Below, in pieces: positions 1-64,000 of a stretch of 64,000 nt of DNA. The stretch covers positions 1 to 64,000 of the forward strand of contig NC_012030.1 of assembly GCF_000022205.1 (NCBI RefSeq). Direction: 5' to 3'. Within the stretch, counting starts at the first letter, position 1. Each line of letters begins with the position of its first letter. Both the position numbers and the translations under genes were made by a program. This DNA is from Halorubrum lacusprofundi ATCC 49239 (GTDB taxonomy: Archaea > Halobacteriota > Halobacteria > Halobacteriales > Haloferacaceae). The notes below the pieces were generated by a model. That model saw nothing but the letters and a program-made list of their open reading frames with translations. It made no database searches and was not told the origin of the DNA.

Positions 1-2
1 CA

Positions 3-1025
3 CGTGTAGGCCAACTGTTGCGCCGCCTCTCAGGGATGGTCGCCAGTCTGCTCGGACTGTCGGTTCTCATCTTCGTCATCTCGCGGGTGCTGCCGGGGAA
101 TCCAGCCCGGTTGGCACTCGGCGCGATGGCCAGCGAGCAACAGGTCGAGCAGTTCGCCGCAGAGATGGGGCTCAACGGCCCCCTGTCGGCACAGTATATC
201 GAGTATATGCGCCGACTCCTCGTCGGCGATCTCGGCCAGAGCCTCCAGACGCGAAACCCAGTTGTGGAGGATCTCGTCACCAAACTGCCCGCGACGTTCG
301 AACTCATCTCGCTCGCCTTCGGGTTCATGGTCGTCCTCGGCATTCCGCTTGGGATCCTCGCTGCCCAGCACCGAGGCGGAGCCGTCGACAACGTCACTCG
401 GTTCTTCGCCTTTGCCACGGTGAGCGTGCCGAGTTTCCTCGTCGGCATCGTCTTCCAGCTCGTCTTCGGGTACTACCTCAACTGGTTTCCGATTACGGGT
501 CGCCTCTCGTCGGCGTACGGCGAGGAGGTCGTCCGGACGACTGGATTCATGCTCGTCGACACACTTCTTTCGGGATCGTTCGCCGCCCACGTCGACGCGT
601 GGGCACATCTCCTGTTGCCAGCGCTTGCGCTGTCGTTCAGCGGGATGGGACAGGTGATCCGTATCACGAGATCAAGCATGATAGACGTTGAAGGCAAAGA
701 CTACATCGAGGCGACACGGGCGTACGGACTCCCGTCGTGGCTGGTCGTCAACAAGTACTCGCTCAAAAACGCCTTCGTACCCACGCTCACGATTCTCGGG
801 CTGCAGTACGCGTGGCTACTCAGCGGCGCGTTCGTCATCGAAATCGTCTACTCGTGGCCCGGTGTTGCCAAGTACGGCGTCCAGTCGGTGTTGACCTCGG
901 ACGTGAACGCGATTGTCGGCGTAACGATGCTGATCGGCGTCGTGTTCGTCACAGTGAATCTGATCGTCGACGTGCTCGCCAGCGTTCTCGATCCGCGAGT
1001 CGGGCTTGCAGGTGACAACCGATGA
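3..1025 (+). CDS. ABC transporter permease, DppB/OppB type (5' end outside window)
   Basis: Inner-membrane permease of a peptide/nickel/opine-type ABC importer. The frame is open from base 3 and codes for a basic lead-in before the first hydrophobic helix, so the real start is probably upstream; a TTG at 18 is the only in-window start near the N-terminus. Several membrane segments are visible, starting with SLLGLSVLIFVISRVLPGNP, the usual first helix and periplasmic entry of DppB. The BPD_transp_1 loop (EATRAYGLPSWLVVNKYSLK) is near the C-terminus. The stop overlaps the next start (ATGA), so the two permeases are translationally coupled. The substrate cannot be read from the permease; the downstream hydrolases suggest a ureide or amide. 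The family call is sure, the start is not. Confidence 0.9.
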   Translation, partial: RVGQLLRRLSGMVASLLGLSVLIFVISRVLPGNPARLALGAMASEQQVEQFAAEMGLNGPLSAQYIEYMRRLLVGDLGQSLQTRNPVVEDLVTKLPATFELISLAFGFMVVLGIPLGILAAQHRGGAVDNVTRFFAFATVSVPSFLVGIVFQLVFGYYLNWFPITGRLSSAYGEEVVRTTGFMLVDTLLSGSFAAHVDAWAHLLLPALALSFSGMGQVIRITRSSMIDVEGKDYIEATRAYGLPSWLVVNKYSLKNAFVPTLTILGLQYAWLLSGAFVIEIVYSWPGVAKYGVQSVLTSDVNAIVGVTMLIGVVFVTVNLIVDVLASVLDPRVGLAGDNR

Positions 1026-1918
1026 GTAGCGAAACCTCGTCGCTCGATCGGTTCGTCTCGCCAGCGCGGCGCGAACTATGGTACCGTTCGTACCGCCGGT
1101 TCGCAAACCAGCCGATGAGCGTCGTTGGGCTCGTCATCGTTGTCGGGATCATTCTCGCTGCGGTGTTCGCGCCGTACATCGCACCCTACCCAGAGCACGC
1201 CGGTACCTTCACGGACTTCACCAACGCGTTCCAGCAGCCGAGTCTTGACCACCCCTTCGGCACGGACGATGTGGGTCGTGATATCTTCACTCGCGTCCTC
1301 TTCGGCTACCGAATCGCGCTGACTCTGGTTGCGGTCGTCTTGGGGATCGGCGTCCCTACTGGTGTCATGCTCGGTCTCGTCGCCGGCTACACGGGCGGCT
1401 GGATCGATACCATCATCATGCGGATTACAGACACGTTCCTCGCCATCCCGCCGCTCGTGTTGGCCCTTGCGATCGCCTCGGCGTTCGAGCCGACACTCGA
1501 AATCGCAATGTTCGCCATCGCGTCGCTGTGGTGGACGTGGTACGCACGGTTAGCCCGTGGCCTCGCGGCGAGTCAGGTCTCCGAGGAGTATATACAGGCG
1601 GCAAAAATCTCCGGTGCAAGCACGCCGCATATTCTCTTCCGTGAGATCCTCCCGAACTGTCTCTCACCGCTGTTGGTCAAGGCGACCCTTGATGCCGGTA
1701 TCGTCGTGCTCACGGGCGCATCGCTGTCGTTCATTGGTCTCGGGGTACAACCCCCGCGGCCCGGGCTCGGCACGATGGTCGCCAACGGCACACAGCACCT
1801 CCCGACGGAGTGGTGGATCACCGTACTGCCGGGATTCGCTATCTTCGTCCTCGTCATGGGGTTCAATATGCTCGGTGATGGGCTTCGTGACCTCTTCGAT
1901 GTGGAGGTCGAACAATGA
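1022..1918 (+). CDS. ABC transporter permease, DppC/OppC type
   Basis: Second permease of the importer, 298 residues, normal for DppC. After a short cytoplasmic lead comes the OppC_N-like helix (MSVVGLVIVVGIILAAVFAP), then the typical periplasmic HPFGTDDVGRDIFTRVLFG motif, five further helices, and the cytoplasmic coupling loop EEYIQAAKISGASTPHILFR. The start ATG overlaps the previous stop and its own stop overlaps the ATPase start at 1915. With the upstream permease it forms the membrane heterodimer. Confidence 0.93.
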   Translation: MSSETSSLDRFVSPARRELWYRSYRRFANQPMSVVGLVIVVGIILAAVFAPYIAPYPEHAGTFTDFTNAFQQPSLDHPFGTDDVGRDIFTRVLFGYRIALTLVAVVLGIGVPTGVMLGLVAGYTGGWIDTIIMRITDTFLAIPPLVLALAIASAFEPTLEIAMFAIASLWWTWYARLARGLAASQVSEEYIQAAKISGASTPHILFREILPNCLSPLLVKATLDAGIVVLTGASLSFIGLGVQPPRPGLGTMVANGTQHLPTEWWITVLPGFAIFVLVMGFNMLGDGLRDLFDVEVEQ

Positions 1919-3006
1919 GTCGAGATCCACTTCTTGATGTCACCGATCTCTCGGTCGGCTTCGACGGCTTCGATGGCTACGCCGACGTCGTCGGCAACGT
2001 CGACCTCCGGGTCGACCGCGGCGAGGTCGTCACCATCGTCGGCGAGACTGGCTGTGGAAAATCCGTCACGACAAAAGCCATCACCGGGCTGCTGGACGAG
2101 CCGCCGGCGCATGTCGACGGCAGCGTTGAGTTCGACGGGATGGATATCCGGGCGCTCTCGGACGCCGAACGGAACGACCTGAACGGCGACCGACTCGGGA
2201 TGATCTTCCAGAATCCCCTTTCGAGTCTCAACCCCGTGTTCACCGTCGGCGAGCAGCTCACCGACACCGCCCAGTTCGGCGGCAACAAGGATGGAGGCAT
2301 CCTCTCGTACTTCCGGCAGCGCCACAACAAGGCCGACCGCGAGGGTGCACGTGAACGCGTCTTGGAGATGCTTCGAGAGGTCCAGATGCCGGATCCCGAA
2401 GCAGTGATCGACAGCCACCCTTCGGAGCTTTCCGGCGGGATGCGCCAGCGGGCGCTCATCGCACAGGCACTGCTTAATGAGCCGGACCTACTTATCGCTG
2501 ATGAACCCGGATCCGCGCTTGACGTTACCGTCCATGACCGGATCCTCTCGCTGCTCACGGACATCATCGAAGAACGGGACATGAGCATCCTGATGATCAC
2601 CCACGACCTCGGCGTCGCCCGTGAAATAAGCGATCGCATCTACATCATGTATGGTGGCCGTATCGTCGAGGCAGCGCCGACCGAGGAGATCTTCGAAGAC
2701 GCACGCCACCCCTACACGCAGGGACTTATCGCATCCATTCCACGGCTCTCGGGTACACAGATGGCCAGCGGTATCGACGGCTCTGTGCCGGAGTACACCG
2801 ATCCACCGTCTGGCTGTCGCTTCCATCCACGCTGTCCGTATGCTGACGATGACTGCCGCGGTGCGGAGCCGTCACGCACGTCGTTCGGCTCGGACTCCCA
2901 TGCAGTCTGTGTCCGCCACAGCGACGACGGCCCGACTCCGACGATCGAGGGAACCAAGCACCGACTGATGACGAACGAGGCTGACGGGACGGAGGAAGAC
3001 CCATGA
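1915..3006 (+). CDS. ABC transporter ATP-binding protein, DppD/OppD type
   Basis: First ATPase of the importer, 363 residues. Walker A GETGCGKS lies around residues 43-50, the Q-loop at QNPLSSLNP, the signature LSGGMRQRA near 172 and Walker B LLIADEP with the following switch His in MITHDLG. The C-terminal oligopeptide/dipeptide extension is present with its cysteine cluster (CRFHPRCPYADDDC), typical of OppD/OppF proteins and able to hold an iron-sulphur centre in some members. An insertion of about 25 residues (GGNKDGGILSYFRQRHNK) lies after the Q-loop, as often in haloarchaeal members. It is coupled to both neighbours by 4-base overlaps. Confidence 0.93.
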   Translation: MSRDPLLDVTDLSVGFDGFDGYADVVGNVDLRVDRGEVVTIVGETGCGKSVTTKAITGLLDEPPAHVDGSVEFDGMDIRALSDAERNDLNGDRLGMIFQNPLSSLNPVFTVGEQLTDTAQFGGNKDGGILSYFRQRHNKADREGARERVLEMLREVQMPDPEAVIDSHPSELSGGMRQRALIAQALLNEPDLLIADEPGSALDVTVHDRILSLLTDIIEERDMSILMITHDLGVAREISDRIYIMYGGRIVEAAPTEEIFEDARHPYTQGLIASIPRLSGTQMASGIDGSVPEYTDPPSGCRFHPRCPYADDDCRGAEPSRTSFGSDSHAVCVRHSDDGPTPTIEGTKHRLMTNEADGTEEDP

Positions 3007-4031
3007 CAGCGCCCGTTCTCGAGGTGAAATGCCTCAAAAAATACTTCGAATCGAGTGGCTGGTTCAGCGATGATCCACCGGCGAAAGCAGTCGACGGGGT
3101 CTCATTCAGTATCGAAGAGGGCGAGACGCTCGCGCTCATCGGGGAGTCCGGAAGCGGGAAGTCGACGATTGCCAAGACGATTATCGACATCCACGAGACG
3201 ACGGATGGCCTCATCCGGTACCAAGGAGAGGACATCACGAATCCGATCTCGGACCAAATGGAGACGATTCGTTCGGACATCCAGCTCGTGTTTCAGGATC
3301 CGACGTCGTGTCTGAACCCACGGCGAACGATTCGGAAGACACTCTTGGTACCACTGAAAGCCACCGGCGTTCCGACGGAGAACCGAGAGGCACGCGTAAG
3401 CGAGATGCTCGAACGAGTTGGACTCACCGACGAGTACCTCCATAAGTATCCACACGAACTGAGCGGCGGACAGAAACAGCGTGTCAACATTGCGCGGGCA
3501 CTCGCTGTCGAGCCGAAACTCCTGATCCTCGACGAGCCCACGAGCGCACTCGACGTCTCGGTGCAAGCCAAGATCATCAACCTGCTCGATGACTTACAGG
3601 ATGAACTCGATCTGACCTACCTGTTCATTACACACGACCTCTCGCTCGTCAGGAATTTCGCTGACGAGACGGCCGTGATGTACCTCGGTAAGATCCAAGA
3701 ACAGGGACCAACCGAAGAGATATTCGAGTCTCCACGGCACCCCTACACGCGCGCACTTCTCTCGTCCATTCCCGTGACATCGGAACGCGACGAGGCGTAC
3801 AGACCTGAGAGTGAACCGCTACGCGGTGAAGTCCCGAGCCCACGGGATGTCCCGTCTGGTTGTCGGCTTCACCCACGCTGTCCGCATGCCACGGATGAAT
3901 GTTCGATGCACGATCCAGAGACACAGTCTATAGACGATGTTGATATTACCTGTATAGCGTATGAAGACGACACCGACGGATTCGACGCGCTCCTCGACGG
4001 CACGAACGACACGCCGGGGGGCTCTCCATGA
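3003..4031 (+). CDS. ABC transporter ATP-binding protein, DppF/OppF type
   Basis: Second ATPase, 342 residues. Walker A GESGSGKS, Q-loop FQDPTSCLNP, signature LSGGQKQRV, Walker B LLILDEP and the H-loop FITHDLS are all intact. The C-terminal oligopeptide-type domain ends with the cysteine motif CRLHPRCPHATDEC. It pairs with the preceding ATPase as a heterodimer on the two permeases. The stop overlaps the amidohydrolase start at 4028, so transporter and catabolic enzymes lie in one transcription unit. Confidence 0.93.
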   Translation: MTAPVLEVKCLKKYFESSGWFSDDPPAKAVDGVSFSIEEGETLALIGESGSGKSTIAKTIIDIHETTDGLIRYQGEDITNPISDQMETIRSDIQLVFQDPTSCLNPRRTIRKTLLVPLKATGVPTENREARVSEMLERVGLTDEYLHKYPHELSGGQKQRVNIARALAVEPKLLILDEPTSALDVSVQAKIINLLDDLQDELDLTYLFITHDLSLVRNFADETAVMYLGKIQEQGPTEEIFESPRHPYTRALLSSIPVTSERDEAYRPESEPLRGEVPSPRDVPSGCRLHPRCPHATDECSMHDPETQSIDDVDITCIAYEDDTDGFDALLDGTNDTPGGSP

Positions 4032-5440
4032 GTGTCGACCTGAACGTCGTTGGAGGAACACTCGCGACGGTCGACGGAACCCTCGATGCCGGGTTTTCGG
4101 TCGACGACGGAACGATCGTTGCGGTCGGCAGCCGGGACAGGCTCCCGCAGGCAGACCGAACGCTCGACGTCGACGGGCTGTTCGTCCTTCCGGGCATCGT
4201 CGACCCACACGTCCACATAGACGGGTTCAACTCCATCGACACCTACGAAACTGGAACGGCCGCTGCTGCGAGTGGGGGCATCACGACCGTCATTAATTTC
4301 GCATGGCAGACGTGGACTGGAGAGCGTGAATCCGAGGCCGATGGCTCCGTCTGGGCAGACGAGGGGGCTTTGCTCGAGGCTATCGAGCGTCAGAAGCGGA
4401 AGGCCACGGGAGCCTACGTCGACTACGGACTCCATGCCACTGTGACGGCCGAAGACTGGTCGGTGTTCGACGAGTTCGACGCTGTTGTCGACGCCGGTAT
4501 CCCCTCGTTCAAATTCTTCACTGCCTACGACATCGGTGTCTCGAACGGCTTCCTACGACTTGCGTTCGAGCGGCTCGCCGACCTCGACGCGGTGGCCGTC
4601 CTTCACACTGAGGACGCTTCTGTCTGTCAAGCGTTGACTGACAAGCAGCGTCAGGACAGTCGTGATTCTCCGCCTGACTATCCGGACGCACGCCCGGACT
4701 ACGCGGAGGCAATGGCGCTCTCTGATGCCGTTGCACTCGCCGAAGCAACTGACTGCAAGTACTATGGCATCCACACGTCATCCCGTGCGGCTGCCGAGGA
4801 ACTCGTTGCCGTTCAAGAAGACGGGAGCCAATTCCGTGGGGAGACATGCACACACTACGCAACACTAACCCAGGACGCGTACACCGAGCAGGGTTCGCTT
4901 GCGCTCCAGTCGCCGCCGCTTCGAACCGCGGACGACGTTGACGCGATGTTCCAGTACCTGCGAGACGGATCGTTGGGTGTTGTTTCGACGGACCATGTCG
5001 CCTCGACACGGGAGGAAAAGGCGGTCGACGACTGGTGGGATTGTTCGTTCGGTGTGAACAGCCTACAGACGAGTTTACCAATCTTCCACGACGAGGCCGT
5101 CAATCAACGAGGACACAGCTACGCGTTTCTTGTCCGTGCGATGGCCGCAGCACCAGCCCAAACCTTCGGTCTCCCGAAGAAGGGTCGACTCGCGGTCGGT
5201 GCAGATGCCGACTTCGTCGTCTTCGATCCCACCGAGAGCTACACCATCACGGCCGATGACAACGCCTCGCGTGCCGACTACTCGATCTATGAGGGCCGAG
5301 AGGTGACTGGGCGTGTAAAACAGACGTACCTCCGGGGGGACCTCGTCGCAGACGAGTCGGGTATCGTCGTCGACCGGGGCCACGGAGAATTCCGCGAACG
5401 GGAGGTCCCGCAGTGGGGTCCACAAGAGGGCCACGTATGA
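4028..5440 (+). CDS. Dihydropyrimidinase / hydantoinase-family amidohydrolase
   Basis: Zinc-dependent cyclic amide hydrolase, 470 residues. The binuclear-metal ligands of the urease superfamily are visible: HVH at residues 61-63, the lysine expected to be carboxylated at 162 (SFKFF), His 193 (VLHTED), His 249 (GIHTSS) and Asp 322 (STDHV). This fits dihydropyrimidinase, D-hydantoinase or allantoinase, which open a cyclic ureide to an N-carbamoyl acid. The next gene encodes the matching N-carbamoyl hydrolase, which supports that pathway; the ring substrate (hydantoin, dihydrouracil or allantoin) cannot be chosen from sequence alone. Start and stop overlap both neighbours by 4 bases. Confidence 0.88.
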   Translation: MSVDLNVVGGTLATVDGTLDAGFSVDDGTIVAVGSRDRLPQADRTLDVDGLFVLPGIVDPHVHIDGFNSIDTYETGTAAAASGGITTVINFAWQTWTGERESEADGSVWADEGALLEAIERQKRKATGAYVDYGLHATVTAEDWSVFDEFDAVVDAGIPSFKFFTAYDIGVSNGFLRLAFERLADLDAVAVLHTEDASVCQALTDKQRQDSRDSPPDYPDARPDYAEAMALSDAVALAEATDCKYYGIHTSSRAAAEELVAVQEDGSQFRGETCTHYATLTQDAYTEQGSLALQSPPLRTADDVDAMFQYLRDGSLGVVSTDHVASTREEKAVDDWWDCSFGVNSLQTSLPIFHDEAVNQRGHSYAFLVRAMAAAPAQTFGLPKKGRLAVGADADFVVFDPTESYTITADDNASRADYSIYEGREVTGRVKQTYLRGDLVADESGIVVDRGHGEFREREVPQWGPQEGHV

Positions 5441-6732
5441 GCGCTGATCTGCCTGTCGACGGCGACAGACTCCGTCAAGACATCGAGCGAACGGCGGAGT
5501 TCGGTGCGGTCGAATCGGACGACGGACGCGGCCGGACAGCACTCCCCGCCGATGAGGCAAACGGTCAAGCTCGTGATTACCTCGTCGACCAACTCGAAGC
5601 CGCTGGACTCGATATTCGTATCGACGCCGTCGGCAACATCGCTGGTCGGTGGACGCCGCCGAGCGCCGACTCGGATGCAGCAGCCGTCGCCGCCGGCAGC
5701 CATCTCGACTCAGTCCCTCGCGGCGGCATCTTTGATGGCCCGCTCGGGGTGTTCGCGGCACTGGAAGGTGTCCGCGCGATACAGGAGAGTACTCTCGAAC
5801 CCACACGTCCGATTGAGGTCGTCTGCTTTACGGGCGAAGAGGGAACGCGGTTCGCCGATGGCGTCCTCGGGTCGACCGTGGCGACAGGCAAGCGGAGTGT
5901 CGGCGAGATGCTCACGATGACTGATGGTACCGTGACACTCGAAACGGCGCTTCAAAATGTCGGATACCACGGGACCGACCGCATCGATGCAAGCGAGTGG
6001 GACACGTGGCTCGAACTCCACATCGAGCAGACGACGCGCCTCAGAGACGCTGGTATTCCGCTTGGCATCGTCACCGACATCACCGGTACCGCACGCTGCC
6101 ACGTTACCATCGAGGGGGAACCCGACCACTCCGGCACGACGTCCATGTCCGAACGGCGAGACGCGCTCGCGGCCGCGAGTGAACTCGTTCTCGCTGTCGA
6201 GAGCTGTGCAAGTGATATGGCTGCCGAGGGTACTGGCACTGCTGTCGGTACCGTGGGCCATCTCAGCGTCGATCCGAACACGGTCAATGTCGTCCCTGGC
6301 GGGGTATCGCTCCGAATCGACCTCCGGTCGACCGATCGACCCGAGATCAAGACTCAGCTCGATACGGTTCGAGACTCGTTGGCCGATATCGAAGCCCAGA
6401 GGGACCTGTCGACCACGTTCGATTGTACGTACGACATCCCACCAACCCCACTTTCGGAACGCTGTAGGCGGACGGTCGCAGACGCCGCCCACGACCAAGG
6501 CGTCGAGACGACTTCCGTGTACTCCGGTGCGGGCCACGACACCATGCAAGTCGCCGACGTCACCGACGCCGCACTTCTCTTTGTCGCCTCCCAGAACGGC
6601 CATTCACACTCCCCGAAGGAGCGCGCTGACTGGGACGACTGCACCACCGCAACGCGTGTCCTTGCTGACTCGCTTGCACGACTCGCATCGACCAACGATC
6701 AACGACCACTAAATCCACAAGACAAATGTTAG
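5437..6732 (+). CDS. M20-family Zn hydrolase, N-carbamoyl-amino-acid / ureidopropionase / allantoate amidohydrolase type
   Basis: Cytoplasmic metal-dependent amidohydrolase, 431 residues from the ATG at 5437. That start overlaps the previous stop as ATGA, so it is preferred over an in-frame GTG 24 bases earlier. Visible are AAGSHLDSVPRGGIFDGPLG with metal ligands His 89 and Asp 100, the catalytic TGEEGTRF pair (Glu 134-135), the lid/dimer domain with HSGTTSM, and the C-terminal metal histidine in QNGHSHSPKE. The family releases ammonia and CO2 from N-carbamoyl amino acids, ureidopropionate or allantoate. Downstream of a cyclic amidohydrolase it should complete ring degradation. Confidence 0.88.
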   Translation: MSADLPVDGDRLRQDIERTAEFGAVESDDGRGRTALPADEANGQARDYLVDQLEAAGLDIRIDAVGNIAGRWTPPSADSDAAAVAAGSHLDSVPRGGIFDGPLGVFAALEGVRAIQESTLEPTRPIEVVCFTGEEGTRFADGVLGSTVATGKRSVGEMLTMTDGTVTLETALQNVGYHGTDRIDASEWDTWLELHIEQTTRLRDAGIPLGIVTDITGTARCHVTIEGEPDHSGTTSMSERRDALAAASELVLAVESCASDMAAEGTGTAVGTVGHLSVDPNTVNVVPGGVSLRIDLRSTDRPEIKTQLDTVRDSLADIEAQRDLSTTFDCTYDIPPTPLSERCRRTVADAAHDQGVETTSVYSGAGHDTMQVADVTDAALLFVASQNGHSHSPKERADWDDCTTATRVLADSLARLASTNDQRPLNPQDKC

Positions 6733-7142
6733 AAATCGAAATCGATAACACGACGTTCACAGCCGAACTGCACGAAGACCACGCCCCGGATTCCGTCGCG
6801 GCAGTCCGCGACTTTCTCCCACTTACCTCGGAGTTGATGCACGTTCGGTGGAGCGGCATCGCGACCTGGATCAACATCGACGAGATCGAGCTGCCGGAGG
6901 TTCCACGAGAGAACCACACTGTCTATCCCTCACGGGGTGACCTCTTGCTCTACCCTGGCTATTGTAACGAACAGGAAATCCTCGTTCCTTGTGGTCCGAC
7001 ATGTTTCAAGAGCCCAGCCGGAGAACTTGCCGGCAACCATTTCGCAACGATCGACGCGACAGCTGAAGAACTCAAACAAATAGAAGAGTCGACGCTCCGT
7101 GATGGCGTTCTTGATGTAACCATCCGGGAGGTGGCAGAATGA
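6726..7142 (+). CDS. DUF3830 (cyclophilin-like fold) protein
   Basis: 138 residues, recognisable as the DUF3830 family, small proteins with a cyclophilin-like barrel and no established activity. Family-like stretches are SELMHVRWSGIATWI near residue 37 and the central SRGDLLLYPGY. The gene overlaps the amidohydrolase before it by 7 bases and the dehydrogenase after it by 4, so it is an integral operon member. Family members often sit beside hydantoinase- or amidase-type genes. A chaperone, isomerase or racemase-like role is possible but not shown; a hydantoin or carbamoyl-amino-acid racemase role would suit the context but is a guess. Confidence 0.75.
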   Translation: MLEIEIDNTTFTAELHEDHAPDSVAAVRDFLPLTSELMHVRWSGIATWINIDEIELPEVPRENHTVYPSRGDLLLYPGYCNEQEILVPCGPTCFKSPAGELAGNHFATIDATAEELKQIEESTLRDGVLDVTIREVAE

Positions 7143-8056
7143 CCGACGTCGTCGTCCTCCATCACAAGATCCATGGCCTCGATCCGAATGACTACGCCGA
7201 GACCATCCGCCAATCCCGTCCCGATCTTGATGTCGTCGTTGCTCGCACACCCGAAGAAGAGCGTACGTATCTCGCAGAAGCGACGGTTGCGACCGGCTAC
7301 CAGATAGATTCGGACCTCGTCACGGCATCCGAGACCCTTGAGTTGTTCGCGTGTACGTTCGCTGGCATCGGCCACCTTCCCCTTGAGGCGCTCGAAGCGG
7401 CGGACGTAACTGTGACGAACGCATCCGGAGTCCACGGGCCAAATGTCGCCGAGCAAGTGTTAGGGTACGTCCTGTCCGACGTTCGAAACCTCCGCCGTGC
7501 GTGGGAGCAAAACGAGCGCGGAGAATGGAACCATTTCCAAGGCGGGGAACTCCGTGGGTCGACGGCAACCGTCGTGGGCATGGGACCTATCGGGAAGGAG
7601 ATTATCGCCCGTTTCAACGATTTCGGTGTCGAAACGATCGGTGTCCGTTACACTCCTGAGAAGGGTGGCAATGCCGACGATGTTGTTGGATTCGAGGGAA
7701 CGCTTGATGCCGCCGCCCGCAGCGACTACCTCGTGCTCGCGTGTCCGTTGACCGAAACGACAGAGGGACTCGTCGACGAACAAGTGTTTGGTGCACTCTC
7801 GACGGACGCAATGCTCGTCAATATTGCCCGTGGTCAAGTGGTCGACACGGACGCGTTGGTGTCAGCACTGCGTGGCAACGATATTCGGAGTGCAGCCCTC
7901 GATGTCACAGACCCCGAGCCACTGCCTGTTGATCATCCGCTTTGGTCTCTCAGTAACTGTCTCATCACACCGCACAACGCGGGGCATACCCCTGAGTACT
8001 GGAGCCGCTGTACGGGAATCCTTGATGACGCTATTGACGAAACCTCGCTCGGTTAG
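7139..8056 (+). CDS. D-2-hydroxyacid dehydrogenase (NAD-dependent)
   Basis: 305 residues of the D-isomer-specific 2-hydroxyacid dehydrogenase family. The Rossmann glycine motif VVGMGPIGKEI is around residues 143-153. The substrate-binding Arg is in NIARGQVVD, the catalytic Glu in DVTDPEPLP and the His in ITPHNAGHT, so the active site is complete. The reaction interconverts a 2-keto acid and a D-2-hydroxy acid. It is the last gene of the operon (ATGA overlap with the DUF3830 gene); it may reduce a keto acid from ureide breakdown. The exact substrate is not visible. Confidence 0.88.
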   Translation: MTDVVVLHHKIHGLDPNDYAETIRQSRPDLDVVVARTPEEERTYLAEATVATGYQIDSDLVTASETLELFACTFAGIGHLPLEALEAADVTVTNASGVHGPNVAEQVLGYVLSDVRNLRRAWEQNERGEWNHFQGGELRGSTATVVGMGPIGKEIIARFNDFGVETIGVRYTPEKGGNADDVVGFEGTLDAAARSDYLVLACPLTETTEGLVDEQVFGALSTDAMLVNIARGQVVDTDALVSALRGNDIRSAALDVTDPEPLPVDHPLWSLSNCLITPHNAGHTPEYWSRCTGILDDAIDETSLG

Positions 8057-8178
8057 TGGATAAAGACGTCACAGTCGACCGGAATTCAGCGCCGTTGCGT
8101 TCGCGGCAGTATGCCTACAAGCCTTTTACAGTTGGTACGATCCGCTCCTCCGATGACCAGCCGCCAGACGGGTGTATT

Positions 8179-8901
8179 TTATTTATTCCCCCTCCGTTCG
8201 CCGACTGTATTCCGTAGCGTGCCGATGCCCTCATACGAGATCTCAATCTTGTCACCTGGCTCAATTAGACCTGGGTTTGCCGGGCTTCCAAAGGCGATAA
8301 CATCGCCGGGGTGGAGTGTGAAGCGTTCGGAGAGAAAAGAGATAACTTCTCGGGGTTTGAACAGCATCAAATCAGTGTTTGAGTTTTGCCGTTCTTCATC
8401 ATTAATTAACGTTTGCATATCGAGCCCGACCGGATCGAGATCAGTCTCGATCCACGGCCCAAGTGGGCCTGATCCGTTGAAGGCTTTCCGCGCTGTTCGT
8501 CCGGGTTGGTCGAGTGCATCCACGTCGTTCAGAATCGTGTATCCACGGAGGATGTCGTCGACGTCATCCTCCGTGACGTTCTCACAGCGTTCACCGATGA
8601 CCGCCGCAAGTTCACCGGCATATGTGAGTTCATCGGAGAAGGAAGGATACGGAATCGGGGTCTCAGGTGGGTGTGTTGACACGGAAGGTTTTATGAAGAA
8701 ATCGGGCTCACTCGGCCGCTCATACTCCATCTGGTCAAGCGTTGCCGCATAGTTCCGACCGACACAGTACATCGTCGTGGGACGAACAGGCGCGAGAAGA
8801 TTACCATCGATATCATAGACCTCTGTCTCTGTTTTGAGAGCCCCCTCCTCGTATGTGCCCCCGACAATCCCCTCTGACGTTTGAGCGCGAGCAAGTCGCA
8901 T
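8179..8901 (-). CDS. Fumarylacetoacetate hydrolase-family protein
   Basis: Cytoplasmic FAH-fold enzyme, 240 residues from the ATG at 8901, chosen because MRLARAQTSEGIVGG is the normal family N-terminus; an in-frame extension to 8961 looks non-native. Core motifs are VGRNYAATLDQM, SEPDFFIKPS, a YAGELAAVIGE segment, GSGPLGPWIET and LHPGDVIAFGSPA. Family members hydrolyse C-C bonds or act on oxaloacetate-like keto acids using a metal held by an E-x-E pair and an Asp. Here the first position of the pair is Ala (AGEL instead of E-x-EL), so metal binding may differ. It converges with the ureide operon, which suggests but does not prove a link. Confidence 0.82.
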   Translation of the reverse strand: MRLARAQTSEGIVGGTYEEGALKTETEVYDIDGNLLAPVRPTTMYCVGRNYAATLDQMEYERPSEPDFFIKPSVSTHPPETPIPYPSFSDELTYAGELAAVIGERCENVTEDDVDDILRGYTILNDVDALDQPGRTARKAFNGSGPLGPWIETDLDPVGLDMQTLINDEERQNSNTDLMLFKPREVISFLSERFTLHPGDVIAFGSPANPGLIEPGDKIEISYEGIGTLRNTVGERRGNK

Positions 8902-9065
8902 ACTCAAAGGGTATTGGGCCGGCCGTAAGAAGACTCGCACAGCGGTGAATCTCTTTGTCATTTATCATATAGACTACACAAGTCTGGAACTCCTTACGCG
9001 GGTAATGCGAGAACCCGATTAGAATTTCATCTATTGAAAATATCATAGATAATATACAAAACACA

Positions 9066-10685
9066 CTACCTGTGGATCTTGTCTGTGAACAATTTCCGCT
9101 GGGCAGCTCGTAAGTGCTGAGTGAAGGTCGCTCGTGAAATATCAAGTGTGTCGGCAAGTTCACCCGTGTTGTTGTGCCGCGGTCGCTCAAAGTAGCCCGC
9201 TTCGACGGCGAGTTCGAGCACCTGCCGCTGCCGGTCGGTCAGGTCGTCGACCGCCTCGGCGTCCGACATGGTGGATTCATCGGTGGTCCAGAGTGTCGTC
9301 ATCGAGCTATCGCCACAGAGATCTGAGAGGGCCTCTACACACTGTCGGATAGTGGTTTCCCCACCGAGAATGGACAAAATCCGTGCGTGTTCTCCGCTAA
9401 CAATGGTTTCGGATAATGAGACCCCGGCGTCGACGAGCCGTGTTTCGGGAACTGGTAACTCTGAGACGAGTCCACATTGGATGACGTCGTCAGTTCGGTA
9501 GTAGTCGATCGAGACGATCGAATCGGTTGTATCGACTGCCACCGAGAGGTCGGCTTCCGTGACTCCCTCGGCGGTCGTTACATAGAGCATTTCGTCGTCG
9601 TTCCGAGGGATGACCGTTGCTGCACGGAGCGTCGACTCGTCGGACAGTGCTGCTATAAGCCCGAGAAGTGGATGGCATCCACTGTCGAGTGTGAATTCAA
9701 CGGTCGGAGTCGCAGACGAGAGGAGTGTTCGCTTCCAAGCGGTCGTCTGGAAGGCGTAGCCGACTGTCTCAACGTACTCGATGAGCAACGCCCGTTCGCG
9801 GTCTTCGATCCGTGGCATCCGGCTATAGACCGTTAACACACCGAAATAAACGTCGTTGTGGCTGATTGGAATCGCTGCCATCGACCCGAAGCCGTGATCA
9901 ACGGCAACCCCCACCCAGTCCGCTGACTTGGTTTCTGCCTCCTCGATGCTTTCCAATGAGTGGACAACAGATTTGGTTTCGTCGAATGCACGAAGGGTGG
10001 GTTCGGTGCTGTCGGCTGGCCGGGTTCCGGGCGGATTCATGGTTTCAAGATAGTTGGTATCACCAGCTGTCGACAGCGGGACAACCCCACGGTCGTCGTC
10101 GAGGACGCCGATCCATACACAAACGTAGCCGCTGTCGACTAATTGCTCGCAGATGCTCCCGCCGAGTTCTGAGCGGGTCGACGAGGCGGTGACGGTTTCG
10201 AGGAGCGCCTCCTTGTGCCGCCGTTCGTGGGCCAATGCCCGGCGGTTCCGGTCGGCCTCGACGACCGTTTCAATCCGTCGGACCAACCCGGTGGGCTGCT
10301 GACCGAGATCCATCTTTCTGACGTAGTCGGTGACCTGCTCGCCAATCGCATCGCTGGCGATCGCCTCATCACCCTCTCCAGTCACCAAAATAAACGGCAG
10401 ATCCGGCTCGGTGGCCCGAACCTCGGCCAGTAGGTTGACTCCGGTGCCGTCGCCGAGTTGGTAGTCACAGACGATACAGTCCGGTTCGGTGGCTGCGAGC
10501 GCGTCTCTGGCTGCCGCGAAACTGGTCGCCGTCGACACAGTGAGTCGCTCCTGAGAGCGTTCGAGCAGTCGACGCTGTGTTCGGGCCCACGTCTCGTCAT
10601 CATCGATCAGGAGCACTGAAATCGGCCGGGGCGATACAGAGCCCGAAGCTGAGTCTGCTGTATCGATCACGGCCACACTCCACAT
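9066..10685 (-). CDS. Receiver-GAF-HTH_10 regulator of the bacterio-opsin activator type
   Basis: 539-residue regulator. Residues 21-135 form a response-regulator receiver domain, with the acidic pair LLIDDDE and phosphoacceptor Asp 74 in VCDYQLGDG. Residues about 150-320 look like a GAF sensor domain. The part from about 325 resembles the Bat central domain, and the C-terminus (about 485-535) is an HTH_10 DNA-binding domain with LTDRQRQVLELAVEAGYF, which is specific to haloarchaeal Bat-like regulators. The decayed kinase gene just upstream on the same strand could once have been its partner. Targets are unknown; the adjoining FAH and ureide genes are candidates by position only. Confidence 0.85.
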   Translation of the reverse strand: MWSVAVIDTADSASGSVSPRPISVLLIDDDETWARTQRRLLERSQERLTVSTATSFAAARDALAATEPDCIVCDYQLGDGTGVNLLAEVRATEPDLPFILVTGEGDEAIASDAIGEQVTDYVRKMDLGQQPTGLVRRIETVVEADRNRRALAHERRHKEALLETVTASSTRSELGGSICEQLVDSGYVCVWIGVLDDDRGVVPLSTAGDTNYLETMNPPGTRPADSTEPTLRAFDETKSVVHSLESIEEAETKSADWVGVAVDHGFGSMAAIPISHNDVYFGVLTVYSRMPRIEDRERALLIEYVETVGYAFQTTAWKRTLLSSATPTVEFTLDSGCHPLLGLIAALSDESTLRAATVIPRNDDEMLYVTTAEGVTEADLSVAVDTTDSIVSIDYYRTDDVIQCGLVSELPVPETRLVDAGVSLSETIVSGEHARILSILGGETTIRQCVEALSDLCGDSSMTTLWTTDESTMSDAEAVDDLTDRQRQVLELAVEAGYFERPRHNNTGELADTLDISRATFTQHLRAAQRKLFTDKIHR

Positions 10686-10810
10686 ACCGGTCGGCTGAAG
10701 GCAGAGTCGCTCGTGTCATTCCACTCTAAATTAATCATAGTTGATAGTATCGCAGGAGCCTACTAAACTGCATACCACTCTATGGTGGTGTGGTGCAGAA
10801 GACGACCGGT

Positions 10811-11407
10811 TCACCGGGCGTGTGGCATCGTCTCAATTTCGAAGCGTGCACCACCCTCTGTACCATCAATGACTGATAACGACCAACCGTGTGCTTCGAT
10901 AATCGTCCGAACAATCGCCAGCCCATAGCCGGATCCACTTCCGGTCGACACTCCGAAATCTAGGAGATCCTCACGTCGGCCCGCCGGAATGCCCGGTCCG
11001 TCGTCCTCGATATAAAACCCCGAATTGGTGGGAAGTTGTCCGATTTTAACTGTTGTCGCACCGATCTGGCCGTCGACCGCATGCTCGACGACGTTTCCAA
11101 AGAGGTTCTCGAAAGCCTGCTGAAGCCGGCTGGCGTCGGCCTAGAGCGTCTCGGTCGACTCGACTGACAGGCGCAGGTCGCCGGTGTTGACTACCTCCCA
11201 CGCCGCCCGAGCAACCGTTTCGAGATCGCAGTCGGTCGGCGTCTCCACGTCGGTACTTTCGCGGGCCAGCGCGGGCAGTCCCTCAGCAAAAGCACGGAGC
11301 CGGCGGTGGACGGATTCGAGATCCGCCAGCGATTGGTCGACCTCCGAGGAAGGCGAATTGAGGTCTGCCCGAACGAGATGCAACAGGATTGCGTTTGATC
11401 AACGACG
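10811..11407 (-). pseudogene. Sensor histidine kinase remnant (HATPase part with in-frame TAG)
   Basis: The reverse strand encodes the end of a DHp helix pair and a full HATPase_c domain (AFENLFGNVVEH as N-box, DDGPGIPAGRRED, GSGYGLAIV and WSLSVIDGTEGGARFE). A TAG at 11141-11143 interrupts the frame where a GAG for Glu would continue the reading, and the frame closes at 11407. The phosphoacceptor His box and all sensor domains are missing. It can neither be autophosphorylated nor made as one chain, so this is a pseudogene. It lies just upstream of the receiver-domain regulator on the same strand. Confidence 0.8.
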
Positions 11408-11450
11408 GCGCAATCTGGCTATCGTGTTTTCGTGTCGTCGTCACGTGTAG

Positions 11451-11573
11451 GTCGAAGATTACCTTCGTCTCCCAACGGACCTACTTTCAGAACTCGACGA
11501 AGAGGCTGATGAAGCAGGATTTAGTAGCCGATCCGAATACATTCGATACCTTTCCGAAACGCCGCACGGGTAG
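11451..11573 (+). pseudogene. Ribbon-helix-helix regulator C-terminal remnant
   Basis: A 40-codon open stretch preceded directly by a stop reads like the C-terminal half of a CopG-type ribbon-helix-helix protein: LRLPTDLLSELDEEADEAGF followed by a helix with RSEYIRYL. No in-frame start exists, so the N-terminal part is gone. It points away from the kinase remnant, suggesting one rearrangement damaged both. Confidence 0.5.
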
Positions 11574-11841
11574 CACGGCAGAACGGCGACGACCGAATAA
11601 CTGTCGACGCTCTCGAAGTCACTATCGTTGGTCACGGCCGGGTCGTTGTAGACGAGACCAGTTGCCGCAACGATTGCACCTCTAGGGCCGACCGTTGGGT
11701 TCGTTTCATTAGTCAGATGCTGTCCTTCGAGCACTGTAGACCGACAGCGACCAGCGTCAGCTTCGATACCATCACCACCATCGTACGGCCGAATTGTTAT
11801 CGAGAATTGTTTGCTTGACTGGCTTGCTGTCGATCCGTAGC
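11574..11841. other. Non-coding or decayed stretch
   Basis: No convincing gene. Open frames exist on both strands but none resembles a known family or starts with a believable promoter. Placed between two remnants and the glycosyltransferase gene, it is probably decayed coding DNA. Confidence 0.4.
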
Positions 11842-13371
11842 TCAGTCGGCGGTTTCGACTTCGGCGTCAGATTCGACTTGGTTGGACTGTGTAGGTTGGT
11901 TAGATCTCTGTTCGATACGTGTGGCTCGCGTCCACGACAAGTTTCGGCCCAACAATACGTCGGCGAGACTCTTGAGCAGCAACGCGTCGTGGAAATGCTT
12001 GTAACCGACTAAAAACAGGGGCGTATACCACAGCAGCCGCCAATCTTCACCTTCGATGTAGACTCCAAGAGCAGCGATCAGGAAGATAATACTCAGGAAA
12101 AAAATAAACAACGAGACTACTTGGATAACAAAGCCACTTAGCAGGATTTTCACGATGAGCCCGAGGATCACCCAGCTCGCAAACGGGAGAAATAAGAGCT
12201 CAACCAATCGAAGTGGAAAGGCAAACCGGTACAGAAACCCTGTCGTCGGCTCCGAGAGAACCCCTCGATGTTTGAATATGGTCATATAGTTCCCTCGATA
12301 CCAGCGGAGCCGCTGGTTGTAGAGATCACGTAATGAATCCGGGGCCTCAGTGTAGACACGTGCCTCGGAACTTCGGACTTCGTAGCCAGCACGAAGCACT
12401 TTGACGGTGATATCAAAATCTTCGGTGAGCGTCTGTGGATCGAACCCCTGAATTTCGTCGAGTACATCCCGCCGGTAGGCTCCGAGACAACCTGGTACGA
12501 CCATCACGATCCCAAACAGATCCAGCATCCGCCGGTAGACGTTGACACCGATGGTGTACTCCAACTGTTGACACCCCGTTAGAAGCGACCCTCGGTTCCA
12601 GATCGTCACCGTGCTGGCAACCGCACCCACCGACTGGTCGCTTAGTGGAGCGACCATCTGTTTGAGCGCATCTTTTTCGGGGACACTATCGGCGTCGACG
12701 GTGAGTATGATCTCGTTCGACGCGAACAGGAGGCCGTAGTTCAGCGCCGAGTATTTGCCGCCGTTATCCTTTGTGACGACGCTGACGGTTTCGGACTCGA
12801 AGGCCCGAGCCTCTGCACAGGTGTTGTCAGTGCTCCCATCGTCAATGACGATGATCTCTCGCTTCCCGTCGGGGTAGTCAGCATCCAAGAGTGCGGTAAT
12901 CGTTCGCTGGATGTACCCTTCCTCGTTGTAGGCTGGTACGATGATACTGATCGACGCGCTGGGTTCTGGTGGAGCGTCCTGTGAGTGATAACGTTGGTTG
13001 TGATAGACTGCGGCGAGGGCGATAAACCAGTAGTACAGAAAGATCAGGGCGATTGCGAACAGATACACCCCAGAAGTGAGCGACGGTTGTACCCAGCCGA
13101 GTGTGACGACCCCGAACCCATAACAGACGAAGGCGACACAGAGCCCTTTCCAAGAGAACAGTGTCGCGTAGGGGCTATCGAACTTAATCACGAGGTACGA
13201 CCAGCCACCGTAAATCGTGATCACTCCAATCAGTGTACCGAGTGCGAACACCGTTTCCGGCTGCATGAGTCGAATGAGAAGCCCGAACGGCACGAGTGCT
13301 GAACAGAACAGGATCAAGGATGACCACTCGACTGAGGTGAGTCGACGTTTCAGTGTCTTGCCTTGACTCAC
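11842..13371 (-). CDS. Membrane glycosyltransferase family 2 (processive polysaccharide synthase type)
   Basis: 509 residues. Four hydrophobic segments (about 15-125) precede a cytoplasmic GT2 domain starting at ISIIVPAYNEEGYIQ (about 148). Nucleotide-sugar and metal motifs are IDDGSTDN and VDADS; the acceptor/catalytic motif is TEDFD and the processive-enzyme motif is QRLRW. Further membrane segments and an acidic tail follow. This is the architecture of cellulose, hyaluronan and poly-N-acetylglucosamine synthases, which polymerise and export a beta-linked glycan. Its start overlaps the deacetylase stop (13368-13371), so the two are coupled, as pgaB and pgaC are linked in bacteria. The sugar is unknown. 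Confidence 0.88.
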   Translation of the reverse strand: MSQGKTLKRRLTSVEWSSLILFCSALVPFGLLIRLMQPETVFALGTLIGVITIYGGWSYLVIKFDSPYATLFSWKGLCVAFVCYGFGVVTLGWVQPSLTSGVYLFAIALIFLYYWFIALAAVYHNQRYHSQDAPPEPSASISIIVPAYNEEGYIQRTITALLDADYPDGKREIIVIDDGSTDNTCAEARAFESETVSVVTKDNGGKYSALNYGLLFASNEIILTVDADSVPEKDALKQMVAPLSDQSVGAVASTVTIWNRGSLLTGCQQLEYTIGVNVYRRMLDLFGIVMVVPGCLGAYRRDVLDEIQGFDPQTLTEDFDITVKVLRAGYEVRSSEARVYTEAPDSLRDLYNQRLRWYRGNYMTIFKHRGVLSEPTTGFLYRFAFPLRLVELLFLPFASWVILGLIVKILLSGFVIQVVSLFIFFLSIIFLIAALGVYIEGEDWRLLWYTPLFLVGYKHFHDALLLKSLADVLLGRNLSWTRATRIEQRSNQPTQSNQVESDAEVETAD

Positions 13372-14714
13372 GAAACAGCCCTCACTGAGAGCAATCTATC
13401 TATCCCGCTCGGCTCTTCGAGCCGGTCGGGGGAGTTGGCGGGCGGTTCTAGCGGCTCTCGGATTTCCCATCCCTCCTCTGTCTCCCGGATATTACCGCTT
13501 TGGAGCCCGGTCGTGAGCTGATCGACCGTCAGAAAGGCGGTGTCGGTCGATTTTATGTGTCGAATCAGCTGTCGAAGTTTCTCTCGGTCGGCCTCGGTGT
13601 CGAACGATTGATAGTGGAGCATCTGGATGTGGAGGGTGTTCGACTCGTAAGAGTCGTTGAACTCGGCCTGAAGCTCGGCTTGGCTGTGTAACTCGTCGCG
13701 TTCCCAGTCGACGAACGATGCACCTTCCGAGGCGTGGACGAGACCACCGGCGGCGAAGATACCAGTCTCGTTGTAGTATTGTGTCGTGAACCAGTCACCC
13801 CCGGAGATAGTTCGGTAGTCCGCTGTATTGGCCGCCTCGACGGTCCCCGTATCGTAGGTGTTCAGGGGTGGAATGAACGTCCGTGGCGTTACGCCCGTAC
13901 AAGTGCGGAGAATTTCTGTTCCAGTTGTCATCCACTGCTGTTGGGTCGCGGGATCGATACCACCGAACTCACTCCCGTTGTAGAACCCCGTCCGCTGGTC
14001 GTGGGTGTAGCCGTGGAGAGCAATTTCGAACTGTCCTGGATGCTCCGTAAGCAGGGATCGAAGGTAGCCACAGGTTCTACCGTTGTCGGTAATAGGGGAG
14101 TCGGCACCGTTGACTGCTGGTATCACACCGAGTGTCACCGGAACGTCTTCCTCGATAAAGACGCGGTCGACTGCCCGTCGTGTGTTGGTCTTATACCACG
14201 GTTGAATGTCGTCGTTCCGAAAGACGGCTATCGTCTCGTACTCCGTCCACTCTTGATCGTCTGTGGGTGCTAATGAGTCGTCCGTATTGTCGGCAAGCAA
14301 TGATGTCGACAGCGTCGCGCCGCCGAGCCCAACCCCGACGATCAGGAGGAGAATAACTGCCGCGGTCAACTGGGTACCGATCCGCTTACGAACTCCGGCC
14401 AGCCATCGTCCCTGATTGGTCGACCGGCGGCGATACTTGGTGAGGTCGATCTGGCTATTGTGGTCTCCGGTTCGATTGGTCGAGACCGATTCATCATCTG
14501 CCCTCGGTCGCCAGTTGCTGTCACACACGTTGCAGATGCGGATCGTTCCCACTGATCGCATCTCGTCTTTGATCTCGGAGTGAGAACATTTCGGACAGCC
14601 GTTTGTGAATGCCGAGCGTTTCTGGATGCAACCACAGTGACAGTGTTCCAGGACGCGCTGTTCGACTGTGTCACTTGATCCACAGTTCGGACAGCCACCA
14701 CTGGAAGAGTTCAC
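13368..14714 (-). CDS. Zinc-ribbon, membrane-anchored polysaccharide deacetylase-like protein
   Basis: 448 residues. The N-terminus carries several CxxC pairs (CPNCGS, CHCGC, CPKCS, CNVC), looking like two zinc ribbons in the cytoplasm. A single membrane segment follows (AAVILLLIVGVGLGGATL, about 115-135), then an extracellular NodB-like domain with FRNDD (metal Asp pair) and ALHGYTHD (H-x3-H ligands). The fold resembles the DUF2334/polysaccharide deacetylase group. It should deacetylate or trim the glycan made by the coupled synthase. A deacetylase with cytoplasmic zinc ribbons is unusual and could link export to a cytoplasmic partner. Confidence 0.82.
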   Translation of the reverse strand: MNSSSGGCPNCGSSDTVEQRVLEHCHCGCIQKRSAFTNGCPKCSHSEIKDEMRSVGTIRICNVCDSNWRPRADDESVSTNRTGDHNSQIDLTKYRRRSTNQGRWLAGVRKRIGTQLTAAVILLLIVGVGLGGATLSTSLLADNTDDSLAPTDDQEWTEYETIAVFRNDDIQPWYKTNTRRAVDRVFIEEDVPVTLGVIPAVNGADSPITDNGRTCGYLRSLLTEHPGQFEIALHGYTHDQRTGFYNGSEFGGIDPATQQQWMTTGTEILRTCTGVTPRTFIPPLNTYDTGTVEAANTADYRTISGGDWFTTQYYNETGIFAAGGLVHASEGASFVDWERDELHSQAELQAEFNDSYESNTLHIQMLHYQSFDTEADREKLRQLIRHIKSTDTAFLTVDQLTTGLQSGNIRETEEGWEIREPLEPPANSPDRLEEPSGIDRLLSVRAVS

Positions 14715-14733
14715 AATTGTAACTGACCAGATG

Positions 14734-14742
14734 GGTATATTG
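14734..14742 (-). promoter_or_regulatory. TATA-like element for the deacetylase-synthase operon
   Basis: The reverse strand reads CAATATACC 20-28 bases before the ATG at 14714, the spacing expected for a leaderless haloarchaeal transcript. Assigned from position and sequence only. Confidence 0.4.
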
Positions 14743-15266
14743 TAACAACTAGCCTACTTGATGTAAGTAGACGGTAATAAAAATGTAGATCCTATCTCTA
14801 CCACCACATATTGCAATAATTTATATATAAATTTAATATAATCGAAGTATAAAAATACGCGTATTACTAAAATAAATGCGATGCTACTGGTGGTATGCTA
14901 TTAATACCATGGTCGAAACGAGAGCCGCTGTGTGTGTTTGATTCCGTATCGTTGAGTTTTTCAAACACATAGGCGATTCGAAAACGGGTATCAGTGTCCA
15001 TAGGTAGACTGGACCATGAAACAGTGGAGCATTCTGGATCTCTCGCCGTGGTCAAGTGTGTAACCAAATAGACTACGCGCAGCCTGTCGATATATACTGA
15101 ACACAGTTCGATGGGGGAACATTCTAGGTGTAATATGTGTTAATCCTGTACTACTCGACTCAAAAGGGGGTTTTCCAAATTAGGGAGGGAGATCCGGGTA
15201 GCTGCCCGGGAGATCAGACAGCTGGCCGCTGAGTGTGGGTCACCGATCGGATGCAATCTCAGCCCC
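14743..15266. other. A+T-rich intergenic region, no supported gene
   Basis: Bases 14760-14890 are very A+T-rich with runs such as TTATATATAAATTTAATATA, unlike neighbouring DNA. A 66-codon frame at 14867-15067 on the reverse strand has no family resemblance and is not called. Bases 15180-15300 contain a GC-rich open stretch that may be decayed coding sequence. Confidence 0.4.
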
Positions 15267-15638
15267 TCACAGGATTCGACCGGCCAGATCCACTGCTTGC
15301 CGACGACCCAGCAGACTATCTAGTCGACTCGCTGGAAAAATTCGCGGGTTTGGTGTAAGCCTCTTTGAGTGTGTTCTCACAGACGTGGCGCTGTGTGATC
15401 TCTGTTGTCGACGGACAGGGCGTGTCGGCTTTGCCCGCTCGCCGTCAACGAGGATACTGACACTTCCTTTGGGTGTCCCTTCCTCGTCCAACAGTTGGGC
15501 TTCGGCCTGTGGATAGGCCTCAACGAATCGGTCGAGTACATTCCGAACCGGTTCTTCGTGGTCGACTGCTGGCAGTGTGACTGTCTTCGACCCCGTAACC
15601 CTCCTGAGTGGCACTTGAACTGTGAGTTCCATGCACAT
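15267..15638 (-). pseudogene. Ubiquitin-like (ThiS/MoaD/SAMP-type) beta-grasp protein, broken C-terminus
   Basis: From the ATG at 15638 the protein begins as a small beta-grasp protein: VTLPAVDHEEPVRNVLDRF, then EAYPQAEAQLLDEEG and SVSILVDGER, matching the central part of haloarchaeal SAMP/MoaD-like proteins. These normally end after about 90 residues in Gly-Gly, the conjugation tail. Here the reading continues for about 55 basic, low-complexity residues with no Gly-Gly terminus, so the 3' end has been replaced or frameshifted. As it stands it could not act in sulphur transfer or protein tagging. An intact chain of unknown function is the less likely alternative. Confidence 0.55.
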
Positions 15639-15851
15639 TCTTTGATATCTCACTGCATTGCTGTTGTGGTCTTTCCGATGCGGAATTCCTGTTCGTAACG
15701 TATCCTCGGGCGTTGTCGATGATCGTGAATCGATTGGACGAGGACACGTCGACCGACTACGCAAACAACTGTTTCACAAACTACAAGATATTTACAGAGA
15801 TCGTGCTTCCGGGGAGGCATGGACGACCGCCGCTCGGGTGATGGGGTCTCG

Positions 15852-16454
15852 ATGAACCAGAATATAGACCGCCGTGGCCTGCTTGCTGTGACTGGAATGG
15901 CCGCAGCCGCCGCACTCGCTGGCTGTACTGTGGGTGCTCCACGAAACACTACGACGGACGAACCCCAAGATGCAACCGATGGGCCACCAGCCAACGCCCC
16001 CATGAGATCACTGACCGAAGGATCGCCCTCGTCGACGAACGAACGCATGGCCGAACTCGTCGCTGGCAATGCGGGATTCGCACTCGATCTCCACGAACAA
16101 CTCACAACAGCCGATGACGTCGACAACGTGTTCGTCTCACCCTACAGCATCTCGATGGCACTTGCGATGACCTATGGGGGTGCAGGTGGTGAGACCGAGA
16201 CCGCAATGCGAGAGACACTCGGATTTTCACTTCGTGAGGAGACCCATCCTGCCTTTGGCGAGCTGCAAGCAGCACTTGATACGAGAGCCACGACAGACGT
16301 ACCGGGTGGCTCTGACAAGGAGACAATCGATGCCTTCCAACTCGAAGTTGCCAACGCTCTGTGGGGTTCGACCGACTACCCCTTCGCCGAGGCAACCGAC
16401 GGTCGAATCGAAGCCCTGATTCCCGAAGACGGTACTGTCTTCTCAAACGACTGA
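15852..16454 (+). pseudogene. Serpin-family Tat lipoprotein with internal and C-terminal deletion
   Basis: The ATG at 15852 gives a Tat lipoprotein signal (NIDRRGLLAVTG, then a lipobox LAGC). After an acidic linker comes the serpin N-terminal half, with the diagnostic NVFVSPYSISMALAMTYGG and ETETAMRETLGF. Sequence is serpin-like to NALWGSTDYPFAEA, then jumps to DGRIEALIPEDGTVF, which in a normal serpin lies about 60 residues later, and stops soon after. The beta-sheet core and the reactive-centre loop are missing (200 residues against about 400), so it cannot inhibit proteases. An in-frame internal deletion plus early stop is the simplest reading. Confidence 0.75.
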
Positions 16455-16458
16455 GCCG

Positions 16459-16719
16459 CTACAGCGATAGAGTATAGAGCTGCTTTCGTGCATCCCGAAA
16501 CGAGACGCGTGACTCGACAGCTCCAACAGCTTCGAGTCTACTGACCGCCTGCCGAATCGTTCGTGTCGACAATAGCGTTGCTTCAGCGAGTTCAGTCTGT
16601 GTCAGCCTGTCGTTGTGGTCTAACTCCTTGGCGACGAGCTTCGCGCTCGGTGGTAACTCCCGGACTGGATCCCATCGGTCTGACTGTTCCTGTGTGTTCT
16701 GCGAGGCGTTTGCACTCAT
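16459..16719 (-). CDS. Small winged-helix (MarR-like) regulator
   Basis: 86 residues. After a short polar lead, LPPSAKLVAKELDHNDRLTQ begins a compact winged helix with recognition helix LLSTRTIRQAVSRLEAVGAV and a basic wing ending DARKQLYTL. It closely resembles the protein at 49527-49793 in both length and motifs, so the window carries two paralogues of a haloarchaeal HTH family. It lies tail-to-tail with the broken serpin gene, four bases apart. Targets are unknown. Confidence 0.8.
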   Translation of the reverse strand: MSANASQNTQEQSDRWDPVRELPPSAKLVAKELDHNDRLTQTELAEATLLSTRTIRQAVSRLEAVGAVESRVSFRDARKQLYTLSL

Positions 16720-17219
16720 CTGTATACAGCGCTTGTGGATTCTCTTAGATAATACTTTCTGTATAAAATATTACTCAAAGGCATATACGGCTGCATCCAG
16801 AATCAATTTTCACTTAGCAGTGTCGATCAATGCAACGGAGCAGGTGGGACTAATCGAAGAATCGAACGACCATCTGAATCCACTGGAAGGCTCGGCCGTT
16901 ATTCCAGGCGATGAACTTGAACCTTAACCAACAATCCACCACTGTCTGTTTGTGTTGTTGGTTAAATCACAGGGGCTCGTCTGTAACGTGACTTTGACCT
17001 TCCTCACTGTTGACAATAGGAGTGGTAAAATGTTCACTATATTTGTTCATTGAGTGTGTTCACTGCCCACTGTCCAGAAGTGGACATCGGCGAGCAGGCC
17101 CAAAACTCTGTGCGGGCGTTCAGCATCGGTTCGAAATCCACACTCACAGTCACCGACACCACAAGTTCAGAGCAGTGTTTCCCCCACCGGCTAAAGAATG
17201 TTCCCAGTAAGAAAGCGGC
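16720..17219. other. Intergenic region with one perfect hairpin
   Basis: No convincing gene. A short frame on the plus strand ending near 16927 has protein-like codon use but no recognisable start and may be a remnant. A perfect 11-base inverted repeat lies at 16924-16965 (listed separately). Confidence 0.4.
16924..16965. repeat. Perfect 11-bp inverted repeat (hairpin)
   Basis: TTAACCAACAA at 16924-16934 is the exact reverse complement of TTGTTGGTTAA at 16955-16965, with a 20-base loop. It could be a transcript end, an operator, or a small mobile-element terminus. No gene family nearby explains it. Confidence 0.6.
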
Positions 17220-17420
17220 TTATCGAAGCCGTCGGATGAGCCGGAGCAATAGCGACGTTGCGGTCCCAATTCCCGGTATCTTGGACGACAACACAGCTGC
17301 TCCGATGAGTAGGATTCCACTCTTTGGGCGACCACGGGCAAATGCCAGCGCAGCGTCTACAAGGGTCGATATGATGCTGATTTTGTTCGCCGATTGAATG
17401 CTTGTGTTAGTCACAGTCAT
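17220..17420 (-). CDS. Small hypothetical membrane protein
   Basis: 66 residues; the central part SGILLIGAAVLSSKIPGIGT is hydrophobic enough to cross the membrane and is followed by a basic end (LLLRLIRRLR). No known family was recognised. The gene stands alone. Codon use and an amphipathic, positively ended layout favour a real product, but the small size leaves doubt. Confidence 0.5.
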   Translation of the reverse strand: MTVTNTSIQSANKISIISTLVDAALAFARGRPKSGILLIGAAVLSSKIPGIGTATSLLLRLIRRLR

Positions 17421-17594
17421 AAGAATCAGCGGCTACGGTGCGAGTGCGAAAAAACGTAATTACGGAGTACATACGTGAATCGATGGCGGAGGGGTTGACC
17501 AGTGACCGACAGCGACCGGTCTTACACGTGGTCGAAGACTCCCGGCGAAAAGATGCCCGATCCTGTCAGAAACTCCCGTCAGGATCTGCACTCG

Positions 17595-17912
17595 CTATTT
17601 GAGTGACACGCTAGCAACGACTCGCCATGCATCGCCACGTGATCCGAGTCTCACTAATCGAAGCTTGATCAGTGCCCCCTCCGCTATGTGGGCCAGCGAT
17701 TCCCGTATCTCTTCGGTTGCGTAGTCGACGACCTGATATACTTCATTTCCTGTGGGCGCTGCCAACCGCATGCCGCCGTGACTGTTCATCGGCTGATCGA
17801 CAGTCATAGTAGTTTGAACATACTGTCGAGGCTGGTCTACTCCACGGGTGCCCTGGGGGTGGTTAGGACCGGCTGAACGCTTCCCGTCGGCCAGGTTCAG
17901 TTGGTGGGTCAT
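17595..17912 (-). CDS. Haloarchaeal conserved hypothetical protein
   Basis: 105 residues. The part from about residue 36 (TVDQPMNSHGGMRLAAP, VYQVVDYATEEIRESLAHI, LRLVRLGSRGDAWRVV) resembles a small haloarchaeal family of unknown function. The first 35 residues look like an unstructured lead, so translation may begin later, at the internal ATG before TVDQP. A TATA-like run (TATATA) lies about 15-20 bases upstream of the longer start. No neighbour suggests a role. Confidence 0.6.
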   Translation of the reverse strand: MTHQLNLADGKRSAGPNHPQGTRGVDQPRQYVQTTMTVDQPMNSHGGMRLAAPTGNEVYQVVDYATEEIRESLAHIAEGALIKLRLVRLGSRGDAWRVVASVSLK

Positions 17913-18053
17913 GTAAGAAGACAGGCAGTGTATATATTTCAGTATGCGTTGGCTACCGTCTAGAGACAGCTAGTAGGGACTGCCTACGACGCCGAAAACC
18001 GTCTGCATGTGTCTCTCCGTTGTGCTACTATTGGGTGTTTGACCGGGAGGGGG

Positions 18054-18419
18054 TTAGTCCGCGTCTTCTGTTAATTGCAACCGCATCTCGACGTGTGGGA
18101 TGCCAGCCTCTTCGAACGGCTCGCTGACGACCATGTAGCCCTGTTGCCGGTAGAAATCAACGACGCGCTGCTGGGCGTGGAGGACACACGCATCGACCTC
18201 ATGTTCCTGCGCAATCGTCTCACAGATACTCATGAGCTGCTGGCCCCAGCCAGCACCACGAGCCGAGGCTCTGACAGCGATTCGCTCGCACTTGAGGGCG
18301 TCGTCGGTGCGTCGAACCCGTGCGGTTCCCATCGGTTTGCCTTCTTCGACCAGGAGGATGTGTCCGGACTTGCCGAAATCGCCGTCGGGGTCGGCCTGTT
18401 GATCCCCCAAACCCGACAA
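18054..18419 (-). pseudogene. GNAT acetyltransferase, N-terminus lost at a deletion junction
   Basis: The last about 103 residues are a good GNAT domain of the ElaA-like kind: ILLVEEGKPMGTARVRR, the acetyl-CoA loop VRASARGAGWGQQLM, VDFYRQQGY and the ending FEEAGIPHVEMRL. Intact members have about 40 more residues in front. Here the first 17 codons are antisense to the DoxX-like fragment on the other strand. The junction is near 18357-18370. The acetyl-CoA site is present, but substrate-binding strands are missing and the promoter is gone, so it is probably inactive. Confidence 0.75.
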
Positions 18420-18596
18420 CCTGCTGCATGGGCGACCGTGGCGTTACTCGTTGCCATCTTCCCGGCAAATAACTTTATGACGACCAGCGGAGTCGTCATC
18501 GAGGGGATGCCGGGCGGTGGCGATCCCTCCGAGCTCGTTGGGGGTCGACTCCCCTTACAGGGTGTGTTACTTCTCTGGGCAATCTGGTATACCTGA
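18357..18596 (+). pseudogene. DoxX-family membrane protein, C-terminal fragment
   Basis: From about 18363 the plus strand reads as the C-terminal half of a DoxX-like membrane protein: SGLAEIAVGVGLLIPQTRQP, a helix WATVALLVAIFPANNFM, then VIEGMPGGGDPSELV and RLPLQGVLLLWAIWYT. No start codon or N-terminal helices precede it; upstream sequence is antisense to the GNAT gene. The two genes must once have been divergent, and a deletion removed both 5' ends and the promoters between them. Confidence 0.75.
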
Positions 18597-19084
18597 TCAC
18601 TAAATAATTTCCAACATATACTTTTCTAACCCAATCTATGCTATGTTAGTCCAATTTATCCAATATTATTTGAGTGATAAGGATACAAAACACACTAATA
18701 TGAGCTTCAGTGTAAGGTTTATAAGATAGCACCTACATTGGCGTGATAATGTGTGTCACGGAGGTGTCGGTCTGAATTACGGCTATAGCACGGGTGGACG
18801 CTGGCTCTTTGGGGCCATTGTCAACCCATGGGCAGTAGAGTTGCATAGGCAACCTCACCAACGCGTCTTGACCCTGTACCCGGCTTGAGATTTGTCATGA
18901 TAGGCCCAAGCCGTTCCCCCCAACGGCTTGTGGACTGACTTTCTGAGATCCACTTATGAGAGCGGCAGTCGACTTCTGAGAATCAAATCTGACGGGAGAA
19001 CGCCTGTAATCGATTGGTCAGCCAAGCCACTATTTACCCCTACTAGCCCACCGTGATGGTTCACATATCGTCCCAGCTCTCGTC
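18597..19084. other. Intergenic region with promoter-like and hairpin sequences
   Basis: No protein gene seen. A TATA-like TTTATAAG lies near 18718 in an A+T-rich leader, followed by about 200 bases of mixed sequence and a strong 9-bp hairpin with a C6 loop at 18907-18930. This order would suit a short non-coding RNA, but no known RNA class was recognised. Confidence 0.35.
18907..18930. repeat. Strong hairpin, 9-bp stem with six-C loop
   Basis: CAAGCCGTT at 18907-18915 pairs perfectly with AACGGCTTG at 18922-18930 around a CCCCCC loop. Could end a transcript or be part of a structured RNA. Confidence 0.6.
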
Positions 19085-20153
19085 GAGGGTGTCATAGAAA
19101 GCGTCACACACGAAGACGCAGGATGTTGGAACTGTGTCTACGAGCGCCAGCATCCTGCAAGAGGAGACTTCTATCGACGAGTTCTTCAATGTAATGGCGA
19201 CCGAGACGCTCGCGTTGTTCGAGCATCTTGAGTTCGACTTTCTCGAAGAATTCGATGTGTTCGCCCCCGCTCGCCGGGGGCGAACACGAGATCATCACCC
19301 ACCAGCACTCTTCCGAGCGTTCCTGCACTGCTACTACAAGAACGTCTACGGCATCCGTCCAGTCACGCGAGAACTCCAGAACACGGTCGTCTGGCTCAGC
19401 TGTGGCTTCGATCGACCGCCGTCGAGAGACGCGGTCGATCGCTTCCTCACCGACCTCGAACACGTCGTCGACGAGGTCTTCGACCGCCTCGTCGAGCAGG
19501 CCGCCTGCCGCGGCCTGCTCGACTTGACCTACTCCATCGATTCCACCGACGTGAGGACGATGCCCGCCGACCAAGACGCGTCGAAAGGCTACGATCCAAC
19601 CGCCGAAGAGTACTACCACGGCTACGGCTGTACGATCGTCTCGACCGGGCAAAAGATCCCGATTGCCGCGGAGTTCACCGAGAGCAAGCAAGCGCCAGAG
19701 GAGACGGCGATGCGCGTCACGTGTGACGCGCTCGCCGTCGAGAAACCGATCTGGATGCTTGGAGACAGCGCCTACGACACGCTCGGCTGGCACGACCACC
19801 TGCTGGCCGCAGGGGTCGTGCCAGTCGCTCCGTACAACGCACGAAACACCGACGATCCGAAAGACATCGAGTACAGGGTCGAAGCCCGCATCGACGAACA
19901 CAGCGAGGACGTTCAGCTGAAGCAATCGACGCTAGACGAGACGTACAACCGCCGGAGTGGAGTCGAACGAACCAACGACGCCGTCAAGGACTGCGGCCTC
20001 GGGCACGTTCGCGCCCGAGGCCGCGTCCACGCACGAGCACAAGTGTTCCTCGCGCTGTGCCTTCGTCTCGTTATTGCGATCACCAACGACGAACGCGGAG
20101 ACAATCCAGGAAGCACCGTCATCACGCTATGAGAACTATTCTATGACACCCTC
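19085..20153 (+). mobile_element. Insertion sequence (DDE transposase, IS4/IS5-like), 1069 bp
   Basis: The element is bounded by perfect 15-bp terminal inverted repeats, GAGGGTGTCATAGAA at 19085-19099 and its reverse complement at 20139-20153. One transposase gene fills the inside. No matching direct repeats of the flanks were found, because the right end abuts an orphan ISH8 end, so the original target site has been altered. The TIRs and transposase look intact, so the copy may be active. Confidence 0.88.
19134..20132 (+). CDS. DDE transposase of the 1.07-kb IS
   Basis: 332 residues from a GTG 34 bases inside the left TIR. An N-terminal DUF772-like region (about 50-110, HHPPALFRAFLHCYYKNVYG) precedes the RNase H-like catalytic core. 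Candidate catalytic residues are Asp 136 or 139 (SIDSTDVR), Asp 211 (MLGDSAYDT) and Glu 278 in SGVERTNDAVKDCGL, followed by a conserved Arg/Lys pattern typical of IS5/IS4-like enzymes. No frameshift is seen. The stop lies 6 bases before the right TIR. Confidence 0.88.
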   Translation: MSTSASILQEETSIDEFFNVMATETLALFEHLEFDFLEEFDVFAPARRGRTRDHHPPALFRAFLHCYYKNVYGIRPVTRELQNTVVWLSCGFDRPPSRDAVDRFLTDLEHVVDEVFDRLVEQAACRGLLDLTYSIDSTDVRTMPADQDASKGYDPTAEEYYHGYGCTIVSTGQKIPIAAEFTESKQAPEETAMRVTCDALAVEKPIWMLGDSAYDTLGWHDHLLAAGVVPVAPYNARNTDDPKDIEYRVEARIDEHSEDVQLKQSTLDETYNRRSGVERTNDAVKDCGLGHVRARGRVHARAQVFLALCLRLVIAITNDERGDNPGSTVITL

Positions 20154-20189
20154 AGACGTTCTAACTAAGCGGCTTTGTGAAGTACTGAG
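20153..20189 (+). repeat. Orphan right end of an ISH8-like element
   Basis: About 37 bases, from CAGACGTTCTAACTAAGC to the terminal GTACTGAG, are identical to the right ends of the full ISH8-like copies at 39510-40908 and 57282-58680. The match begins exactly at the last base of the 1.07-kb IS. The rest of that ISH8 copy is absent, so either the second IS inserted into it and a deletion removed the left part, or recombination joined the two ends. Confidence 0.8.
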
Positions 20190-20452
20190 ACTGGCCGTCG
20201 TGGCATGTAGTGTGCGCTGCGCCTATCGACTCACCAGGCAGCTGAATATGCCACCTTTAAAGACAGTAGGAGCGCGTCGACAAACTGCCGCCCGTAGGGG
20301 GCGGCGTTCCCCGGCAAGAGAGAGTGAACGGGTCCCGGTCCGTGGTGGGGCCGTGACCTACTCCCTGCCGTAGTGGTATGCGGCCGTCACTCGTCACTGG
20401 TTCGGCGGTGTATCTCTTTTGTAACCGTGTCTACGCTCTTCCGTAGGACCAA
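20190..20452. other. Intergenic region with GC-rich hairpin
   Basis: No supported gene. A GC-rich stretch holds a 7-bp hairpin at 20287-20305 (GCCGCCC pairs with GGGCGGC) followed by CCCCGG-rich sequence. It may be an element end, but no matching transposase is present. Confidence 0.4.
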
Positions 20453-20710
20453 CTATCTACTTTCAGCCGGTACTAAATCGTGGTGCCGAAATGAGATGGG
20501 TAATTCTTCGCCCGTCTCTACGTCACACAGTGTATAGGAGTATGCGTCTGTATTTCGCCCGGTTTCCTTCCCAAGATTATCTTCGTGAATTTCGACGACC
20601 TCGCAGACGACGCTATGATACTGATTATCGGGATCGTCAGAAGCAAGATAAATCTGGACGTGATCGCCGACTGAATACGGATCATTCGACGGCTGCGGAA
20701 TATCTTCCAT
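20453..20710 (-). CDS. Haloarchaeal conserved small protein
   Basis: 85 acidic residues: YSVGDHVQIYLASDDPDN, a central strand CEVVEIHEDNLGKETGR, and VETGEELPISFRHHDLVP. This matches a haloarchaeal family of unknown function, probably a small all-beta protein. It points away from the methyltransferase operon, so it may share a divergent regulatory region with the AbrB-like gene about 200 bases off. Function unknown. Confidence 0.75.
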   Translation of the reverse strand: MEDIPQPSNDPYSVGDHVQIYLASDDPDNQYHSVVCEVVEIHEDNLGKETGRNTDAYSYTLCDVETGEELPISFRHHDLVPAESR

Positions 20711-20913
20711 CGTCAGTTTTTGGATCGACTATCTGTATCAGTTCGTCGCTCTTCGTATACTAACTTGGCTGTTGGCTCACAGTGTACGGAAGTGGATTGG
20801 GCGTATGAATCGCCTACACTACCCACTAAGCATCAATACGAGATGTAACCGGGGCTGCGAGACAGTCTAAGTAAAGACTATATTGTTGGGCTGACGAATC
20901 CACGTCATCACTA

Positions 20914-21105
20914 ATGACTCGGAAACAGGTTGGGCGTAACACCGGGAATTCAGGCCGGATCAATGTTTCCGGGTCTGAACTGGAAGAACTCGGCATCGAC
21001 ATCGGCGATGCGGTTGACGTGGACGTCGTTGATGCCAAAGAAGTCGCCCATGCAATCATCGACAGCAAAGACGCAGAAGAATTCCTAATCGTCACCCCCG
21101 CTTAA
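20914..21105 (+). CDS. AbrB/SpoVT-like small DNA-binding protein
   Basis: 63 residues with the swapped-hairpin look of AbrB/SpoVT proteins: GRINVSGSELEELGIDIGD, then a strand VDVDVVDA and a C-terminal tail. AbrB-fold proteins act as dimeric repressors or antitoxins. It sits three bases before the nuclease-methyltransferase gene and is the first gene of that operon, so a controller (C-protein-like) role is likely. The ACTATATTG stretch about 30-37 bases upstream is a plausible TATA element. Confidence 0.75.
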   Translation: MTRKQVGRNTGNSGRINVSGSELEELGIDIGDAVDVDVVDAKEVAHAIIDSKDAEEFLIVTPA

Positions 21106-21108
21106 AAC

Positions 21109-24100
21109 ATGCAAACGGCACTCACCTACCGTACGAACCGTGACCTGTTCTCGAATTACTACTTAGACGAACACCTCCCCGAGACCGAAGAATGGGACGA
21201 GGTCAGCGACGAAGAACTCCAGGAGGCCTATGATGACGTTATGGATCTCTGGGAGCGTGAGAAGGACACCGCCCCGAAGCGGAATGAGTCCCAGCTCGAA
21301 GAGAAATTCATCCGGCCGATGTTCCGGAAACTGGGGATTCCGTTCGAGGTTGAGGAGAGCACTGATCGAACGCAGCGCCGACCCGACTACGGGTTCTTCG
21401 AGACTGAAGAAGCTGCACGGGACGCCTTCGAACGCCGTGATGAGGGCGGAGACTTCTACAAGAATTCCGTCGCTGTTGCGGACGCGAAACGATGGGGCCG
21501 TCCCCTCGACACTCGCGGAAGCGGTGAACACGAACGTGACTTCGAGAACCCCAGTTACCAGATCCACGTCTACCTGCAGGAAGTGGATGCTGCACAGTGG
21601 GCTGTCCTAACCGACGGGAAGAAGTGGCGGCTGTACTACGGACCGACCAGCCACCGTCTCGACTCCTACTACGAGGTTGACCTGCCGACGATTCTGGAGA
21701 AGGGTGATCTTGAGGATTTCAAGTACTTCTACCTCTTCTTCCGTCACGAAGCATTCCTCGAAGACAGCAGCGGTGACTGCTTCCTTGACGACGTCTACGG
21801 CGAGTCCAACGTCTTCGCCCAAGAGTTGGGGGAGGACCTACAGGACAACATCTACGAGGCGATCAAGATCCTCTCTGAGGGATACCTCCAGTACCCTGAG
21901 AACGATCTTGACGAAGAGGATCTTGAACTGATTCACGATAGTTCGCTCATCTACCTGTACCGCCTCATCTTCGTCCTGTACGCCGAAGCCGAAGGCCGTG
22001 AGCTGCTGGATACAAGCAACGAGATTTACGAGCAACAGTACAGTCTGAACGCTCTCAAACAGGAAGTCGCCGAAGAACTCGATAGTGGCGATCCAAAGTA
22101 CCGTGATTGGCAAGACAACCTTCAGGCTCGTCTGGACGAACTGTTCTCGCTCATCGACAAGGGCAGCAAGTCACGTGGCATCCCCGAGGAAGACCTCTAC
22201 ATTCCGGCGTACAACGGTGGGCTGTTCCGGACCGATCCGGACGACGACGACAGCAAGGAAGCACGGTTCCTCGCCAATCACGACGTCGGCGACGCCTACC
22301 TGGCTAAGGTCGTCGAACTTCTCACCCGGAGCAAGAACAGCAACGGCGGTGGAAAGATCTTCGTCGATTACTCCTCACTCGATGTTCGCCACCTTGGGAG
22401 TATTTACGAGGGCCTCCTTGAGTACCAGCTCAATGTCGCGGATGAACCGCTGTCACTGGATGATGGCGAGTACGTGAGCGCCGGCGATGCCGACGACGTC
22501 GTCGTGCAAGAGGGCGAAGTGTACCTGACGACAGGCAGTGGTGAGCGAAAGGCCACTGGGTCGTACTACACCCCGGAGTACGTCGTCGAATACATCGTCG
22601 AAAACACGCTCGAACCGTTGGTTGACGACATCCGGGTGGACCTCGCCGGCCAGAGTGCCCGCGGTGAAGATCGCGGCTTCGCTGCGGAGTTCGCCGATCG
22701 TATATTCGACCTGAAGATCCTCGACCCGGCAATGGGGAGCGGGCACTTCCTCACGAGCGCCATCGACTACCTGGCCCGGGAGATCATCGACGCTCAGGAG
22801 CGGCAGGCTGCACAGCAGGGTATCGAGACAGTTAATCAAGAGCATGACATCAACTGGGCACGCCGGCAGGTCGCCCAGCGCTGCATCTACGGTGTGGATC
22901 TGAATCCACTCGCTGTTGAGTTGGCGAAAGTGTCGCTCTGGCTTCGGACGCTTGCCGCTGAACAGCCACTCGCGTTCCTTGACCACCACCTGAAGACTGG
23001 GAACTCGCTCGTTGGGAGTGACATTGAGGAGATCGAGGAACTGGAGTCCGAGGGTGGTGGCGACGATCAAAATGCGTCGCTCGCGGACTTCGGTGTGGCT
23101 CGGAAAGGGACGATTGAACAGTTGATGCGGATCTACGAGGACTTCATCGCTATCGAGAATCAGGAACTTGCGGACGTCAAGGAGATGGAGTCCAAGTATG
23201 ACGAGTTCGAGCGGAACAAACTCCGCCAGCGACTGGAAGCGATGGCGAACGTACACACCGCTGAGGACTTCGGACTAGATAACCTCCCTTCAGATGCGTA
23301 CCAACGGATGGCGGGCGCTTTAGAAGATGATGATGAGTGGGAGAACCTAAGTAGTTCTCAGTGGTTCATTGATGCGCAAAAGTGGGCATCTGAGGGCCAT
23401 TATTTCCACTGGAAACTTGAATATCCCGAAGTATTCTACGATAATGATGGAGATAAGAAAGGGGACAGTGGATTTGATGCAGTTATTGGAAATCCGCCAT
23501 ACATGCGAATTCAGACCATACGTCAAGCGGACGAAAGTCTACCCACTTACTTCGAGACGGAGTTTAACTCTTCGTATAAGAATTATGATATTTATGCGCT
23601 ATTTATTGAAAAAGGGCACTCTCTGCTGAGCAAAGATGGTGAGCAGGGTTACATTGTACCCCATAAGTTCATGCAGGCTGAATTCGGTGAGGCTGTCCGA
23701 TCCTACGTTGCGGATCGTTCAGCACTGCGGGAAGTGGTTGATATGGGACATTATCAGGTCTTCGGCTCTGCAGCAACAACATACACCTGCCTCCTCTTCT
23801 TATCTGGACAAGATAGAGATAAGTTCTCATATAAGAAAATCAGAGAAGATCCCCGTGATCTTTCCACCCTTGATGAATCTGATCTTGCGTCCGAACGGAT
23901 TGGTGAGGAACCTTGGATTCTGCTATCCCCTGCTGAACTAGGGGCTGTGGAAAAAATGGAAGAATGCACGCCTCTTGAAGAGTTATCGGACAAGATCTTC
24001 GTGGGTATTCAAACTAGTAAAGACTCTGTCTACGCAGTCAATCTTGTTGAAGAAACAGAAGATCAGGTCACCGTCTCATCCGAAGAAACCGAGGAGGAAT

Positions 24101-25407
24101 ATGAATTCTCTAAGGAGATACTTGTTCCTTATCTCAAAGGTGAAGACGTAAATCGATACGAGACTCCTGAGAATCGTAAAGTCTTGATATTCCCGTATCA
24201 CACCTCTGAGGATGGATATTCCTTGATGTCTCCTCAAGAGATTAAGAGTAAATCACCGAAAGTTTGGGACTACCTGTTGGAGAATCGGTCTGTTCTGGAA
24301 AGTCGGGATGGAGGAAGTATGGATGGAGATGATTGGTATGCGTATACCTATCCAAAAAGCCTCCACGAACATGAAAAAGAGAAAATCATCACTCCAGAGA
24401 TTAGTGATAACTGTAGTTTCACGCTAGACAGTCGTGGGAACTATTCAACCTCGGTCATTTACAGCATCACCGCTTCGGAAACAGACTATGATCTCGAATA
24501 TCTCTTGGCAGTGCTGAACTCTGCAACGACTTGGTTCTATGTCAGCAATACGAGTCATGTGTTGCGAGGGGGGTACTACCGTTTCAAAACGGGATATCTC
24601 CGGCCAATTGGTATCCCCGAAGTTGACACCGGTGAGGGAGACCTTTCAGAACTTGAGAATGTCAAAGAACGATATCAGAACCAGGAGTATGACGTAATTC
24701 GCAAACGCGCGATTGAGTTAGCAGAGGAAGGGAAAGAATCGACCGTCTACAACCTCTTGTGCTACCTCGTAAATGAGCGGATTGAGGCACAAAACCAGTA
24801 TGAATCACTCAACTTAGATCTGTCTGACCACCTTGGAAATTACTCAGAGGGGAATTCCCTACACCAGATACAAGGATATCAACCACCTTCCGATGTTTCT
24901 AATACAATTGTGTCTGAGACCAGTAGTACCCGAGATAGTCTTCGAGTCGGGCGAGTTAGTGTAGACAGGGATCGATCTAAACTCACGATCAAAGCCAGTG
25001 CCCGGTATAAGCCCGAGGATGAGGATGCATACGAAACAGATCAATGGGGATACACAGAAACAGAATTAATGCCAGCTTTGGAGTTTGTTGGCCTTGACGA
25101 GAATTATGAACAACTCATTAGCGAGTTTGTCCCTCACATCGTTAATGAACGGGATGATGGCGTTGCGAAGTTTAGAGAAAACGCTACTAAGACTAACTCA
25201 CTCGTCGATCGTTTAGAATCTCTGACTCTGCCTGTCATCTCGGATATTGAAGGTAGCTTTGATCGCTATCTTAAAATCAGAGCTAAAGCAGATGATCTTC
25301 TAACTAAGGCAGAGAACACTGATGATATTATTAATCAGGTAGTCTATCGACTCTATGGTTTGACTGATGACGAAATAGAGATTGTTGAGGCCTCTGTGTC
25401 GGAATGA
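21109..25407 (+). CDS. Type IIG-like nuclease/N6-adenine methyltransferase (Eco57I-type, DrmMI/PglX-like)
   Basis: 1432 residues. The N-terminus looks like a PD-(D/E)xK nuclease: NESQLEEKF, then RRPDYGFF and VAVADAKRW, with DAK in place of the common ExK. A helical region follows, then the methyltransferase core with a YTPEYVVEYIVE box, SAM motif I DPAMGSGHFL, the GVDLNPLAVELAK strand and catalytic NPPY (NPPYMRIQTI). The last about 600 residues should hold target recognition. Related proteins serve type IIG/IIL restriction, BREX (PglX) and DISARM (DrmMI). Base composition turns clearly A+T-rich after about 23290, within the gene, suggesting a swapped specificity half. Overlaps the helicase start by 4 bases. 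Confidence 0.88.
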   Translation: MQTALTYRTNRDLFSNYYLDEHLPETEEWDEVSDEELQEAYDDVMDLWEREKDTAPKRNESQLEEKFIRPMFRKLGIPFEVEESTDRTQRRPDYGFFETEEAARDAFERRDEGGDFYKNSVAVADAKRWGRPLDTRGSGEHERDFENPSYQIHVYLQEVDAAQWAVLTDGKKWRLYYGPTSHRLDSYYEVDLPTILEKGDLEDFKYFYLFFRHEAFLEDSSGDCFLDDVYGESNVFAQELGEDLQDNIYEAIKILSEGYLQYPENDLDEEDLELIHDSSLIYLYRLIFVLYAEAEGRELLDTSNEIYEQQYSLNALKQEVAEELDSGDPKYRDWQDNLQARLDELFSLIDKGSKSRGIPEEDLYIPAYNGGLFRTDPDDDDSKEARFLANHDVGDAYLAKVVELLTRSKNSNGGGKIFVDYSSLDVRHLGSIYEGLLEYQLNVADEPLSLDDGEYVSAGDADDVVVQEGEVYLTTGSGERKATGSYYTPEYVVEYIVENTLEPLVDDIRVDLAGQSARGEDRGFAAEFADRIFDLKILDPAMGSGHFLTSAIDYLAREIIDAQERQAAQQGIETVNQEHDINWARRQVAQRCIYGVDLNPLAVELAKVSLWLRTLAAEQPLAFLDHHLKTGNSLVGSDIEEIEELESEGGGDDQNASLADFGVARKGTIEQLMRIYEDFIAIENQELADVKEMESKYDEFERNKLRQRLEAMANVHTAEDFGLDNLPSDAYQRMAGALEDDDEWENLSSSQWFIDAQKWASEGHYFHWKLEYPEVFYDNDGDKKGDSGFDAVIGNPPYMRIQTIRQADESLPTYFETEFNSSYKNYDIYALFIEKGHSLLSKDGEQGYIVPHKFMQAEFGEAVRSYVADRSALREVVDMGHYQVFGSAATTYTCLLFLSGQDRDKFSYKKIREDPRDLSTLDESDLASERIGEEPWILLSPAELGAVEKMEECTPLEELSDKIFVGIQTSKDSVYAVNLVEETEDQVTVSSEETEEEYEFSKEILVPYLKGEDVNRYETPENRKVLIFPYHTSEDGYSLMSPQEIKSKSPKVWDYLLENRSVLESRDGGSMDGDDWYAYTYPKSLHEHEKEKIITPEISDNCSFTLDSRGNYSTSVIYSITASETDYDLEYLLAVLNSATTWFYVSNTSHVLRGGYYRFKTGYLRPIGIPEVDTGEGDLSELENVKERYQNQEYDVIRKRAIELAEEGKESTVYNLLCYLVNERIEAQNQYESLNLDLSDHLGNYSEGNSLHQIQGYQPPSDVSNTIVSETSSTRDSLRVGRVSVDRDRSKLTIKASARYKPEDEDAYETDQWGYTETELMPALEFVGLDENYEQLISEFVPHIVNERDDGVAKFRENATKTNSLVDRLESLTLPVISDIEGSFDRYLKIRAKADDLLTKAENTDDIINQVVYRLYGLTDDEIEIVEASVSE

Positions 25408-28370
25408 CTGACTTCGAGGTTGGCGACCACGTCAAGTTCGCCGGCGGACAGGGCGAGATCACGAAAATCGAAGACCGCCCGAATGGAGGCCAGCTCCTCC
25501 ACGTATACACCACGGAGGGTGAACTCCGAAAACTCCCGAGTGGCCTGCCCCATATCGAGCGGATCGACTCTATCATTGACCGCCTCGCAGCCCGACAGAT
25601 CGATTCGCCCATCCACCATGACCTTCGGGAACGTGCGACCCGCCTCGATCTCGCGTACCGATACGACCGGTTCCTGTCGCTGACGAACAACCGTATCGAG
25701 ATCGAGCCGTATCAGGTTCAGGCCGCCTACGAGATCCTGAACTCGTACGATCACCGCTACCTGATCGGGGACGAAGTCGGTCTCGGGAAGACTATCGAAG
25801 CCGGCATCGTTATTGAGGAACTCATCGCCCGTGGTCGTGCCGAGCGGGTGCTTATCGTCGCACCAGCGCCACTCACCGTGCAGTGGCAGGAGGAGATGCG
25901 CGAGAAGTTTGATCGTAACTTCGTCATTTACGACCGTGAAACCGTAGAAAACCACCGTCAGTCCCACCCAAACCAGAACGTCTGGGAGCAAGAGGATCTC
26001 ATCATCACCTCAATCGATTTCGCTAAGCAAACGAACGATGACCCCGAGTCGGACAGGGTCTCGGTTCGTGATGCGCTCGATAATCTCAACGAGTCTTGGG
26101 ACGTCGCCGTTTTTGACGAGGCACACCACCTGACTGCTCGCCGGGGAAGCGACGACTCCATCGAACGCACCCAGCGTTACACTGTTGGTGAAGCCGTCGC
26201 CGAAAATTCCGACGCGCTCCTGTTGATGACCGGAACCCCTCACAAAGGGAAGTCCGATCAGTTCTACTTCCTCGTGAGTTTGCTTGATCCATATCGCTTC
26301 AGCCACGAGTCACAGATCAATCCAGACGCACTGGATGATCTGATGATTCGCCGGCTGAAGGACGACATGCACGACACCGACGGGACGCGCATGTTCCCCG
26401 AGAAGAACATCGAAGCGCTCGGTGTGGATATGTCCCGGGCTGAGCGGAAGCTCTACGACGACGTCACTGAGTACATCCGCGAGTACTACAATCTCGCTCA
26501 ACAGGAGGAGAACCAAGCCGCAGGGTTCACGATGGTCATTTACCAGAAGCGGCTGGTCTCCAGCATCTACGCGATTCAGAAGTCTCTGGAGAACCGAATG
26601 CGCGCCATCCAGAACGACGCTGTTGCCGAAGATCTTCCCGACGACGTCCAGCAGTTGATCCCCCGGTATAGCACCGAACCCGAGACACTGACCGACACCG
26701 AACGTGAGCGCATCGAAGAGGCCCTGGAAACGGTCACGGTCACACTGAATCGTTCGCAGATACAGGAAGAACTTGATCGGGTGAAGCAGCTCTGGCAGCA
26801 GGCCAAGAGCATCCAGACTGATTCGAAGGCCCAGCTGCTCAAGCAGTTTATCGATCGCATCCTGTCCAACGACCCTGATGAGAAAATACTCATCTTCACA
26901 GAGTACACGGACACGCTCGAATACCTCCGAGACAGGGTGTTCGACGATCACGATATCGCCCAAGTCTACGGCGACTTAGACCAAGATCGACGGCGGGAAG
27001 AGATGGAGAAGTTCGAGAATGAGGCCAACTTGATGCTCGCCACCGACGCGGCACAGGAGGGTCTCAACCTCCAGTTCGCCCACATCATGGTCAACTATGA
27101 CCTCCCGTGGAACCCGATCCGGATCGATCAGCGAATGGGGCGTCTCCACCGCTACGGGCAGGAACGAACCGTAGAGATTCGGAATCTTTTCTTCAAGAAC
27201 ACCCGAGAGAGCGAGATTCTGAACCTGCTGGTTGAGAAGACGAACCAGATTGAGTCCGACCTCGGGATGCGTTCGGATGTTCTCGGTCGGGTGCTGGAAG
27301 ACGTCGATCTCGATGACACGATCATGGCCGCCATCGCCGAAGATCGTCCCTCCGATGAAGTTGTCGCCGACATCGACGAGGCCATCGAAGAACGGAAGAA
27401 TGCACTGGAGACCGTGGAAAACGAGTTCCTCATCCGGAACCGATTCGACCTCTCCGACGAGGACGAGGAGATTCTCGATGTAATTGAGCGAAGTCAACAC
27501 GGCGACGTCAGTGAGGACGACATCGAAGTGCTCGTCCGCGAGTTCTTCGACGAATTCGGCGGCGACATTCGAGGTGTTCGTCCTGGTCCGGCCCGTGCTG
27601 GCGGAGACGTGTTCCAGCTTGACGTTCCAGATGTCCTCTGCGGCAACCAGGTTGCAGGACGATACGACCAGGCGACGTTCACTCGCCAGGTAGCGATGGA
27701 AGAGGACGACGTCGAGTTCATCGCATTGGATCACCCGCTCGTGCAGTCGCTTATCGAGTTCTGTCTGGACTCGAATCGCATCGGGGGACAGGTCGCTGTG
27801 AAGGTCGCAGAGGACGGCGAACCCACACCCGGAATCCTATTCACGTACCGCCTGGGATACGTCTCTGGGGCGGGAGAGGCAGTCACCGAGAAACTGGTTC
27901 CGCTCTACGTCACGGCTGAAGGCGACGTGAGGACAGAGAAGCCGGAGTTCGTGGACACGGTCCCGCCAGAGGAGGTCGTCTCGACACCGCCCCTCGACCG
28001 ACTTACGTCGATGGCAGAAGACCTGCACAGTGTCGCGGAGATGGAAGCGTGGGAGCAAGTCGAATCGTTTGCCGGCGAAGCACGTGAGGAACGGGAACGA
28101 GAGGTAGAGATCAAGCGGCAACACGCCGAGCAACACTTCGAGGAGGAGATCAGCGAATGGAAGGACCGCCTTGAGGATTATCAACAGCAGGACGAGCAAG
28201 GGAAAGACATGTCGGCACCAATCGGGAACGCGAAACGCCAACTTGAGTCGCTTCGTCGTGAGCGCGACGAGGAATTATTCCGATTGGAGGAAGAAAAGCA
28301 CGTCACCCCAGAAGAACCGCAGTTGGTGACTGCGTCCTTCGTCCTCGGCAGTCCTCCAGGTGACCGATGA
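25404..28370 (+). CDS. SNF2-type DEAH helicase (DrmD/RapA-like)
   Basis: 988 residues. A small N-terminal beta domain (VGDHVKFAGGQGEITKIED) precedes helicase domain 1, with Walker A GDEVGLGKTIEAG (Lys 129), motif Ia VAPAPLTVQW and the DEAH box at 238-241. Helicase domain 2 carries IFTEYTDTLEYL, LATDAAQEGLNLQ and motif VI QRMGRLHRYGQ. A long C-terminal region ends in coiled-coil-like charged helices. It resembles DISARM DrmD and bacterial RapA-like translocases. Start and stop overlap both neighbours, so it should be made with the methyltransferase and the TBP and probably moves along DNA for that system. Confidence 0.88.
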   Translation: MTDFEVGDHVKFAGGQGEITKIEDRPNGGQLLHVYTTEGELRKLPSGLPHIERIDSIIDRLAARQIDSPIHHDLRERATRLDLAYRYDRFLSLTNNRIEIEPYQVQAAYEILNSYDHRYLIGDEVGLGKTIEAGIVIEELIARGRAERVLIVAPAPLTVQWQEEMREKFDRNFVIYDRETVENHRQSHPNQNVWEQEDLIITSIDFAKQTNDDPESDRVSVRDALDNLNESWDVAVFDEAHHLTARRGSDDSIERTQRYTVGEAVAENSDALLLMTGTPHKGKSDQFYFLVSLLDPYRFSHESQINPDALDDLMIRRLKDDMHDTDGTRMFPEKNIEALGVDMSRAERKLYDDVTEYIREYYNLAQQEENQAAGFTMVIYQKRLVSSIYAIQKSLENRMRAIQNDAVAEDLPDDVQQLIPRYSTEPETLTDTERERIEEALETVTVTLNRSQIQEELDRVKQLWQQAKSIQTDSKAQLLKQFIDRILSNDPDEKILIFTEYTDTLEYLRDRVFDDHDIAQVYGDLDQDRRREEMEKFENEANLMLATDAAQEGLNLQFAHIMVNYDLPWNPIRIDQRMGRLHRYGQERTVEIRNLFFKNTRESEILNLLVEKTNQIESDLGMRSDVLGRVLEDVDLDDTIMAAIAEDRPSDEVVADIDEAIEERKNALETVENEFLIRNRFDLSDEDEEILDVIERSQHGDVSEDDIEVLVREFFDEFGGDIRGVRPGPARAGGDVFQLDVPDVLCGNQVAGRYDQATFTRQVAMEEDDVEFIALDHPLVQSLIEFCLDSNRIGGQVAVKVAEDGEPTPGILFTYRLGYVSGAGEAVTEKLVPLYVTAEGDVRTEKPEFVDTVPPEEVVSTPPLDRLTSMAEDLHSVAEMEAWEQVESFAGEAREEREREVEIKRQHAEQHFEEEISEWKDRLEDYQQQDEQGKDMSAPIGNAKRQLESLRRERDEELFRLEEEKHVTPEEPQLVTASFVLGSPPGDR

Positions 28371-28912
28371 CTGTCGAAATTGCGAACATCGTCGGCTCCG
28401 GCGATCTTGGCGTGGAGCTGGATCTCGAAGCATTGGAAGGCGACTTGTCTACACCGTACTTGGAGTACGACCCGTCGAATTACCACGGTCTTTACGTTCG
28501 TCTCGAAGAAGGTGGGCCGCTCATCACAGTCTATCGGAGCGGGAAGTACATCATCAGCGGCTGCCCCAGTGAGGAGGTACTACGCAAGACGAACGATGGA
28601 TTCCTGAGAGCCCTCGCAGAGTTGGGAATCACCGACGAAGCTCAACAGACCGGGTTCACTGTCCAGAACGTGGTCTGTACTGCGATGCTCAATGAGATGG
28701 TTTCTCTGAATGCTCTCTCAATCGGGTTGGGGTTGGAAGTAACGGAGTATGAGCCGGAGCAGTTCCCGGGTCTGGTTTATCGGCCCGAGGGCATCGGTGC
28801 TGTACTACTAGTGTTCGCTAACGGGAAGCTGGTGATTACAGGTGCGAAGGATGCCGAGACCGCCGAAGTAGCGTACAATCACCTTCAGTCGAAGGTACAG
28901 GAACTAGTGTAG
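28367..28912 (+). CDS. TATA-box-binding protein (divergent) in a defence operon
   Basis: 181 residues with the two direct repeats of a TBP saddle: repeat 1 from IANIVGSGDLGVELDLEALE through ITVYRSGKYIISGC, repeat 2 from FTVQNVVCTAMLNEMVSLN through LLVFANGKLVITGA. The length equals a normal archaeal TBP, but several usual residues differ, for example a shortened first-repeat stirrup. It overlaps the helicase stop by 4 bases, so it belongs to that operon. It may give the operon its own transcription, act as a DNA-bending subunit, or detect takeover of host transcription. Haloarchaea carry several TBPs, but one coupled to a nuclease-methyltransferase is unusual. Confidence 0.85.
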   Translation: MTVEIANIVGSGDLGVELDLEALEGDLSTPYLEYDPSNYHGLYVRLEEGGPLITVYRSGKYIISGCPSEEVLRKTNDGFLRALAELGITDEAQQTGFTVQNVVCTAMLNEMVSLNALSIGLGLEVTEYEPEQFPGLVYRPEGIGAVLLVFANGKLVITGAKDAETAEVAYNHLQSKVQELV

Positions 28913-28931
28913 CGTTCTTGGAGGGTGGTGT

Positions 28932-30731
28932 TCAGCTGAAGGTGCTGATGATGTGGTCTCGAAGCATCTCCTCGCGTCGCTCGATGAATTCGGGGAAGTT
29001 CTCTAGTTCGTACAGACGCTCGTCAGTCGGGATGTGATGGCGGTCGTAGTACTGGTCACTCCGCGTTGAAATCCACTCATCGAACGCTTGGTCGCCTTTC
29101 GATTGGTTCTCCTCAATCAACTGGAGGTTCGCAACGTGATCACGCAGGGAAGCGTACCGCTCGGCCTTACTCGGCTCGAATCCGTAGTTCTCGATGAGGT
29201 TGTCTTTTTCAAGGAGACTCCGCGGGAAAATGTGGTCAATTTCGTATGAATCGTCGTGGGCAGGGTCTGGGTAGTAGAGGACCGACAAGAGCAGGTAGAT
29301 CTTCGTGCTGTTGTAGTCCGTTTCCTCGAACAGGTCTTCTACGATTTCCTGGCTGAAGCCAACGGCTTTCCCACGCGTCCTGATTTCACGCTGAATCCGT
29401 TCTAGTGGGAACTGACTATCGTCCGCCTCTTTGATGGCATCACGTGCGTCCTCGATGATCTGGTCTGGCCGGGAGTTGAAGTTGCTGTTGAGGAGCGCAG
29501 AGCAGAGCCATTCGAGGATTCGCGGACGAACCTGCACACCGAGTTGAGAATCCGTCGTCAGGGAGGGATTCTCGTTGTGGTAGAAGTAGAAGACTAACGG
29601 GATGAGCGCATTCCGGCTCGTCAGGCTTCGGCCGGTGATACCGAAGTCGCTAATCAGGTCTACGGTGGACTCAATCGCATCTTGAACGACTCCGTTCGCC
29701 CAGATCTCTTTCATCAACGCCAGGTTCTCGTGCGTGAATGTGCGGATCTGGTACTCGGCGGAGAGGTCAGCGACAACGAGGAGGGATTTCAGGACGAAGT
29801 CGCTACCGAAGTCGTAGCCCTCGTCCACATACGCCTGATTAAGGTTTCCGACGAAGCTGTTGATCTCTTCCTTTGCGTCAATGGGGTTCTCTTCATCTGA
29901 CCCCCAGTACGACGTGGCAATAGAGAGGAGGATTTCGGACTTGCTGAGTTGCGTACCACCTTCGTTCGCCCGGACGAAGATATCCAGAATTCGCTCGTTA
30001 TCTTGGTTTCCTTCCTCGTAGTAGTTCACGATGTCTCGGGCGTGAACAGCATTGTAGAGAGTGGTGAGGTTCTTGAGGATGTAGTGCTCCTGTGCATCGG
30101 AGACTCCCTCTAACTCGGATGCGATTTCGTTCGCCCGGGTCATCGCCTTCTCCAGCGTATCGATCTCCAGAATGTCGCCGACACGGAACCAGTATTCCTC
30201 ACCAGACTGTGTCGGATCGGGCTCCTTGAATCTGAAGTCGTATCGGAGCTTCAGATGGTCCTCAGTCTGGTTGTTAGGGTTCGAGAGCAAGTTGAGATAC
30301 AGCTGTTTACGCGTCCAGGCGTCGGGATTCTTCCGTTGCCGGTACTTCTGCTTCTCAACGTATGTTCCTTGGAGCCCGATGTAGAAGGAGGAAAGGCGCT
30401 GCTGGCCGTCAACGACGAGTGAAACGGAGTCCGGGATTTGCTCGTATTCGGGGACCTTCGGATTCCGGTGGTGAACGTTGTCGAAATCGTCTGGGTAGAT
30501 GCTATCCTCGATGTGATTTCGGACGAAGTAGTACTTGATCTGGTTGTCTGCGAACTCTCCGTTGAGGTTCCAGAAAATGAACGACCCGATAGGGTACTCG
30601 CGGAGAACGGAATCGAAGAGTTGAACGATCTGTTCGGTATCCCAGACGAACTCCCGCTGGATTGCCGGCAGAAAGATGGACTCGTTTATGTCCGGTAGAA
30701 CTTGCTTGATTGTCCGAGACTGATAACCCAT
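28932..30731 (-). CDS. DUF262/DUF1524 protein, GmrSD-like nuclease
   Basis: 599 residues. The N-terminal DUF262 domain has FLPAIQREFVWDTEQIVQLF, the YPIGSFIFW segment and the nucleotide-binding VVDGQQRLSSFY. A long helical middle leads to a C-terminal DUF1524-like HNH region with YEIDHIFPRSLL and a downstream NLQLIEENQSKGDQ. GmrSD-family enzymes cut modified (for example glucosylated) phage DNA using NTP. The gene converges on the methyltransferase-helicase-TBP operon with 19 bases between stops. Cutting foreign modified DNA would complement host modification, but the two units could be independent. Confidence 0.85.
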   Translation of the reverse strand: MGYQSRTIKQVLPDINESIFLPAIQREFVWDTEQIVQLFDSVLREYPIGSFIFWNLNGEFADNQIKYYFVRNHIEDSIYPDDFDNVHHRNPKVPEYEQIPDSVSLVVDGQQRLSSFYIGLQGTYVEKQKYRQRKNPDAWTRKQLYLNLLSNPNNQTEDHLKLRYDFRFKEPDPTQSGEEYWFRVGDILEIDTLEKAMTRANEIASELEGVSDAQEHYILKNLTTLYNAVHARDIVNYYEEGNQDNERILDIFVRANEGGTQLSKSEILLSIATSYWGSDEENPIDAKEEINSFVGNLNQAYVDEGYDFGSDFVLKSLLVVADLSAEYQIRTFTHENLALMKEIWANGVVQDAIESTVDLISDFGITGRSLTSRNALIPLVFYFYHNENPSLTTDSQLGVQVRPRILEWLCSALLNSNFNSRPDQIIEDARDAIKEADDSQFPLERIQREIRTRGKAVGFSQEIVEDLFEETDYNSTKIYLLLSVLYYPDPAHDDSYEIDHIFPRSLLEKDNLIENYGFEPSKAERYASLRDHVANLQLIEENQSKGDQAFDEWISTRSDQYYDRHHIPTDERLYELENFPEFIERREEMLRDHIISTFS

Positions 30732-31099
30732 GAATGACGGTTACTCTACGTCGCGCATTAGTCGTTTATGTTGATAGGAGACTTCAGATAACGACCATCT
30801 GTGTGCCCTCTCTTGATTCGCCAACCCTCGCCAGAATCTGTTAACTGCTGAGGGTTTCAACAGAGCCACTAGTCTATGCGTGAGGGATACCCAAAGGATT
30901 CTAACAGACATTCCATTTCATCATTCCTCCGCCCAGCGATTCCAGAAATTTCATTACAGACTCGGCTGTCGAAATCCACCCTTGCGCCGAATAATTCGGG
31001 CGTGTGGGTGTGGAATTTGTAGGCATAGTGGGCTCACTGGGGGTCGTCTCCCACTGAGGGCTAACCCTTTTTCAAAGGTGTCTCATATGCCACTTTGCG
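30732..31099. other. Intergenic region
   Basis: Nothing gene-like seen. It contains the upstream region of the DUF262 gene and, at its right end, the leader of the gene at 31100. Confidence 0.4.
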
Positions 31100-31411
31100 A
31101 TGCGACAAATAATCGACCGAAAGCTGTACGATACAGACGCAGCAGAAGAGATTGCAGAACACGCCCCCAACACAGACCGAAGTGACCTCTACTACCTGGT
31201 AGAGGCACTTTACAAAACGGATGATGGCGAGTACTTCCTGCACGGTGCTGGCGGCGCAGCAACGAAGTACGCGACGTCACACAGTAATGGCAAGTCAGGC
31301 GGCGAAGAGATCACCGTGTTGTCGGAAGATGATGCCGTTGATTGGTGCGAGGACCACTCGATTGATGCCGAGATTATCCTTGAAGAATTCGGCCATCTGA
31401 TCGAATCGTAA
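31100..31411 (+). CDS. Conserved hypothetical protein
   Basis: 103 residues: RQIIDRKLYDTDAAEEIAEH, then LYYLVEALYKTDDGEYFLHG and GGAATKYAT, with an acidic C-terminal helix. This pattern recurs in small proteins of plasmids and mobile elements in haloarchaea and bacteria, with no known function. It stands between the restriction genes and a plasmid-like protein. Confidence 0.7.
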   Translation: MRQIIDRKLYDTDAAEEIAEHAPNTDRSDLYYLVEALYKTDDGEYFLHGAGGAATKYATSHSNGKSGGEEITVLSEDDAVDWCEDHSIDAEIILEEFGHLIES

Positions 31412-31505
31412 CAGGGAGCTCAGTTAGCTTTTCACGACCCCTTATGGAGACGTGTGACGACCGGCAGAGTACGCTCAGATTCGCCGTCAGTACCGACATC
31501 GACCA

Positions 31506-32207
31506 ATGACCAGGAATATCGATTCGATAACCCACACCCAGACCAAGTACGTCAAAATCACCATCAACTGTGCAGACGGCGACGAAGATGTGAAGGTCGC
31601 AGTCAACACAGCGCGAGCAACCGTCACAGCCCAGTACAGGTACACCCCTAATGAAGCGCTCATGGCGACCGAACACGTCAGTGCAGACGACGACCGCGGC
31701 GAAGCGCACGCCGCGATCCGCAACGCGCTCGCAGGACTCGATGTTGACGACGACATCCACCGAACGATCGACCGACTAGAACGAGTCGGGTACTGGATGG
31801 ACGACCAAGATCCTGTGTTGCCTGACGACATCCTAGTGGACGTGCACGGCGACTACAAATCGCTCCGCAGCGGGCAGGACATGCTCCTCGTGCAAGCCGA
31901 CAACCCGACTCGGGGTGGACAGAGGCCGTTCGTGAAGGTTGCGGACAAACTCCCACCTGTGGGTGAGTTGCGCGAGTCGCTAGATGACAGGGTCGAGAAG
32001 CGCGTGATGCGCAATATGTGCCCACAGCGCCGCACGTACTACGAGCAGGAAGTTGACGGCCGAGTCCGGGCAGACATCATGGCAGTGGAGTCCTTGGAAG
32101 AGGCCGCGCGTGTCATTCGTAGTGATCAGGGAGAGAACAACGACCATGGCAGTGACTCGGGGGACGGTGGTAGTGATGATGAGCAGGCGACGCCCGCAGG
32201 TTACTGA
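31506..32207 (+). CDS. Hypothetical accessory protein
   Basis: 233 residues. The first half holds beta strands (KYVKITINCADGDEDVKVAV) and an acidic helix. Then comes ILVDVHGDYKSLRSG, and the tail is Gly/Asp/Ser-rich and disordered. No family was recognised. Codon use and acidity fit a real haloarchaeal product. It stands alone between other hypothetical genes. Confidence 0.6.
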   Translation: MTRNIDSITHTQTKYVKITINCADGDEDVKVAVNTARATVTAQYRYTPNEALMATEHVSADDDRGEAHAAIRNALAGLDVDDDIHRTIDRLERVGYWMDDQDPVLPDDILVDVHGDYKSLRSGQDMLLVQADNPTRGGQRPFVKVADKLPPVGELRESLDDRVEKRVMRNMCPQRRTYYEQEVDGRVRADIMAVESLEEAARVIRSDQGENNDHGSDSGDGGSDDEQATPAGY

Positions 32208-32569
32208 CGATTTTCAGGATTTGAGTCGTTGTTACAGACTCAGGGTACACGATTTGAGTAACTATCCAATTTTATACGGCAGTCCAAGAGCAACAGTCTG
32301 TATGCGAAACGAATGGCAACTCAGACATTTGGAACCGGGTCTTCGAGGCCAACCCCACGGGGTCGCGCGTCAATGTATACGACCGACCGAATGTATGCAC
32401 CTCACGTCGGCTCACCAGCGTACCAAGTGCATATGTTCGCGCCACTCGGGCCAATTCTCCGCGCAGGTCACGACGTCGGCCGGCACCCACTATTTAAAGA
32501 ATGGACTCTTGTTCACTTTAGAACGACGCACTGCCACCCCCCGTGCATACTCAGGTACTTAAAGGACTC
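32208..32569. other. Intergenic region with promoter-like end
   Basis: No supported gene; overlapping frames here have no family features. A TATTTAAAG motif near 32490 and an ACTTAAAG motif just before 32570 could serve as TATA elements for the next gene. Confidence 0.4.
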
Positions 32570-32833
32570 ATGGCAACCGATCGAACTAGCCTCAAACTGA
32601 CAGACGACCGGAAGCGACTCTTTGACCAAGCAAGCGAGATCGTGGCTCGTGACGACGCGGATGACCCGCCTCGTAGCGACGTCATTGATGCCGCTCTTAC
32701 TCACCTCATTGAAAGCCAGCAGAACCTCGAAAACGTACGAGACCAGTACCCACCACAACATATCAAACGGTGCTGTAACACGTCCGTGCTTGGACTGCGA
32801 TATCGAACGTCAATCGAGTCGAAGTGGCGATAA
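32570..32833 (+). CDS. Small haloarchaeal protein with ribbon-helix-helix-like start
   Basis: 87 residues from the ATG at 32570; a longer in-frame start lies 27 bases upstream but lacks similarity. RTSLKLTDDRKRLFDQASEI looks like the strand and first helix of a ribbon-helix-helix protein, followed by PPRSDVIDAALTHLIES. The C-terminal CCNTSVLGLRYRTSI is a family signature in haloarchaeal proteins of unknown function. Possibly a small regulator. Confidence 0.7.
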   Translation: MATDRTSLKLTDDRKRLFDQASEIVARDDADDPPRSDVIDAALTHLIESQQNLENVRDQYPPQHIKRCCNTSVLGLRYRTSIESKWR

Positions 32834-33011
32834 TACGCCAACAGGCCGAATATCTTCGAGAATGAGTGCCCGTTCTTCGTCCGTGTATGAACGGTGAGGT
32901 GTTGGGTATCGAACTCAATGCCAATTCTATGGCTCGTCGCTCAAACGATCATGGAGGTAGTTTCGCCGGTAGAAGGCACGTTGGTGGGCCCACCTTGCGG
33001 TCGTACTATAT

Positions 33012-33599
33012 CTAGTAGACCCGTGTGAGAACACGTTGCCGCTTCTTGCAGCTACGACATTCGCCACACGCGGTGTTGGATGCTGTACAAGAATGCGTCC
33101 ATCCAAGGAGTGATTCAGGTGGGTTCACTTCGCATACGAACTCTTCAGTTGTTCTATCGATTGCCGGGGCCACAACGCCGAGATCTCCCTCTTGGAAAGA
33201 GAGAAGCGAATCCATCAACTCGAAGAATTCTGCCTCCCCATCAGCATGGCTCTGATCGTCAGCAACTGCCCCAACAAGCAATCGGTCTGCGCCTCGTCGA
33301 ACGACTTTCATTGCGACCAGTGTGACCACGAGTTGGTTTCGGTATGGCCACCACTCCGGAGCATCACCAAGGTCGGTCTCCTGCTGGCCCGCCATTGTAC
33401 CAGCACCGAGATTCTCACAATCTACTTCGATGACCTCATGCTCAAGATTCAGCTGATCGGCGATTTGCGCTGACGCTTGGATCTCTGCATCCGCACAGCA
33501 CTGCCCGTAATCAACAGTCACTGTAAGATCTGGCCTATGGGTGTACGCGAGTGTCGCAGAGTCAAGCCCACCAGATAACAATAGGACGGATTCAGGCAT
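33012..33599 (-). CDS. QueC-like 7-cyano-7-deazaguanine synthase-family protein
   Basis: 195 residues from the ATG at 33599, which overlaps the upstream stop by 8 bases and removes a 6-residue extension. The N-type ATP-pyrophosphatase loop is LLSGGLDS (residues 7-14), a central WPYRNQLVVTLVA matches the QueC core, and a zinc site is formed by Cys 171, 178, 181 and 184. QueC makes preQ0 for archaeosine. Here no preQ0 or tRNA genes are nearby; instead it ends an operon with a PfkB/deoxyribosyltransferase fusion and a Gly-led acidic protein. QueC-like enzymes serve the QatABCD and type IV CBASS defence systems, so a defence role is more likely than tRNA modification. Confidence 0.85.
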   Translation of the reverse strand: MPESVLLLSGGLDSATLAYTHRPDLTVTVDYGQCCADAEIQASAQIADQLNLEHEVIEVDCENLGAGTMAGQQETDLGDAPEWWPYRNQLVVTLVAMKVVRRGADRLLVGAVADDQSHADGEAEFFELMDSLLSFQEGDLGVVAPAIDRTTEEFVCEVNPPESLLGWTHSCTASNTACGECRSCKKRQRVLTRVY

Positions 33600-34812
33600 A
33601 CGCCCTCCAGATCGCATTATAGATTGCAGACGACAGATCCTCGTACACCTTACACCCGGAGCCGCGAATCATGGTTTCACTGCCCATCTCGAAATCATTC
33701 GCATACCCGATAACTGGTGTCCCCTCCTTCCGGGCATATCCCACTTCAAAGTGCGTTCCAGAATCCAAATGATCCAATAACGCGAACACGAGATCTGACC
33801 GTTCAATTGCGTCTAAATCTTGCTGCGCTACCTCCTCTGGACTGTCGTAGTCAGCGGCTCGACCAATATCGTGAACGGGAGAAATCACGTCAGCTCCCTC
33901 GCTTTCCAGGAGGTGTTTGACCTCTTCGACAACGTAGCGCTCGCCAATGTCGAAGAATGGGCCTGCCAGATAGATCGTCGGAGGGGTAGCATCCGGTGAG
34001 ATGAATGTCGGTGAAGCACTGTTGGGTACTGATTCGACGACCGCTCTGGAAATTGGCAGGCTGCGGTGTCTACAGAACGTTGCTGTCGCCTTTGAAGCGG
34101 TTAGTGCAGCGTCTGCGGCATCTTCACCGTTTTCTGCCCACTCCCCAGCAAAGACCGCACTGAACACATCTCCACTTCCGATTCCCCACACAGACTCCGT
34201 CTGAAAAACAGGAATTTTGGTCGTTATACCGGATGTTCTGACAATTGCCCCTTTCGCTCCCCGCTTGAGGACGACTACGTCTGCGGCAGTCGTACCTGCC
34301 ATGAGTTCTGTGAAAATCGATTCTAAGTCGTCTTCTCCAGCCAGTTGCTCGGCTTCGTTTCGGTTGAGGATGAGGGCGAGTTCATCGGCAGTTGAGCCAT
34401 TTTCATTGAACGGGACGGGAGACGCTGATTGAGGATCATAGACGACGCGCTTACCGGAAACAATCGCGGTCCCTTCAACCAGTCCGAATCGCAAGATTGC
34501 GTCTCCACTAACTCCTGAAAGTTTGCGGTTATAGTTGGCTGCCTCGGCCGGAGAGAGCACAGGGTTCGAGTGATTATGCAAATAGTCGAAGCTGACCGTC
34601 TCCGGGATTTCGGTGGTGGTGACGTCGAAGTTAAACGTGGCCGCGTAGGTTTCGAGTGTCTCTTTGTCGGCAGGGCCGATGCAGGTGTGGAGTTGGTTAC
34701 GAGAGGAGACCGTGGTCTCAGTAGCTGCGGCTGCTCGTATACCTGATCCGAAGAAAGCTGAGTCCGGAGGAAACTGGCACAACTCGTGGTACGCGCCACC
34801 TGCAATAATCAT
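33592..34812 (-). CDS. PfkB-type kinase fused to nucleoside 2-deoxyribosyltransferase-like domain
   Basis: 406 residues in two domains. Residues 1-255 form a PfkB sugar/nucleoside kinase with LNRNEAEQLAG, VLKRGAKGAIV and the catalytic GIGSGDVFSAVFAGEW (Asp 215). Residues 279-404 form a nucleoside 2-deoxyribosyltransferase/NDT-like domain with IYLAGPFFDIGER and the catalytic-type GTHFEVGYA (Glu 356). The chain could phosphorylate a nucleoside and cleave or swap its base. It overlaps the acidic-protein gene (4 bases) and the QueC-like gene (8 bases). Related NDT folds occur in bacterial nucleotide-based immunity. The substrate is not visible. Confidence 0.85.
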   Translation of the reverse strand: MIIAGGAYHELCQFPPDSAFFGSGIRAAAATETTVSSRNQLHTCIGPADKETLETYAATFNFDVTTTEIPETVSFDYLHNHSNPVLSPAEAANYNRKLSGVSGDAILRFGLVEGTAIVSGKRVVYDPQSASPVPFNENGSTADELALILNRNEAEQLAGEDDLESIFTELMAGTTAADVVVLKRGAKGAIVRTSGITTKIPVFQTESVWGIGSGDVFSAVFAGEWAENGEDAADAALTASKATATFCRHRSLPISRAVVESVPNSASPTFISPDATPPTIYLAGPFFDIGERYVVEEVKHLLESEGADVISPVHDIGRAADYDSPEEVAQQDLDAIERSDLVFALLDHLDSGTHFEVGYARKEGTPVIGYANDFEMGSETMIRGSGCKVYEDLSSAIYNAIWRAYA

Positions 34813-35897
34813 TCGTCACTAGCACCCGTCTGAATATTGACTCTGCAATACTCCGGTGTAACCTCACGAACCTCTGCCTGGTATGACCGTCCTTGGTCGA
34901 TACACTCGTTGAGAAGACGAGCCCATGGGTCAGGAACGTCACCGACTCTAGCTCCGTCATCCGTGAGGACAACTACTTCTTCGGTCGTTTTTTCGACTGA
35001 TAGGGAAAGTTCCGGATGAAGTTGGTCCCGTACTGCAGTATTGGTCGCGGTCAGATTGACGTCCTGGTTAACGAGGCACTTGTTGGTTACTCGAACTTCG
35101 CATTTCCCTCCGTCGATGTTGAGAACCCGAGCACGATATTGTCGGCCCTGCTCGATACACTCCTTCAGTGTACCAACCCACGGTTCAGCGATGGCACCGA
35201 TAGTTCTGCCTAGTGAATCTACAATACAGATCGCTTCCTCTCGAAGGCGTACTGAACAGACATCACCCTCGTCTACATCTTCTAACGGTTCTGGGTTCGG
35301 TGAATGGAGAAGAGCTGATTCTGCAATCAGGCACTCGTCTTCTTCATCATCGTCCTCGTCATCATCTTCGTCTTCCTCCCGATCCTCGTCATCATCTTCG
35401 GCATCCTCATTGTCACTCTCGTGTTCTTGGTCTTCTTGATCCTCCTCATGGTTCTCCTGACTGCCCTCCTGCTCAGCGTTATTAGAGTCCGCATCATCCG
35501 AGTCGTCTTCGGGACCTGAATCTGCCGGGTTCTGCTTCTCTGACTCTTCGTCATTATGCCCGCTGTTGTCTTCTTGTTCCTCCGGTTCTCCATCTTCAGT
35601 GCCCTCATCTGGTGATGGTTCGTCTCGCTCCGGCTCTGAATCATCCTCTCCAGATGCACCGCTAGAACCGTCCCCAGAACCAGATTCTGGTGCGCCGCTA
35701 CCGCCCCCGCCACCAGTAACTGGTGGGCTCTCTGGAGTCGTTCCGTCACTTGTTTCATTTGACTCATCAGACTGATCTTCGTCTGTCTCTTCTTCAGTGT
35801 CTGACTCGGGTGGGGGTACACTATCCGATTCACTAGATTCTCCTCCCGATCCGCCGCTATCAGACGGTCGCTCATATCCACCGCTTCCTCCGCCCAT
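34809..35897 (-). CDS. Gly-led, highly acidic protein with two HIRAN-like domains
   Basis: 362 residues. The start is Gly-rich (MGGGSGGYERPSDSGGSGG), followed by about 170 residues almost purely Asp, Glu, Ser and Gly, clearly disordered. The C-terminal part has two similar about 75-residue domains: one with GRTIGAIAEPWVGTLKECIE and QGRQYRARV, the other with GARVGDVPDPWARLLNECID and QGRSYQAEV. Both resemble HIRAN domains, which bind DNA ends or stalled forks. It is coupled to the kinase/transferase gene. A Gly-Gly-Gly N-terminus next to a QueC-like enzyme could be a site for base conjugation; this is a hypothesis. Confidence 0.75.
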   Translation of the reverse strand: MGGGSGGYERPSDSGGSGGESSESDSVPPPESDTEEETDEDQSDESNETSDGTTPESPPVTGGGGGSGAPESGSGDGSSGASGEDDSEPERDEPSPDEGTEDGEPEEQEDNSGHNDEESEKQNPADSGPEDDSDDADSNNAEQEGSQENHEEDQEDQEHESDNEDAEDDDEDREEDEDDDEDDDEEDECLIAESALLHSPNPEPLEDVDEGDVCSVRLREEAICIVDSLGRTIGAIAEPWVGTLKECIEQGRQYRARVLNIDGGKCEVRVTNKCLVNQDVNLTATNTAVRDQLHPELSLSVEKTTEEVVVLTDDGARVGDVPDPWARLLNECIDQGRSYQAEVREVTPEYCRVNIQTGASDE

Positions 35898-36056
35898 AGT
35901 GTCGAACTATTTTAATTTAAGGATGTTAAGTGTACCGTGGAGAGAATGGGGAAAAGAGCTAAATTCGACCTTATCTCCAGCCGAGGAGTGATTCAATAGA
36001 GTCTGGGGTCAAACCTGCTTCTCCCACCCAATGTCACCGGAACTCCGCTCAAGGGA

Positions 36057-36686
36057 CTACTTTTTTCTCTGTTTCCAGTAGGGGCCAATTGAGTCAAAAG
36101 GTGTCCACCGTCCACGAAATGCAGCAAGCCCATAGACGGCCATTACACCGCTCCAAATGAGGGACAGAGGTGTAAGTAAGTCAATTGCGTTGATTTTCTG
36201 TAGTCCTCCAGCAATAATCATCAATCCAAAGACCCAAAGTGTAACTCGTGGCCACCAGATTTCGACACTCGTGTGTGTAATGTATTCCTCCGGGTCGCGG
36301 CCTCTTTTTAGCTGGTCCCACTCTTCTTGAAATGGTTCCATGGGGAGATCCTCTTTAGCAATCTCGCTCAGCACACGGTATTTCCCGCTATTCAATTGTT
36401 TATACGAGATTATGTGGGCCATCCAGAGGATGGAAAGCGCAACGCCAACAATGCCGACTAACAGCAGCACTATGGAAGTGACAACGCCAAGTTTCACCCC
36501 GGCCCCGACACCCGCAAAGGTTCCAAGAACCAGCTTTTGGTAGAATCGATTGTTCTTCAGTCGTCGATTGCTCACGTCAAGTGTCGTCTGTCCATAAAAT
36601 TTCCATTGTTCGAGAGCCGGGTTCTGATTATTATCTCCCCCGTTGTCTACTTGATTCGAACGACGGTCCTCGTTATCTTCTGTCAT
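36057..36686 (-). CDS. RipA-like octameric-type membrane protein
   Basis: 209 residues. A polar N-terminus leads to WKFYGQTTLDVSNRR and two close hydrophobic segments (GTFAGVGAGVKLGVVTSIVL, then LVGIVGVALSILWMAHII). The diagnostic YKQLNSGKYRVLSEIAKEDL and EEWDQLKRG follow, then a second membrane pair. This is the layout of the RipA-family membrane proteins often found with TIR-type proteins in bacterial defence loci. It lies 5 bases after the TIR gene on the same strand, so the two form a pair. A pore-forming or membrane-damaging effector role is inferred from this context. Confidence 0.75.
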   Translation of the reverse strand: MTEDNEDRRSNQVDNGGDNNQNPALEQWKFYGQTTLDVSNRRLKNNRFYQKLVLGTFAGVGAGVKLGVVTSIVLLLVGIVGVALSILWMAHIISYKQLNSGKYRVLSEIAKEDLPMEPFQEEWDQLKRGRDPEEYITHTSVEIWWPRVTLWVFGLMIIAGGLQKINAIDLLTPLSLIWSGVMAVYGLAAFRGRWTPFDSIGPYWKQRKK

Positions 36687-36691
36687 AACCG

Positions 36692-37132
36692 TCAGGGTGC
36701 AAGATCTCGAACTTCACGTACGATTGGTGTTTTATTCCAGCCCGTGGTGGCGTCGGCTTTATTTGTGATATATGATGTCCGCTCTGCTCCCCAAGGTTTG
36801 ACACTAATAATCGGCTTGTCAAGCTCCTCCGCAATTCGAACCTCCTTGCCGATCCAGTCACTATACGTCGAGTACATTCCGGCAATCACAATAACGACTG
36901 AGGCTGGCTTGATCTGCTTGTTCTTTATATGCCGTTTGAGCGCTCGGTTTGACTTGCCCTCCACTTTCTCTTTCTTTGTCACCGAATAATTCCGGTAGGA
37001 GAAGTGGTTTTTGTCGTCGAGCAACTCAATGAGTCCGTCATAATCGCTATTGTGCTTCCAGGAGTGGGAGATGAATAGATCATATCCACTACGCTCAGCA
37101 CTGAATTCGATCTCGTTCACGTCAACGGTCAT
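36692..37132 (-). CDS. MTH538-type TIR-like (DUF1863, ThsB-like) protein
   Basis: 146 residues. YDLFISHSWKHNSDYDGLI opens the fold, FSYRNYSVTKKEK is the variable strand, VVIVIAGMYSTYSDWIGKEV carries the conserved Trp and Glu 97, and DKPIISVKPWG with TGWN ends the core. The family includes Thoeris ThsB, which makes or breaks NAD-derived signals after phage attack. It is the first gene of a pair with the membrane protein 5 bases downstream, and it diverges from the second TIR gene at 37260. Thoeris normally also needs ThsA, which is not here, so the effector may be the membrane protein. Confidence 0.85.
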   Translation of the reverse strand: MTVDVNEIEFSAERSGYDLFISHSWKHNSDYDGLIELLDDKNHFSYRNYSVTKKEKVEGKSNRALKRHIKNKQIKPASVVIVIAGMYSTYSDWIGKEVRIAEELDKPIISVKPWGAERTSYITNKADATTGWNKTPIVREVRDLAP

Positions 37133-37259
37133 TACCCGAGTACATCAAGTGAATCAATTTCAACGTTTGGGATGCGATGTCTCTGAACTTTCTTCTCTAT
37201 GTGTGTCGGACGATAAAGCAGCAATCTGACGAAGTTGGCCTTCCCCCAGAGGAGAGTTT

Positions 37260-38135
37260 ATGTGGTTGGATTATGATACAATATCTGTGACATCAGACGA
37301 AAACCACCCTGTCACTCGTGTTCCAACCGTGGAAGTACAGAGCCCAGCCGGTAGCCTTGACGTGGACTCCCTTTTTGAGGAAATCGAAGAGGCTGATTCG
37401 TTTGCTGGTCTGTCCGGAGGCACTTCTGACGGACCTATCCCTATAGACAAAAATACAACCACGGTTCAGGCTGCGGAGGAGGAAAATCCAGACTTGGCTA
37501 GTCTCGGGAAAGACTTGCTTGCCGGGTATGCAAACTGGAAAGGAGGGCAAGCCGATTTCGACCCTCAGGATGACCCTCTTCACTACATCTGGTACGATGC
37601 TCCAGAACTCATTTTAGGTGCTATCCTAGCCGGTGGTGTGGCGTACAAGGGGGTACAGGGGTTAGGTAGCCTGGTTCCAGCTGAATCTTCAACAGAGGAG
37701 CCTAGTACAACCACTCAACCTCGTCTACCTCTGGAGAATCGACCGTACAGGGTCTTTGTCAGCCACTCGTGGAAGTACTCCGAACAGCGTGAACGTATTG
37801 AAGAATTCCTTGACTCTGAAGAACGGCTCAATTGGCAGAACTTCAGCGTCCCGGAGGATGAACCCCTGGAATTCGAAGATGCAAACGACCTCCGACAACA
37901 ACTTTATCGACAGGTTGGCCAAGCGAATGTGGTCGTGGTCCTTTCAGGCATGTACGTTTCGTACAGCGGGTGGATTGAAGAGGAAATTGAACTGGCCAAG
38001 CACTTTGAGAAACCCGTTATTGGTGTTCAACCACATGGGAACGAGCGTCTTCCTAAGTCAGTGAGGGAAGCTGCCGATGAAGTTGTAGGCTGGCGACAGC
38101 GATCTATCGTGAATGCGATTGCTCGGCATGGATGA
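37260..38135 (+). CDS. MTH538-type TIR-like protein with long N-terminal region
   Basis: 291 residues. The N-terminal 160 residues are acidic and mostly disordered, with a possible membrane-associated stretch LILGAILAGGVAYKGVQGLG (about 117-136). The C-terminal TIR-like domain starts at YRVFVSHSWKYSEQRERI, with LNWQNFSVPEDEP, VVVVLSGMYVSYSGWIEEEI (Glu 242 region) and KPVIGVQPHGNE. The two TIR proteins share these motifs but are not close copies. The start is an ATG 127 bases from the divergent TIR gene. It may be a second sensor or effector of the same locus. Confidence 0.82.
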   Translation: MWLDYDTISVTSDENHPVTRVPTVEVQSPAGSLDVDSLFEEIEEADSFAGLSGGTSDGPIPIDKNTTTVQAAEEENPDLASLGKDLLAGYANWKGGQADFDPQDDPLHYIWYDAPELILGAILAGGVAYKGVQGLGSLVPAESSTEEPSTTTQPRLPLENRPYRVFVSHSWKYSEQRERIEEFLDSEERLNWQNFSVPEDEPLEFEDANDLRQQLYRQVGQANVVVVLSGMYVSYSGWIEEEIELAKHFEKPVIGVQPHGNERLPKSVREAADEVVGWRQRSIVNAIARHG

Positions 38136-38285
38136 ACTCTGCTAGTGGAATAATCCGCCTCAAAACCAAGGGTAATCCGACGACCAGTACTTGATCATTT
38201 TGTATGTAGGTACCAAAGTCCGTGTTCAACTCGGACAGCGGAGTCTCAACAGACCTTTTTATCTATGTAATGACTGTGATGAGTA

Positions 38286-38780
38286 ATGAGTGAGCGCAAG
38301 GTCTTCGTTAGCCGGCCTAGTTCCAGGAATGAGGCACAGGAGAATTTCTTGGAACATCTGGATGACCGGATGGTACGACGTGATCTGCGACCCGTTTCGC
38401 TAGGGCAGACGGATTATCCGAACCGAACACCAATCCAAGGAGTTCGGCAACTGATGGAGCAATGTGAGGGTGCGATGATTGTGGGATTAGAGCAGATTCA
38501 TTTGAGAGATGGTATTGAGAAATCTGGGACCGAACAGGAAACCGAAGTGAATGACCTCTCTCTTCCTACCCCGTGGAATCATATCGAGGCGGGAATGGCG
38601 TTTATGCTTGAACTTCCGATGTTAATCATACGAGAAGAAGGCGTTGAGAGAGGAGTATTTGACGTTGGTAGCAGCGAACGCTACATTCACCAAGCGACGA
38701 TGACGGAGGAATGGATCGAATCTCCCGAGTTCACACAGCCATTCAATTCATGGCATGAAGAGATTCTCCAACAATCATGA
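38286..38780 (+). CDS. TIR/nucleoside-transferase-like signalling protein
   Basis: 164 residues. KVFVSRPSSRNEAQENFLEH is an N-terminal strand-loop, IQGVRQLMEQCEGAMIVGLE a following Rossmann-like unit, and TPWNHIEAGMAFMLELPMLI places a likely catalytic Glu before a helix, as in TIR and deoxyribosyltransferase folds. This general fold processes nucleotides in bacterial immunity. A TATA-like TTTTATCT lies about 30 bases upstream. It directly precedes the cut cyclase gene, as effector genes precede or follow cyclases in cyclic-nucleotide systems. Confidence 0.65.
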   Translation: MSERKVFVSRPSSRNEAQENFLEHLDDRMVRRDLRPVSLGQTDYPNRTPIQGVRQLMEQCEGAMIVGLEQIHLRDGIEKSGTEQETEVNDLSLPTPWNHIEAGMAFMLELPMLIIREEGVERGVFDVGSSERYIHQATMTEEWIESPEFTQPFNSWHEEILQQS

Positions 38781-39031
38781 CCGAGTTCCACTGAAATCGA
38801 ACCCACCAGACGGCACAGGTGCTTTTGTCAATACACCGCGAACAGCCGGTATAGTCAAGCGCGTCATCACACTCTGGAGGGATACGGACGGAACACAGAC
38901 CCAGAGAGACGAAATCGCGGAACTCACCGTTCAAGCAGATACTCGCGTTAAGGCTCTCAGGACGATGAGTATACTTTCACCACGCTTCGCGTAACTATAC
39001 AAACCTCCGACAAGAACCGTCAGAGAACAGA

Positions 39032-39580
39032 ATGCCGAATTTCCCGGACTCTCATCAAGAGGAAATTATCGAACGAATTGGGGAGAGAGCAGAGACCGTC
39101 GAAGAACGACTTGAAGATATCCCCCGGGGCCGAACTAATCCCTCGTTAGAAGAGCTCACAATCCATTCTGCAAAGAAATATCGTCTTGGGATTGTTTTCG
39201 TCGATATCAACGACTTCAGCAACTACATGAGTAGAAATGACGACGAGGACACGCTGTTCATGCTGAACGTATTCATCCCTGAGATCATGGAACTGGTCCG
39301 TGATTTCGATGGGAAACTTGAGAAGAACACAGGAGACGGCATTCTCGCGTATTTCGGTGCAGGTGAAGATGATGGAGATGCGGTCGAAACACTGTTAGAG
39401 TACATCGCTACCGTCAAATGGGCGTTGAAGTACCATGTCAATCCGGAACTAGAGGACAACGACGTTGAGACGATATCGATTAGCACCGGGTCAGCGTACG
39501 ACACAGTCTCAGTACCTCACAAAGCATCCTCGGCTAGCTGTTTCTGCGGCCTGAGTTCTGTGTCGAAGCGGTTGTACTGA
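39032..39580 (+). pseudogene. Class III nucleotide cyclase, cut by ISH8 copy 1
   Basis: Native sequence runs to 39509 (159 residues); the last codons belong to the IS. A helical lead (residues 8-35) precedes a class III cyclase domain with GIVFVDINDFSNYMSR (metal Asp 58) and NTGDGILAYFG (Asp 102). It breaks at SISTGSAYDTV, before the C-terminal strands that complete the dimeric active site. Pycsar cyclases belong to this class and make cCMP or cUMP as phage alarms. With TIR-type and membrane-protein genes beside it, this looks like the signal-making half of such a system, now inactive. The missing part is not elsewhere in the window. Confidence 0.82.
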
Positions 39581-40908
39581 CGGTCTCGACGAGAGAATTA
39601 CGGACGGATCGACGGAGAGCTGTCGCTGTCGGCGGCGGTCAGCCGCCGACGCGACAGCGTCGCCACTCACTCCGCTGGCTTGCTCGGTCGGTGGTTAGCG
39701 GTGGAATCGGTCGTCAGGTGGCCGATTCGCGGGGACGGCCCGACGCACCGCGAGGGCCGTCCACGCAGCTCGTCGAATCATATTGACGAACTCCTTGTAC
39801 GGCCACCACCAGAGGCGACGCCCGCCTCGGCGGGGCGTCGCCACATACTCGTAGTGAAGGTACCGCCAGACGTTCTGTAAGAGGAGACTCACCACCACGT
39901 ACAGCAGCCGTACCGTTGGATCTCGTGTTGTCGTTGTCGCTATCGCTTGCTCAAACAAGCGATAGCTTGACTCGATACCGAAGCGTTTCGAGTAGTGGTA
40001 TCGAGCGTCCCGTGGTGAGTCGATGAACGGCGCGTCAGCGGCGTAGCCGTGACGCGCCACACCGTTCTCGTCATACTTCCCATTTAGGTACGTACAGTCG
40101 ATGTAGACGGGAAAATCGACGGTCCAGCTGTGACCGTCGAGTTTCCCCGTCAGATCATGCTGAATGACGCGACTCCATCCTTCCGAGAGCTCTTGCTGAA
40201 TCGCCTCACCCCACCGGATGATCGGGATCACGTACGCGTAATTGTGCGCCTGAAGCAGCGTGAGACACTTACTGTCGTAGAATCCGCGATCAAGGTAGAC
40301 GGCCTTGACCCCGGCGTCAAGGCCGTCGAGGACACCGAAGAACTCAGCGAGGACACTACTTGCGGTATCGCCGTCTTTGAGACGGCGTACCGCCAGCGTG
40401 TAGCGTTTGTTCTTCACACGCGCGTAGAGTGTGGCATAGGCGTGGAACGCAGTGGTTCCACGCTTCGCTACCGAGTGATAGAGGCCGTCTGTGTCGTCTT
40501 CGTCACCGTAGTAGGGCCGCAGGTGGAGGTCTGCGCAGACCTCCACCTGTTCGGGGAGCAATTCATCGAGATCCTTTCGCAGGAGCGTGTTAGCGACTCG
40601 TTCGAGCCGTTCCGGCTCGAACTTCGTCCGAAGATGGTAGAGGACCGTGTTCCCAGCGGGTGAGTTCTGGCTCGACGCACAGAGCGTAGAGACAGAGGTC
40701 CCGTCGGCGCAAGCGCCGACGAGGACCTCATAGATGTCTTCAGCAGTGATTTCAGCGTTATTGGCTAACGAGAGCGAAACTTCCTCGTCAAGGCGGTTGA
40801 CGAGAAAGTTAAGAAGCTGGTCCTCGTGGATCTCACCGTCTGCTTGTTTGGTTTTAGACACACCTTCAGCAAGCAGACGTTCTAACTAAGCGGCTTTGTG
40901 AAGTACTG
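39510..40908 (-). mobile_element. ISH8-like insertion sequence, copy 1 (about 1.4 kb)
   Basis: Ends are CAGTACCTCACAAAGC on the left and GCTTTGTGAAGTACTG on the right, imperfect inverted repeats (14 of 16 match). Internal length is 1399 bases, the size of ISH8 (IS4 family). It appears identical to copy 2 at 57282-58680. ISH8 makes about 10-bp target duplications, but GACACAGTCT on the left and AGTATCTTGA on the right do not match, and the flanking genes differ. The present flanks were therefore joined by recombination or deletion, not by simple insertion. Confidence 0.9.
39695..40861 (-). CDS. ISH8-like transposase, copy 1
   Basis: 388 residues, one open frame. IS4-type motifs include YLDRGFYDSKCL (second catalytic Asp region) and a Y-x2-R-x3-E-like SKRFGIESSYRLFEQ near the C-terminus (third catalytic residue). 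The first Asp lies in the preceding core. The full length and intact frame suggest activity. The translation is identical to copy 2. Confidence 0.9.
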   Translation of the reverse strand: MSKTKQADGEIHEDQLLNFLVNRLDEEVSLSLANNAEITAEDIYEVLVGACADGTSVSTLCASSQNSPAGNTVLYHLRTKFEPERLERVANTLLRKDLDELLPEQVEVCADLHLRPYYGDEDDTDGLYHSVAKRGTTAFHAYATLYARVKNKRYTLAVRRLKDGDTASSVLAEFFGVLDGLDAGVKAVYLDRGFYDSKCLTLLQAHNYAYVIPIIRWGEAIQQELSEGWSRVIQHDLTGKLDGHSWTVDFPVYIDCTYLNGKYDENGVARHGYAADAPFIDSPRDARYHYSKRFGIESSYRLFEQAIATTTTRDPTVRLLYVVVSLLLQNVWRYLHYEYVATPRRGGRRLWWWPYKEFVNMIRRAAWTALAVRRAVPANRPPDDRFHR

Positions 40909-40910
40909 AG

Positions 40911-42380
40911 TATCTTGATCTGTCTATTGGATTTTTCACACGGATTGACCAAGGGACCCAAGAAATCATACAGGCAGTCGGAGACCACCCGCTCATCCAG
41001 CCCGGCGGAACCTGTCCACTTGATGAGGCCTACTGTCGACGGACTATCGAATTAGATAGTCCCTTGGCGGTTCAAGACGCGAATGCGTCTTCAGCGATTT
41101 CTGAGACAGCCATCGAGACGTTTGATTTGGGAACGTACATCGGTGCTAAACTGACCGTTAACAACGAACCATACGGGACGATTTGCTTCGCCGATAAAGA
41201 AGAACGAGGCACTACGTTCAGTGATGCTGAAACACACTTCGTGGAACTGCTGGCTCATCTGGCCGGAAACGCGATTGAACGACGGACTTACGAACAGGAA
41301 CTCGAAGAGCGTGAAGCTCGTCTTGATGAACGAGAAGAAGAGCAGCGGGCCCTCATCGATGCCAGTTTCGATCTAGTGTTCCGTATCGATACTGACGGAC
41401 AGTTCACGTTTATATCAGATACTGCAGAAGATCTCTTGGGCTACACACCAGAGGAACTCGTTGATCGCCCGTTTAGCTTGTTACTCCCAGATAACGCCTC
41501 CGTTGAGCTAGCAACAGAGACCTACGAACAAGCATTAGCTGGTCAGTCCGTCGAAGAAGAATATCTTGTCGTTGAATCCAAGACAGGCGACCAAGTCGTC
41601 TTAGATGTTCGAAAGGTCCCAATCTACGAGAGCACCGTTCCGAAAGAAAACCGAACAACCGCTGATATCGTCGGTGTTCAAGGGGCTGCAAAAGCAGCAA
41701 CTGAACGGTTTCACCGCGAACGACTGAACCACGTTCTGAATCGTGTCCTCAGACATAACCTCCGGAACGATATGAACGTCATCGGCGGATTTTCAGAGGT
41801 CCTCGAAAAACGGTTGTCTGGCGAGAACGCGGAGCTGGCCGAGCGAATTAACAGGACAAGCGACCGACTGTCACAGCTCTCTGAGTCGGCTCGCAAGCTA
41901 AGTGAGAATATGGACCTCGCTCCTGAGCTGGAGCCCATGGATATCACACCCATGGTGGAGCGTGCGGCCAGCCAAATCACCGAGCGATATCCCGACGCAG
42001 ATATCACGGTGAAAATGCCCAGCAAGATAGTGGCGCAGAGTACCCTCAGTTTGGAAACGGCTGTCTGGGAATTACTCGATAATGCCGCTAAGCACGCGGG
42101 AGACTATCCAGAGGTGTCAGTCGAAGTAACGACGATAGAAGATCGGGTTGCAATACGGATTTTTGACGACGGCCCCGGGTTGCCGCCCAGCGAGCGGTCG
42201 GTACTGACAACTGGTGAAGAGACGCCGCTCGTTCATGGCCAAGGACTGGGATTGTGGCTCGTCTACTGGATTATTGAGGGCCTGAACGGCGATCTGCAGC
42301 TACACAATGACGATCCTAGAACGTGTATTGAGCTCCGACTCCATGCTGGTGAAGTGCCTTCAGAATCCTCTGGTGAATAG
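40911..42380 (+). pseudogene. GAF-PAS histidine kinase, 5' end lost at ISH8 copy 1
   Basis: The frame is open from 40911, three bases after the IS: LDLSIGFFTRIDQGTQEII begins inside a GAF domain that continues to IERRTYEQ. A coiled linker, a PAS domain (VFRIDTDGQFTFISDTAEDL), a HisKA with His in RVLRHNLRNDMNVIGGF, and a full HATPase_c (DDGPGLPPSER, GQGLGLWLVYW) follow. A TTG at 41064 could start a product of 438 residues, so a shortened kinase might still be made. The N-terminal part is missing. It lies just ahead of a second kinase on the same strand. Confidence 0.8.
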
Positions 42381-42400
42381 GGTCTGGAGTTGATAACGCA

Positions 42401-44122
42401 ATGACTACACTTCAGACAGCCACCAGTCAATTGCAAGCGTCACTCCCGGTGTTTGAGTTGTACATTGTCGTTTTCGTAGCTGCCGCAGTAATCTGCTTTG
42501 CTAGCATCTTCCGCACCAAGCAGATCAACCAACACGATACGCGGAACGGGTTGATCGCACTCCTTGCAACAAGTGGAGCCTGGGCTCTTCTTCAAGTCGC
42601 CTATCTCATCGCTCCAACACCGGATCTCAAATATGTCTTCTACTTGGTCGGTCTTGTTGTTGGCCTTGCCACTGTCGGCCCGTGGCTCTACTTTTGTTCA
42701 GCCTACACGGGACGGTCGCTCCATCACAACACTACCTATCAGCAAGTCGCTGTTGGAGTCTATCTCGGCATCGTTGCCGTCAAGCTCACGAACCCGATCC
42801 ACGGGCTGTACTTCACGTCGATGATGGTCGACCAGCCGTTTACCCACCTCATGATCAATCACGGCATCCTCCACTGGCTGGCGATGGGGGTAGCCTACGG
42901 GCTGGCGGTCGTCGGCATTTTCATGTTGTTCGAACTCTTCACCCAGGTCGACTACGATACCCGACCGTTCGTCGCACTCATTGGGTTAACGGCCCTGCCA
43001 GTCATCCTCGATATTTTAGGAGCTATTAGCAACTCGTTTGTCAACATCGGCTACTCTGCTCTTGGTGTCGCCGTCTTTGCGGTCGGTGTGCTGTTCATCT
43101 ATACGGACCGCTTCGGGACTATTCAGTTGGCTGGTCAGTACGATGATCCCGTGATCGTCCTTGACGATGATGATGAGATCCGTGATTTCAATCGGAGCGC
43201 GGCAAGACTATTTCCAGCACTCGAAGGCCGTCTTGATGAACCGCTTGCCGAAGTCTGCCCGGAGCTCGCAGCCACGACACGGAATAGAGAAGTCTATCAA
43301 TATACCAACTGCGACGAGACACAGTACTTCCGACCAACGAGAAACTCCTTTAGTGCAAACAACGTCCAGCTCGGGTTGCTGCTTGTGTTGAGTGACGTGA
43401 CCGATGAAGAACGCTACAGACGGCGGCTCGAAGCCCAAAACGACCGTCTTGAACAGTTCACTGGTATGGTTTCCCACGACCTCCGGAACCCGCTCAACGT
43501 CGCCCAAGGTAATAGTGAGATCATCTATGAACTCCTTGACGCCACGAAAACTGACGACGGGTACGAACCGTTGTCTGATGAGACCCTTGATACAGTCGTT
43601 ACCTCGGCGAAGACCCTATCCAACACTCTTGATCGAATGGAACGCTTGATCGATGACTTGCTCGTATTGGCCCGACAGGGCCAAGCAATCGATAGCCGTG
43701 AGGTGGTGTCACTGGCAGCCATCGTTGAGAACTGTTGGGAGATGGTCGACCACAAGAACGCGGCGCTGGTCGTTGACGATGACCTTACTTTCGCAGTCGA
43801 TCCTGACCGTCTCCAACAACTCTTTGAGAACCTGTTTCGCAACGCCATCGAACACGGGGGTGACGACGTGACGATCCGGGTCGGTGCTCTCGAAAATAAT
43901 GGTTTCTACGTCGAAGACGACGGCCCGGGCATCCCCGAGGAAAAACGCGAAGCCGTCTTCGATTCTGGGTTTACAACGAACCGCGACGGAACCGGCTTCG
44001 GGCTCGCAATCGTCAAGGAAATTGTTGAGGTCCACGGCTGGACTGTCTCGGTGGCTGACAGCGACGAAGGGGGTGCACGCTTTGAGGTAACGGACATCGA
44101 GACCAAGCACTCAGACGAATAA
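42401..44122 (+). CDS. 7TM histidine kinase with PAS domain
   Basis: 573 residues. About seven hydrophobic segments (20-230) resemble the HisK_7TM region of haloarchaeal sensors. A short PAS-like domain (VIVLDDDDEIRDFNRSAARL) follows, then HisKA with GMVSHDLRNPLNVAQGN (His in H-box) and HATPase_c with LFENLFRNAIEHGG, DDGPGIPEEKRE and GTGFGLAIVKEIVE. It begins 20 bases after the truncated kinase and may be cotranscribed. The ligand is unknown; the paired regulator is not next to it. Confidence 0.88.
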   Translation: MTTLQTATSQLQASLPVFELYIVVFVAAAVICFASIFRTKQINQHDTRNGLIALLATSGAWALLQVAYLIAPTPDLKYVFYLVGLVVGLATVGPWLYFCSAYTGRSLHHNTTYQQVAVGVYLGIVAVKLTNPIHGLYFTSMMVDQPFTHLMINHGILHWLAMGVAYGLAVVGIFMLFELFTQVDYDTRPFVALIGLTALPVILDILGAISNSFVNIGYSALGVAVFAVGVLFIYTDRFGTIQLAGQYDDPVIVLDDDDEIRDFNRSAARLFPALEGRLDEPLAEVCPELAATTRNREVYQYTNCDETQYFRPTRNSFSANNVQLGLLLVLSDVTDEERYRRRLEAQNDRLEQFTGMVSHDLRNPLNVAQGNSEIIYELLDATKTDDGYEPLSDETLDTVVTSAKTLSNTLDRMERLIDDLLVLARQGQAIDSREVVSLAAIVENCWEMVDHKNAALVVDDDLTFAVDPDRLQQLFENLFRNAIEHGGDDVTIRVGALENNGFYVEDDGPGIPEEKREAVFDSGFTTNRDGTGFGLAIVKEIVEVHGWTVSVADSDEGGARFEVTDIETKHSDE

Positions 44123-44398
44123 TGGACTCACTCATCTACCGACTAACCTGGATTGCTATACTTAGTCTCTAAGTAGAGCAATCTGTTCTGCTGGTCTCGT
44201 TCTCTTTCTGTTGGTGATGTGTGTGTCGACCTCAACCGATCACCTCGCTTGTCAAGTGGCTTTGTTTCCAACGTTAGTACTATCTACTAACGAGAGTTGT
44301 TCGTCAGCCAGATTGGCTCTGATTGGCTGTCGACCATATGCATAAGCAGATATCACAATCGACGAAACTGTCCCGTAGCTATCGCCACCGAAAGACAC
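44123..44398. other. Intergenic region
   Basis: No gene-like sequence seen between the kinase and the toxin-antitoxin pair. Confidence 0.4.
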
Positions 44399-44426
44399 AG
44401 TATTCTGTGCTCACATAGTATTCTGT
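44399..44426 (+). promoter_or_regulatory. Tandem AGTATTCTGT repeats, likely VapB operator
   Basis: The decamer AGTATTCTGT occurs at 44399-44408 and again at 44417-44426, 18 bases apart and directly touching the antitoxin ATG. Antitoxin ribbon-helix-helix proteins usually bind such repeats to repress their own operon. Confidence 0.6.
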
Positions 44427-44657
44427 ATGCCGACTATCACTGTCAACGTCGATGATGAACTCAAAGAGCGGATGGAGAACCACCCTGAGATCAATTGGAG
44501 TGAGGTAACTCGACAAGCAATCTCTGAGAAAATCAAGAAGCTTGAATTGATGGATGAGCTCACAGTAGATAGTGAACTAGGAGATGAGGATGTGGATGAA
44601 ATAGCTGCGAAAATCAACGGCAGCGCACGCCAGCGCCTTGAAGAAGAGTCGGAGTAG
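44427..44657 (+). CDS. VapB-like ribbon-helix-helix antitoxin
   Basis: 76 residues. PTITVNVDDELKERMENHPE gives the DNA-binding strand and first helix of a ribbon-helix-helix domain, and INWSEVTRQAISEKIKKLEL the second helix. The acidic C-terminus should wrap around the toxin. It is eight bases upstream of the PIN-domain gene, a classic antitoxin-toxin order. Autoregulation through the tandem repeats upstream is likely. Confidence 0.85.
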   Translation: MPTITVNVDDELKERMENHPEINWSEVTRQAISEKIKKLELMDELTVDSELGDEDVDEIAAKINGSARQRLEEESE

Positions 44658-44665
44658 ACTACCGA

Positions 44666-45082
44666 ATGAAACTGGTTGTAGATGCGAATGTCGTTATCTC
44701 AGCTCTCATCTCAGATTCAAAAACACGGGAACTCATCGTTACGCTAGAGCCTGATCTTCTGACGCCAGAAGTTGTTCACGATGAGATAGAACGCTACGAG
44801 GATCTCATCGTCGAGAAGTCAGGAATGGACCTAGACCGGGTACGACAGTTTATCGATCTACTGTTTGATCATATTGAGACAGTGCCCGCAAGCGAATTCT
44901 ATCAGCATATCGATCAGGCCGATAGTGCAATTGGTGAGGCTGATCCAGATGATGTTCTGTATGTTGCTTGTGCTCTTGGCTGTGAAGCAGCAATTTGGAG
45001 TGATGATTCAGATTTCAACGAACAGGACCTCGTCTCGGTGTTTACCACCGGTGAGGTTATTGGGTCGTTTGACACTGTCTGA
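44666..45082 (+). CDS. VapC-like PIN-domain toxin
   Basis: 138 residues. The PIN ribonuclease acidic residues are in LVVDANVVISAL (Asp near 6), a mid-chain EVVHDEIERY, EADPDDVLYVACAL and a final IWSDDSDF. VapC toxins cut tRNA or rRNA when freed from VapB. The gene is coupled to the antitoxin and is the only clear toxin-antitoxin pair in the window. It may help keep the element. Confidence 0.85.
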   Translation: MKLVVDANVVISALISDSKTRELIVTLEPDLLTPEVVHDEIERYEDLIVEKSGMDLDRVRQFIDLLFDHIETVPASEFYQHIDQADSAIGEADPDDVLYVACALGCEAAIWSDDSDFNEQDLVSVFTTGEVIGSFDTV

Positions 45083-45649
45083 GTAGAGAGTTCGTATGTA
45101 GAGCGATTTCTCTGAGCCTGAACTAATATCAGTCACAGGTGGGTGCTGTCGACCGGAGTTTCGAACTACTAGGCAATACTTTAAGTCACTCCATCTCACA
45201 AGCTAAGCCAACAGCTAAGGAAAATAAATAACCGAGAAGGCAGCTGGTTGGACACCTACTGCTTCTTCTCGGATGAATATAAGCGTTTGCCTTCAGTGAG
45301 CCACTGCTGTATCTCTCACTACGTGTTGTGTGAGGAACATAGTGCAACTGCAACAGATATGTCAAAATACACAAGATCAACGGTAGAAACCGACGTTAAT
45401 CTCACCACAAGCCGATAGTTATGACTCACCAGAATTGTTCCAAACGAAAATCCGGGGCCAAAGTTCCTACGCTCGATCCCGGATTTCGTTTCGTAGTATC
45501 CCGAAGCGGATCAGTGGATATGATCCTACGAGGAGCGTGTGACGGTATGCTCCTACCAGTAAGGTCGACGTTCGGGTTCAAATTCCTTTCGGCCCTTACT
45601 GGTTGTAGGTCGATCTCCACAGAGTCCGCTTCACCATACGGCGGGCTCC
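45083..45649. other. Intergenic region with multiple stem-loops
   Basis: No convincing gene; the frames on both strands here lack family features. An 8-bp inverted repeat lies at 45232-45272 (CCGAGAAG pairs with CTTCTCGG), and a run of three hairpins at 45508-45603 is listed separately. Confidence 0.45.
45508..45603. other. Run of three consecutive hairpins (structured region)
   Basis: GGATC/GATCC (45508-45526), AGGAGC/GCTCCT (45531-45554) and ACCAGTAAGG/CCTTACTGGT (45555-45603) follow with almost no gaps. The third loop contains GGGTTCAAATTCC, like a tRNA T-arm, but pairing of a true T-arm and acceptor stem fails. It could be a decayed tRNA used as an integration site, a structured RNA or an operator. 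Confidence 0.4.
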
Positions 45650-48600
45650 ATGCACTCAGAACCCAATAATCAAGATCGACACCCCGATATTCGGCAGGTT
45701 GCGCCTGATGGATCACTTTCGACAGCTGGCATCCTTGTCAGTGATGTCTCTCCAAGAATTACTGAGTGGGTTCCAGGGCTGCTCGACGAACTCCTCCCAA
45801 GCAGTGTTCGAACTCTTCGAGAATACATTGCTCACACTGATCCAGGAATCCTCTCGGACGGGCGATACGGTTCGCTGGTGGGCAAAATGCAGGCCGATAC
45901 CTTGGGGGTCACGCATCGAGAATGGGGGTCGACGACCGACACGTGGAGTGATGATGAGGCTGAAGCCGTCGAATACCTCCATTCGCTATTTAATCGCGCT
46001 GTCAAGTACCACGATCAGTCGACCGACGAACTATCGAACTACCACCAGCAGCGTGAGAAAAATATCGACACTGCACTGACCAAGATCGGGACTGGCAAAG
46101 GTCCACTCAACGGTGGCCTCGAAGCACTCGCTAAAGGCCCCGTTGCACTTCACAGTGAGTTCGACGAGGCTCCACAGCCCATTACGCTCATCCTCGATGG
46201 GCAGTCCTGGACGGACCTCGACGACCGGTCAACTGGTGTACGGGCTCTCGCTGCAATTGCAGTCCTCGGGTCAGCCTTCGATGTTCGTCTCGTTATTTCG
46301 CCTGGGCTAGACCAGCATCTCCGTCGACGGTATTCTACGTGGTACGATACACATCTGGGTCTTACTGAGAGTGCTGATAGGTCCACACAAGAAACAGTGG
46401 CTACGGCTGGTCGCTCATCAGCGACGACCCGTCGACGCGCGTGGGAAGTACTGCAGGAGCTCCCAGAAGACTCTGGACGTCTCCGGTTGCTTGGGAATCT
46501 CCCAGTCGACGGCTCACGCGACTATCGGGACCTCAAACAAGACGACGAAATCGGCGTCACACCGGGGACTGTTGGCCGCTACGTCCTTGACCTCGAAGAG
46601 TTGGGTCTCGCCTCTATTGACCGCTCTGGACAGTACAACAGTGCCTCTCTCACGTCGCTTGGCCAGCTTGCTGTCGAGGAGTTTCTGACCGCTGATTACC
46701 GGACGGTCCACCCCTCCCAGTCGAGATTGCAGACGGCTCTTACGCCGACCCCTCAGTCCGATGCAGGTACAGTGTATAGAGCGCAAGCAAGCACGGAAGG
46801 AGGGGAGGGGACACCTCCGACAGCAACCGCCGAGGAGTGGATGGCCGCAACGGGCTCCCCCACCAACGGCGACAGCTACGTCCAGTGGCTCAACGGCCCC
46901 TCTGAGATCCTCGACGCATGGGGAATGCACCACCGATACGCCGCTGGCCGCCGAAATCGCGGAGTAAACCTCGTTGACGACCGGCTCGCGAAGTTTGACG
47001 ACGGTCGCATCTCCTATCTCAGTTGTTTCGACGACGATCTGCTCGTTATGTCTCAGTGGGGCGGCCCCCTCCCAACGTTGGGACGTATTGCGGGAGCCTT
47101 ACTGAGCGATAAAGCGCTGAGTAAGATACTGACTCCATCTGCTCTCGGTGATGAATTCGAAGCCATCGATGACGCAATCGTCGAGAAACTCGACGAGAAG
47201 GCAGGCGATATCATCCGTTGGGGCCACCAGATTGGCTGGTTTAGCGAAGACGAAGAACAGTACGACGACTGGAAAGATCGTATTGGGTCCGTCCGAAGTC
47301 TCTGTCTAAAGAAGGTCGGTGAACTCACCAACAGCGACGATATCGAAGCGCGGACTGAACTGTTCCGTGATCTGCATGGGTTGATCGCTTCGGCAACACA
47401 GCTCTATTACGCCATCGGCGTCGACGTGACGATCAACATCCGAATGCCGGATACTGGGATGTTGATCCGGGATGAGAAGCGCCTCGATGACTTCTTGAAT
47501 TTCGCTCGCTACACCGTTCCTAAGCAGTCAGTCTACGGAATTCACTCGGGATACCGAATGCTGCTGGAAGACCGCGAAGAGAAGCTGAAAAAGCGGCTGC
47601 CATACGATGTCGACCGTTCAGATCCAGCAATGCATCTGACCGCCTCATGGGTGTTTTCGGGACCGACAATGACGGATCTCAAACCGGAGATCGAGCAGGC
47701 AATCGAACGGGAAGCAAGTGAGATCCGAGAGGCCATCGCCGATGGAACGGAGGCGGCACCGGTGATGGAGATCCCCGTCCAGATTTCGAACACCTATACA
47801 GCAACCCGTGAACTCGTCGAGGAGTTTGCGACAGCGAAAGGCTACGAGGTATCCCACAGAGGCGATATCCATGAGCGAAACGACGACTTGGAGCGGTTGG
47901 TTCGGCTGTTCCTTCGGGTGTTAGGAACTACTGATCGACCACACCGAGCGTGTCCATCGGATGTGGCCGAAGCAATGCTGCACATTGCTCGGTCGACTCA
48001 AACCTTCGATTTCATCGGTATTCGAGATATCGCTTACGGGCTGTCACAACTACCAGCAGACCGGTTACTGCCGGAGCTGCCGCCGACAGCGACGAAACTC
48101 CTGAAAACACTGCTTGATGCAGACGAGCCGATGGGACGGTCAGAGATTATTGAGGCTGCCGAGATTTCTGGAAGCAGTTACGACCGGTATATCAACGAGC
48201 TAGCGGCGTGGGATATCATCGAGCCGACCGAATCTGAGGGTCGACGGCGCTGGGAAGCCCACTTAGAGCCGTGGTGGAGTCCCCAAAGTCACCGGGAAGA
48301 ACCGTTTGGAGAACCAGAGCCAGATACGGCGATCATCGACGCAGAGTTCGCCCGTGATATTGGGAGTCGAGTCCTCTGTCACTACATAACGCACTATGAT
48401 CTTCCGGAGTTAGAAGAGGTATATATGAGTGGGTTAGCACCGATCAGTCCAGACGACGACATAGAGGCGTTGTTTGGACGACATCGTCGGTTATCGAGGT
48501 GGTGGGCATTCCTGTGGGGAGCGTATGCAGATCAAGGCGAGATTGAGAGTGCTGAGGCTGCAACAGCATCGGAAACTGCGGTTCGGATTGGGCAGTTGCC

Positions 48601-48661
48601 TGAATCTGTGGATCAACAGAGTTTGGATGAGTGTGAATCTATGTCGATCTCCCCGGTCTAA
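45650..48661 (+). CDS. Large two-HTH accessory-element protein
   Basis: 1003 residues, no enzyme motif seen. Residues about 275-355 look like a winged helix (WEVLQELPEDSGRLRLLGNL, VTPGTVGRYVLDLEELGLAS). A second HTH lies near 815-875 (LPPTATKLLKTLLDADEPMG, GSSYDRYINELAAWDIIEP). The middle holds a mixed fold with DFLNFARYTVPKQSVYG. It is a haloarchaeal accessory-element protein of unknown role; partitioning, copy control or host takeover are possible. Its length and the two DNA-binding ends suggest a DNA-bridging protein. Confidence 0.7.
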   Translation: MHSEPNNQDRHPDIRQVAPDGSLSTAGILVSDVSPRITEWVPGLLDELLPSSVRTLREYIAHTDPGILSDGRYGSLVGKMQADTLGVTHREWGSTTDTWSDDEAEAVEYLHSLFNRAVKYHDQSTDELSNYHQQREKNIDTALTKIGTGKGPLNGGLEALAKGPVALHSEFDEAPQPITLILDGQSWTDLDDRSTGVRALAAIAVLGSAFDVRLVISPGLDQHLRRRYSTWYDTHLGLTESADRSTQETVATAGRSSATTRRRAWEVLQELPEDSGRLRLLGNLPVDGSRDYRDLKQDDEIGVTPGTVGRYVLDLEELGLASIDRSGQYNSASLTSLGQLAVEEFLTADYRTVHPSQSRLQTALTPTPQSDAGTVYRAQASTEGGEGTPPTATAEEWMAATGSPTNGDSYVQWLNGPSEILDAWGMHHRYAAGRRNRGVNLVDDRLAKFDDGRISYLSCFDDDLLVMSQWGGPLPTLGRIAGALLSDKALSKILTPSALGDEFEAIDDAIVEKLDEKAGDIIRWGHQIGWFSEDEEQYDDWKDRIGSVRSLCLKKVGELTNSDDIEARTELFRDLHGLIASATQLYYAIGVDVTINIRMPDTGMLIRDEKRLDDFLNFARYTVPKQSVYGIHSGYRMLLEDREEKLKKRLPYDVDRSDPAMHLTASWVFSGPTMTDLKPEIEQAIEREASEIREAIADGTEAAPVMEIPVQISNTYTATRELVEEFATAKGYEVSHRGDIHERNDDLERLVRLFLRVLGTTDRPHRACPSDVAEAMLHIARSTQTFDFIGIRDIAYGLSQLPADRLLPELPPTATKLLKTLLDADEPMGRSEIIEAAEISGSSYDRYINELAAWDIIEPTESEGRRRWEAHLEPWWSPQSHREEPFGEPEPDTAIIDAEFARDIGSRVLCHYITHYDLPELEEVYMSGLAPISPDDDIEALFGRHRRLSRWWAFLWGAYADQGEIESAEAATASETAVRIGQLPESVDQQSLDECESMSISPV

Positions 48662-48697
48662 CAGTAGAGATTAGTGGATACGGACGAATATCGGGAT

Positions 48698-48799
48698 ATG
48701 GGACGAAAGAAACTCGTCGTGGTTGTTACTGTGGCAGCGACTCTGGCTACGTTCTATAAGCGAAAATCTGGCGCTACAGCGTCTGAAAGTCCTGACTGA
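48698..48799 (+). CDS. 33-residue membrane microprotein
   Basis: ATG at 48698 opens a 33-codon frame: KKLVVVVTVAATLATFYKRK forms a single hydrophobic helix followed by a basic and then polar tail. It lies 36 bases after the stop of the large HTH protein, so it could be cotranscribed. Short membrane peptides of this kind are common but easily missed. Confidence is limited by size. Confidence 0.4.
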   Translation: MGRKKLVVVVTVAATLATFYKRKSGATASESPD

Positions 48800-49103
48800 C
48801 CCTCTGAGTACCAACCGTCGGTTTTGTCGTAATTATATCAAATCAACAGTTTTTATTTAGAATACTGACTAGCAACTGGTGGTTGATCCACTGGCTCTCA
48901 GGGATCAACCACCTCTGGGGTATCCCACCACCCCGTCGCCCTTTCACCACTTCCGGGCTTTCGAATACTGCAGAAATCTCACCATCTTCGGTCGACCGAG
49001 GAGTCGGCAGAGATTACGGATTTCAATTGGATAATTTATGATGGTAATATGAACACGTTACAGCAATACGTAAGGGGCGAGGAATTGAGGGATAGGTCGG
49101 GCA
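48800..49103. other. Intergenic region with a 12-bp hairpin
   Basis: No gene seen. Contains the strong hairpin at 48878-48913 and C-rich sequence after it. Confidence 0.4.
48878..48913. repeat. Perfect 12-bp inverted repeat (hairpin)
   Basis: GGTGGTTGATCC at 48878-48889 pairs fully with GGATCAACCACC at 48902-48913, with a 12-base loop. It may end the transcript of the large protein or bind a regulator. Confidence 0.6.
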
Positions 49104-49517
49104 ATGGAAATATCTGAGCAACTCAACTGTTTGTTTTCAGCAGCCGTCAAGGAGACAGCAGATACGTACGTGATCGAAGTTCCACACGAGGAGGTCACTG
49201 AGGGGTTTGTCGACAAAGAGGAGATCCATCAGGTTGCACTGTTGTCGACCGGAAGGTCATCTGTAGGGAGAGAATCATCCGGTAGCTCTCAGGAAGACGG
49301 AGAGATCCAGGACCCACCGGTAAGTGAAGGAGACAAGCGGATAGTCGAGATATCAGAGACGGGTGATCAGGGTGATGGACTCACACGTGTGGAACGTGGA
49401 TTTGTGGTGATCGTTCCTGGTGCACAGGTGGGCGACCGTGTTCGAATATACATAGAGACGGTCCGTGATACCGTTGCATTCGGGGAAGTTGTAGAACGGC
49501 TTGATTACGAGAACTGA
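49104..49517 (+). CDS. TRAM-domain protein (haloarchaeal)
   Basis: 137 residues. A short N-terminal module (MEISEQLNCLFSAAVKETAD, YVIEVPHEEVTEG) is separated by a Ser/Gly-rich linker from a C-terminal TRAM domain with VSEGDKRIVEISETGDQGDG and GFVVIVPGAQVGDRVRIYIE. TRAM domains bind RNA; archaeal stand-alone versions act as RNA chaperones. It converges on the HTH gene with 9 bases between stops. Confidence 0.8.
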   Translation: MEISEQLNCLFSAAVKETADTYVIEVPHEEVTEGFVDKEEIHQVALLSTGRSSVGRESSGSSQEDGEIQDPPVSEGDKRIVEISETGDQGDGLTRVERGFVVIVPGAQVGDRVRIYIETVRDTVAFGEVVERLDYEN

Positions 49518-49526
49518 AGTTGTAGA

Positions 49527-49793
49527 TCACGGATCAATTTTGAGAGAGTAGAGGTTTTGCCGGGCATCAGAGAGTGAGATTTCAGAGACGACGACACCGG
49601 CTTCTTCGAGTTTCGTCAACCCGTGTCGAACAGTTCGTGATGAGAGTCGTGTTTTGTCTGCGAGTTCAGACTGGGTGAGCGTTCCATTGTATTCGAGAAC
49701 TTTGACAACCAATTTCGCGCTGGGAGGCTGATCGCTGACAACGTCCCACATTTCTGCGGTGGTCGTGATTTTAGGTTGGTCAGCTGTCGGCAT
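49527..49793 (-). CDS. Small winged-helix (MarR-like) regulator, paralogue
   Basis: 88 residues from the ATG at 49793, chosen since an upstream extension lacks similarity. QPPSAKLVVKVLEYNGTLTQ starts the winged helix, and TRLSSRTVRHGLTKLEEAGV is the recognition helix; DARQNLYSL ends the wing. It is clearly related to the protein at 16459-16719. DNA targets are unknown. Confidence 0.8.
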   Translation of the reverse strand: MPTADQPKITTTAEMWDVVSDQPPSAKLVVKVLEYNGTLTQSELADKTRLSSRTVRHGLTKLEEAGVVVSEISLSDARQNLYSLKIDP

Positions 49794-49901
49794 TACGACG
49801 AGATAGCTGTCTGTACAGCATAATATCACTGATTTCATCGACTTGGTGAGTTTCGGTAAAAATAAAACCCCAAGTAGGGATCAGCCATAGAACTGGGTGA
49901 G

Positions 49902-50261
49902 ATGGATAACGCGCCTGAACTACCGGAGAGTGAAGATGCCCTCTACGAGTTGGCAGCACGTTCGGATGCAGACCCATATCGAAGAGAAGCCGCAATCAAG
50001 AAACTGGGAGAGTTGGAAAGCGACGAAAGCAGCACGCAGTTGGAGCATCTCACGGAAGATGGCGTTTCAGCGATAGAGCGGCAGTTAGCAGAAAAACAGC
50101 TCTCGGCTCTTCACAGCGAGTCAGCTCATGACTCATCTTCAGCCGTCGACGCGGATGAAGAGTCTTTGAGTCTCGAAGAGAGACTGCAGCAAGACACCGA
50201 ACGGCTCCGTGATACGCTTCGGTCGACCGAAGAGTCGGCTGAGGACAGAGATTCAACCTGA
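49902..50261 (+). CDS. Hypothetical acidic helical protein
   Basis: 119 residues, mostly helical and acidic. ALYELAARSDADPYRREAAI and KKLGELESDESSTQLEHLTE look like HEAT-like helix pairs; the rest is a charged helix (EERLQQDTERLRDTLRS). No known function. The gene runs divergently from the HTH gene. Confidence 0.6.
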   Translation: MDNAPELPESEDALYELAARSDADPYRREAAIKKLGELESDESSTQLEHLTEDGVSAIERQLAEKQLSALHSESAHDSSSAVDADEESLSLEERLQQDTERLRDTLRSTEESAEDRDST

Positions 50262-50332
50262 AGCCGCCCTACCACCGGCTTGTGGTCTGTCTACTCCTGT
50301 TCATTACTCTTCTCGTTCAGCAAAGAGTGATA

Positions 50333-51310
50333 TCAGTCGACTTCGCTAGCGGAGCTGAAGCTGGTGAGGTCCTCGATGCGGGCTTCGAGCTCTTCGATTT
50401 CGTCTTGGAGCTCCTCCGTTTGTGGTTCGTCGACAGCGGCGAGTTGGTCTTTGAGGCCCTGAAGCCGCGATTCCTTGCGTTCTTCGTCGACATCGGCCTT
50501 GCGGACGTACTGGCTTTCGTCGATCTCGTAGAGGTCCGACTCCGAAAGGTCAGTCACTTCGAGTGCCTCATCGACTTTGGATCTGTCGACGGTGGTGACA
50601 CGCTCTCGATCAATCCCTTGGTCTTCGAGTATTTCGAGGACCGTTTCGTCGTCTTTGAGCGTTCGATTACGTCGACTGGTGCGCTGAACAGAGCCATATT
50701 GGCCGTAGACGGGTTGGTCGTGGTGGAGTCGATCTAAGAGAAGCGAACGGATCTGTTGGCGGAGATCGTCGGCATTGCGCTGGACATCCGAGCAAAGCGT
50801 ATAGAGATTGACCAACTCGGCGGTCTCCATGGTTTCGAGATCGGTCGGCTCGTAGCGTTCGAGGGCATCGATCAGGAGTAAGGAATCCGAATAGAGTGGG
50901 AGATCAGGTTCCTCACGGGTGAGTTCGGGGTTTTGGCCTTCGACAGTGAGGTCGGCGTCGACGAGCGAAGAGGGAGTAGGTGAATCGGTGGGTTTCAAGA
51001 CGCCGTCGCGTGGGTCGATCTCGAAGAGTGGGTGAATCGAGAGGATGGTGGCGTAGGGTTCGGCGTCAGCCGGGAGTCGATTTAGATCGAAGGGTTGTGG
51101 AGAATCAGAGACTCGGTCGTAGAGGGTCTCGAACTGGTCGCGTTTGAGGGGGATGGTCGTCTCTTGGTCGCGGTAGGCGATGAGGAGGCGATGTTCTTGG
51201 GCGTCTTCGATGCGGAATGGCTTGTCAGAAAGCGGAGTTCGGAAGGTAGCGGTAGGTGGGACCTCGTCGATTTCGTCGAGGATTGTGTGCCAGATTCCAG
51301 AGAATGGCAT
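50333..51310 (-). CDS. Hypothetical accessory protein with C-terminal coiled coil
   Basis: 325 residues. The first 120 residues have mixed strands (HRLLIAYRDQETTIPLKRDQ). The middle holds a helical pair (ELVNLYTLCSDVQRNADDLR, then QIRSLLLDRL) and a basic VYGQYGSVQRTSRRNR, resembling conserved phage-type motifs. A final coiled coil (QTEELQDEIEELEARIEDLT) suggests oligomers. Function is unknown. The neighbouring gene is on the opposite strand. Confidence 0.6.
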   Translation of the reverse strand: MPFSGIWHTILDEIDEVPPTATFRTPLSDKPFRIEDAQEHRLLIAYRDQETTIPLKRDQFETLYDRVSDSPQPFDLNRLPADAEPYATILSIHPLFEIDPRDGVLKPTDSPTPSSLVDADLTVEGQNPELTREEPDLPLYSDSLLLIDALERYEPTDLETMETAELVNLYTLCSDVQRNADDLRQQIRSLLLDRLHHDQPVYGQYGSVQRTSRRNRTLKDDETVLEILEDQGIDRERVTTVDRSKVDEALEVTDLSESDLYEIDESQYVRKADVDEERKESRLQGLKDQLAAVDEPQTEELQDEIEELEARIEDLTSFSSASEVD

Positions 51311-51600
51311 TGGTGGGGGTCAGTACATGGTGAGACGGGAAAATGATAGGGTATAGTTCTGGATTCGAGTTCGAGTGCCACACAGCCAGGAATACAATTA
51401 TGTTCTCCGAGTTAGAACGTTGAGATACGCTTCGTCTTGGAGGGCCGAAGCGTCAGCGGGGACCCGACCGCTTACTATGTGGTCGTGTCCACACTCTGTG
51501 TGGCATTCCCCCTTTTGTGCTGGTTAGTGGACGACTACTCCGTAGAGCGACGTGAACTATCCTGTAGATTTATGATAGTTGCTTGGTTTGTCTGTCGATA
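51311..51600. other. Intergenic region with hairpin
   Basis: No gene seen. ACGCTTCG at 51427-51434 pairs with CGAAGCGT at 51446-51453, followed by GC-rich DNA. Confidence 0.4.
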
Positions 51601-51759
51601 ATGAAGCTTCCACCGTTTCGACCGTTGAGGCGTCTGTTTGGCAGCACCCACGGTGAGGTTCTGTTTGAATGTCGACGCTGCGGGTCGACGGTAGAACCTG
51701 GAACGAATGTGTGTCCGTCGTGTGAGCAGCGATCAGTAGCTCGATATGAAATGGAGTAG
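51601..51759 (+). CDS. Small zinc-ribbon protein
   Basis: 52 residues from the ATG at 51601. A basic start (PPFRPLRRLFG) precedes CRRCGS and CPSCEQ, four cysteines in a zinc-ribbon spacing: EVLFECRRCGSTVEPGTNVC. Such tiny zinc fingers are common and often essential in haloarchaea, as regulators or adaptors. It lies opposite the pilin gene, tail to tail. Confidence 0.65.
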   Translation: MKLPPFRPLRRLFGSTHGEVLFECRRCGSTVEPGTNVCPSCEQRSVARYEME

Positions 51760-51790
51760 TCCGGATACTGGTGTTCTCCGGGCTCCGTCT

Positions 51791-51806
51791 GCAAGACTGC
51801 GAGCGC
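51791..51806 (+). repeat. Partial copy of the 53.6/54.6-kb repeat
   Basis: GCAAGACTGCGAGCGC here is identical to 53707-53722; the 25 bases before it are also similar. Together with the copies listed at 53600 and 54575 this marks a repeated sequence around the pilin and membrane-protein genes. Confidence 0.6.
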
Positions 51807-51863
51807 GGATGCAACACTTGCTAAGGTGAATCGTTAGAACACTATCAGCACTGTTTCTGGTCG

Positions 51864-52448
51864 TCACGCGAATGTCAGTGTTTCATTTGTTATATCGATA
51901 TCGCTCGGGTCACCATTGAATATTCCATAGTTCCCTGAAATGCCTATCATTTCCTCATAGAGTATCGTATTCGATGGTTCGTGTATCATTCGGAGTTGGA
52001 TTTGATCGTCGTCTGGAAAATTCCCTTCGTTACCAGCCAGTCGACATGCCACATTGACCTCACCACAGTCTAGATCATCTGGAATCGTATTGCTATCTTG
52101 GTTGTTGTGAACCACTACTAACTCAACGGTCTCACCGGCGGTTAACGACTTATTGAGGTTTCCAGTGACCCTCTGATCTCCGTGGTCAAGATGAACAATG
52201 ATGTCATCGGCATCTACGGTTTCACCGCCTGTATGTGTAAGCTCAATCTGCCAGCGGAACTTCTTGTAGTCGGGTTGTGAAGCGGGTTCCTCCTCAAAAT
52301 CCAATTCTAGGGCAGAATAAGTAGGCCTCTCGCTCACGTCGTCCGTGATTCCCACTGTGTACACACCGATGACCGACGCGAGAAGAATTGTGATTGCAAC
52401 GATCAAGATCACACCGACAACTGGTGTGACTCCCCGGTTGTTTTTCAT
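51864..52448 (-). CDS. Type IV pilin with archaeal prepilin leader
   Basis: 194 residues from the ATG at 52448; a longer in-frame start (52493) lacks pilin features. The leader KNNRG is followed by the hydrophobic VTPVVGVILIVAITILLASV helix typical of haloarchaeal Pilin_N proteins, cleaved by PibD after the Gly. The remainder is an acidic beta-rich surface domain. It would be assembled into adhesion pili. No pilus ATPase or platform gene is next to it, so it relies on distant ones. Confidence 0.85.
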   Translation of the reverse strand: MKNNRGVTPVVGVILIVAITILLASVIGVYTVGITDDVSERPTYSALELDFEEEPASQPDYKKFRWQIELTHTGGETVDADDIIVHLDHGDQRVTGNLNKSLTAGETVELVVVHNNQDSNTIPDDLDCGEVNVACRLAGNEGNFPDDDQIQLRMIHEPSNTILYEEMIGISGNYGIFNGDPSDIDITNETLTFA

Positions 52449-52631
52449 ATATTTCGATTCAGATATTATGTATTCCGTCCAATAAAACCCCACAATAAAT
52501 AAAATAGTGTTTCGACGTGCTTCTGCTCAAATACGGTCAATTGCTATACTCTGCCTCTATATCTCGCAACCCAATGCTGACAGCTGTTTTTAGATGAATA
52601 CCGACTATTCTCTCTCAAACCGAGAGTGGTA

Positions 52632-53483
52632 TCATGGACGGCCGATATGTCCATGGCGCCGCCACAAATACACAATTCCACCCGCAAGCGAGAGTAACAT
52701 TGCCTGCGTCACGATCATCGATATTAGATGGACGAGTGCGATAGCGGGCCAAACGAGCTGATTCGGATGCCAGTCGACAGCGTCACTCGCGCGGACTCGC
52801 CGCTGGTCGAGATACAAGGAGAGCGAAAAGACCGGTGTAAGCACGAATTGTGCGAAGGTCGCCAAGACCGTGAAGACCGTGATAACGAGTGAAAGCCAAG
52901 CGAAGCGAGATCTTGGCTGCACCTGATCCGGCTGAATAATACCGAGTAACAGAACGGCACCAAGAAACACGATGTACGCTACAATAGGGACTGCAATACC
53001 ATACCACCAGTTCGAGACGCGGCCACTCGGTTCGTTGGTGGAATCATCTTCGTTATCGATCTCGATCACTGGATCATTATCTGCAGTCAGGTCGGTCACG
53101 ATAGATGTAGATGAGAACCGCCGGTAGAGATAGACTGCCGCAATTGGCACCAACAGCGAGTATGAGAACGCAATGACACCGACTAGCGGTAGGAGTAGGC
53201 TGCCGACTCCCCAGAACACCGGTCGTGGATTCCACGAGGTGTTGCTCTGATTGACGGCACGAGCGTCAAAAAAGAGACACAGAGCAAAGACTGGAATCAG
53301 AAATAACCCAGCCAATAACGTGAATCCGGGTACAAGAATAGTGAGTGGGTTTGCACCATCTTGGATAAGACCGAGCCTCCCTGCAACTAGAATTCCACCC
53401 CCACCGACGAGTTCTAGGACTGGCGGAATCGCAACCCCGTACCACCAATTAGAGTCCAATCGAATCGTATTCATCTTAGACAT
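52632..53483 (-). CDS. Internally duplicated membrane protein
   Basis: 283 residues with an obvious two-fold repeat: SNWWYGVAIPPVLELVGGGG at residue 11 and SNWWYGIAVPIVAYIVFLGA at about 157 each begin a four-helix unit with a conserved LTPVFSLSLYLDQRRVR-like loop (the first copy has IPVFALCLFFDARAVN). About eight membrane helices in all, with an acidic linker between units. No known family. It lies upstream of the pilin gene on the same strand, 183 bases away. Confidence 0.7.
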   Translation of the reverse strand: MSKMNTIRLDSNWWYGVAIPPVLELVGGGGILVAGRLGLIQDGANPLTILVPGFTLLAGLFLIPVFALCLFFDARAVNQSNTSWNPRPVFWGVGSLLLPLVGVIAFSYSLLVPIAAVYLYRRFSSTSIVTDLTADNDPVIEIDNEDDSTNEPSGRVSNWWYGIAVPIVAYIVFLGAVLLLGIIQPDQVQPRSRFAWLSLVITVFTVLATFAQFVLTPVFSLSLYLDQRRVRASDAVDWHPNQLVWPAIALVHLISMIVTQAMLLSLAGGIVYLWRRHGHIGRP

Positions 53484-53599
53484 TTTTCAATTTTGAGCTA
53501 AATGGCTTACGCTCCTATTATATCAATTTGTTCAGCTGACAATTTATGCGAGCACCTATGTCCCGATCCTGTCCTCCTTCTATCGACGTTAGTTCATCG

Positions 53600-53731
53600 A
53601 ACTTTGGAGTCTTCTTACAAAATACAAAGTTTGACTTAACAGTTAGCATGGGTTGATCACGGGACGTGACCAACAAAACTGTCTGGGTTCTGTCAGAGCG
53701 TGCTGTGCAAGACTGCGAGCGCATATCTTGC
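53600..53731 (+). repeat. Repeat copy A (direct), with 49-bp recombinase-like core
   Basis: The first 49 bases (53600-53648) begin AACTTTGGAGTC and end CTTAACAGTTAGCA. They match the reverse complement of 55167-55215 at 43 of 49 positions. The following 80 bases resemble copy B at 54575-54696, including GTTAGCATGG and GATCACGGG. Confidence 0.75.
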
Positions 53732-53770
53732 AGCAGAAGACATTTAAAATTGACAATGTGACGTAGAAAT

Positions 53771-54253
53771 GTGCATCGTCGTGCCCTCCTCGCATCGCTC
53801 AGTGCACTCGGTATGTCTGGTCTTGCTGGATGTGCTAGTTTTCAAAATGACGATATCCCCGCCGGGAGTCTCCAGTTCGAGAATCAAGACAACCTCCCAC
53901 ACGTCATTGGAATTTCGGTCATAGACATTGGTACTGAATCGGAGACGAACTCTGATGGATACAGCGTTTCCGGTGAGGTAACCGCACCGCCTCAACAACG
54001 AGAATTGACAGCCTCATCGTCAGTTGCCCCCGGTGAGACACAGACGTTCAGAAATATCTTCACAGAATCGGTATACTACTTAGTTGAGTTCACACTCGAT
54101 GGCATCGTTCCCGAGACAGGCGGGCGGATTCCATTCAATCCGTCACCGTCTAATCGAGAGTACGACAACGTCTTGGGGGGTGTTGTATTTGCATCTGGTG
54201 AGTTCTCATGGCATGTGAGTTCGACAGACAACGCTGGAAGATTCAAACAATAG
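53771..54253 (+). CDS. Tat-exported lipoprotein
   Basis: 160 residues from a GTG at 53771. HRRALLASLSALGMSGLAGC is a short Tat signal ending in a lipobox Cys at about 21. The mature part is beta-rich and acidic, with LPHVIGISVIDIGT and SVAPGETQTFRNIF, resembling small haloarchaeal cell-surface lipoproteins of unknown role. It lies between inverted repeats A and C, so its orientation may be switchable. Confidence 0.75.
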   Translation: MHRRALLASLSALGMSGLAGCASFQNDDIPAGSLQFENQDNLPHVIGISVIDIGTESETNSDGYSVSGEVTAPPQQRELTASSSVAPGETQTFRNIFTESVYYLVEFTLDGIVPETGGRIPFNPSPSNREYDNVLGGVVFASGEFSWHVSSTDNAGRFKQ

Positions 54254-54574
54254 GCCGTGCATAATATCGGCTGGTTCAGCCGAATCAACCAGAAACTGGT
54301 GCTGCATACACCCTCTAAGTAAAGCAAGTTGTCTCTGCTTCTCCTCTGGGGAAGTCAGGGAATCTCAATCACAAGACAGCCACGCTTCAGCCACAACGGA
54401 AAGGTAGTGCCTATCGTTCTAAATGAAAAGTGCCATTCTTTATATTGTAAATCCGGTCGAACGAAAACTCTCTACTCAATCAAGGAATTGGGAGTGGATT
54501 GGGTGTATGACGGGTCAGGCGAGTAACTGCTCTCAAACTCCTCGTCGAACTAGGTCGTCGCTAATTTTCAGACA

Positions 54575-54696
54575 AACTTTGGAGGAGAGTCCTAAACTGA
54601 GTTAGCGGTTAGCATGGCTCGATCACGGGTGTGACCAACTAACTCATACGGATTCTATCAGAACGTCTTGTGCAAGATGGAACACGCGTATCTCGC
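54575..54696 (+). repeat. Repeat copy B (degenerate)
   Basis: Starts AACTTTGGAG and shares GTTAGCATGG, GATCACGGG, GTGACCAAC and TGTGCAAGA with copy A in the same order; the 49-bp core is shortened by about 9 bases. Same direction as A. Confidence 0.65.
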
Positions 54697-55031
54697 ACGT
54701 GATTAATGACAACTGGTAGCTATTCATACCTATTAGAAAGATTAGTAATCTCTCTTGGGCATTTAGACTCGGTCATGGGGAAAATCAATAACACACCTTT
54801 GCCCGGGTGACATTGATTATTCCCCATCACCACCACAACTCTACTTCCCCCAGGGAGGTGGTTTCTTCGCCCCACCCCCCTCGGCTTTCGCCTTCGACGT
54901 TAATTTGGGACTATCTTTTCGATATGTGTCCCTGATATCGGGGCTATATACTGAACAGTAGCTATGATAGCTATTATCATTTAAAACTGTTTTGGGGGTA
55001 CACTTTTAATCTCTAGTACGGTAATCGAATC

Positions 55032-55078
55032 GCCGAGAGAGACTTTGCCCCCGTGAAGGTGCCCCCAGCTCTCTCGGC
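55032..55078. terminator. 10-bp stem-loop followed by T-run
   Basis: GCCGAGAGAG at 55032-55041 pairs fully with CTCTCTCGGC at 55069-55078, and ATTTTG follows. The loop carries two GCCCCC blocks. Either a transcript end or a regulatory structure. Confidence 0.45.
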
Positions 55079-55166
55079 ATTTTGTGTTAGGATTAACAAG
55101 ATAAATAATTTTCTACGGTGCAATTATCTTGAAAATAAACATAACTACCGTTCAATACTGTTTGTG

Positions 55167-55215
55167 TGCTAACTGTTAAGCCAAACTTTGGAGTTTCTAT
55201 GTAGACTCCAAAGTT
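55167..55215 (-). repeat. Repeat copy C (inverted) with palindromic core
   Basis: The inverted copy of the core seen at 53600-53648. Within it AACTTTGGAGT and ACTCCAAAGTT form an exact 11-base inverted pair around 10 bases, the layout of a tyrosine-recombinase crossover site. It lies 46 bases upstream of the recombinase start; a further half-site GATTCCAAAGTT is inside the gene's start. Confidence 0.75.
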
Positions 55216-55237
55216 AAGGGGCTGTAGCGGATGGTTA

Positions 55238-55246
55238 ATATATAAA
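55238..55246 (+). promoter_or_regulatory. TATA element of the recombinase gene
   Basis: ATATATAAA lies 15-23 bases before the ATG at 55261, fitting a leaderless archaeal transcript; it is directly downstream of the palindromic core, so recombinase binding could repress it. Confidence 0.55.
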
Positions 55247-55260
55247 GAGAGTTCGATCAC

Positions 55261-55878
55261 ATGGCTCAAAATGTAGATTCCAAAGTTCGCGCAAAAGTGT
55301 GGCTCACTCCCGACCAAGTCGACGATCTCCGCTCGGCGTGTTACTCGACTGGTGCCGACTACCTCCAGCAGCGAAACGAGGCGATCATCGGCCTCATGTA
55401 CGACACCGGGCTCCGGGTCGGCGAACTGGTGGCCGTCGACGTGGATATGCTCAGAGAGGGTAACAGCGCGCTGTATGTGCCAACCGAGATCCAGAAAGAC
55501 TACCCAAACGACAACGAACCTGCGCCGGCGACGTTAGAGCTGTCTGCTGACGTGTCTCGGCTGCTGTCGTCGTACCTGAATAGTAGGTGGAAGGACTCAC
55601 CCGCGTTGTTCCCCTCGCGGTCGAGCGACCGGATTACTACCCAGGGTGTTCGGAACGCGATCTCGAAGGTCGTCGAGGAGGCTGGTGTTGAGCCGTACCT
55701 GGTCGACGGTACTCGCGGTGAGCCGAGCGACGTAACGCCTCACGCACTCCGCCACAGTGTCGCCTACCGGATGATGAACGCTGAGGAGGGGAACACTCTC
55801 TACGACGTTCGGAACCGACTGCGGCACCGGAGTATCCAGACGACCGAGCAAGTTTACGACCATATTATCCGAGTATGA
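55261..55878 (+). CDS. Compact tyrosine recombinase (XerC/integrase-like)
   Basis: 205 residues. Catalytic residues are Arg in YDTGLRVGEL, the HALRHSVA box (His-x-x-Arg), the His in RLRHRSIQTTEQVYDH and its Tyr. A normal Xer protein has about 300 residues; the N-terminal core-binding domain is almost absent here, which is seen in some haloarchaeal plasmid recombinases. Its stop overlaps an ATG (55875). The inverted repeats A and C lie beside it, so it is probably responsible for inversion, integration or dimer resolution at these sites. Confidence 0.85.
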   Translation: MAQNVDSKVRAKVWLTPDQVDDLRSACYSTGADYLQQRNEAIIGLMYDTGLRVGELVAVDVDMLREGNSALYVPTEIQKDYPNDNEPAPATLELSADVSRLLSSYLNSRWKDSPALFPSRSSDRITTQGVRNAISKVVEEAGVEPYLVDGTRGEPSDVTPHALRHSVAYRMMNAEEGNTLYDVRNRLRHRSIQTTEQVYDHIIRV

Positions 55879-55887
55879 CTAACGACG

Positions 55888-56067
55888 ATGTCGACCCAGA
55901 GAACCCACGTCCTGAGGGTCATTACCCTCGGTTCAGGGGACACCGAATGGCACTACGTTCCCGATGAACTCGCCCAGACAATCTCGTTAGGGCCTGGTGG
56001 CGACGGCGAAGAAGGGCAGGATTGGGTGCTCGTACACGCCCGAGAAACGAGATTCAGACGACCGTGA
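55888..56067 (+). CDS. Small hypothetical protein
   Basis: 59 residues from the ATG at 55888, just after the recombinase stop. RVITLGSGDTEWHYVPDELA and ISLGPGGDGEEGQDWVLVHA have protein-like composition; no family is known. It ends 7 bases before the next likely start, so the genes may be cotranscribed. Confidence 0.45.
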   Translation: MSTQRTHVLRVITLGSGDTEWHYVPDELAQTISLGPGGDGEEGQDWVLVHARETRFRRP

Positions 56068-56074
56068 GAAGGTG

Positions 56075-56293
56075 ATGGTTCGACTGACGCCCCGTGCACT
56101 CCATGAGCTCTACATCGAGGTAAAGGACCTCGACGTTGAGACGAGACAGATGGGCCATCGGGTTGAGTGTGATCTTTGTGGCGAGATGGTGGACCTTGAC
56201 CGGGCAATTCCGAACGCCCGTGGCGAGGCGTGTCACAAGCGGTGTTGGGCAGAGTATACGGGTGTTCCGGAGTGGTTCAGTGCCCACGTGTGA
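56075..56293 (+). CDS. Small zinc-finger protein
   Basis: 72 residues from the ATG at 56075, preferred because GAAGGTG lies just before it; an in-frame GTG at 55997 would add 26 unrelated residues. VRLTPRALHELYIEVKDLDV is a helix-strand start, and CDLCGEMVDLDRAIPNARGE with CHKRC is a four-ligand zinc knuckle. Likely a small DNA- or protein-binding partner of the recombinase module; function unknown. Confidence 0.55.
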   Translation: MVRLTPRALHELYIEVKDLDVETRQMGHRVECDLCGEMVDLDRAIPNARGEACHKRCWAEYTGVPEWFSAHV

Positions 56294-56353
56294 TCGTGTG
56301 CTTTCACTGAGTTCCGTGCATTATTTACCTCAACCAAATCAGAAATACAACCA

Positions 56354-56647
56354 ATGCACGAACTAACTGGTTTTCAGCGGGATCTGTTATATTGTGTCGC
56401 CGCACTCAACGAGCCATCTGGCTTGGAAATAGGTTCTGAGCTGTCAGAGTATTCTTCAACTGAGGTGAATCATGGACGCCTTTACCCCAATCTTAACGAC
56501 CTCATTGAGGAGGGGCTGCTCAGCAAGGAGGAAAAAGACGGTCGGACGAATCTGTATGAACTCACGCCACTGGGAATAGAACTCATCGAAGAGCGTCAAC
56601 AGTGGGAAGCCGACAAACTCCGAGAGGCTGGGATCGATCTCGACTGA
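56354..56647 (+). CDS. PadR-family transcriptional regulator
   Basis: 97 residues. LTGFQRDLLYCVAALNEPSG starts the winged helix, EVNHGRLYPNLNDLIEEGLL is the recognition helix and connecting turn, and KDGRTNLYELTPLGIELIEE the wing. This is a normal compact PadR repressor. Such genes are common in haloarchaeal viruses and plasmids. It may control the recombinase module or its own gene. Confidence 0.85.
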   Translation: MHELTGFQRDLLYCVAALNEPSGLEIGSELSEYSSTEVNHGRLYPNLNDLIEEGLLSKEEKDGRTNLYELTPLGIELIEERQQWEADKLREAGIDLD

Positions 56648-56951
56648 CTCTGGTGTTGTTCGAGTTTTGAACAAGGCGGTTACGTGACTCAATGCTCTAC
56701 TAAGAGGATGCGTTTAGCGCGACGATTTCGATTGTTTTACCCAAAACAGCTGAACCAGCCACTCAGTGAATCTGCCTACTGTGCACATGTTGTAGCCACG
56801 CAGGCAGAGACCGTCGATGGCATGGAGGTGGTGTGGCAACGTCGACCAACCAATATGCGAGATACGGCTACTGTTGTGCGGTCCATTCTAGCTGACCTCT
56901 TGGCCAGACGCAACCGCCTTACATACAGGGCATATAGTGAGGCATGGCCAC
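56648..56951. other. Intergenic region
   Basis: Frames here do not resemble known proteins. No clear structure seen. Confidence 0.35.
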
Positions 56952-57326
56952 ATGCGCGAGCTCGTGATCGAACTTCTCTATGAGCCGCACGTCGACCCCG
57001 TCATGGACACATTCAGTGAAAATGAACGTTTAATCTCTAAAGCGGTTAATTTCTCAGTGACGAGTGAGAGTCTCTGGAGAATTGACCGCATCACCGGTCC
57101 AGCTGACGCTCTCAATCAACTCGAACAAGTGCTGTTTGATCCGACAGATTGCAATGAGTGTCTAACCGGCGATACCTGCTCCACAGAATGGGAGTATGAG
57201 ATGCTCACTTCGACTTCAACCAGCAGAACAGTGTATACTCATGGAGTGGCGATTGAAGACTGTCACTCAGTCCCCCACCTTCAGTACCTCACAAAGCATC
57301 CTCGGCTAGCTGTTTCTGCGGCCTGA
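56952..57326 (+). pseudogene. HTH_10-type regulator, 3' end cut by ISH8 copy 2
   Basis: The native part runs from the ATG at 56952 to 57281 (110 residues), then reads into the IS. RELVIELLYEPHVDPVMDTF and LWRIDRITGPADALNQLEQV match the N-terminal domain of Bat-like regulators, with CNECLTGDTC as a cysteine pair. The C-terminal HTH_10 DNA-binding domain is missing and not found beyond the IS, so it is non-functional as a regulator. Confidence 0.7.
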
Positions 57327-58680
57327 GTTCTGTGTCGAAGCGGTTGTACTGACGGTCTCGACGAGAGAATTACGGACGGATCGACGGAGAGCTGTCGCTG
57401 TCGGCGGCGGTCAGCCGCCGACGCGACAGCGTCGCCACTCACTCCGCTGGCTTGCTCGGTCGGTGGTTAGCGGTGGAATCGGTCGTCAGGTGGCCGATTC
57501 GCGGGGACGGCCCGACGCACCGCGAGGGCCGTCCACGCAGCTCGTCGAATCATATTGACGAACTCCTTGTACGGCCACCACCAGAGGCGACGCCCGCCTC
57601 GGCGGGGCGTCGCCACATACTCGTAGTGAAGGTACCGCCAGACGTTCTGTAAGAGGAGACTCACCACCACGTACAGCAGCCGTACCGTTGGATCTCGTGT
57701 TGTCGTTGTCGCTATCGCTTGCTCAAACAAGCGATAGCTTGACTCGATACCGAAGCGTTTCGAGTAGTGGTATCGAGCGTCCCGTGGTGAGTCGATGAAC
57801 GGCGCGTCAGCGGCGTAGCCGTGACGCGCCACACCGTTCTCGTCATACTTCCCATTTAGGTACGTACAGTCGATGTAGACGGGAAAATCGACGGTCCAGC
57901 TGTGACCGTCGAGTTTCCCCGTCAGATCATGCTGAATGACGCGACTCCATCCTTCCGAGAGCTCTTGCTGAATCGCCTCACCCCACCGGATGATCGGGAT
58001 CACGTACGCGTAATTGTGCGCCTGAAGCAGCGTGAGACACTTACTGTCGTAGAATCCGCGATCAAGGTAGACGGCCTTGACCCCGGCGTCAAGGCCGTCG
58101 AGGACACCGAAGAACTCAGCGAGGACACTACTTGCGGTATCGCCGTCTTTGAGACGGCGTACCGCCAGCGTGTAGCGTTTGTTCTTCACACGCGCGTAGA
58201 GTGTGGCATAGGCGTGGAACGCAGTGGTTCCACGCTTCGCTACCGAGTGATAGAGGCCGTCTGTGTCGTCTTCGTCACCGTAGTAGGGCCGCAGGTGGAG
58301 GTCTGCGCAGACCTCCACCTGTTCGGGGAGCAATTCATCGAGATCCTTTCGCAGGAGCGTGTTAGCGACTCGTTCGAGCCGTTCCGGCTCGAACTTCGTC
58401 CGAAGATGGTAGAGGACCGTGTTCCCAGCGGGTGAGTTCTGGCTCGACGCACAGAGCGTAGAGACAGAGGTCCCGTCGGCGCAAGCGCCGACGAGGACCT
58501 CATAGATGTCTTCAGCAGTGATTTCAGCGTTATTGGCTAACGAGAGCGAAACTTCCTCGTCAAGGCGGTTGACGAGAAAGTTAAGAAGCTGGTCCTCGTG
58601 GATCTCACCGTCTGCTTGTTTGGTTTTAGACACACCTTCAGCAAGCAGACGTTCTAACTAAGCGGCTTTGTGAAGTACTG
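57282..58680 (-). mobile_element. ISH8-like insertion sequence, copy 2
   Basis: Same ends (CAGTACCTC and GTACTG) and same 1399-base length as copy 1; the DNA looks identical. Flanks CCCCCACCTT and AGAATGGCAT do not match each other or the flanks of copy 1. The regulator on the left and the phosphoesterase on the right are unrelated, so this site too has lost its original partner sequence. Confidence 0.9.
57467..58633 (-). CDS. ISH8-like transposase, copy 2
   Basis: 388 residues, identical to copy 1, with the same intact IS4-type catalytic region (YLDRGFYDSKCL, SKRFGIESSYRLFEQ). Identity of two copies 18 kb apart implies recent transposition or gene conversion. Confidence 0.9.
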   Translation of the reverse strand: MSKTKQADGEIHEDQLLNFLVNRLDEEVSLSLANNAEITAEDIYEVLVGACADGTSVSTLCASSQNSPAGNTVLYHLRTKFEPERLERVANTLLRKDLDELLPEQVEVCADLHLRPYYGDEDDTDGLYHSVAKRGTTAFHAYATLYARVKNKRYTLAVRRLKDGDTASSVLAEFFGVLDGLDAGVKAVYLDRGFYDSKCLTLLQAHNYAYVIPIIRWGEAIQQELSEGWSRVIQHDLTGKLDGHSWTVDFPVYIDCTYLNGKYDENGVARHGYAADAPFIDSPRDARYHYSKRFGIESSYRLFEQAIATTTTRDPTVRLLYVVVSLLLQNVWRYLHYEYVATPRRGGRRLWWWPYKEFVNMIRRAAWTALAVRRAVPANRPPDDRFHR

Positions 58681-58692
58681 AGAATGGCATGA

Positions 58693-58962
58693 TCTGTGGG
58701 GACCAGTAGCGGCCTTCGGCACAATCAGTCCGTAACCGGTCCGTTAGAAGTGACAGTCCGCGAGGTCGAAACCGATCCAGTGTCTCCTCGAGACGTAGAA
58801 CTCATCGCAACCGATGCTGAGGGGGTGGAGCTACGGATCGTTACCTAGAAGAAACACGATGTAACGGTCGAGTGGGAGGTCGGTGCCACGTACGCGATCA
58901 CGGGCGGACGAGCCAAGCGATACAGCGACGCCTCCGGCCCCGAACTGCGTATCCATAGCAAC
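58693..58962 (+). pseudogene. N-terminal domain of the phosphoesterase, split by TAG
   Basis: In frame with the phosphoesterase, this stretch encodes strands typical of an OB-like domain (SVTGPLEVTVREVETDPVSP, ELIATDAEGVELRIVT). A TAG at 58846-58848 stands where TGG would give KKHDVTVEWEVG a preceding Trp. Its 5' start has been lost at the ISH8 junction. Confidence 0.65.
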
Positions 58963-59748
58963 GTGGATTTTGATGTTCAACGGGTTACACCCGATTCAGG
59001 TCCGTTACAGCTTCTCGTCGTCGGGGATACACACGTCGGGTATCGGCACCGGCCATCGAGCACGAAGCCACCGTGGGCCCAAGCGGTCGACAACAGACGG
59101 ACGTTCAGTCGGTGCCTCACCCGTGCTCGAGACCTTGGCATCGACACTGTCGTCCACGCTGGCGACGTGTTCGACCACGAGATCACTCAGGCGGACACAG
59201 ACCACGTTCACGAGGAGATCCAGCGAACCCACGACGCAGGGATTCCCTTCTACTTCATCCACGGGAACCACGACAACGAAGCCGGTAACGAGACGTTACG
59301 TCGAGGACCCGGGATCCATCTGGGCGGTCAAACGATAACTCTCGAACAGGGTACCGTCCGAATATCGGGGCTCGATTACGGGGCTGGAGAGTTCTTGGGA
59401 CCACTGCCGGAGGTTGTCGTTGACGAGGACCTCTTGACCTCGATCCTTGTCCTCCACAATACGCCCTATCCGGCGGTCGACGAGAGCGGGTCACCCATCT
59501 ACCGAAACGATCCGAACCACCTCGACCTCAGAGAGTTTCTCGACCGAGCTGATGAGTGGCTAGACCTGATCGTTTCGGGGCACATGCACGTCGGGAGTCG
59601 CGCTTCGATAGCTGGCTACGATACGCCACTACTCGTTACTGGCCCGACTGCGGAGATCAGCACGTCGACTCAGGAGAATCATCCCTCGACTTGGCTATTG
59701 ACGATTTCGGAGGGAGATGTCCAGATTGAGCGGACGGAACTGGCATGA
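58963..59748 (+). CDS. Metallophosphoesterase (calcineurin-like)
   Basis: 261 residues from a GTG at 58963; no other in-frame start occurs after the upstream stop. All metal motifs are present: GDTHVGY, HAGDVFDHE, HGNHDNE and SGHMHVGS. This family includes nucleases and phosphodiesterases such as SbcD/Mre11-like enzymes. The N-terminal domain is broken upstream, so the product, if made, is shortened. A nuclease role is possible; the substrate is unknown. Confidence 0.75.
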   Translation: MDFDVQRVTPDSGPLQLLVVGDTHVGYRHRPSSTKPPWAQAVDNRRTFSRCLTRARDLGIDTVVHAGDVFDHEITQADTDHVHEEIQRTHDAGIPFYFIHGNHDNEAGNETLRRGPGIHLGGQTITLEQGTVRISGLDYGAGEFLGPLPEVVVDEDLLTSILVLHNTPYPAVDESGSPIYRNDPNHLDLREFLDRADEWLDLIVSGHMHVGSRASIAGYDTPLLVTGPTAEISTSTQENHPSTWLLTISEGDVQIERTELA

Positions 59749-59845
59749 TCTAACGCGACTACTTGGAGGGGGAGGGGGTGCGTCCGACAAGACGATAGAG
59801 TGTAGGGCGCTACGTAGCAGGTCGTTACATCGTCAAAATCAGTTG

Positions 59846-60799
59846 TCAGCTGGACCCGAGAGCGGAAATTCGGGGCTCGAACTCTTTTTCGAATTCGTCC
59901 ATCGCATCTACACCCCACTCAATCAGATGGTTTCGCTGGTCAGTAGTCAGTTCGGTGATCGTCCCGTCGAGATCCTTCGGCTGTTTAATTCGAGAGGCTT
60001 GTTTCTCGGGCAAGCGTTCCCACTCTAACTCGACGCCTAAATTCGTCTCAATATCTGTTTGTTCTTGTTTCAACGCCTCGAATATCTCCTCGTTACGTTC
60101 CTTATCCGGTGTGGAGATGTAGAGTTCAACGGAGAATTCCGGTCCCTGATGGAACGCCCATCCAAATCGAACCCTCGAAATACCAGCGCTGAACGTTAGA
60201 TAGCTCCGAGCTCCCGGCTTGAGTTTGTACCAGTTTGGACGTCTCTGAGAGTACGCCTCCACCATCTCGGTGAAGAACTGACGATAGCTGCGCTCGGAGT
60301 CGGAAAGAGACTCGGTACTAACTTCTCGTTCCCATTCGTTGGGCTCAACGACGACTTCGAACTCGAAGCCACGCTCCTCGGCCCCCTCGATACTCACGAC
60401 GCGAGGTTTGATCGCGAAGAATTTCGCACCTTTCGGCCCGGATTCGTTCAACCATTCGAGCACGCTCCGGTGCTCCGGTCGGAACTCTTCGGCGAGCCAC
60501 ATCGTGAACCCGGCGTTCTTCCCAGATGAGTACGTCAAGAGCTTACCCAAGTGATCATGGTCTGTCCTGTTGTATTGGTTCTCGATAACGACGGTCTCAC
60601 CTGTGTTCATCTCTCGTGCAACGATATCAGCCGAGAAATCGCCGACAGCTTCCTCTGCTCGTGCGTCCTCGATCTCTATTCCCAACTCCGACGCGAGCAG
60701 GTCGATGTTCTCCGTCAACCATCTTGTGAAATCTCGCTCCTCGTTTTCCCAGACCGAACGGAGTCCGTGTTCTTGGATTCGCGAGATATTCCGATCCAT
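59846..60799 (-). CDS. DUF4268 protein with nuclease-like N-terminus
   Basis: 317 residues from the ATG at 60799; an upstream extension to 60934 lacks similarity. ENEERDFTRWLTENIDLLAS, then FSADIVAREMNTGETVVIEN and YNRTDHDHLGKLLTYSSG form a PD-(D/E)xK-like fold (Asp in SADIV, Glu-x-Gln in ENQ). The C-terminal DUF4268 domain has SYLTFSAGISRVRFGWAFHQ and an FSVELYISTPDKERN strand. It may bind or cut DNA. It lies upstream of, and divergent from, the orc1 origin. Confidence 0.78.
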   Translation of the reverse strand: MDRNISRIQEHGLRSVWENEERDFTRWLTENIDLLASELGIEIEDARAEEAVGDFSADIVAREMNTGETVVIENQYNRTDHDHLGKLLTYSSGKNAGFTMWLAEEFRPEHRSVLEWLNESGPKGAKFFAIKPRVVSIEGAEERGFEFEVVVEPNEWEREVSTESLSDSERSYRQFFTEMVEAYSQRRPNWYKLKPGARSYLTFSAGISRVRFGWAFHQGPEFSVELYISTPDKERNEEIFEALKQEQTDIETNLGVELEWERLPEKQASRIKQPKDLDGTITELTTDQRNHLIEWGVDAMDEFEKEFEPRISALGSS

Positions 60800-60879
60800 G
60801 AGCACCCTTCTCAGGGGGATCTGATAAAACGCCGTGAGGCGTGTACTCCTAGAGTGCGGTTCATTGCGACTCGTTGCCG

Positions 60880-61090
60880 GACGCATCCCCCCTACCCCAG
60901 GGGAGATTGATCTGAAGGCGGTGAATTTGATCACTGTTCCCCTGCGGAGACAGCCCTAGGATCGTCTGTATCTCGTTGTTACGGGATTCAACTTACCGTC
61001 TAGTATCTCAATGATTTGCTGGACGCACCCCCCTCTGTCCCTGTCTTCTACCCGAGGCACAGTAGAATCACAGGGGAACCAACATCGACA
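60880..61090. other. Probable replication origin with inverted CAGGGGAAC boxes
   Basis: Upstream of orc1, GTTCCCCTG at about 60938 and CAGGGGAAC at about 61071 form an inverted pair; CCCAGGGGAG near 60894 is a third related box. ORB-like G-tract repeats around an A+T-containing core next to an orc1 gene are typical of haloarchaeal origins. No duplex-unwinding element has been proved here. Confidence 0.55.
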
Positions 61091-61141
61091 TTCTAGACAC
61101 TACCCCGTCTACTAGACCGGAAGACATGTAGGACATGGGGG

Positions 61142-61150
61142 TTTTATATA
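61142..61150 (+). promoter_or_regulatory. TATA element of orc1
   Basis: TTTTATATA lies 23-31 bases before the ATG at 61173, a good archaeal TATA box for a leaderless mRNA. Confidence 0.6.
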
Positions 61151-61172
61151 CAACACATGAAAACGGAAGCGT

Positions 61173-62441
61173 ATGAAGGCGTTCGGTGACGAGGACACGA
61201 TCTTCGAGGACATGGACGTCCTCAACCCCAACGAGCAGACGTACCAGCCCGAGTCGCTGCCGGAGCGCGAGGTCGAACTCGATCAGATCCACTCTGCCCT
61301 CCGTCCAGCGACGATGGGCTCGACGCCGCTCAACTTGATCGTATACGGTCAATCTGGTCAAGGGAAGACAGTCGGAATCCGTCTCAAGACCGACCAACTT
61401 CAGGAGTACGCCGATGGCTCCGAGATGGACCTCACTGTGGTTCACATTCGTTGTAAGGGCATGGACGGCTCCTACCACGTCCTGACACACCTCGTCAAGA
61501 GACTCCGTGAGAAGCGATTTGGACCCGGTGAGGAGCTCCCGAGCGGTCACCAGCGGAAGACTCTCCTCAACATGGTGATCGAGAATCTGGAGAAGATCGG
61601 CGGGACGGTCATCGTTGTCCTCGACGAGATCGACGCCATCGGTGACGACGACTACATCCTCTACGAACTCCCGCGGTCGAATCCGGACGGTGTCCGTCTC
61701 TCGCTCATCGGGATCACGAACGATCTCCAGTTCCGCGAGAACCTCGACGCCGATGTCCGGTCAAGCCTCGGCGAAGACGAGGTCCGCTTCGAGCCGTACG
61801 ATGCTGATCAGCTTCGCAACATCCTCGCACGACGTGCCGTCGGTGCCCTCCGTGACACGTATTTCGAGGACAATATCGAGGACTATCAGTATCTCCGAAG
61901 CGAGATTCTGAGTGACGACACGATCCCGCTTGCCGCGGCGTTAGGTGCACAGGATACGGGAGACGCTCGTGAGGCGATCCGCCTGCTGTTCCGTGCGACC
62001 CGGTTTGCCGACGATAGGGGAGAGAGCACCGTCACAGAGGAGCACGTGCGTGAAGCACGGAATTTCCTTGAGACAAAGGCCATCGAGTCGGGGATTCAGA
62101 CGCTCCCGAACCAGCGAATGCTCGCGCTCATGGCGGTCACGTATCACGGGATACACGGCGACACACCTGTGACGACGACGCCCATCTACACCCAGTACAA
62201 GACCTTCTGTGAGTACGTGGACGTGAACGTCCTCTCGAACCGGCGATTCCGTGACCGGCTCAACGATCTCGCCGATACGAACGTGCTCAATAAGCGGCAG
62301 GGTCGGGGTCGTGGAGACGAAAACCAGTATTCGCTGGCGGTCGACCTTGATACGGCGCTCGAGAACCTCCCGAAGGAATCGGAGCGTCTCGGGGATGTTG
62401 CAAAGATTCTCCGAGAACAAGGTGGTGTTGCGGGTAACTAA
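61173..62441 (+). CDS. orc1/cdc6: Orc1/Cdc6-family replication initiator
   Basis: 422 residues. The AAA+ core has Walker A VYGQSGQGKT (near residue 58-67), Walker B VIVVLDEIDAIG (about 147-158), sensor 1 IGITNDLQF and sensor 2 region DAREAIRLLFRAT. The C-terminal winged helix (about 330-400, with LSNRRFRDRLNDLADTNVLN) binds origin DNA. It should load the MCM helicase at the adjacent origin-like repeats. Many haloarchaeal plasmids and integrated elements carry their own Orc1. Confidence 0.92.
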   Translation: MKAFGDEDTIFEDMDVLNPNEQTYQPESLPEREVELDQIHSALRPATMGSTPLNLIVYGQSGQGKTVGIRLKTDQLQEYADGSEMDLTVVHIRCKGMDGSYHVLTHLVKRLREKRFGPGEELPSGHQRKTLLNMVIENLEKIGGTVIVVLDEIDAIGDDDYILYELPRSNPDGVRLSLIGITNDLQFRENLDADVRSSLGEDEVRFEPYDADQLRNILARRAVGALRDTYFEDNIEDYQYLRSEILSDDTIPLAAALGAQDTGDAREAIRLLFRATRFADDRGESTVTEEHVREARNFLETKAIESGIQTLPNQRMLALMAVTYHGIHGDTPVTTTPIYTQYKTFCEYVDVNVLSNRRFRDRLNDLADTNVLNKRQGRGRGDENQYSLAVDLDTALENLPKESERLGDVAKILREQGGVAGN

Positions 62442-62538
62442 CTCCCAAGCGCCATCTCAACAAGGTTGATCAAGTACCGAGATAGACTGCTACTCTAACG
62501 AGACAGCTTTTTGCTAATACCGAGGATATCTACATTGA

Positions 62539-63408
62539 ATGGTGGAGCCGATCTTAAAATGGGCGGGTGGGAAGCGCCAGCTTCTCTCAGAAATCACGGC
62601 GCTGTTTCCGACCACATATGAGGCGTATCACGAACCGTTCGTGGGAGGTGGTGCTGTCTTTTTTGATCAGGATCCTGATAATGGAACGATCAACGATCTG
62701 AACACGCGGTTAACTACTTTTTATGAGATCGTTCGAGACCAACCGGACGCCCTTATTGCCGAGAACAAGACACACGAGCATACGGAAGAATACTACTATA
62801 ACGCTCGCTCGGAGTTCAATACGCTCCTTACACAGTCGACTCCAACACAGGACGAGCGAGTCCGCGAGGCGAGCTTACTTTTATATTTGAATCGGACATG
62901 TTTCAACGGATTGTATCGGGAGAACAGTAATGGCGAATTCAACGTCTCTTTCGGACGGTATTCGAATCCAGATTGGATACAAGAACAGCGAATTCGGAAG
63001 GCATCACGCGTTCTCCAAGACACGGCAGTGTTCAATACGGATTTCAGCTACGTCGTCGATGAGGCCTCTAGTGGCGATCTTGTGTATTTTGATCCCCCGT
63101 ACGAACCGGTGTCGAAAACCGCGGATTTCAATTCATATCAGGCGGGCGGATTTGACCGAGAGGACCAACGCCGACTTCGTGATGTCGTGATAGAACTCAC
63201 GGAAATGGATGTTTCCGTGATTCTCTCTAATTCGCCGCCGGTCACGGAATTATACGAAGGCCACGATGTGTTCTCGATCAGATACGTAGACGCCACTCGT
63301 GCAATAAATAGCGATGCCGGTAGTCGGGGGGAGGTCTCGGAAGTACTCATTACGAACGTTCCGGCAGATGAGCAGCGGCGAAAGACTCTCTCCGACTTTA
63401 CTGAATGA
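62539..63408 (+). CDS. D12-class DNA adenine N6-methyltransferase (Dam-like)
   Basis: 289 residues. The FxGxG-like SAM motif is in EPFVGGGAVFF after the class-specific LKWAGGKRQLL, and the catalytic motif IV is DPPYEPVSKT. The order fits class D12 enzymes (Dam/DpnM-type). It may protect DNA against a partner nuclease: the convergent gene, 16 bases past the stop, is the best candidate. Codon use here is somewhat more A+T-rich than orc1. Target sequence unknown. Confidence 0.88.
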   Translation: MVEPILKWAGGKRQLLSEITALFPTTYEAYHEPFVGGGAVFFDQDPDNGTINDLNTRLTTFYEIVRDQPDALIAENKTHEHTEEYYYNARSEFNTLLTQSTPTQDERVREASLLLYLNRTCFNGLYRENSNGEFNVSFGRYSNPDWIQEQRIRKASRVLQDTAVFNTDFSYVVDEASSGDLVYFDPPYEPVSKTADFNSYQAGGFDREDQRRLRDVVIELTEMDVSVILSNSPPVTELYEGHDVFSIRYVDATRAINSDAGSRGEVSEVLITNVPADEQRRKTLSDFTE

Positions 63409-63423
63409 ACTGTCGAAGATCGC

Positions 63424-63999
63424 TCAACGTGGCGTTGAGGCTAGAACGTATTGTTGCTCGGATCCTCGACCGCTCGTCGTGATTTCAGGGAGGCGGACAA
63501 GCCACTGTCCAACGGTTCGGGCACGTCGACGAGTGGTTGAATCCGAGAGATCTGTTTCGGCTGCGAGGATCTCCGTAATATCACGTCGGGAGAGAGTACC
63601 GTCTTCTTCTAGTTGAGTGTATACACGGGAGATGATCTCGACATCACGGATCTGCTGTGTGAGGAGGCTATCCGCGGATTCTCGATTGCCACGATCGAGG
63701 TACGTGAGGTATTCCTCACCGAGCCGAGTGAGCCCCCAATGACGGATCGTATGGTTGTCGATTTCGATCTCCTGGTCTTTGTGAAGAAACTGAAGAAGCC
63801 ACGCGGCAATACCGTAATAATCCGCTTGCCGCGGATCGAACGTGTCTGTATCCGTCTGTCTCCGAACGTATTCTGCGATATCGGGGTTGATGTCAGAACC
63901 CGTTCCAACCGCTCGGATGACAGTGCGTATTACGTCAAAATTGTCCGCTTGTGGGACCTCTAGCGGCGGGATTGAGTCGGTTCGCTCCGGCTTCTCGAA
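63424..63999 (-). CDS. Winged-helix protein, probable methyltransferase partner (5' end outside window)
   Basis: An open frame of 191 codons runs from the window edge to a TGA at 63424-63426; the start lies outside. The visible part is helical, with FDPRQADYYGIAAWLLQFLH and HWGLTRLGEEYLTYLDRGN. A C-terminal winged helix follows (SRRDITEILAAETDLSDSTT, RRRARTVGQWLVRL). It converges on the D12 methyltransferase. Similar winged helices end some type II restriction or AAA-associated proteins, so it could be the cognate nuclease; no catalytic motif is in the visible part. Confidence 0.7.
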   Translation of the reverse strand, partial: FEKPERTDSIPPLEVPQADNFDVIRTVIRAVGTGSDINPDIAEYVRRQTDTDTFDPRQADYYGIAAWLLQFLHKDQEIEIDNHTIRHWGLTRLGEEYLTYLDRGNRESADSLLTQQIRDVEIISRVYTQLEEDGTLSRRDITEILAAETDLSDSTTRRRARTVGQWLVRLPEITTSGRGSEQQYVLASTPR

Positions 64000-64000
64000 C

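Follow-up and report, generated by a model that had tools for sequence, protein, structure and literature searches.

Why should an operon with the appearance of a restriction-modification (R-M) system encode a TATA-binding protein (TBP), and what might a basal transcription factor do in that position? The question is raised by a locus in Halorubrum lacusprofundi ATCC 49239, within the window analyzed here (the whole stretch of 64,000 nucleotides at positions 1 to 64,000 of contig NC_012030.1). The preliminary description of this DNA had seen a restriction-like operon carrying its own TBP gene, and our analysis confirms it: four open reading frames, all on the + strand, are separated by a 3-nt gap at the AbrB-like/methyltransferase junction and joined by 4-nt ATGA overlaps at the methyltransferase/helicase and helicase/TBP junctions. 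The features, in window coordinates, are as follows.

20863..20884, + strand: promoter element CAGTCTAAGTAAAGACTATATT, an inverted repeat AGTCT-N6-AGACT overlapping a TATA-like stretch (kept 5' of the operon in relatives)
20914..21105, + strand: AbrB/MazE-like small protein, 63 aa, first gene (subthreshold profile match; kept in more than 20 loci)
21109..25407, + strand: fused nuclease-adenine methyltransferase with target-recognition region, 1432 aa (Pfam Eco57I/TaqI_C/N6_Mtase; PADLOC DrmMI/REase_MTase_IIG)
25404..28370, + strand: SNF2-family ATPase related to RapA, BrxHII, and DrmD, 988 aa (profile matches; ATPase motifs)
28367..28912, + strand: TbpC-type TATA-binding protein, 181 aa (Pfam, NCBIfam, alignment columns, tree, structure model)
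28932..30731, - strand: GmrSD/HEC-05-type nuclease gene, a convergent neighbor outside the operon (profile matches)

A comparison of haloarchaeal loci, a check that had been proposed at the outset, found the order methyltransferase-helicase-TBP repeatedly across many genera. The GmrSD/HEC-05-type nuclease gene accompanies the operon, at 86 to 99% identity, only in loci L045, L046, L049, and L135.

The larger of the two enzymes matches the Pfam families Eco57I (3e-38) and TaqI_C (4e-14) and contains a PD...DAK motif at aa 92 to 127, DPAMGSGHF at 539, and NPPY at 795. Its nuclease and SAM motifs are invariant in 30 sequences, while a hypervariable region lies at approximately aa 800 to 1250, with identity dropping to 18 to 33% within the recognition region; a PD-(D/E)xK nuclease, an adenine methyltransferase, and a recognition region are combined in one chain, as in a type IIG-like enzyme. 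The ATPase contains the Pfam domains SNF2-rel_dom, Helicase_C, and RapA_C, and its motifs are invariant in 29 sequences. The nuclease-methyltransferase, acting with the ATPase, would be expected to methylate host DNA and to restrict unmethylated incoming DNA, with ATP-driven translocation presumably supplied by the SNF2 protein.

The fourth protein matches the Pfam TBP family (6.5e-42), scores above the NCBIfam TBP cutoff, and is modeled (pLDDT 92.4) as two repeats in the saddle fold, with a TM score of about 0.85 to 0.9 to solved TBPs. It retains Phe133/Phe150 and the stirrup EYEPEQFPG in the C-terminal repeat, but the intercalating pair of the N-terminal repeat is Tyr39/Tyr56 instead of Phe/Phe. 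Four DNA-intercalating phenylalanines are therefore not found: most TbpC-type TBPs share this YYFF pattern, and the alignment columns give FFFF for general haloarchaeal TBPs. The preliminary description had asked whether the protein might simply be the general TBP of the cell; this is rejected, as the chromosome of the same genome encodes a separate FFFF-type general TBP. Judged by its sequence, the operon TBP is TbpC, a TBP paralog known since Halobacterium NRC-1; close relatives of P0001 and NRC-1 tbpC form one clade (support 100/99), and the immunity-linked TBPs likewise form one clade (99/96).

The gene of Halobacterium salinarum NRC-1, VNG5142 on pNRC100/pNRC200 (gene name and number from PMC1971269), resembles ours in protein (83% identity) and in setting, lying directly 3' of genes for the same helicase (89% identical) and the same methyltransferase (90%, first 697 aa). 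It differs in that an ISH27-2 element splits the methyltransferase gene, which has probably inactivated this copy of the system. In earlier papers, tbpC figures solely as a TBP paralog, its genomic context going unmentioned in the excerpts concerned (PMC4230888), and the haloarchaeal survey of 2014 considered TbpC possibly nonfunctional (PMC4230888). A decaying or hitchhiking paralog without function, as considered there, would fit the missing N-terminal Phe pair, the absence of the TBP from several operons, the knockout of tbpC in NRC-1, which gave no phenotype (PMC2121645), and a tbpC transcript that was reportedly undetected in one strain (PMC4230888, PMC2121645). The knockout, however, could be silent because the methyltransferase there is broken, and we consider loss of function very improbable for TbpC-type TBPs in general: their dN/dS of 0.05 to 0.13 indicates strong purifying selection, the Tyr-Tyr replacement is kept among proteins only 45 to 55% identical, the stirrup expected to contact TFB is invariant in 87 of 87, and their association with immunity loci is a repeated one.

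That association also disposes of a chance neighborhood, the other explanation that had been put up for refutation. In 392 Halobacteriales genomes, TBPs reaching 61% identity number 17, and each of them belongs to the operon family. A ranked protein search in 40 genomes gave 84 TBP genes or fragments, of which 24 have an adenine-methyltransferase domain within 7 kb, where about 1 is expected by chance, and the remainder lie more than 11 kb from one. Of 37 further TbpC-like loci, 29 have an R-M profile gene within 1.5 kb, versus 0 of 13 control TBPs; the remaining eight include several type I, methyltransferase, or HsdR loci. Domain counts in the neighborhoods of TbpC-like TBPs, per 84 genes, were 24 for N6_Mtase, 21 for Eco57I, 7 each for HSDR_N and Methylase_S, and 2 for PglZ; methyltransferases are absent from the families listed for 50 neighbors of control TBPs. 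The more distant TbpC-like TBPs adjoin type I, type IIG-like, and BREX operons and halovirus R-M genes, TbpC-related genes also occurring inside BREX operons and TbpC-type TBPs beside R-M genes in viruses. In approximately 13 of the 37 loci, the TBP gene and the R-M genes point away from each other on either side of a short intergenic region that they share, and according to the tree, TBPs of different R-M types have replaced one another at an unchanged position in the operon. TbpC-type TBPs thus constitute a distinct haloarchaeal clade that accompanies R-M and BREX genes of diverse types, and the link is with haloarchaeal R-M and BREX in general, beyond this methyltransferase-helicase pair. 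We found no open-licence paper linking a TBP with archaeal R-M or BREX; TBPs are unmentioned in two R-M surveys and a BREX survey (PMC6471742, PMC10609329, PMC12839542), and the main text of a haloarchaeal virus paper does not mention such a link (PMC8651126).

The breadth of this association bears on whether the TBP is part of the restriction machinery itself, as a DNA-binding or -bending subunit, for example, a substrate or partner of the SNF2 ATPase in the manner of Mot1 and eukaryotic TBP. The operon ATPase is RapA-like, the TBP gene overlaps the helicase gene by 4 nt and consistently follows it in about 20 relatives, and a second TBP gene lies just 5' of the helicase in L061, L064, and L086, all of which would suit a subunit. 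However, the same TBP family accompanies type I, type IIG-like, and BREX systems in which this helicase is lacking; since TBPs have been exchanged between R-M types, the helicase is not their specific partner. L217 has lost the helicase and kept the methyltransferase and TBP, and intact enzymes without a TBP are present in L087, L089, L090, and L092. A specific Mot1-like partnership is weakened by these other R-M types, the swaps, and the helicase-less locus, and we regard a subunit role as quite unlikely.

Alternatively, the TBP could be an immune effector or guard that, through abnormal TFB or TATA binding, damps or redirects transcription of the invader (or host) or serves as a backup when a virus interferes with host TBP. 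The combination of an invariant TFB stirrup and C-terminal Phe pair with a changed N-terminal half is one that an interfering TBP might well have, viruses carry TBPs of this kind next to R-M genes, and the bacterial conflict systems TOTE and TALON are reported with TBP-like proteins inside immunity operons (PMC12458937). In that account, those systems combine them with TPR, OB, or cold-shock proteins and effectors (PMC12458937), which are absent here, and the haloarchaeal operon TBPs are ordinary full-length archaeal TBPs. However, an interfering TBP made constitutively should be costly, a toxin-like or inducible feature was not found, and association with plain R-M operons needs no effector, so that we consider this role unlikely.

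The occurrence of these TBPs with many unrelated R-M types and their exchange among them make a common need in expression more likely than one protein partner, and among the roles proposed for the TBP, selective expression is the one we favor. We put it close to an even chance that the enzyme pair performs methylation and restriction while TbpC is a dedicated basal factor setting expression of the immunity operon, with feedback from the AbrB-like protein. TbpC would work with host TFB and RNA polymerase, its remodeled N-terminal half may read or occupy immunity-operon promoters, and it could set the level of the operon either by activation or by damping through nonproductive occupancy. The wider proposal, that haloarchaea possess a class of immunity-dedicated basal transcription factors, an exchangeable TBP module controlling the timing or level of expression, we hold tentatively, at somewhat less than even odds; the carriers of this module would be type I, type IIG-like, BREX, and DISARM-like systems as well as viruses. 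The NRC-1 knockout without phenotype counts against a regulator, though the methyltransferase there is split, as does TBP-ATPase cotranslation, which is also typical of a stoichiometric component.

The promoter evidence partly contradicts the TBP as an obligatory activator. The palindrome CAGTCTAAGTAAAGACTATATT, about 30 to 50 nt 5' of the first start codon, has a single exact match in the whole genome and is kept in operon relatives both with and without a TBP. The same promoter stands in L056, whose operon TBP was replaced by a type-I-associated TBP, and in genome G014, whose operon has no TBP and where no TbpC-type TBP is among the matches listed. As operons that lack the TBP or have exchanged it keep this promoter, the TBP here is not a strictly required promoter-specific activator, and a reading of the palindrome by the operon TBP alone is unsupported. 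A motif common to all TbpC-linked promoters was not found by eye or in a simple scan. The first-gene product has only a subthreshold MazE/AbrB match (Pfam, E 0.77) and is called AbrB-like because of its pattern and its conserved position; it is probably an autoregulator that binds the palindrome and would there give local feedback.

Why haloarchaea have many TBP genes has been a question since the NRC-1 genome, with TbpC left as possibly nonfunctional. Its linkage to immunity explains the patchy spread of TbpC-type TBPs, makes their function directly testable, and gives an "orphan" TBP a home and a testable role. Should immunity operons indeed be under the control of these TBPs, restriction would have gained a mobile regulator from among the basal transcription factors, a recruitment of which we found no description in the open-licence literature.

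The likeness to DISARM noted in the preliminary description holds in part. As in class 1 systems (DrmMI and DrmD with DrmA, DrmB, and DrmC), a methyltransferase and a helicase from related families are paired, and in PADLOC the methyltransferase scores highest with DrmMI (366 bits); the helicase, however, is closer to BrxHII (577 bits) than to DrmD (398 bits) and falls below the NCBIfam DrmD cutoff (453 versus 610 bits). Neither the operon nor the genes directly flanking it gave a profile match to DrmA, DrmB, or DrmC, bearing out the earlier observation, and no PglZ or BrxC/PglY with PglX was detected in the operon. Membership in DISARM or BREX is rejected, since the defining genes are absent, and our operon adds an AbrB-like protein and a TBP. 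ARMADA, which combines a YprA helicase, a BrxHII/RapA-like helicase, and a PglX-like methyltransferase (PMC12458937), shares with it the BrxHII/RapA-like ATPase and a large adenine methyltransferase, whereas the operon has an N-terminal PD-(D/E)xK nuclease motif and a TBP; no YprA-like helicase was found adjoining it. Type IIG and type ISP enzymes likewise carry nuclease, methyltransferase, and hypervariable recognition region in one chain, but here the ATPase is a separate SNF2 protein, followed by the TBP. The proposed role of TbpC may be likened to that of the controller (C) proteins of bacterial R-M systems, which are small helix-turn-helix proteins. The linked, partly divergent arrangement fits such a role, and the promoter is the same in operons without a TBP. 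Common to both would be operon-linked control of R-M expression, with the difference that the putative controller here is a basal transcription factor.

The preliminary description had proposed that four coupled genes form an operon with its own TATA-binding protein (TBP), and the reading-frame coordinates, junctions and Pfam domains bear this out: the genes share one strand, with a 3-nt gap behind the first and a 4-nt overlap at each later junction.

20914-21105, + strand: AbrB/MazE-like gene, 63 aa (Pfam match below threshold, E 0.77)
21109-25407, + strand: nuclease-methyltransferase, 1432 aa (Pfam Eco57I and TaqI_C)
25404-28370, + strand: helicase (SNF2 ATPase), 988 aa (Pfam SNF2 and RapA_C)
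28367-28912, + strand: TBP, 181 aa (Pfam TBP)

The suggested likeness to DISARM held for the methyltransferase, which PADLOC places nearest to DrmMI (366 bits), and less well for the helicase, which is nearest to BrxHII (577 bits), followed by HmaA and DrmD (398), and scores 453 bits against NCBIfam DrmD, below the cut-off of 610; its nearest solved structures are RapA. All 30 methyltransferase sequences compared keep the PD...DAK nuclease motif, DPAMGSGHF and NPP unchanged, the ATPase motifs are likewise invariant in 29 helicases, and identity among the 30 methyltransferases falls to 18-33% in the recognition region (approximately aa 800 to 1250), against approximately 60-84% in the preceding part. 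A conserved core with a variable recognition region is usual for a restriction-modification (R-M) enzyme diversifying its target site, and judging from these alignments the nuclease-methyltransferase looks functional as a family. Nearby, a convergent GmrSD/HEC-05-type gene (28932-30731) has counterparts of 86-99% identity next to the operon in four other genomes and is missing from most, which suggests that the two moved together. The same plasmid-like region holds an unusual pairing at 33012-34812, where a QueC-like gene overlaps a PfkB and nucleoside 2-deoxyribosyltransferase fusion; a serpin-like fragment at 15819-16454, matching no more than the first 100 of the 370 positions in the profile, is probably a truncated gene.

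We searched 392 Halobacteriales genomes for the helicase and then fetched the flanks; the matches formed one close group, mostly of 74-97% identity, and other groups at greater distance. The methyltransferase-helicase-TBP order recurs in many genera, with TBP directly behind the helicase in approximately 19 close-group loci other than the window; approximately 12 close-group loci lack TBP, the methyltransferase being decayed in some and intact in others. That the TBP might be a chance neighbor or the general TBP of the cell had been raised as possible objections. Neither holds: all 17 TBP matches at 61% identity or more in these genomes fall in this operon family, 16 adjoining a close-group helicase and the 17th an operon-family methyltransferase in a genome whose helicase is reduced to a remnant, and the window's genome encodes its general TBP on the chromosome, with more paralogs elsewhere.

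The TBP association reaches beyond the window's operon type. We fetched the surroundings of the 37 next most similar TBPs not adjoining a close-group helicase and of the helicase-less locus L217; gene calling did not recover the TBP of L252, which left 37 scorable loci. Pfam domains among 84 genes neighboring these TBPs included N6_Mtase (24), Eco57I (21), SWI2_SNF2 (8), Methylase_S, HSDR_N and HsdM_N (7 each) and PglZ (2), and PADLOC recognized PglX along with type I subunits and type IIG enzymes. The 25 Pfam families listed for 50 neighbors of other TBP paralogs included no methyltransferase. By local profiles, an R-M gene lay within 1.5 kb of the TBP in 29/37 loci versus 0/13 controls. Of the eight remaining loci, several can be assigned to type I, HsdR or methyltransferase from their size, gene order or Pfam domains, one is a 3-kb contig (L238) and two have no clear assignment (L227 and L243). 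In L225 TBP stands between pglX and pglZ-brxL, and in L165 it follows pglZ of a brxC-brxB-brxC-pglZ operon. In an unbiased count over 40 genomes, 24 of 84 TBP genes or fragments (approximately 19 loci) had an N6_Mtase or Eco57I domain no farther than 7 kb away, where our own arithmetic (approximately 95 methyltransferase genes in approximately 130 Mb) predicts about one by chance; for the other 60 the distance exceeded 11 kb or the domain was on a different contig, and the ten TBPs most similar to the window's all lay within 6 kb of a methyltransferase domain. In L165, a 1990-aa gene (11498-17470; PADLOC TmtA) follows the BREX genes and TBP, with a matchless 213-aa gene between; L163, L164 and L167 resemble this arrangement with a very large gene.

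Tailed viruses of haloarchaea and a contig from a viral metagenome (L275, L276, L279 and L280) also carry TBP beside their own R-M genes. This was so for 3/3 phage-record TBP matches, which come from two distinct viruses, and for one contig of IMG/VR, the neighbors being a type IIG enzyme in HRTV-9, an N4-cytosine methyltransferase with an Eco29kI endonuclease in HJTV-2, and a type IIG-like methyltransferase in L279.

The operon TBP is an already known protein. The same operon is present on pNRC100 and pNRC200 of Halobacterium NRC-1, where by position and gene number (VNG5142; PMC1971269) its TBP is tbpC. Deletion of tbpC gave no phenotype (PMC2121645), and a 2014 survey judged the many tbpC-like genes without the N-terminal Phe pair possibly nonfunctional or very specialized (PMC4230888). 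The NRC-1 methyltransferase gene is split by ISH27-2 (L214:3477-9052, pNRC200 103476-109051), with residues 1-697 before the element and 695 onward behind it; the knockout is therefore uninformative, coming from a copy of the system that is probably dead.

An IQ-TREE phylogeny of 121 TBPs set 28 mainly general TBPs apart from 93 of TbpC type (99/96). At the four DNA-intercalating positions, N-repeat pair first, general TBPs have FFFF and 63 TbpC-type rows have YYFF, and the stirrup EYEPEQ, by homology the contact with the transcription factor TFB seen in known structures, is identical in 87/87. With dN/dS of 0.05-0.13 for close-group TBPs and a normal predicted saddle (pLDDT 92, TM approximately 0.85-0.9 to solved TBPs), this signature indicates that TbpC-type TBPs are maintained and specialized rather than decaying. 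Some operons have two TBPs (L061:10115- and L061:6601-; L064:2821+ and 6307+), one YYFF, without the N-terminal Phe pair, and the other FFSP, without the C-terminal pair, as if they were complementary saddle halves; L168 (10001+) combines an FFSA TBP with a second, FHFF. A 291-aa TBP-containing gene in a distant-group helicase operon (L078:2320+, genome G075) groups with general TBPs.

Two facts speak against the TBP serving the helicase specifically: TbpC-type TBPs accompany systems without it, and TBPs approximately 55% identical to the window's stand behind close-group helicases in L054, L056 and L072; those of L054 and L072 belong in the tree to a subclade found at type I loci, and that of L056 is placed by sequence identity only. 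In approximately 13/37 loci TBP and the R-M genes are transcribed divergently with a short region between them, a common layout for regulators. We therefore favor the reading that the TBP is a transcription factor dedicated to immunity operons. It would have retained TFB binding and changed DNA reading in its N-terminal half; its target promoters and direction of effect are what we infer. The promoter test went partly against this reading. An AGTCT-N6-AGACT inverted repeat, overlapping a TATA-like stretch, is conserved in the close-group promoter (window 20863-20884) and unique in the window's genome. Operons lacking TBP have the repeat just as well, among them that of G014, a genome without any TbpC-type TBP, and the TBP-swapped L056 keeps it too; this promoter therefore does not strictly require the TBP as its reader. 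It is likelier that the AbrB-like protein binds the palindrome; the TBP may possibly damp or tune the promoter.

No DrmA/B/C, PglZ/BrxC or YprA was found in or beside the window's operon, which is therefore not filed as DISARM, BREX or ARMADA, respectively. Our search of the open-licence literature found no description of a link between archaeal TBPs and immunity. TBP-like proteins are reported in TOTE and TALON, conflict systems of bacteria (PMC12458937); these differ in build but offer a precedent for a TBP in an immunity system. The window's enzyme is like those of type IIG systems, to which the operon adds a separate SNF2 ATPase and a TBP.
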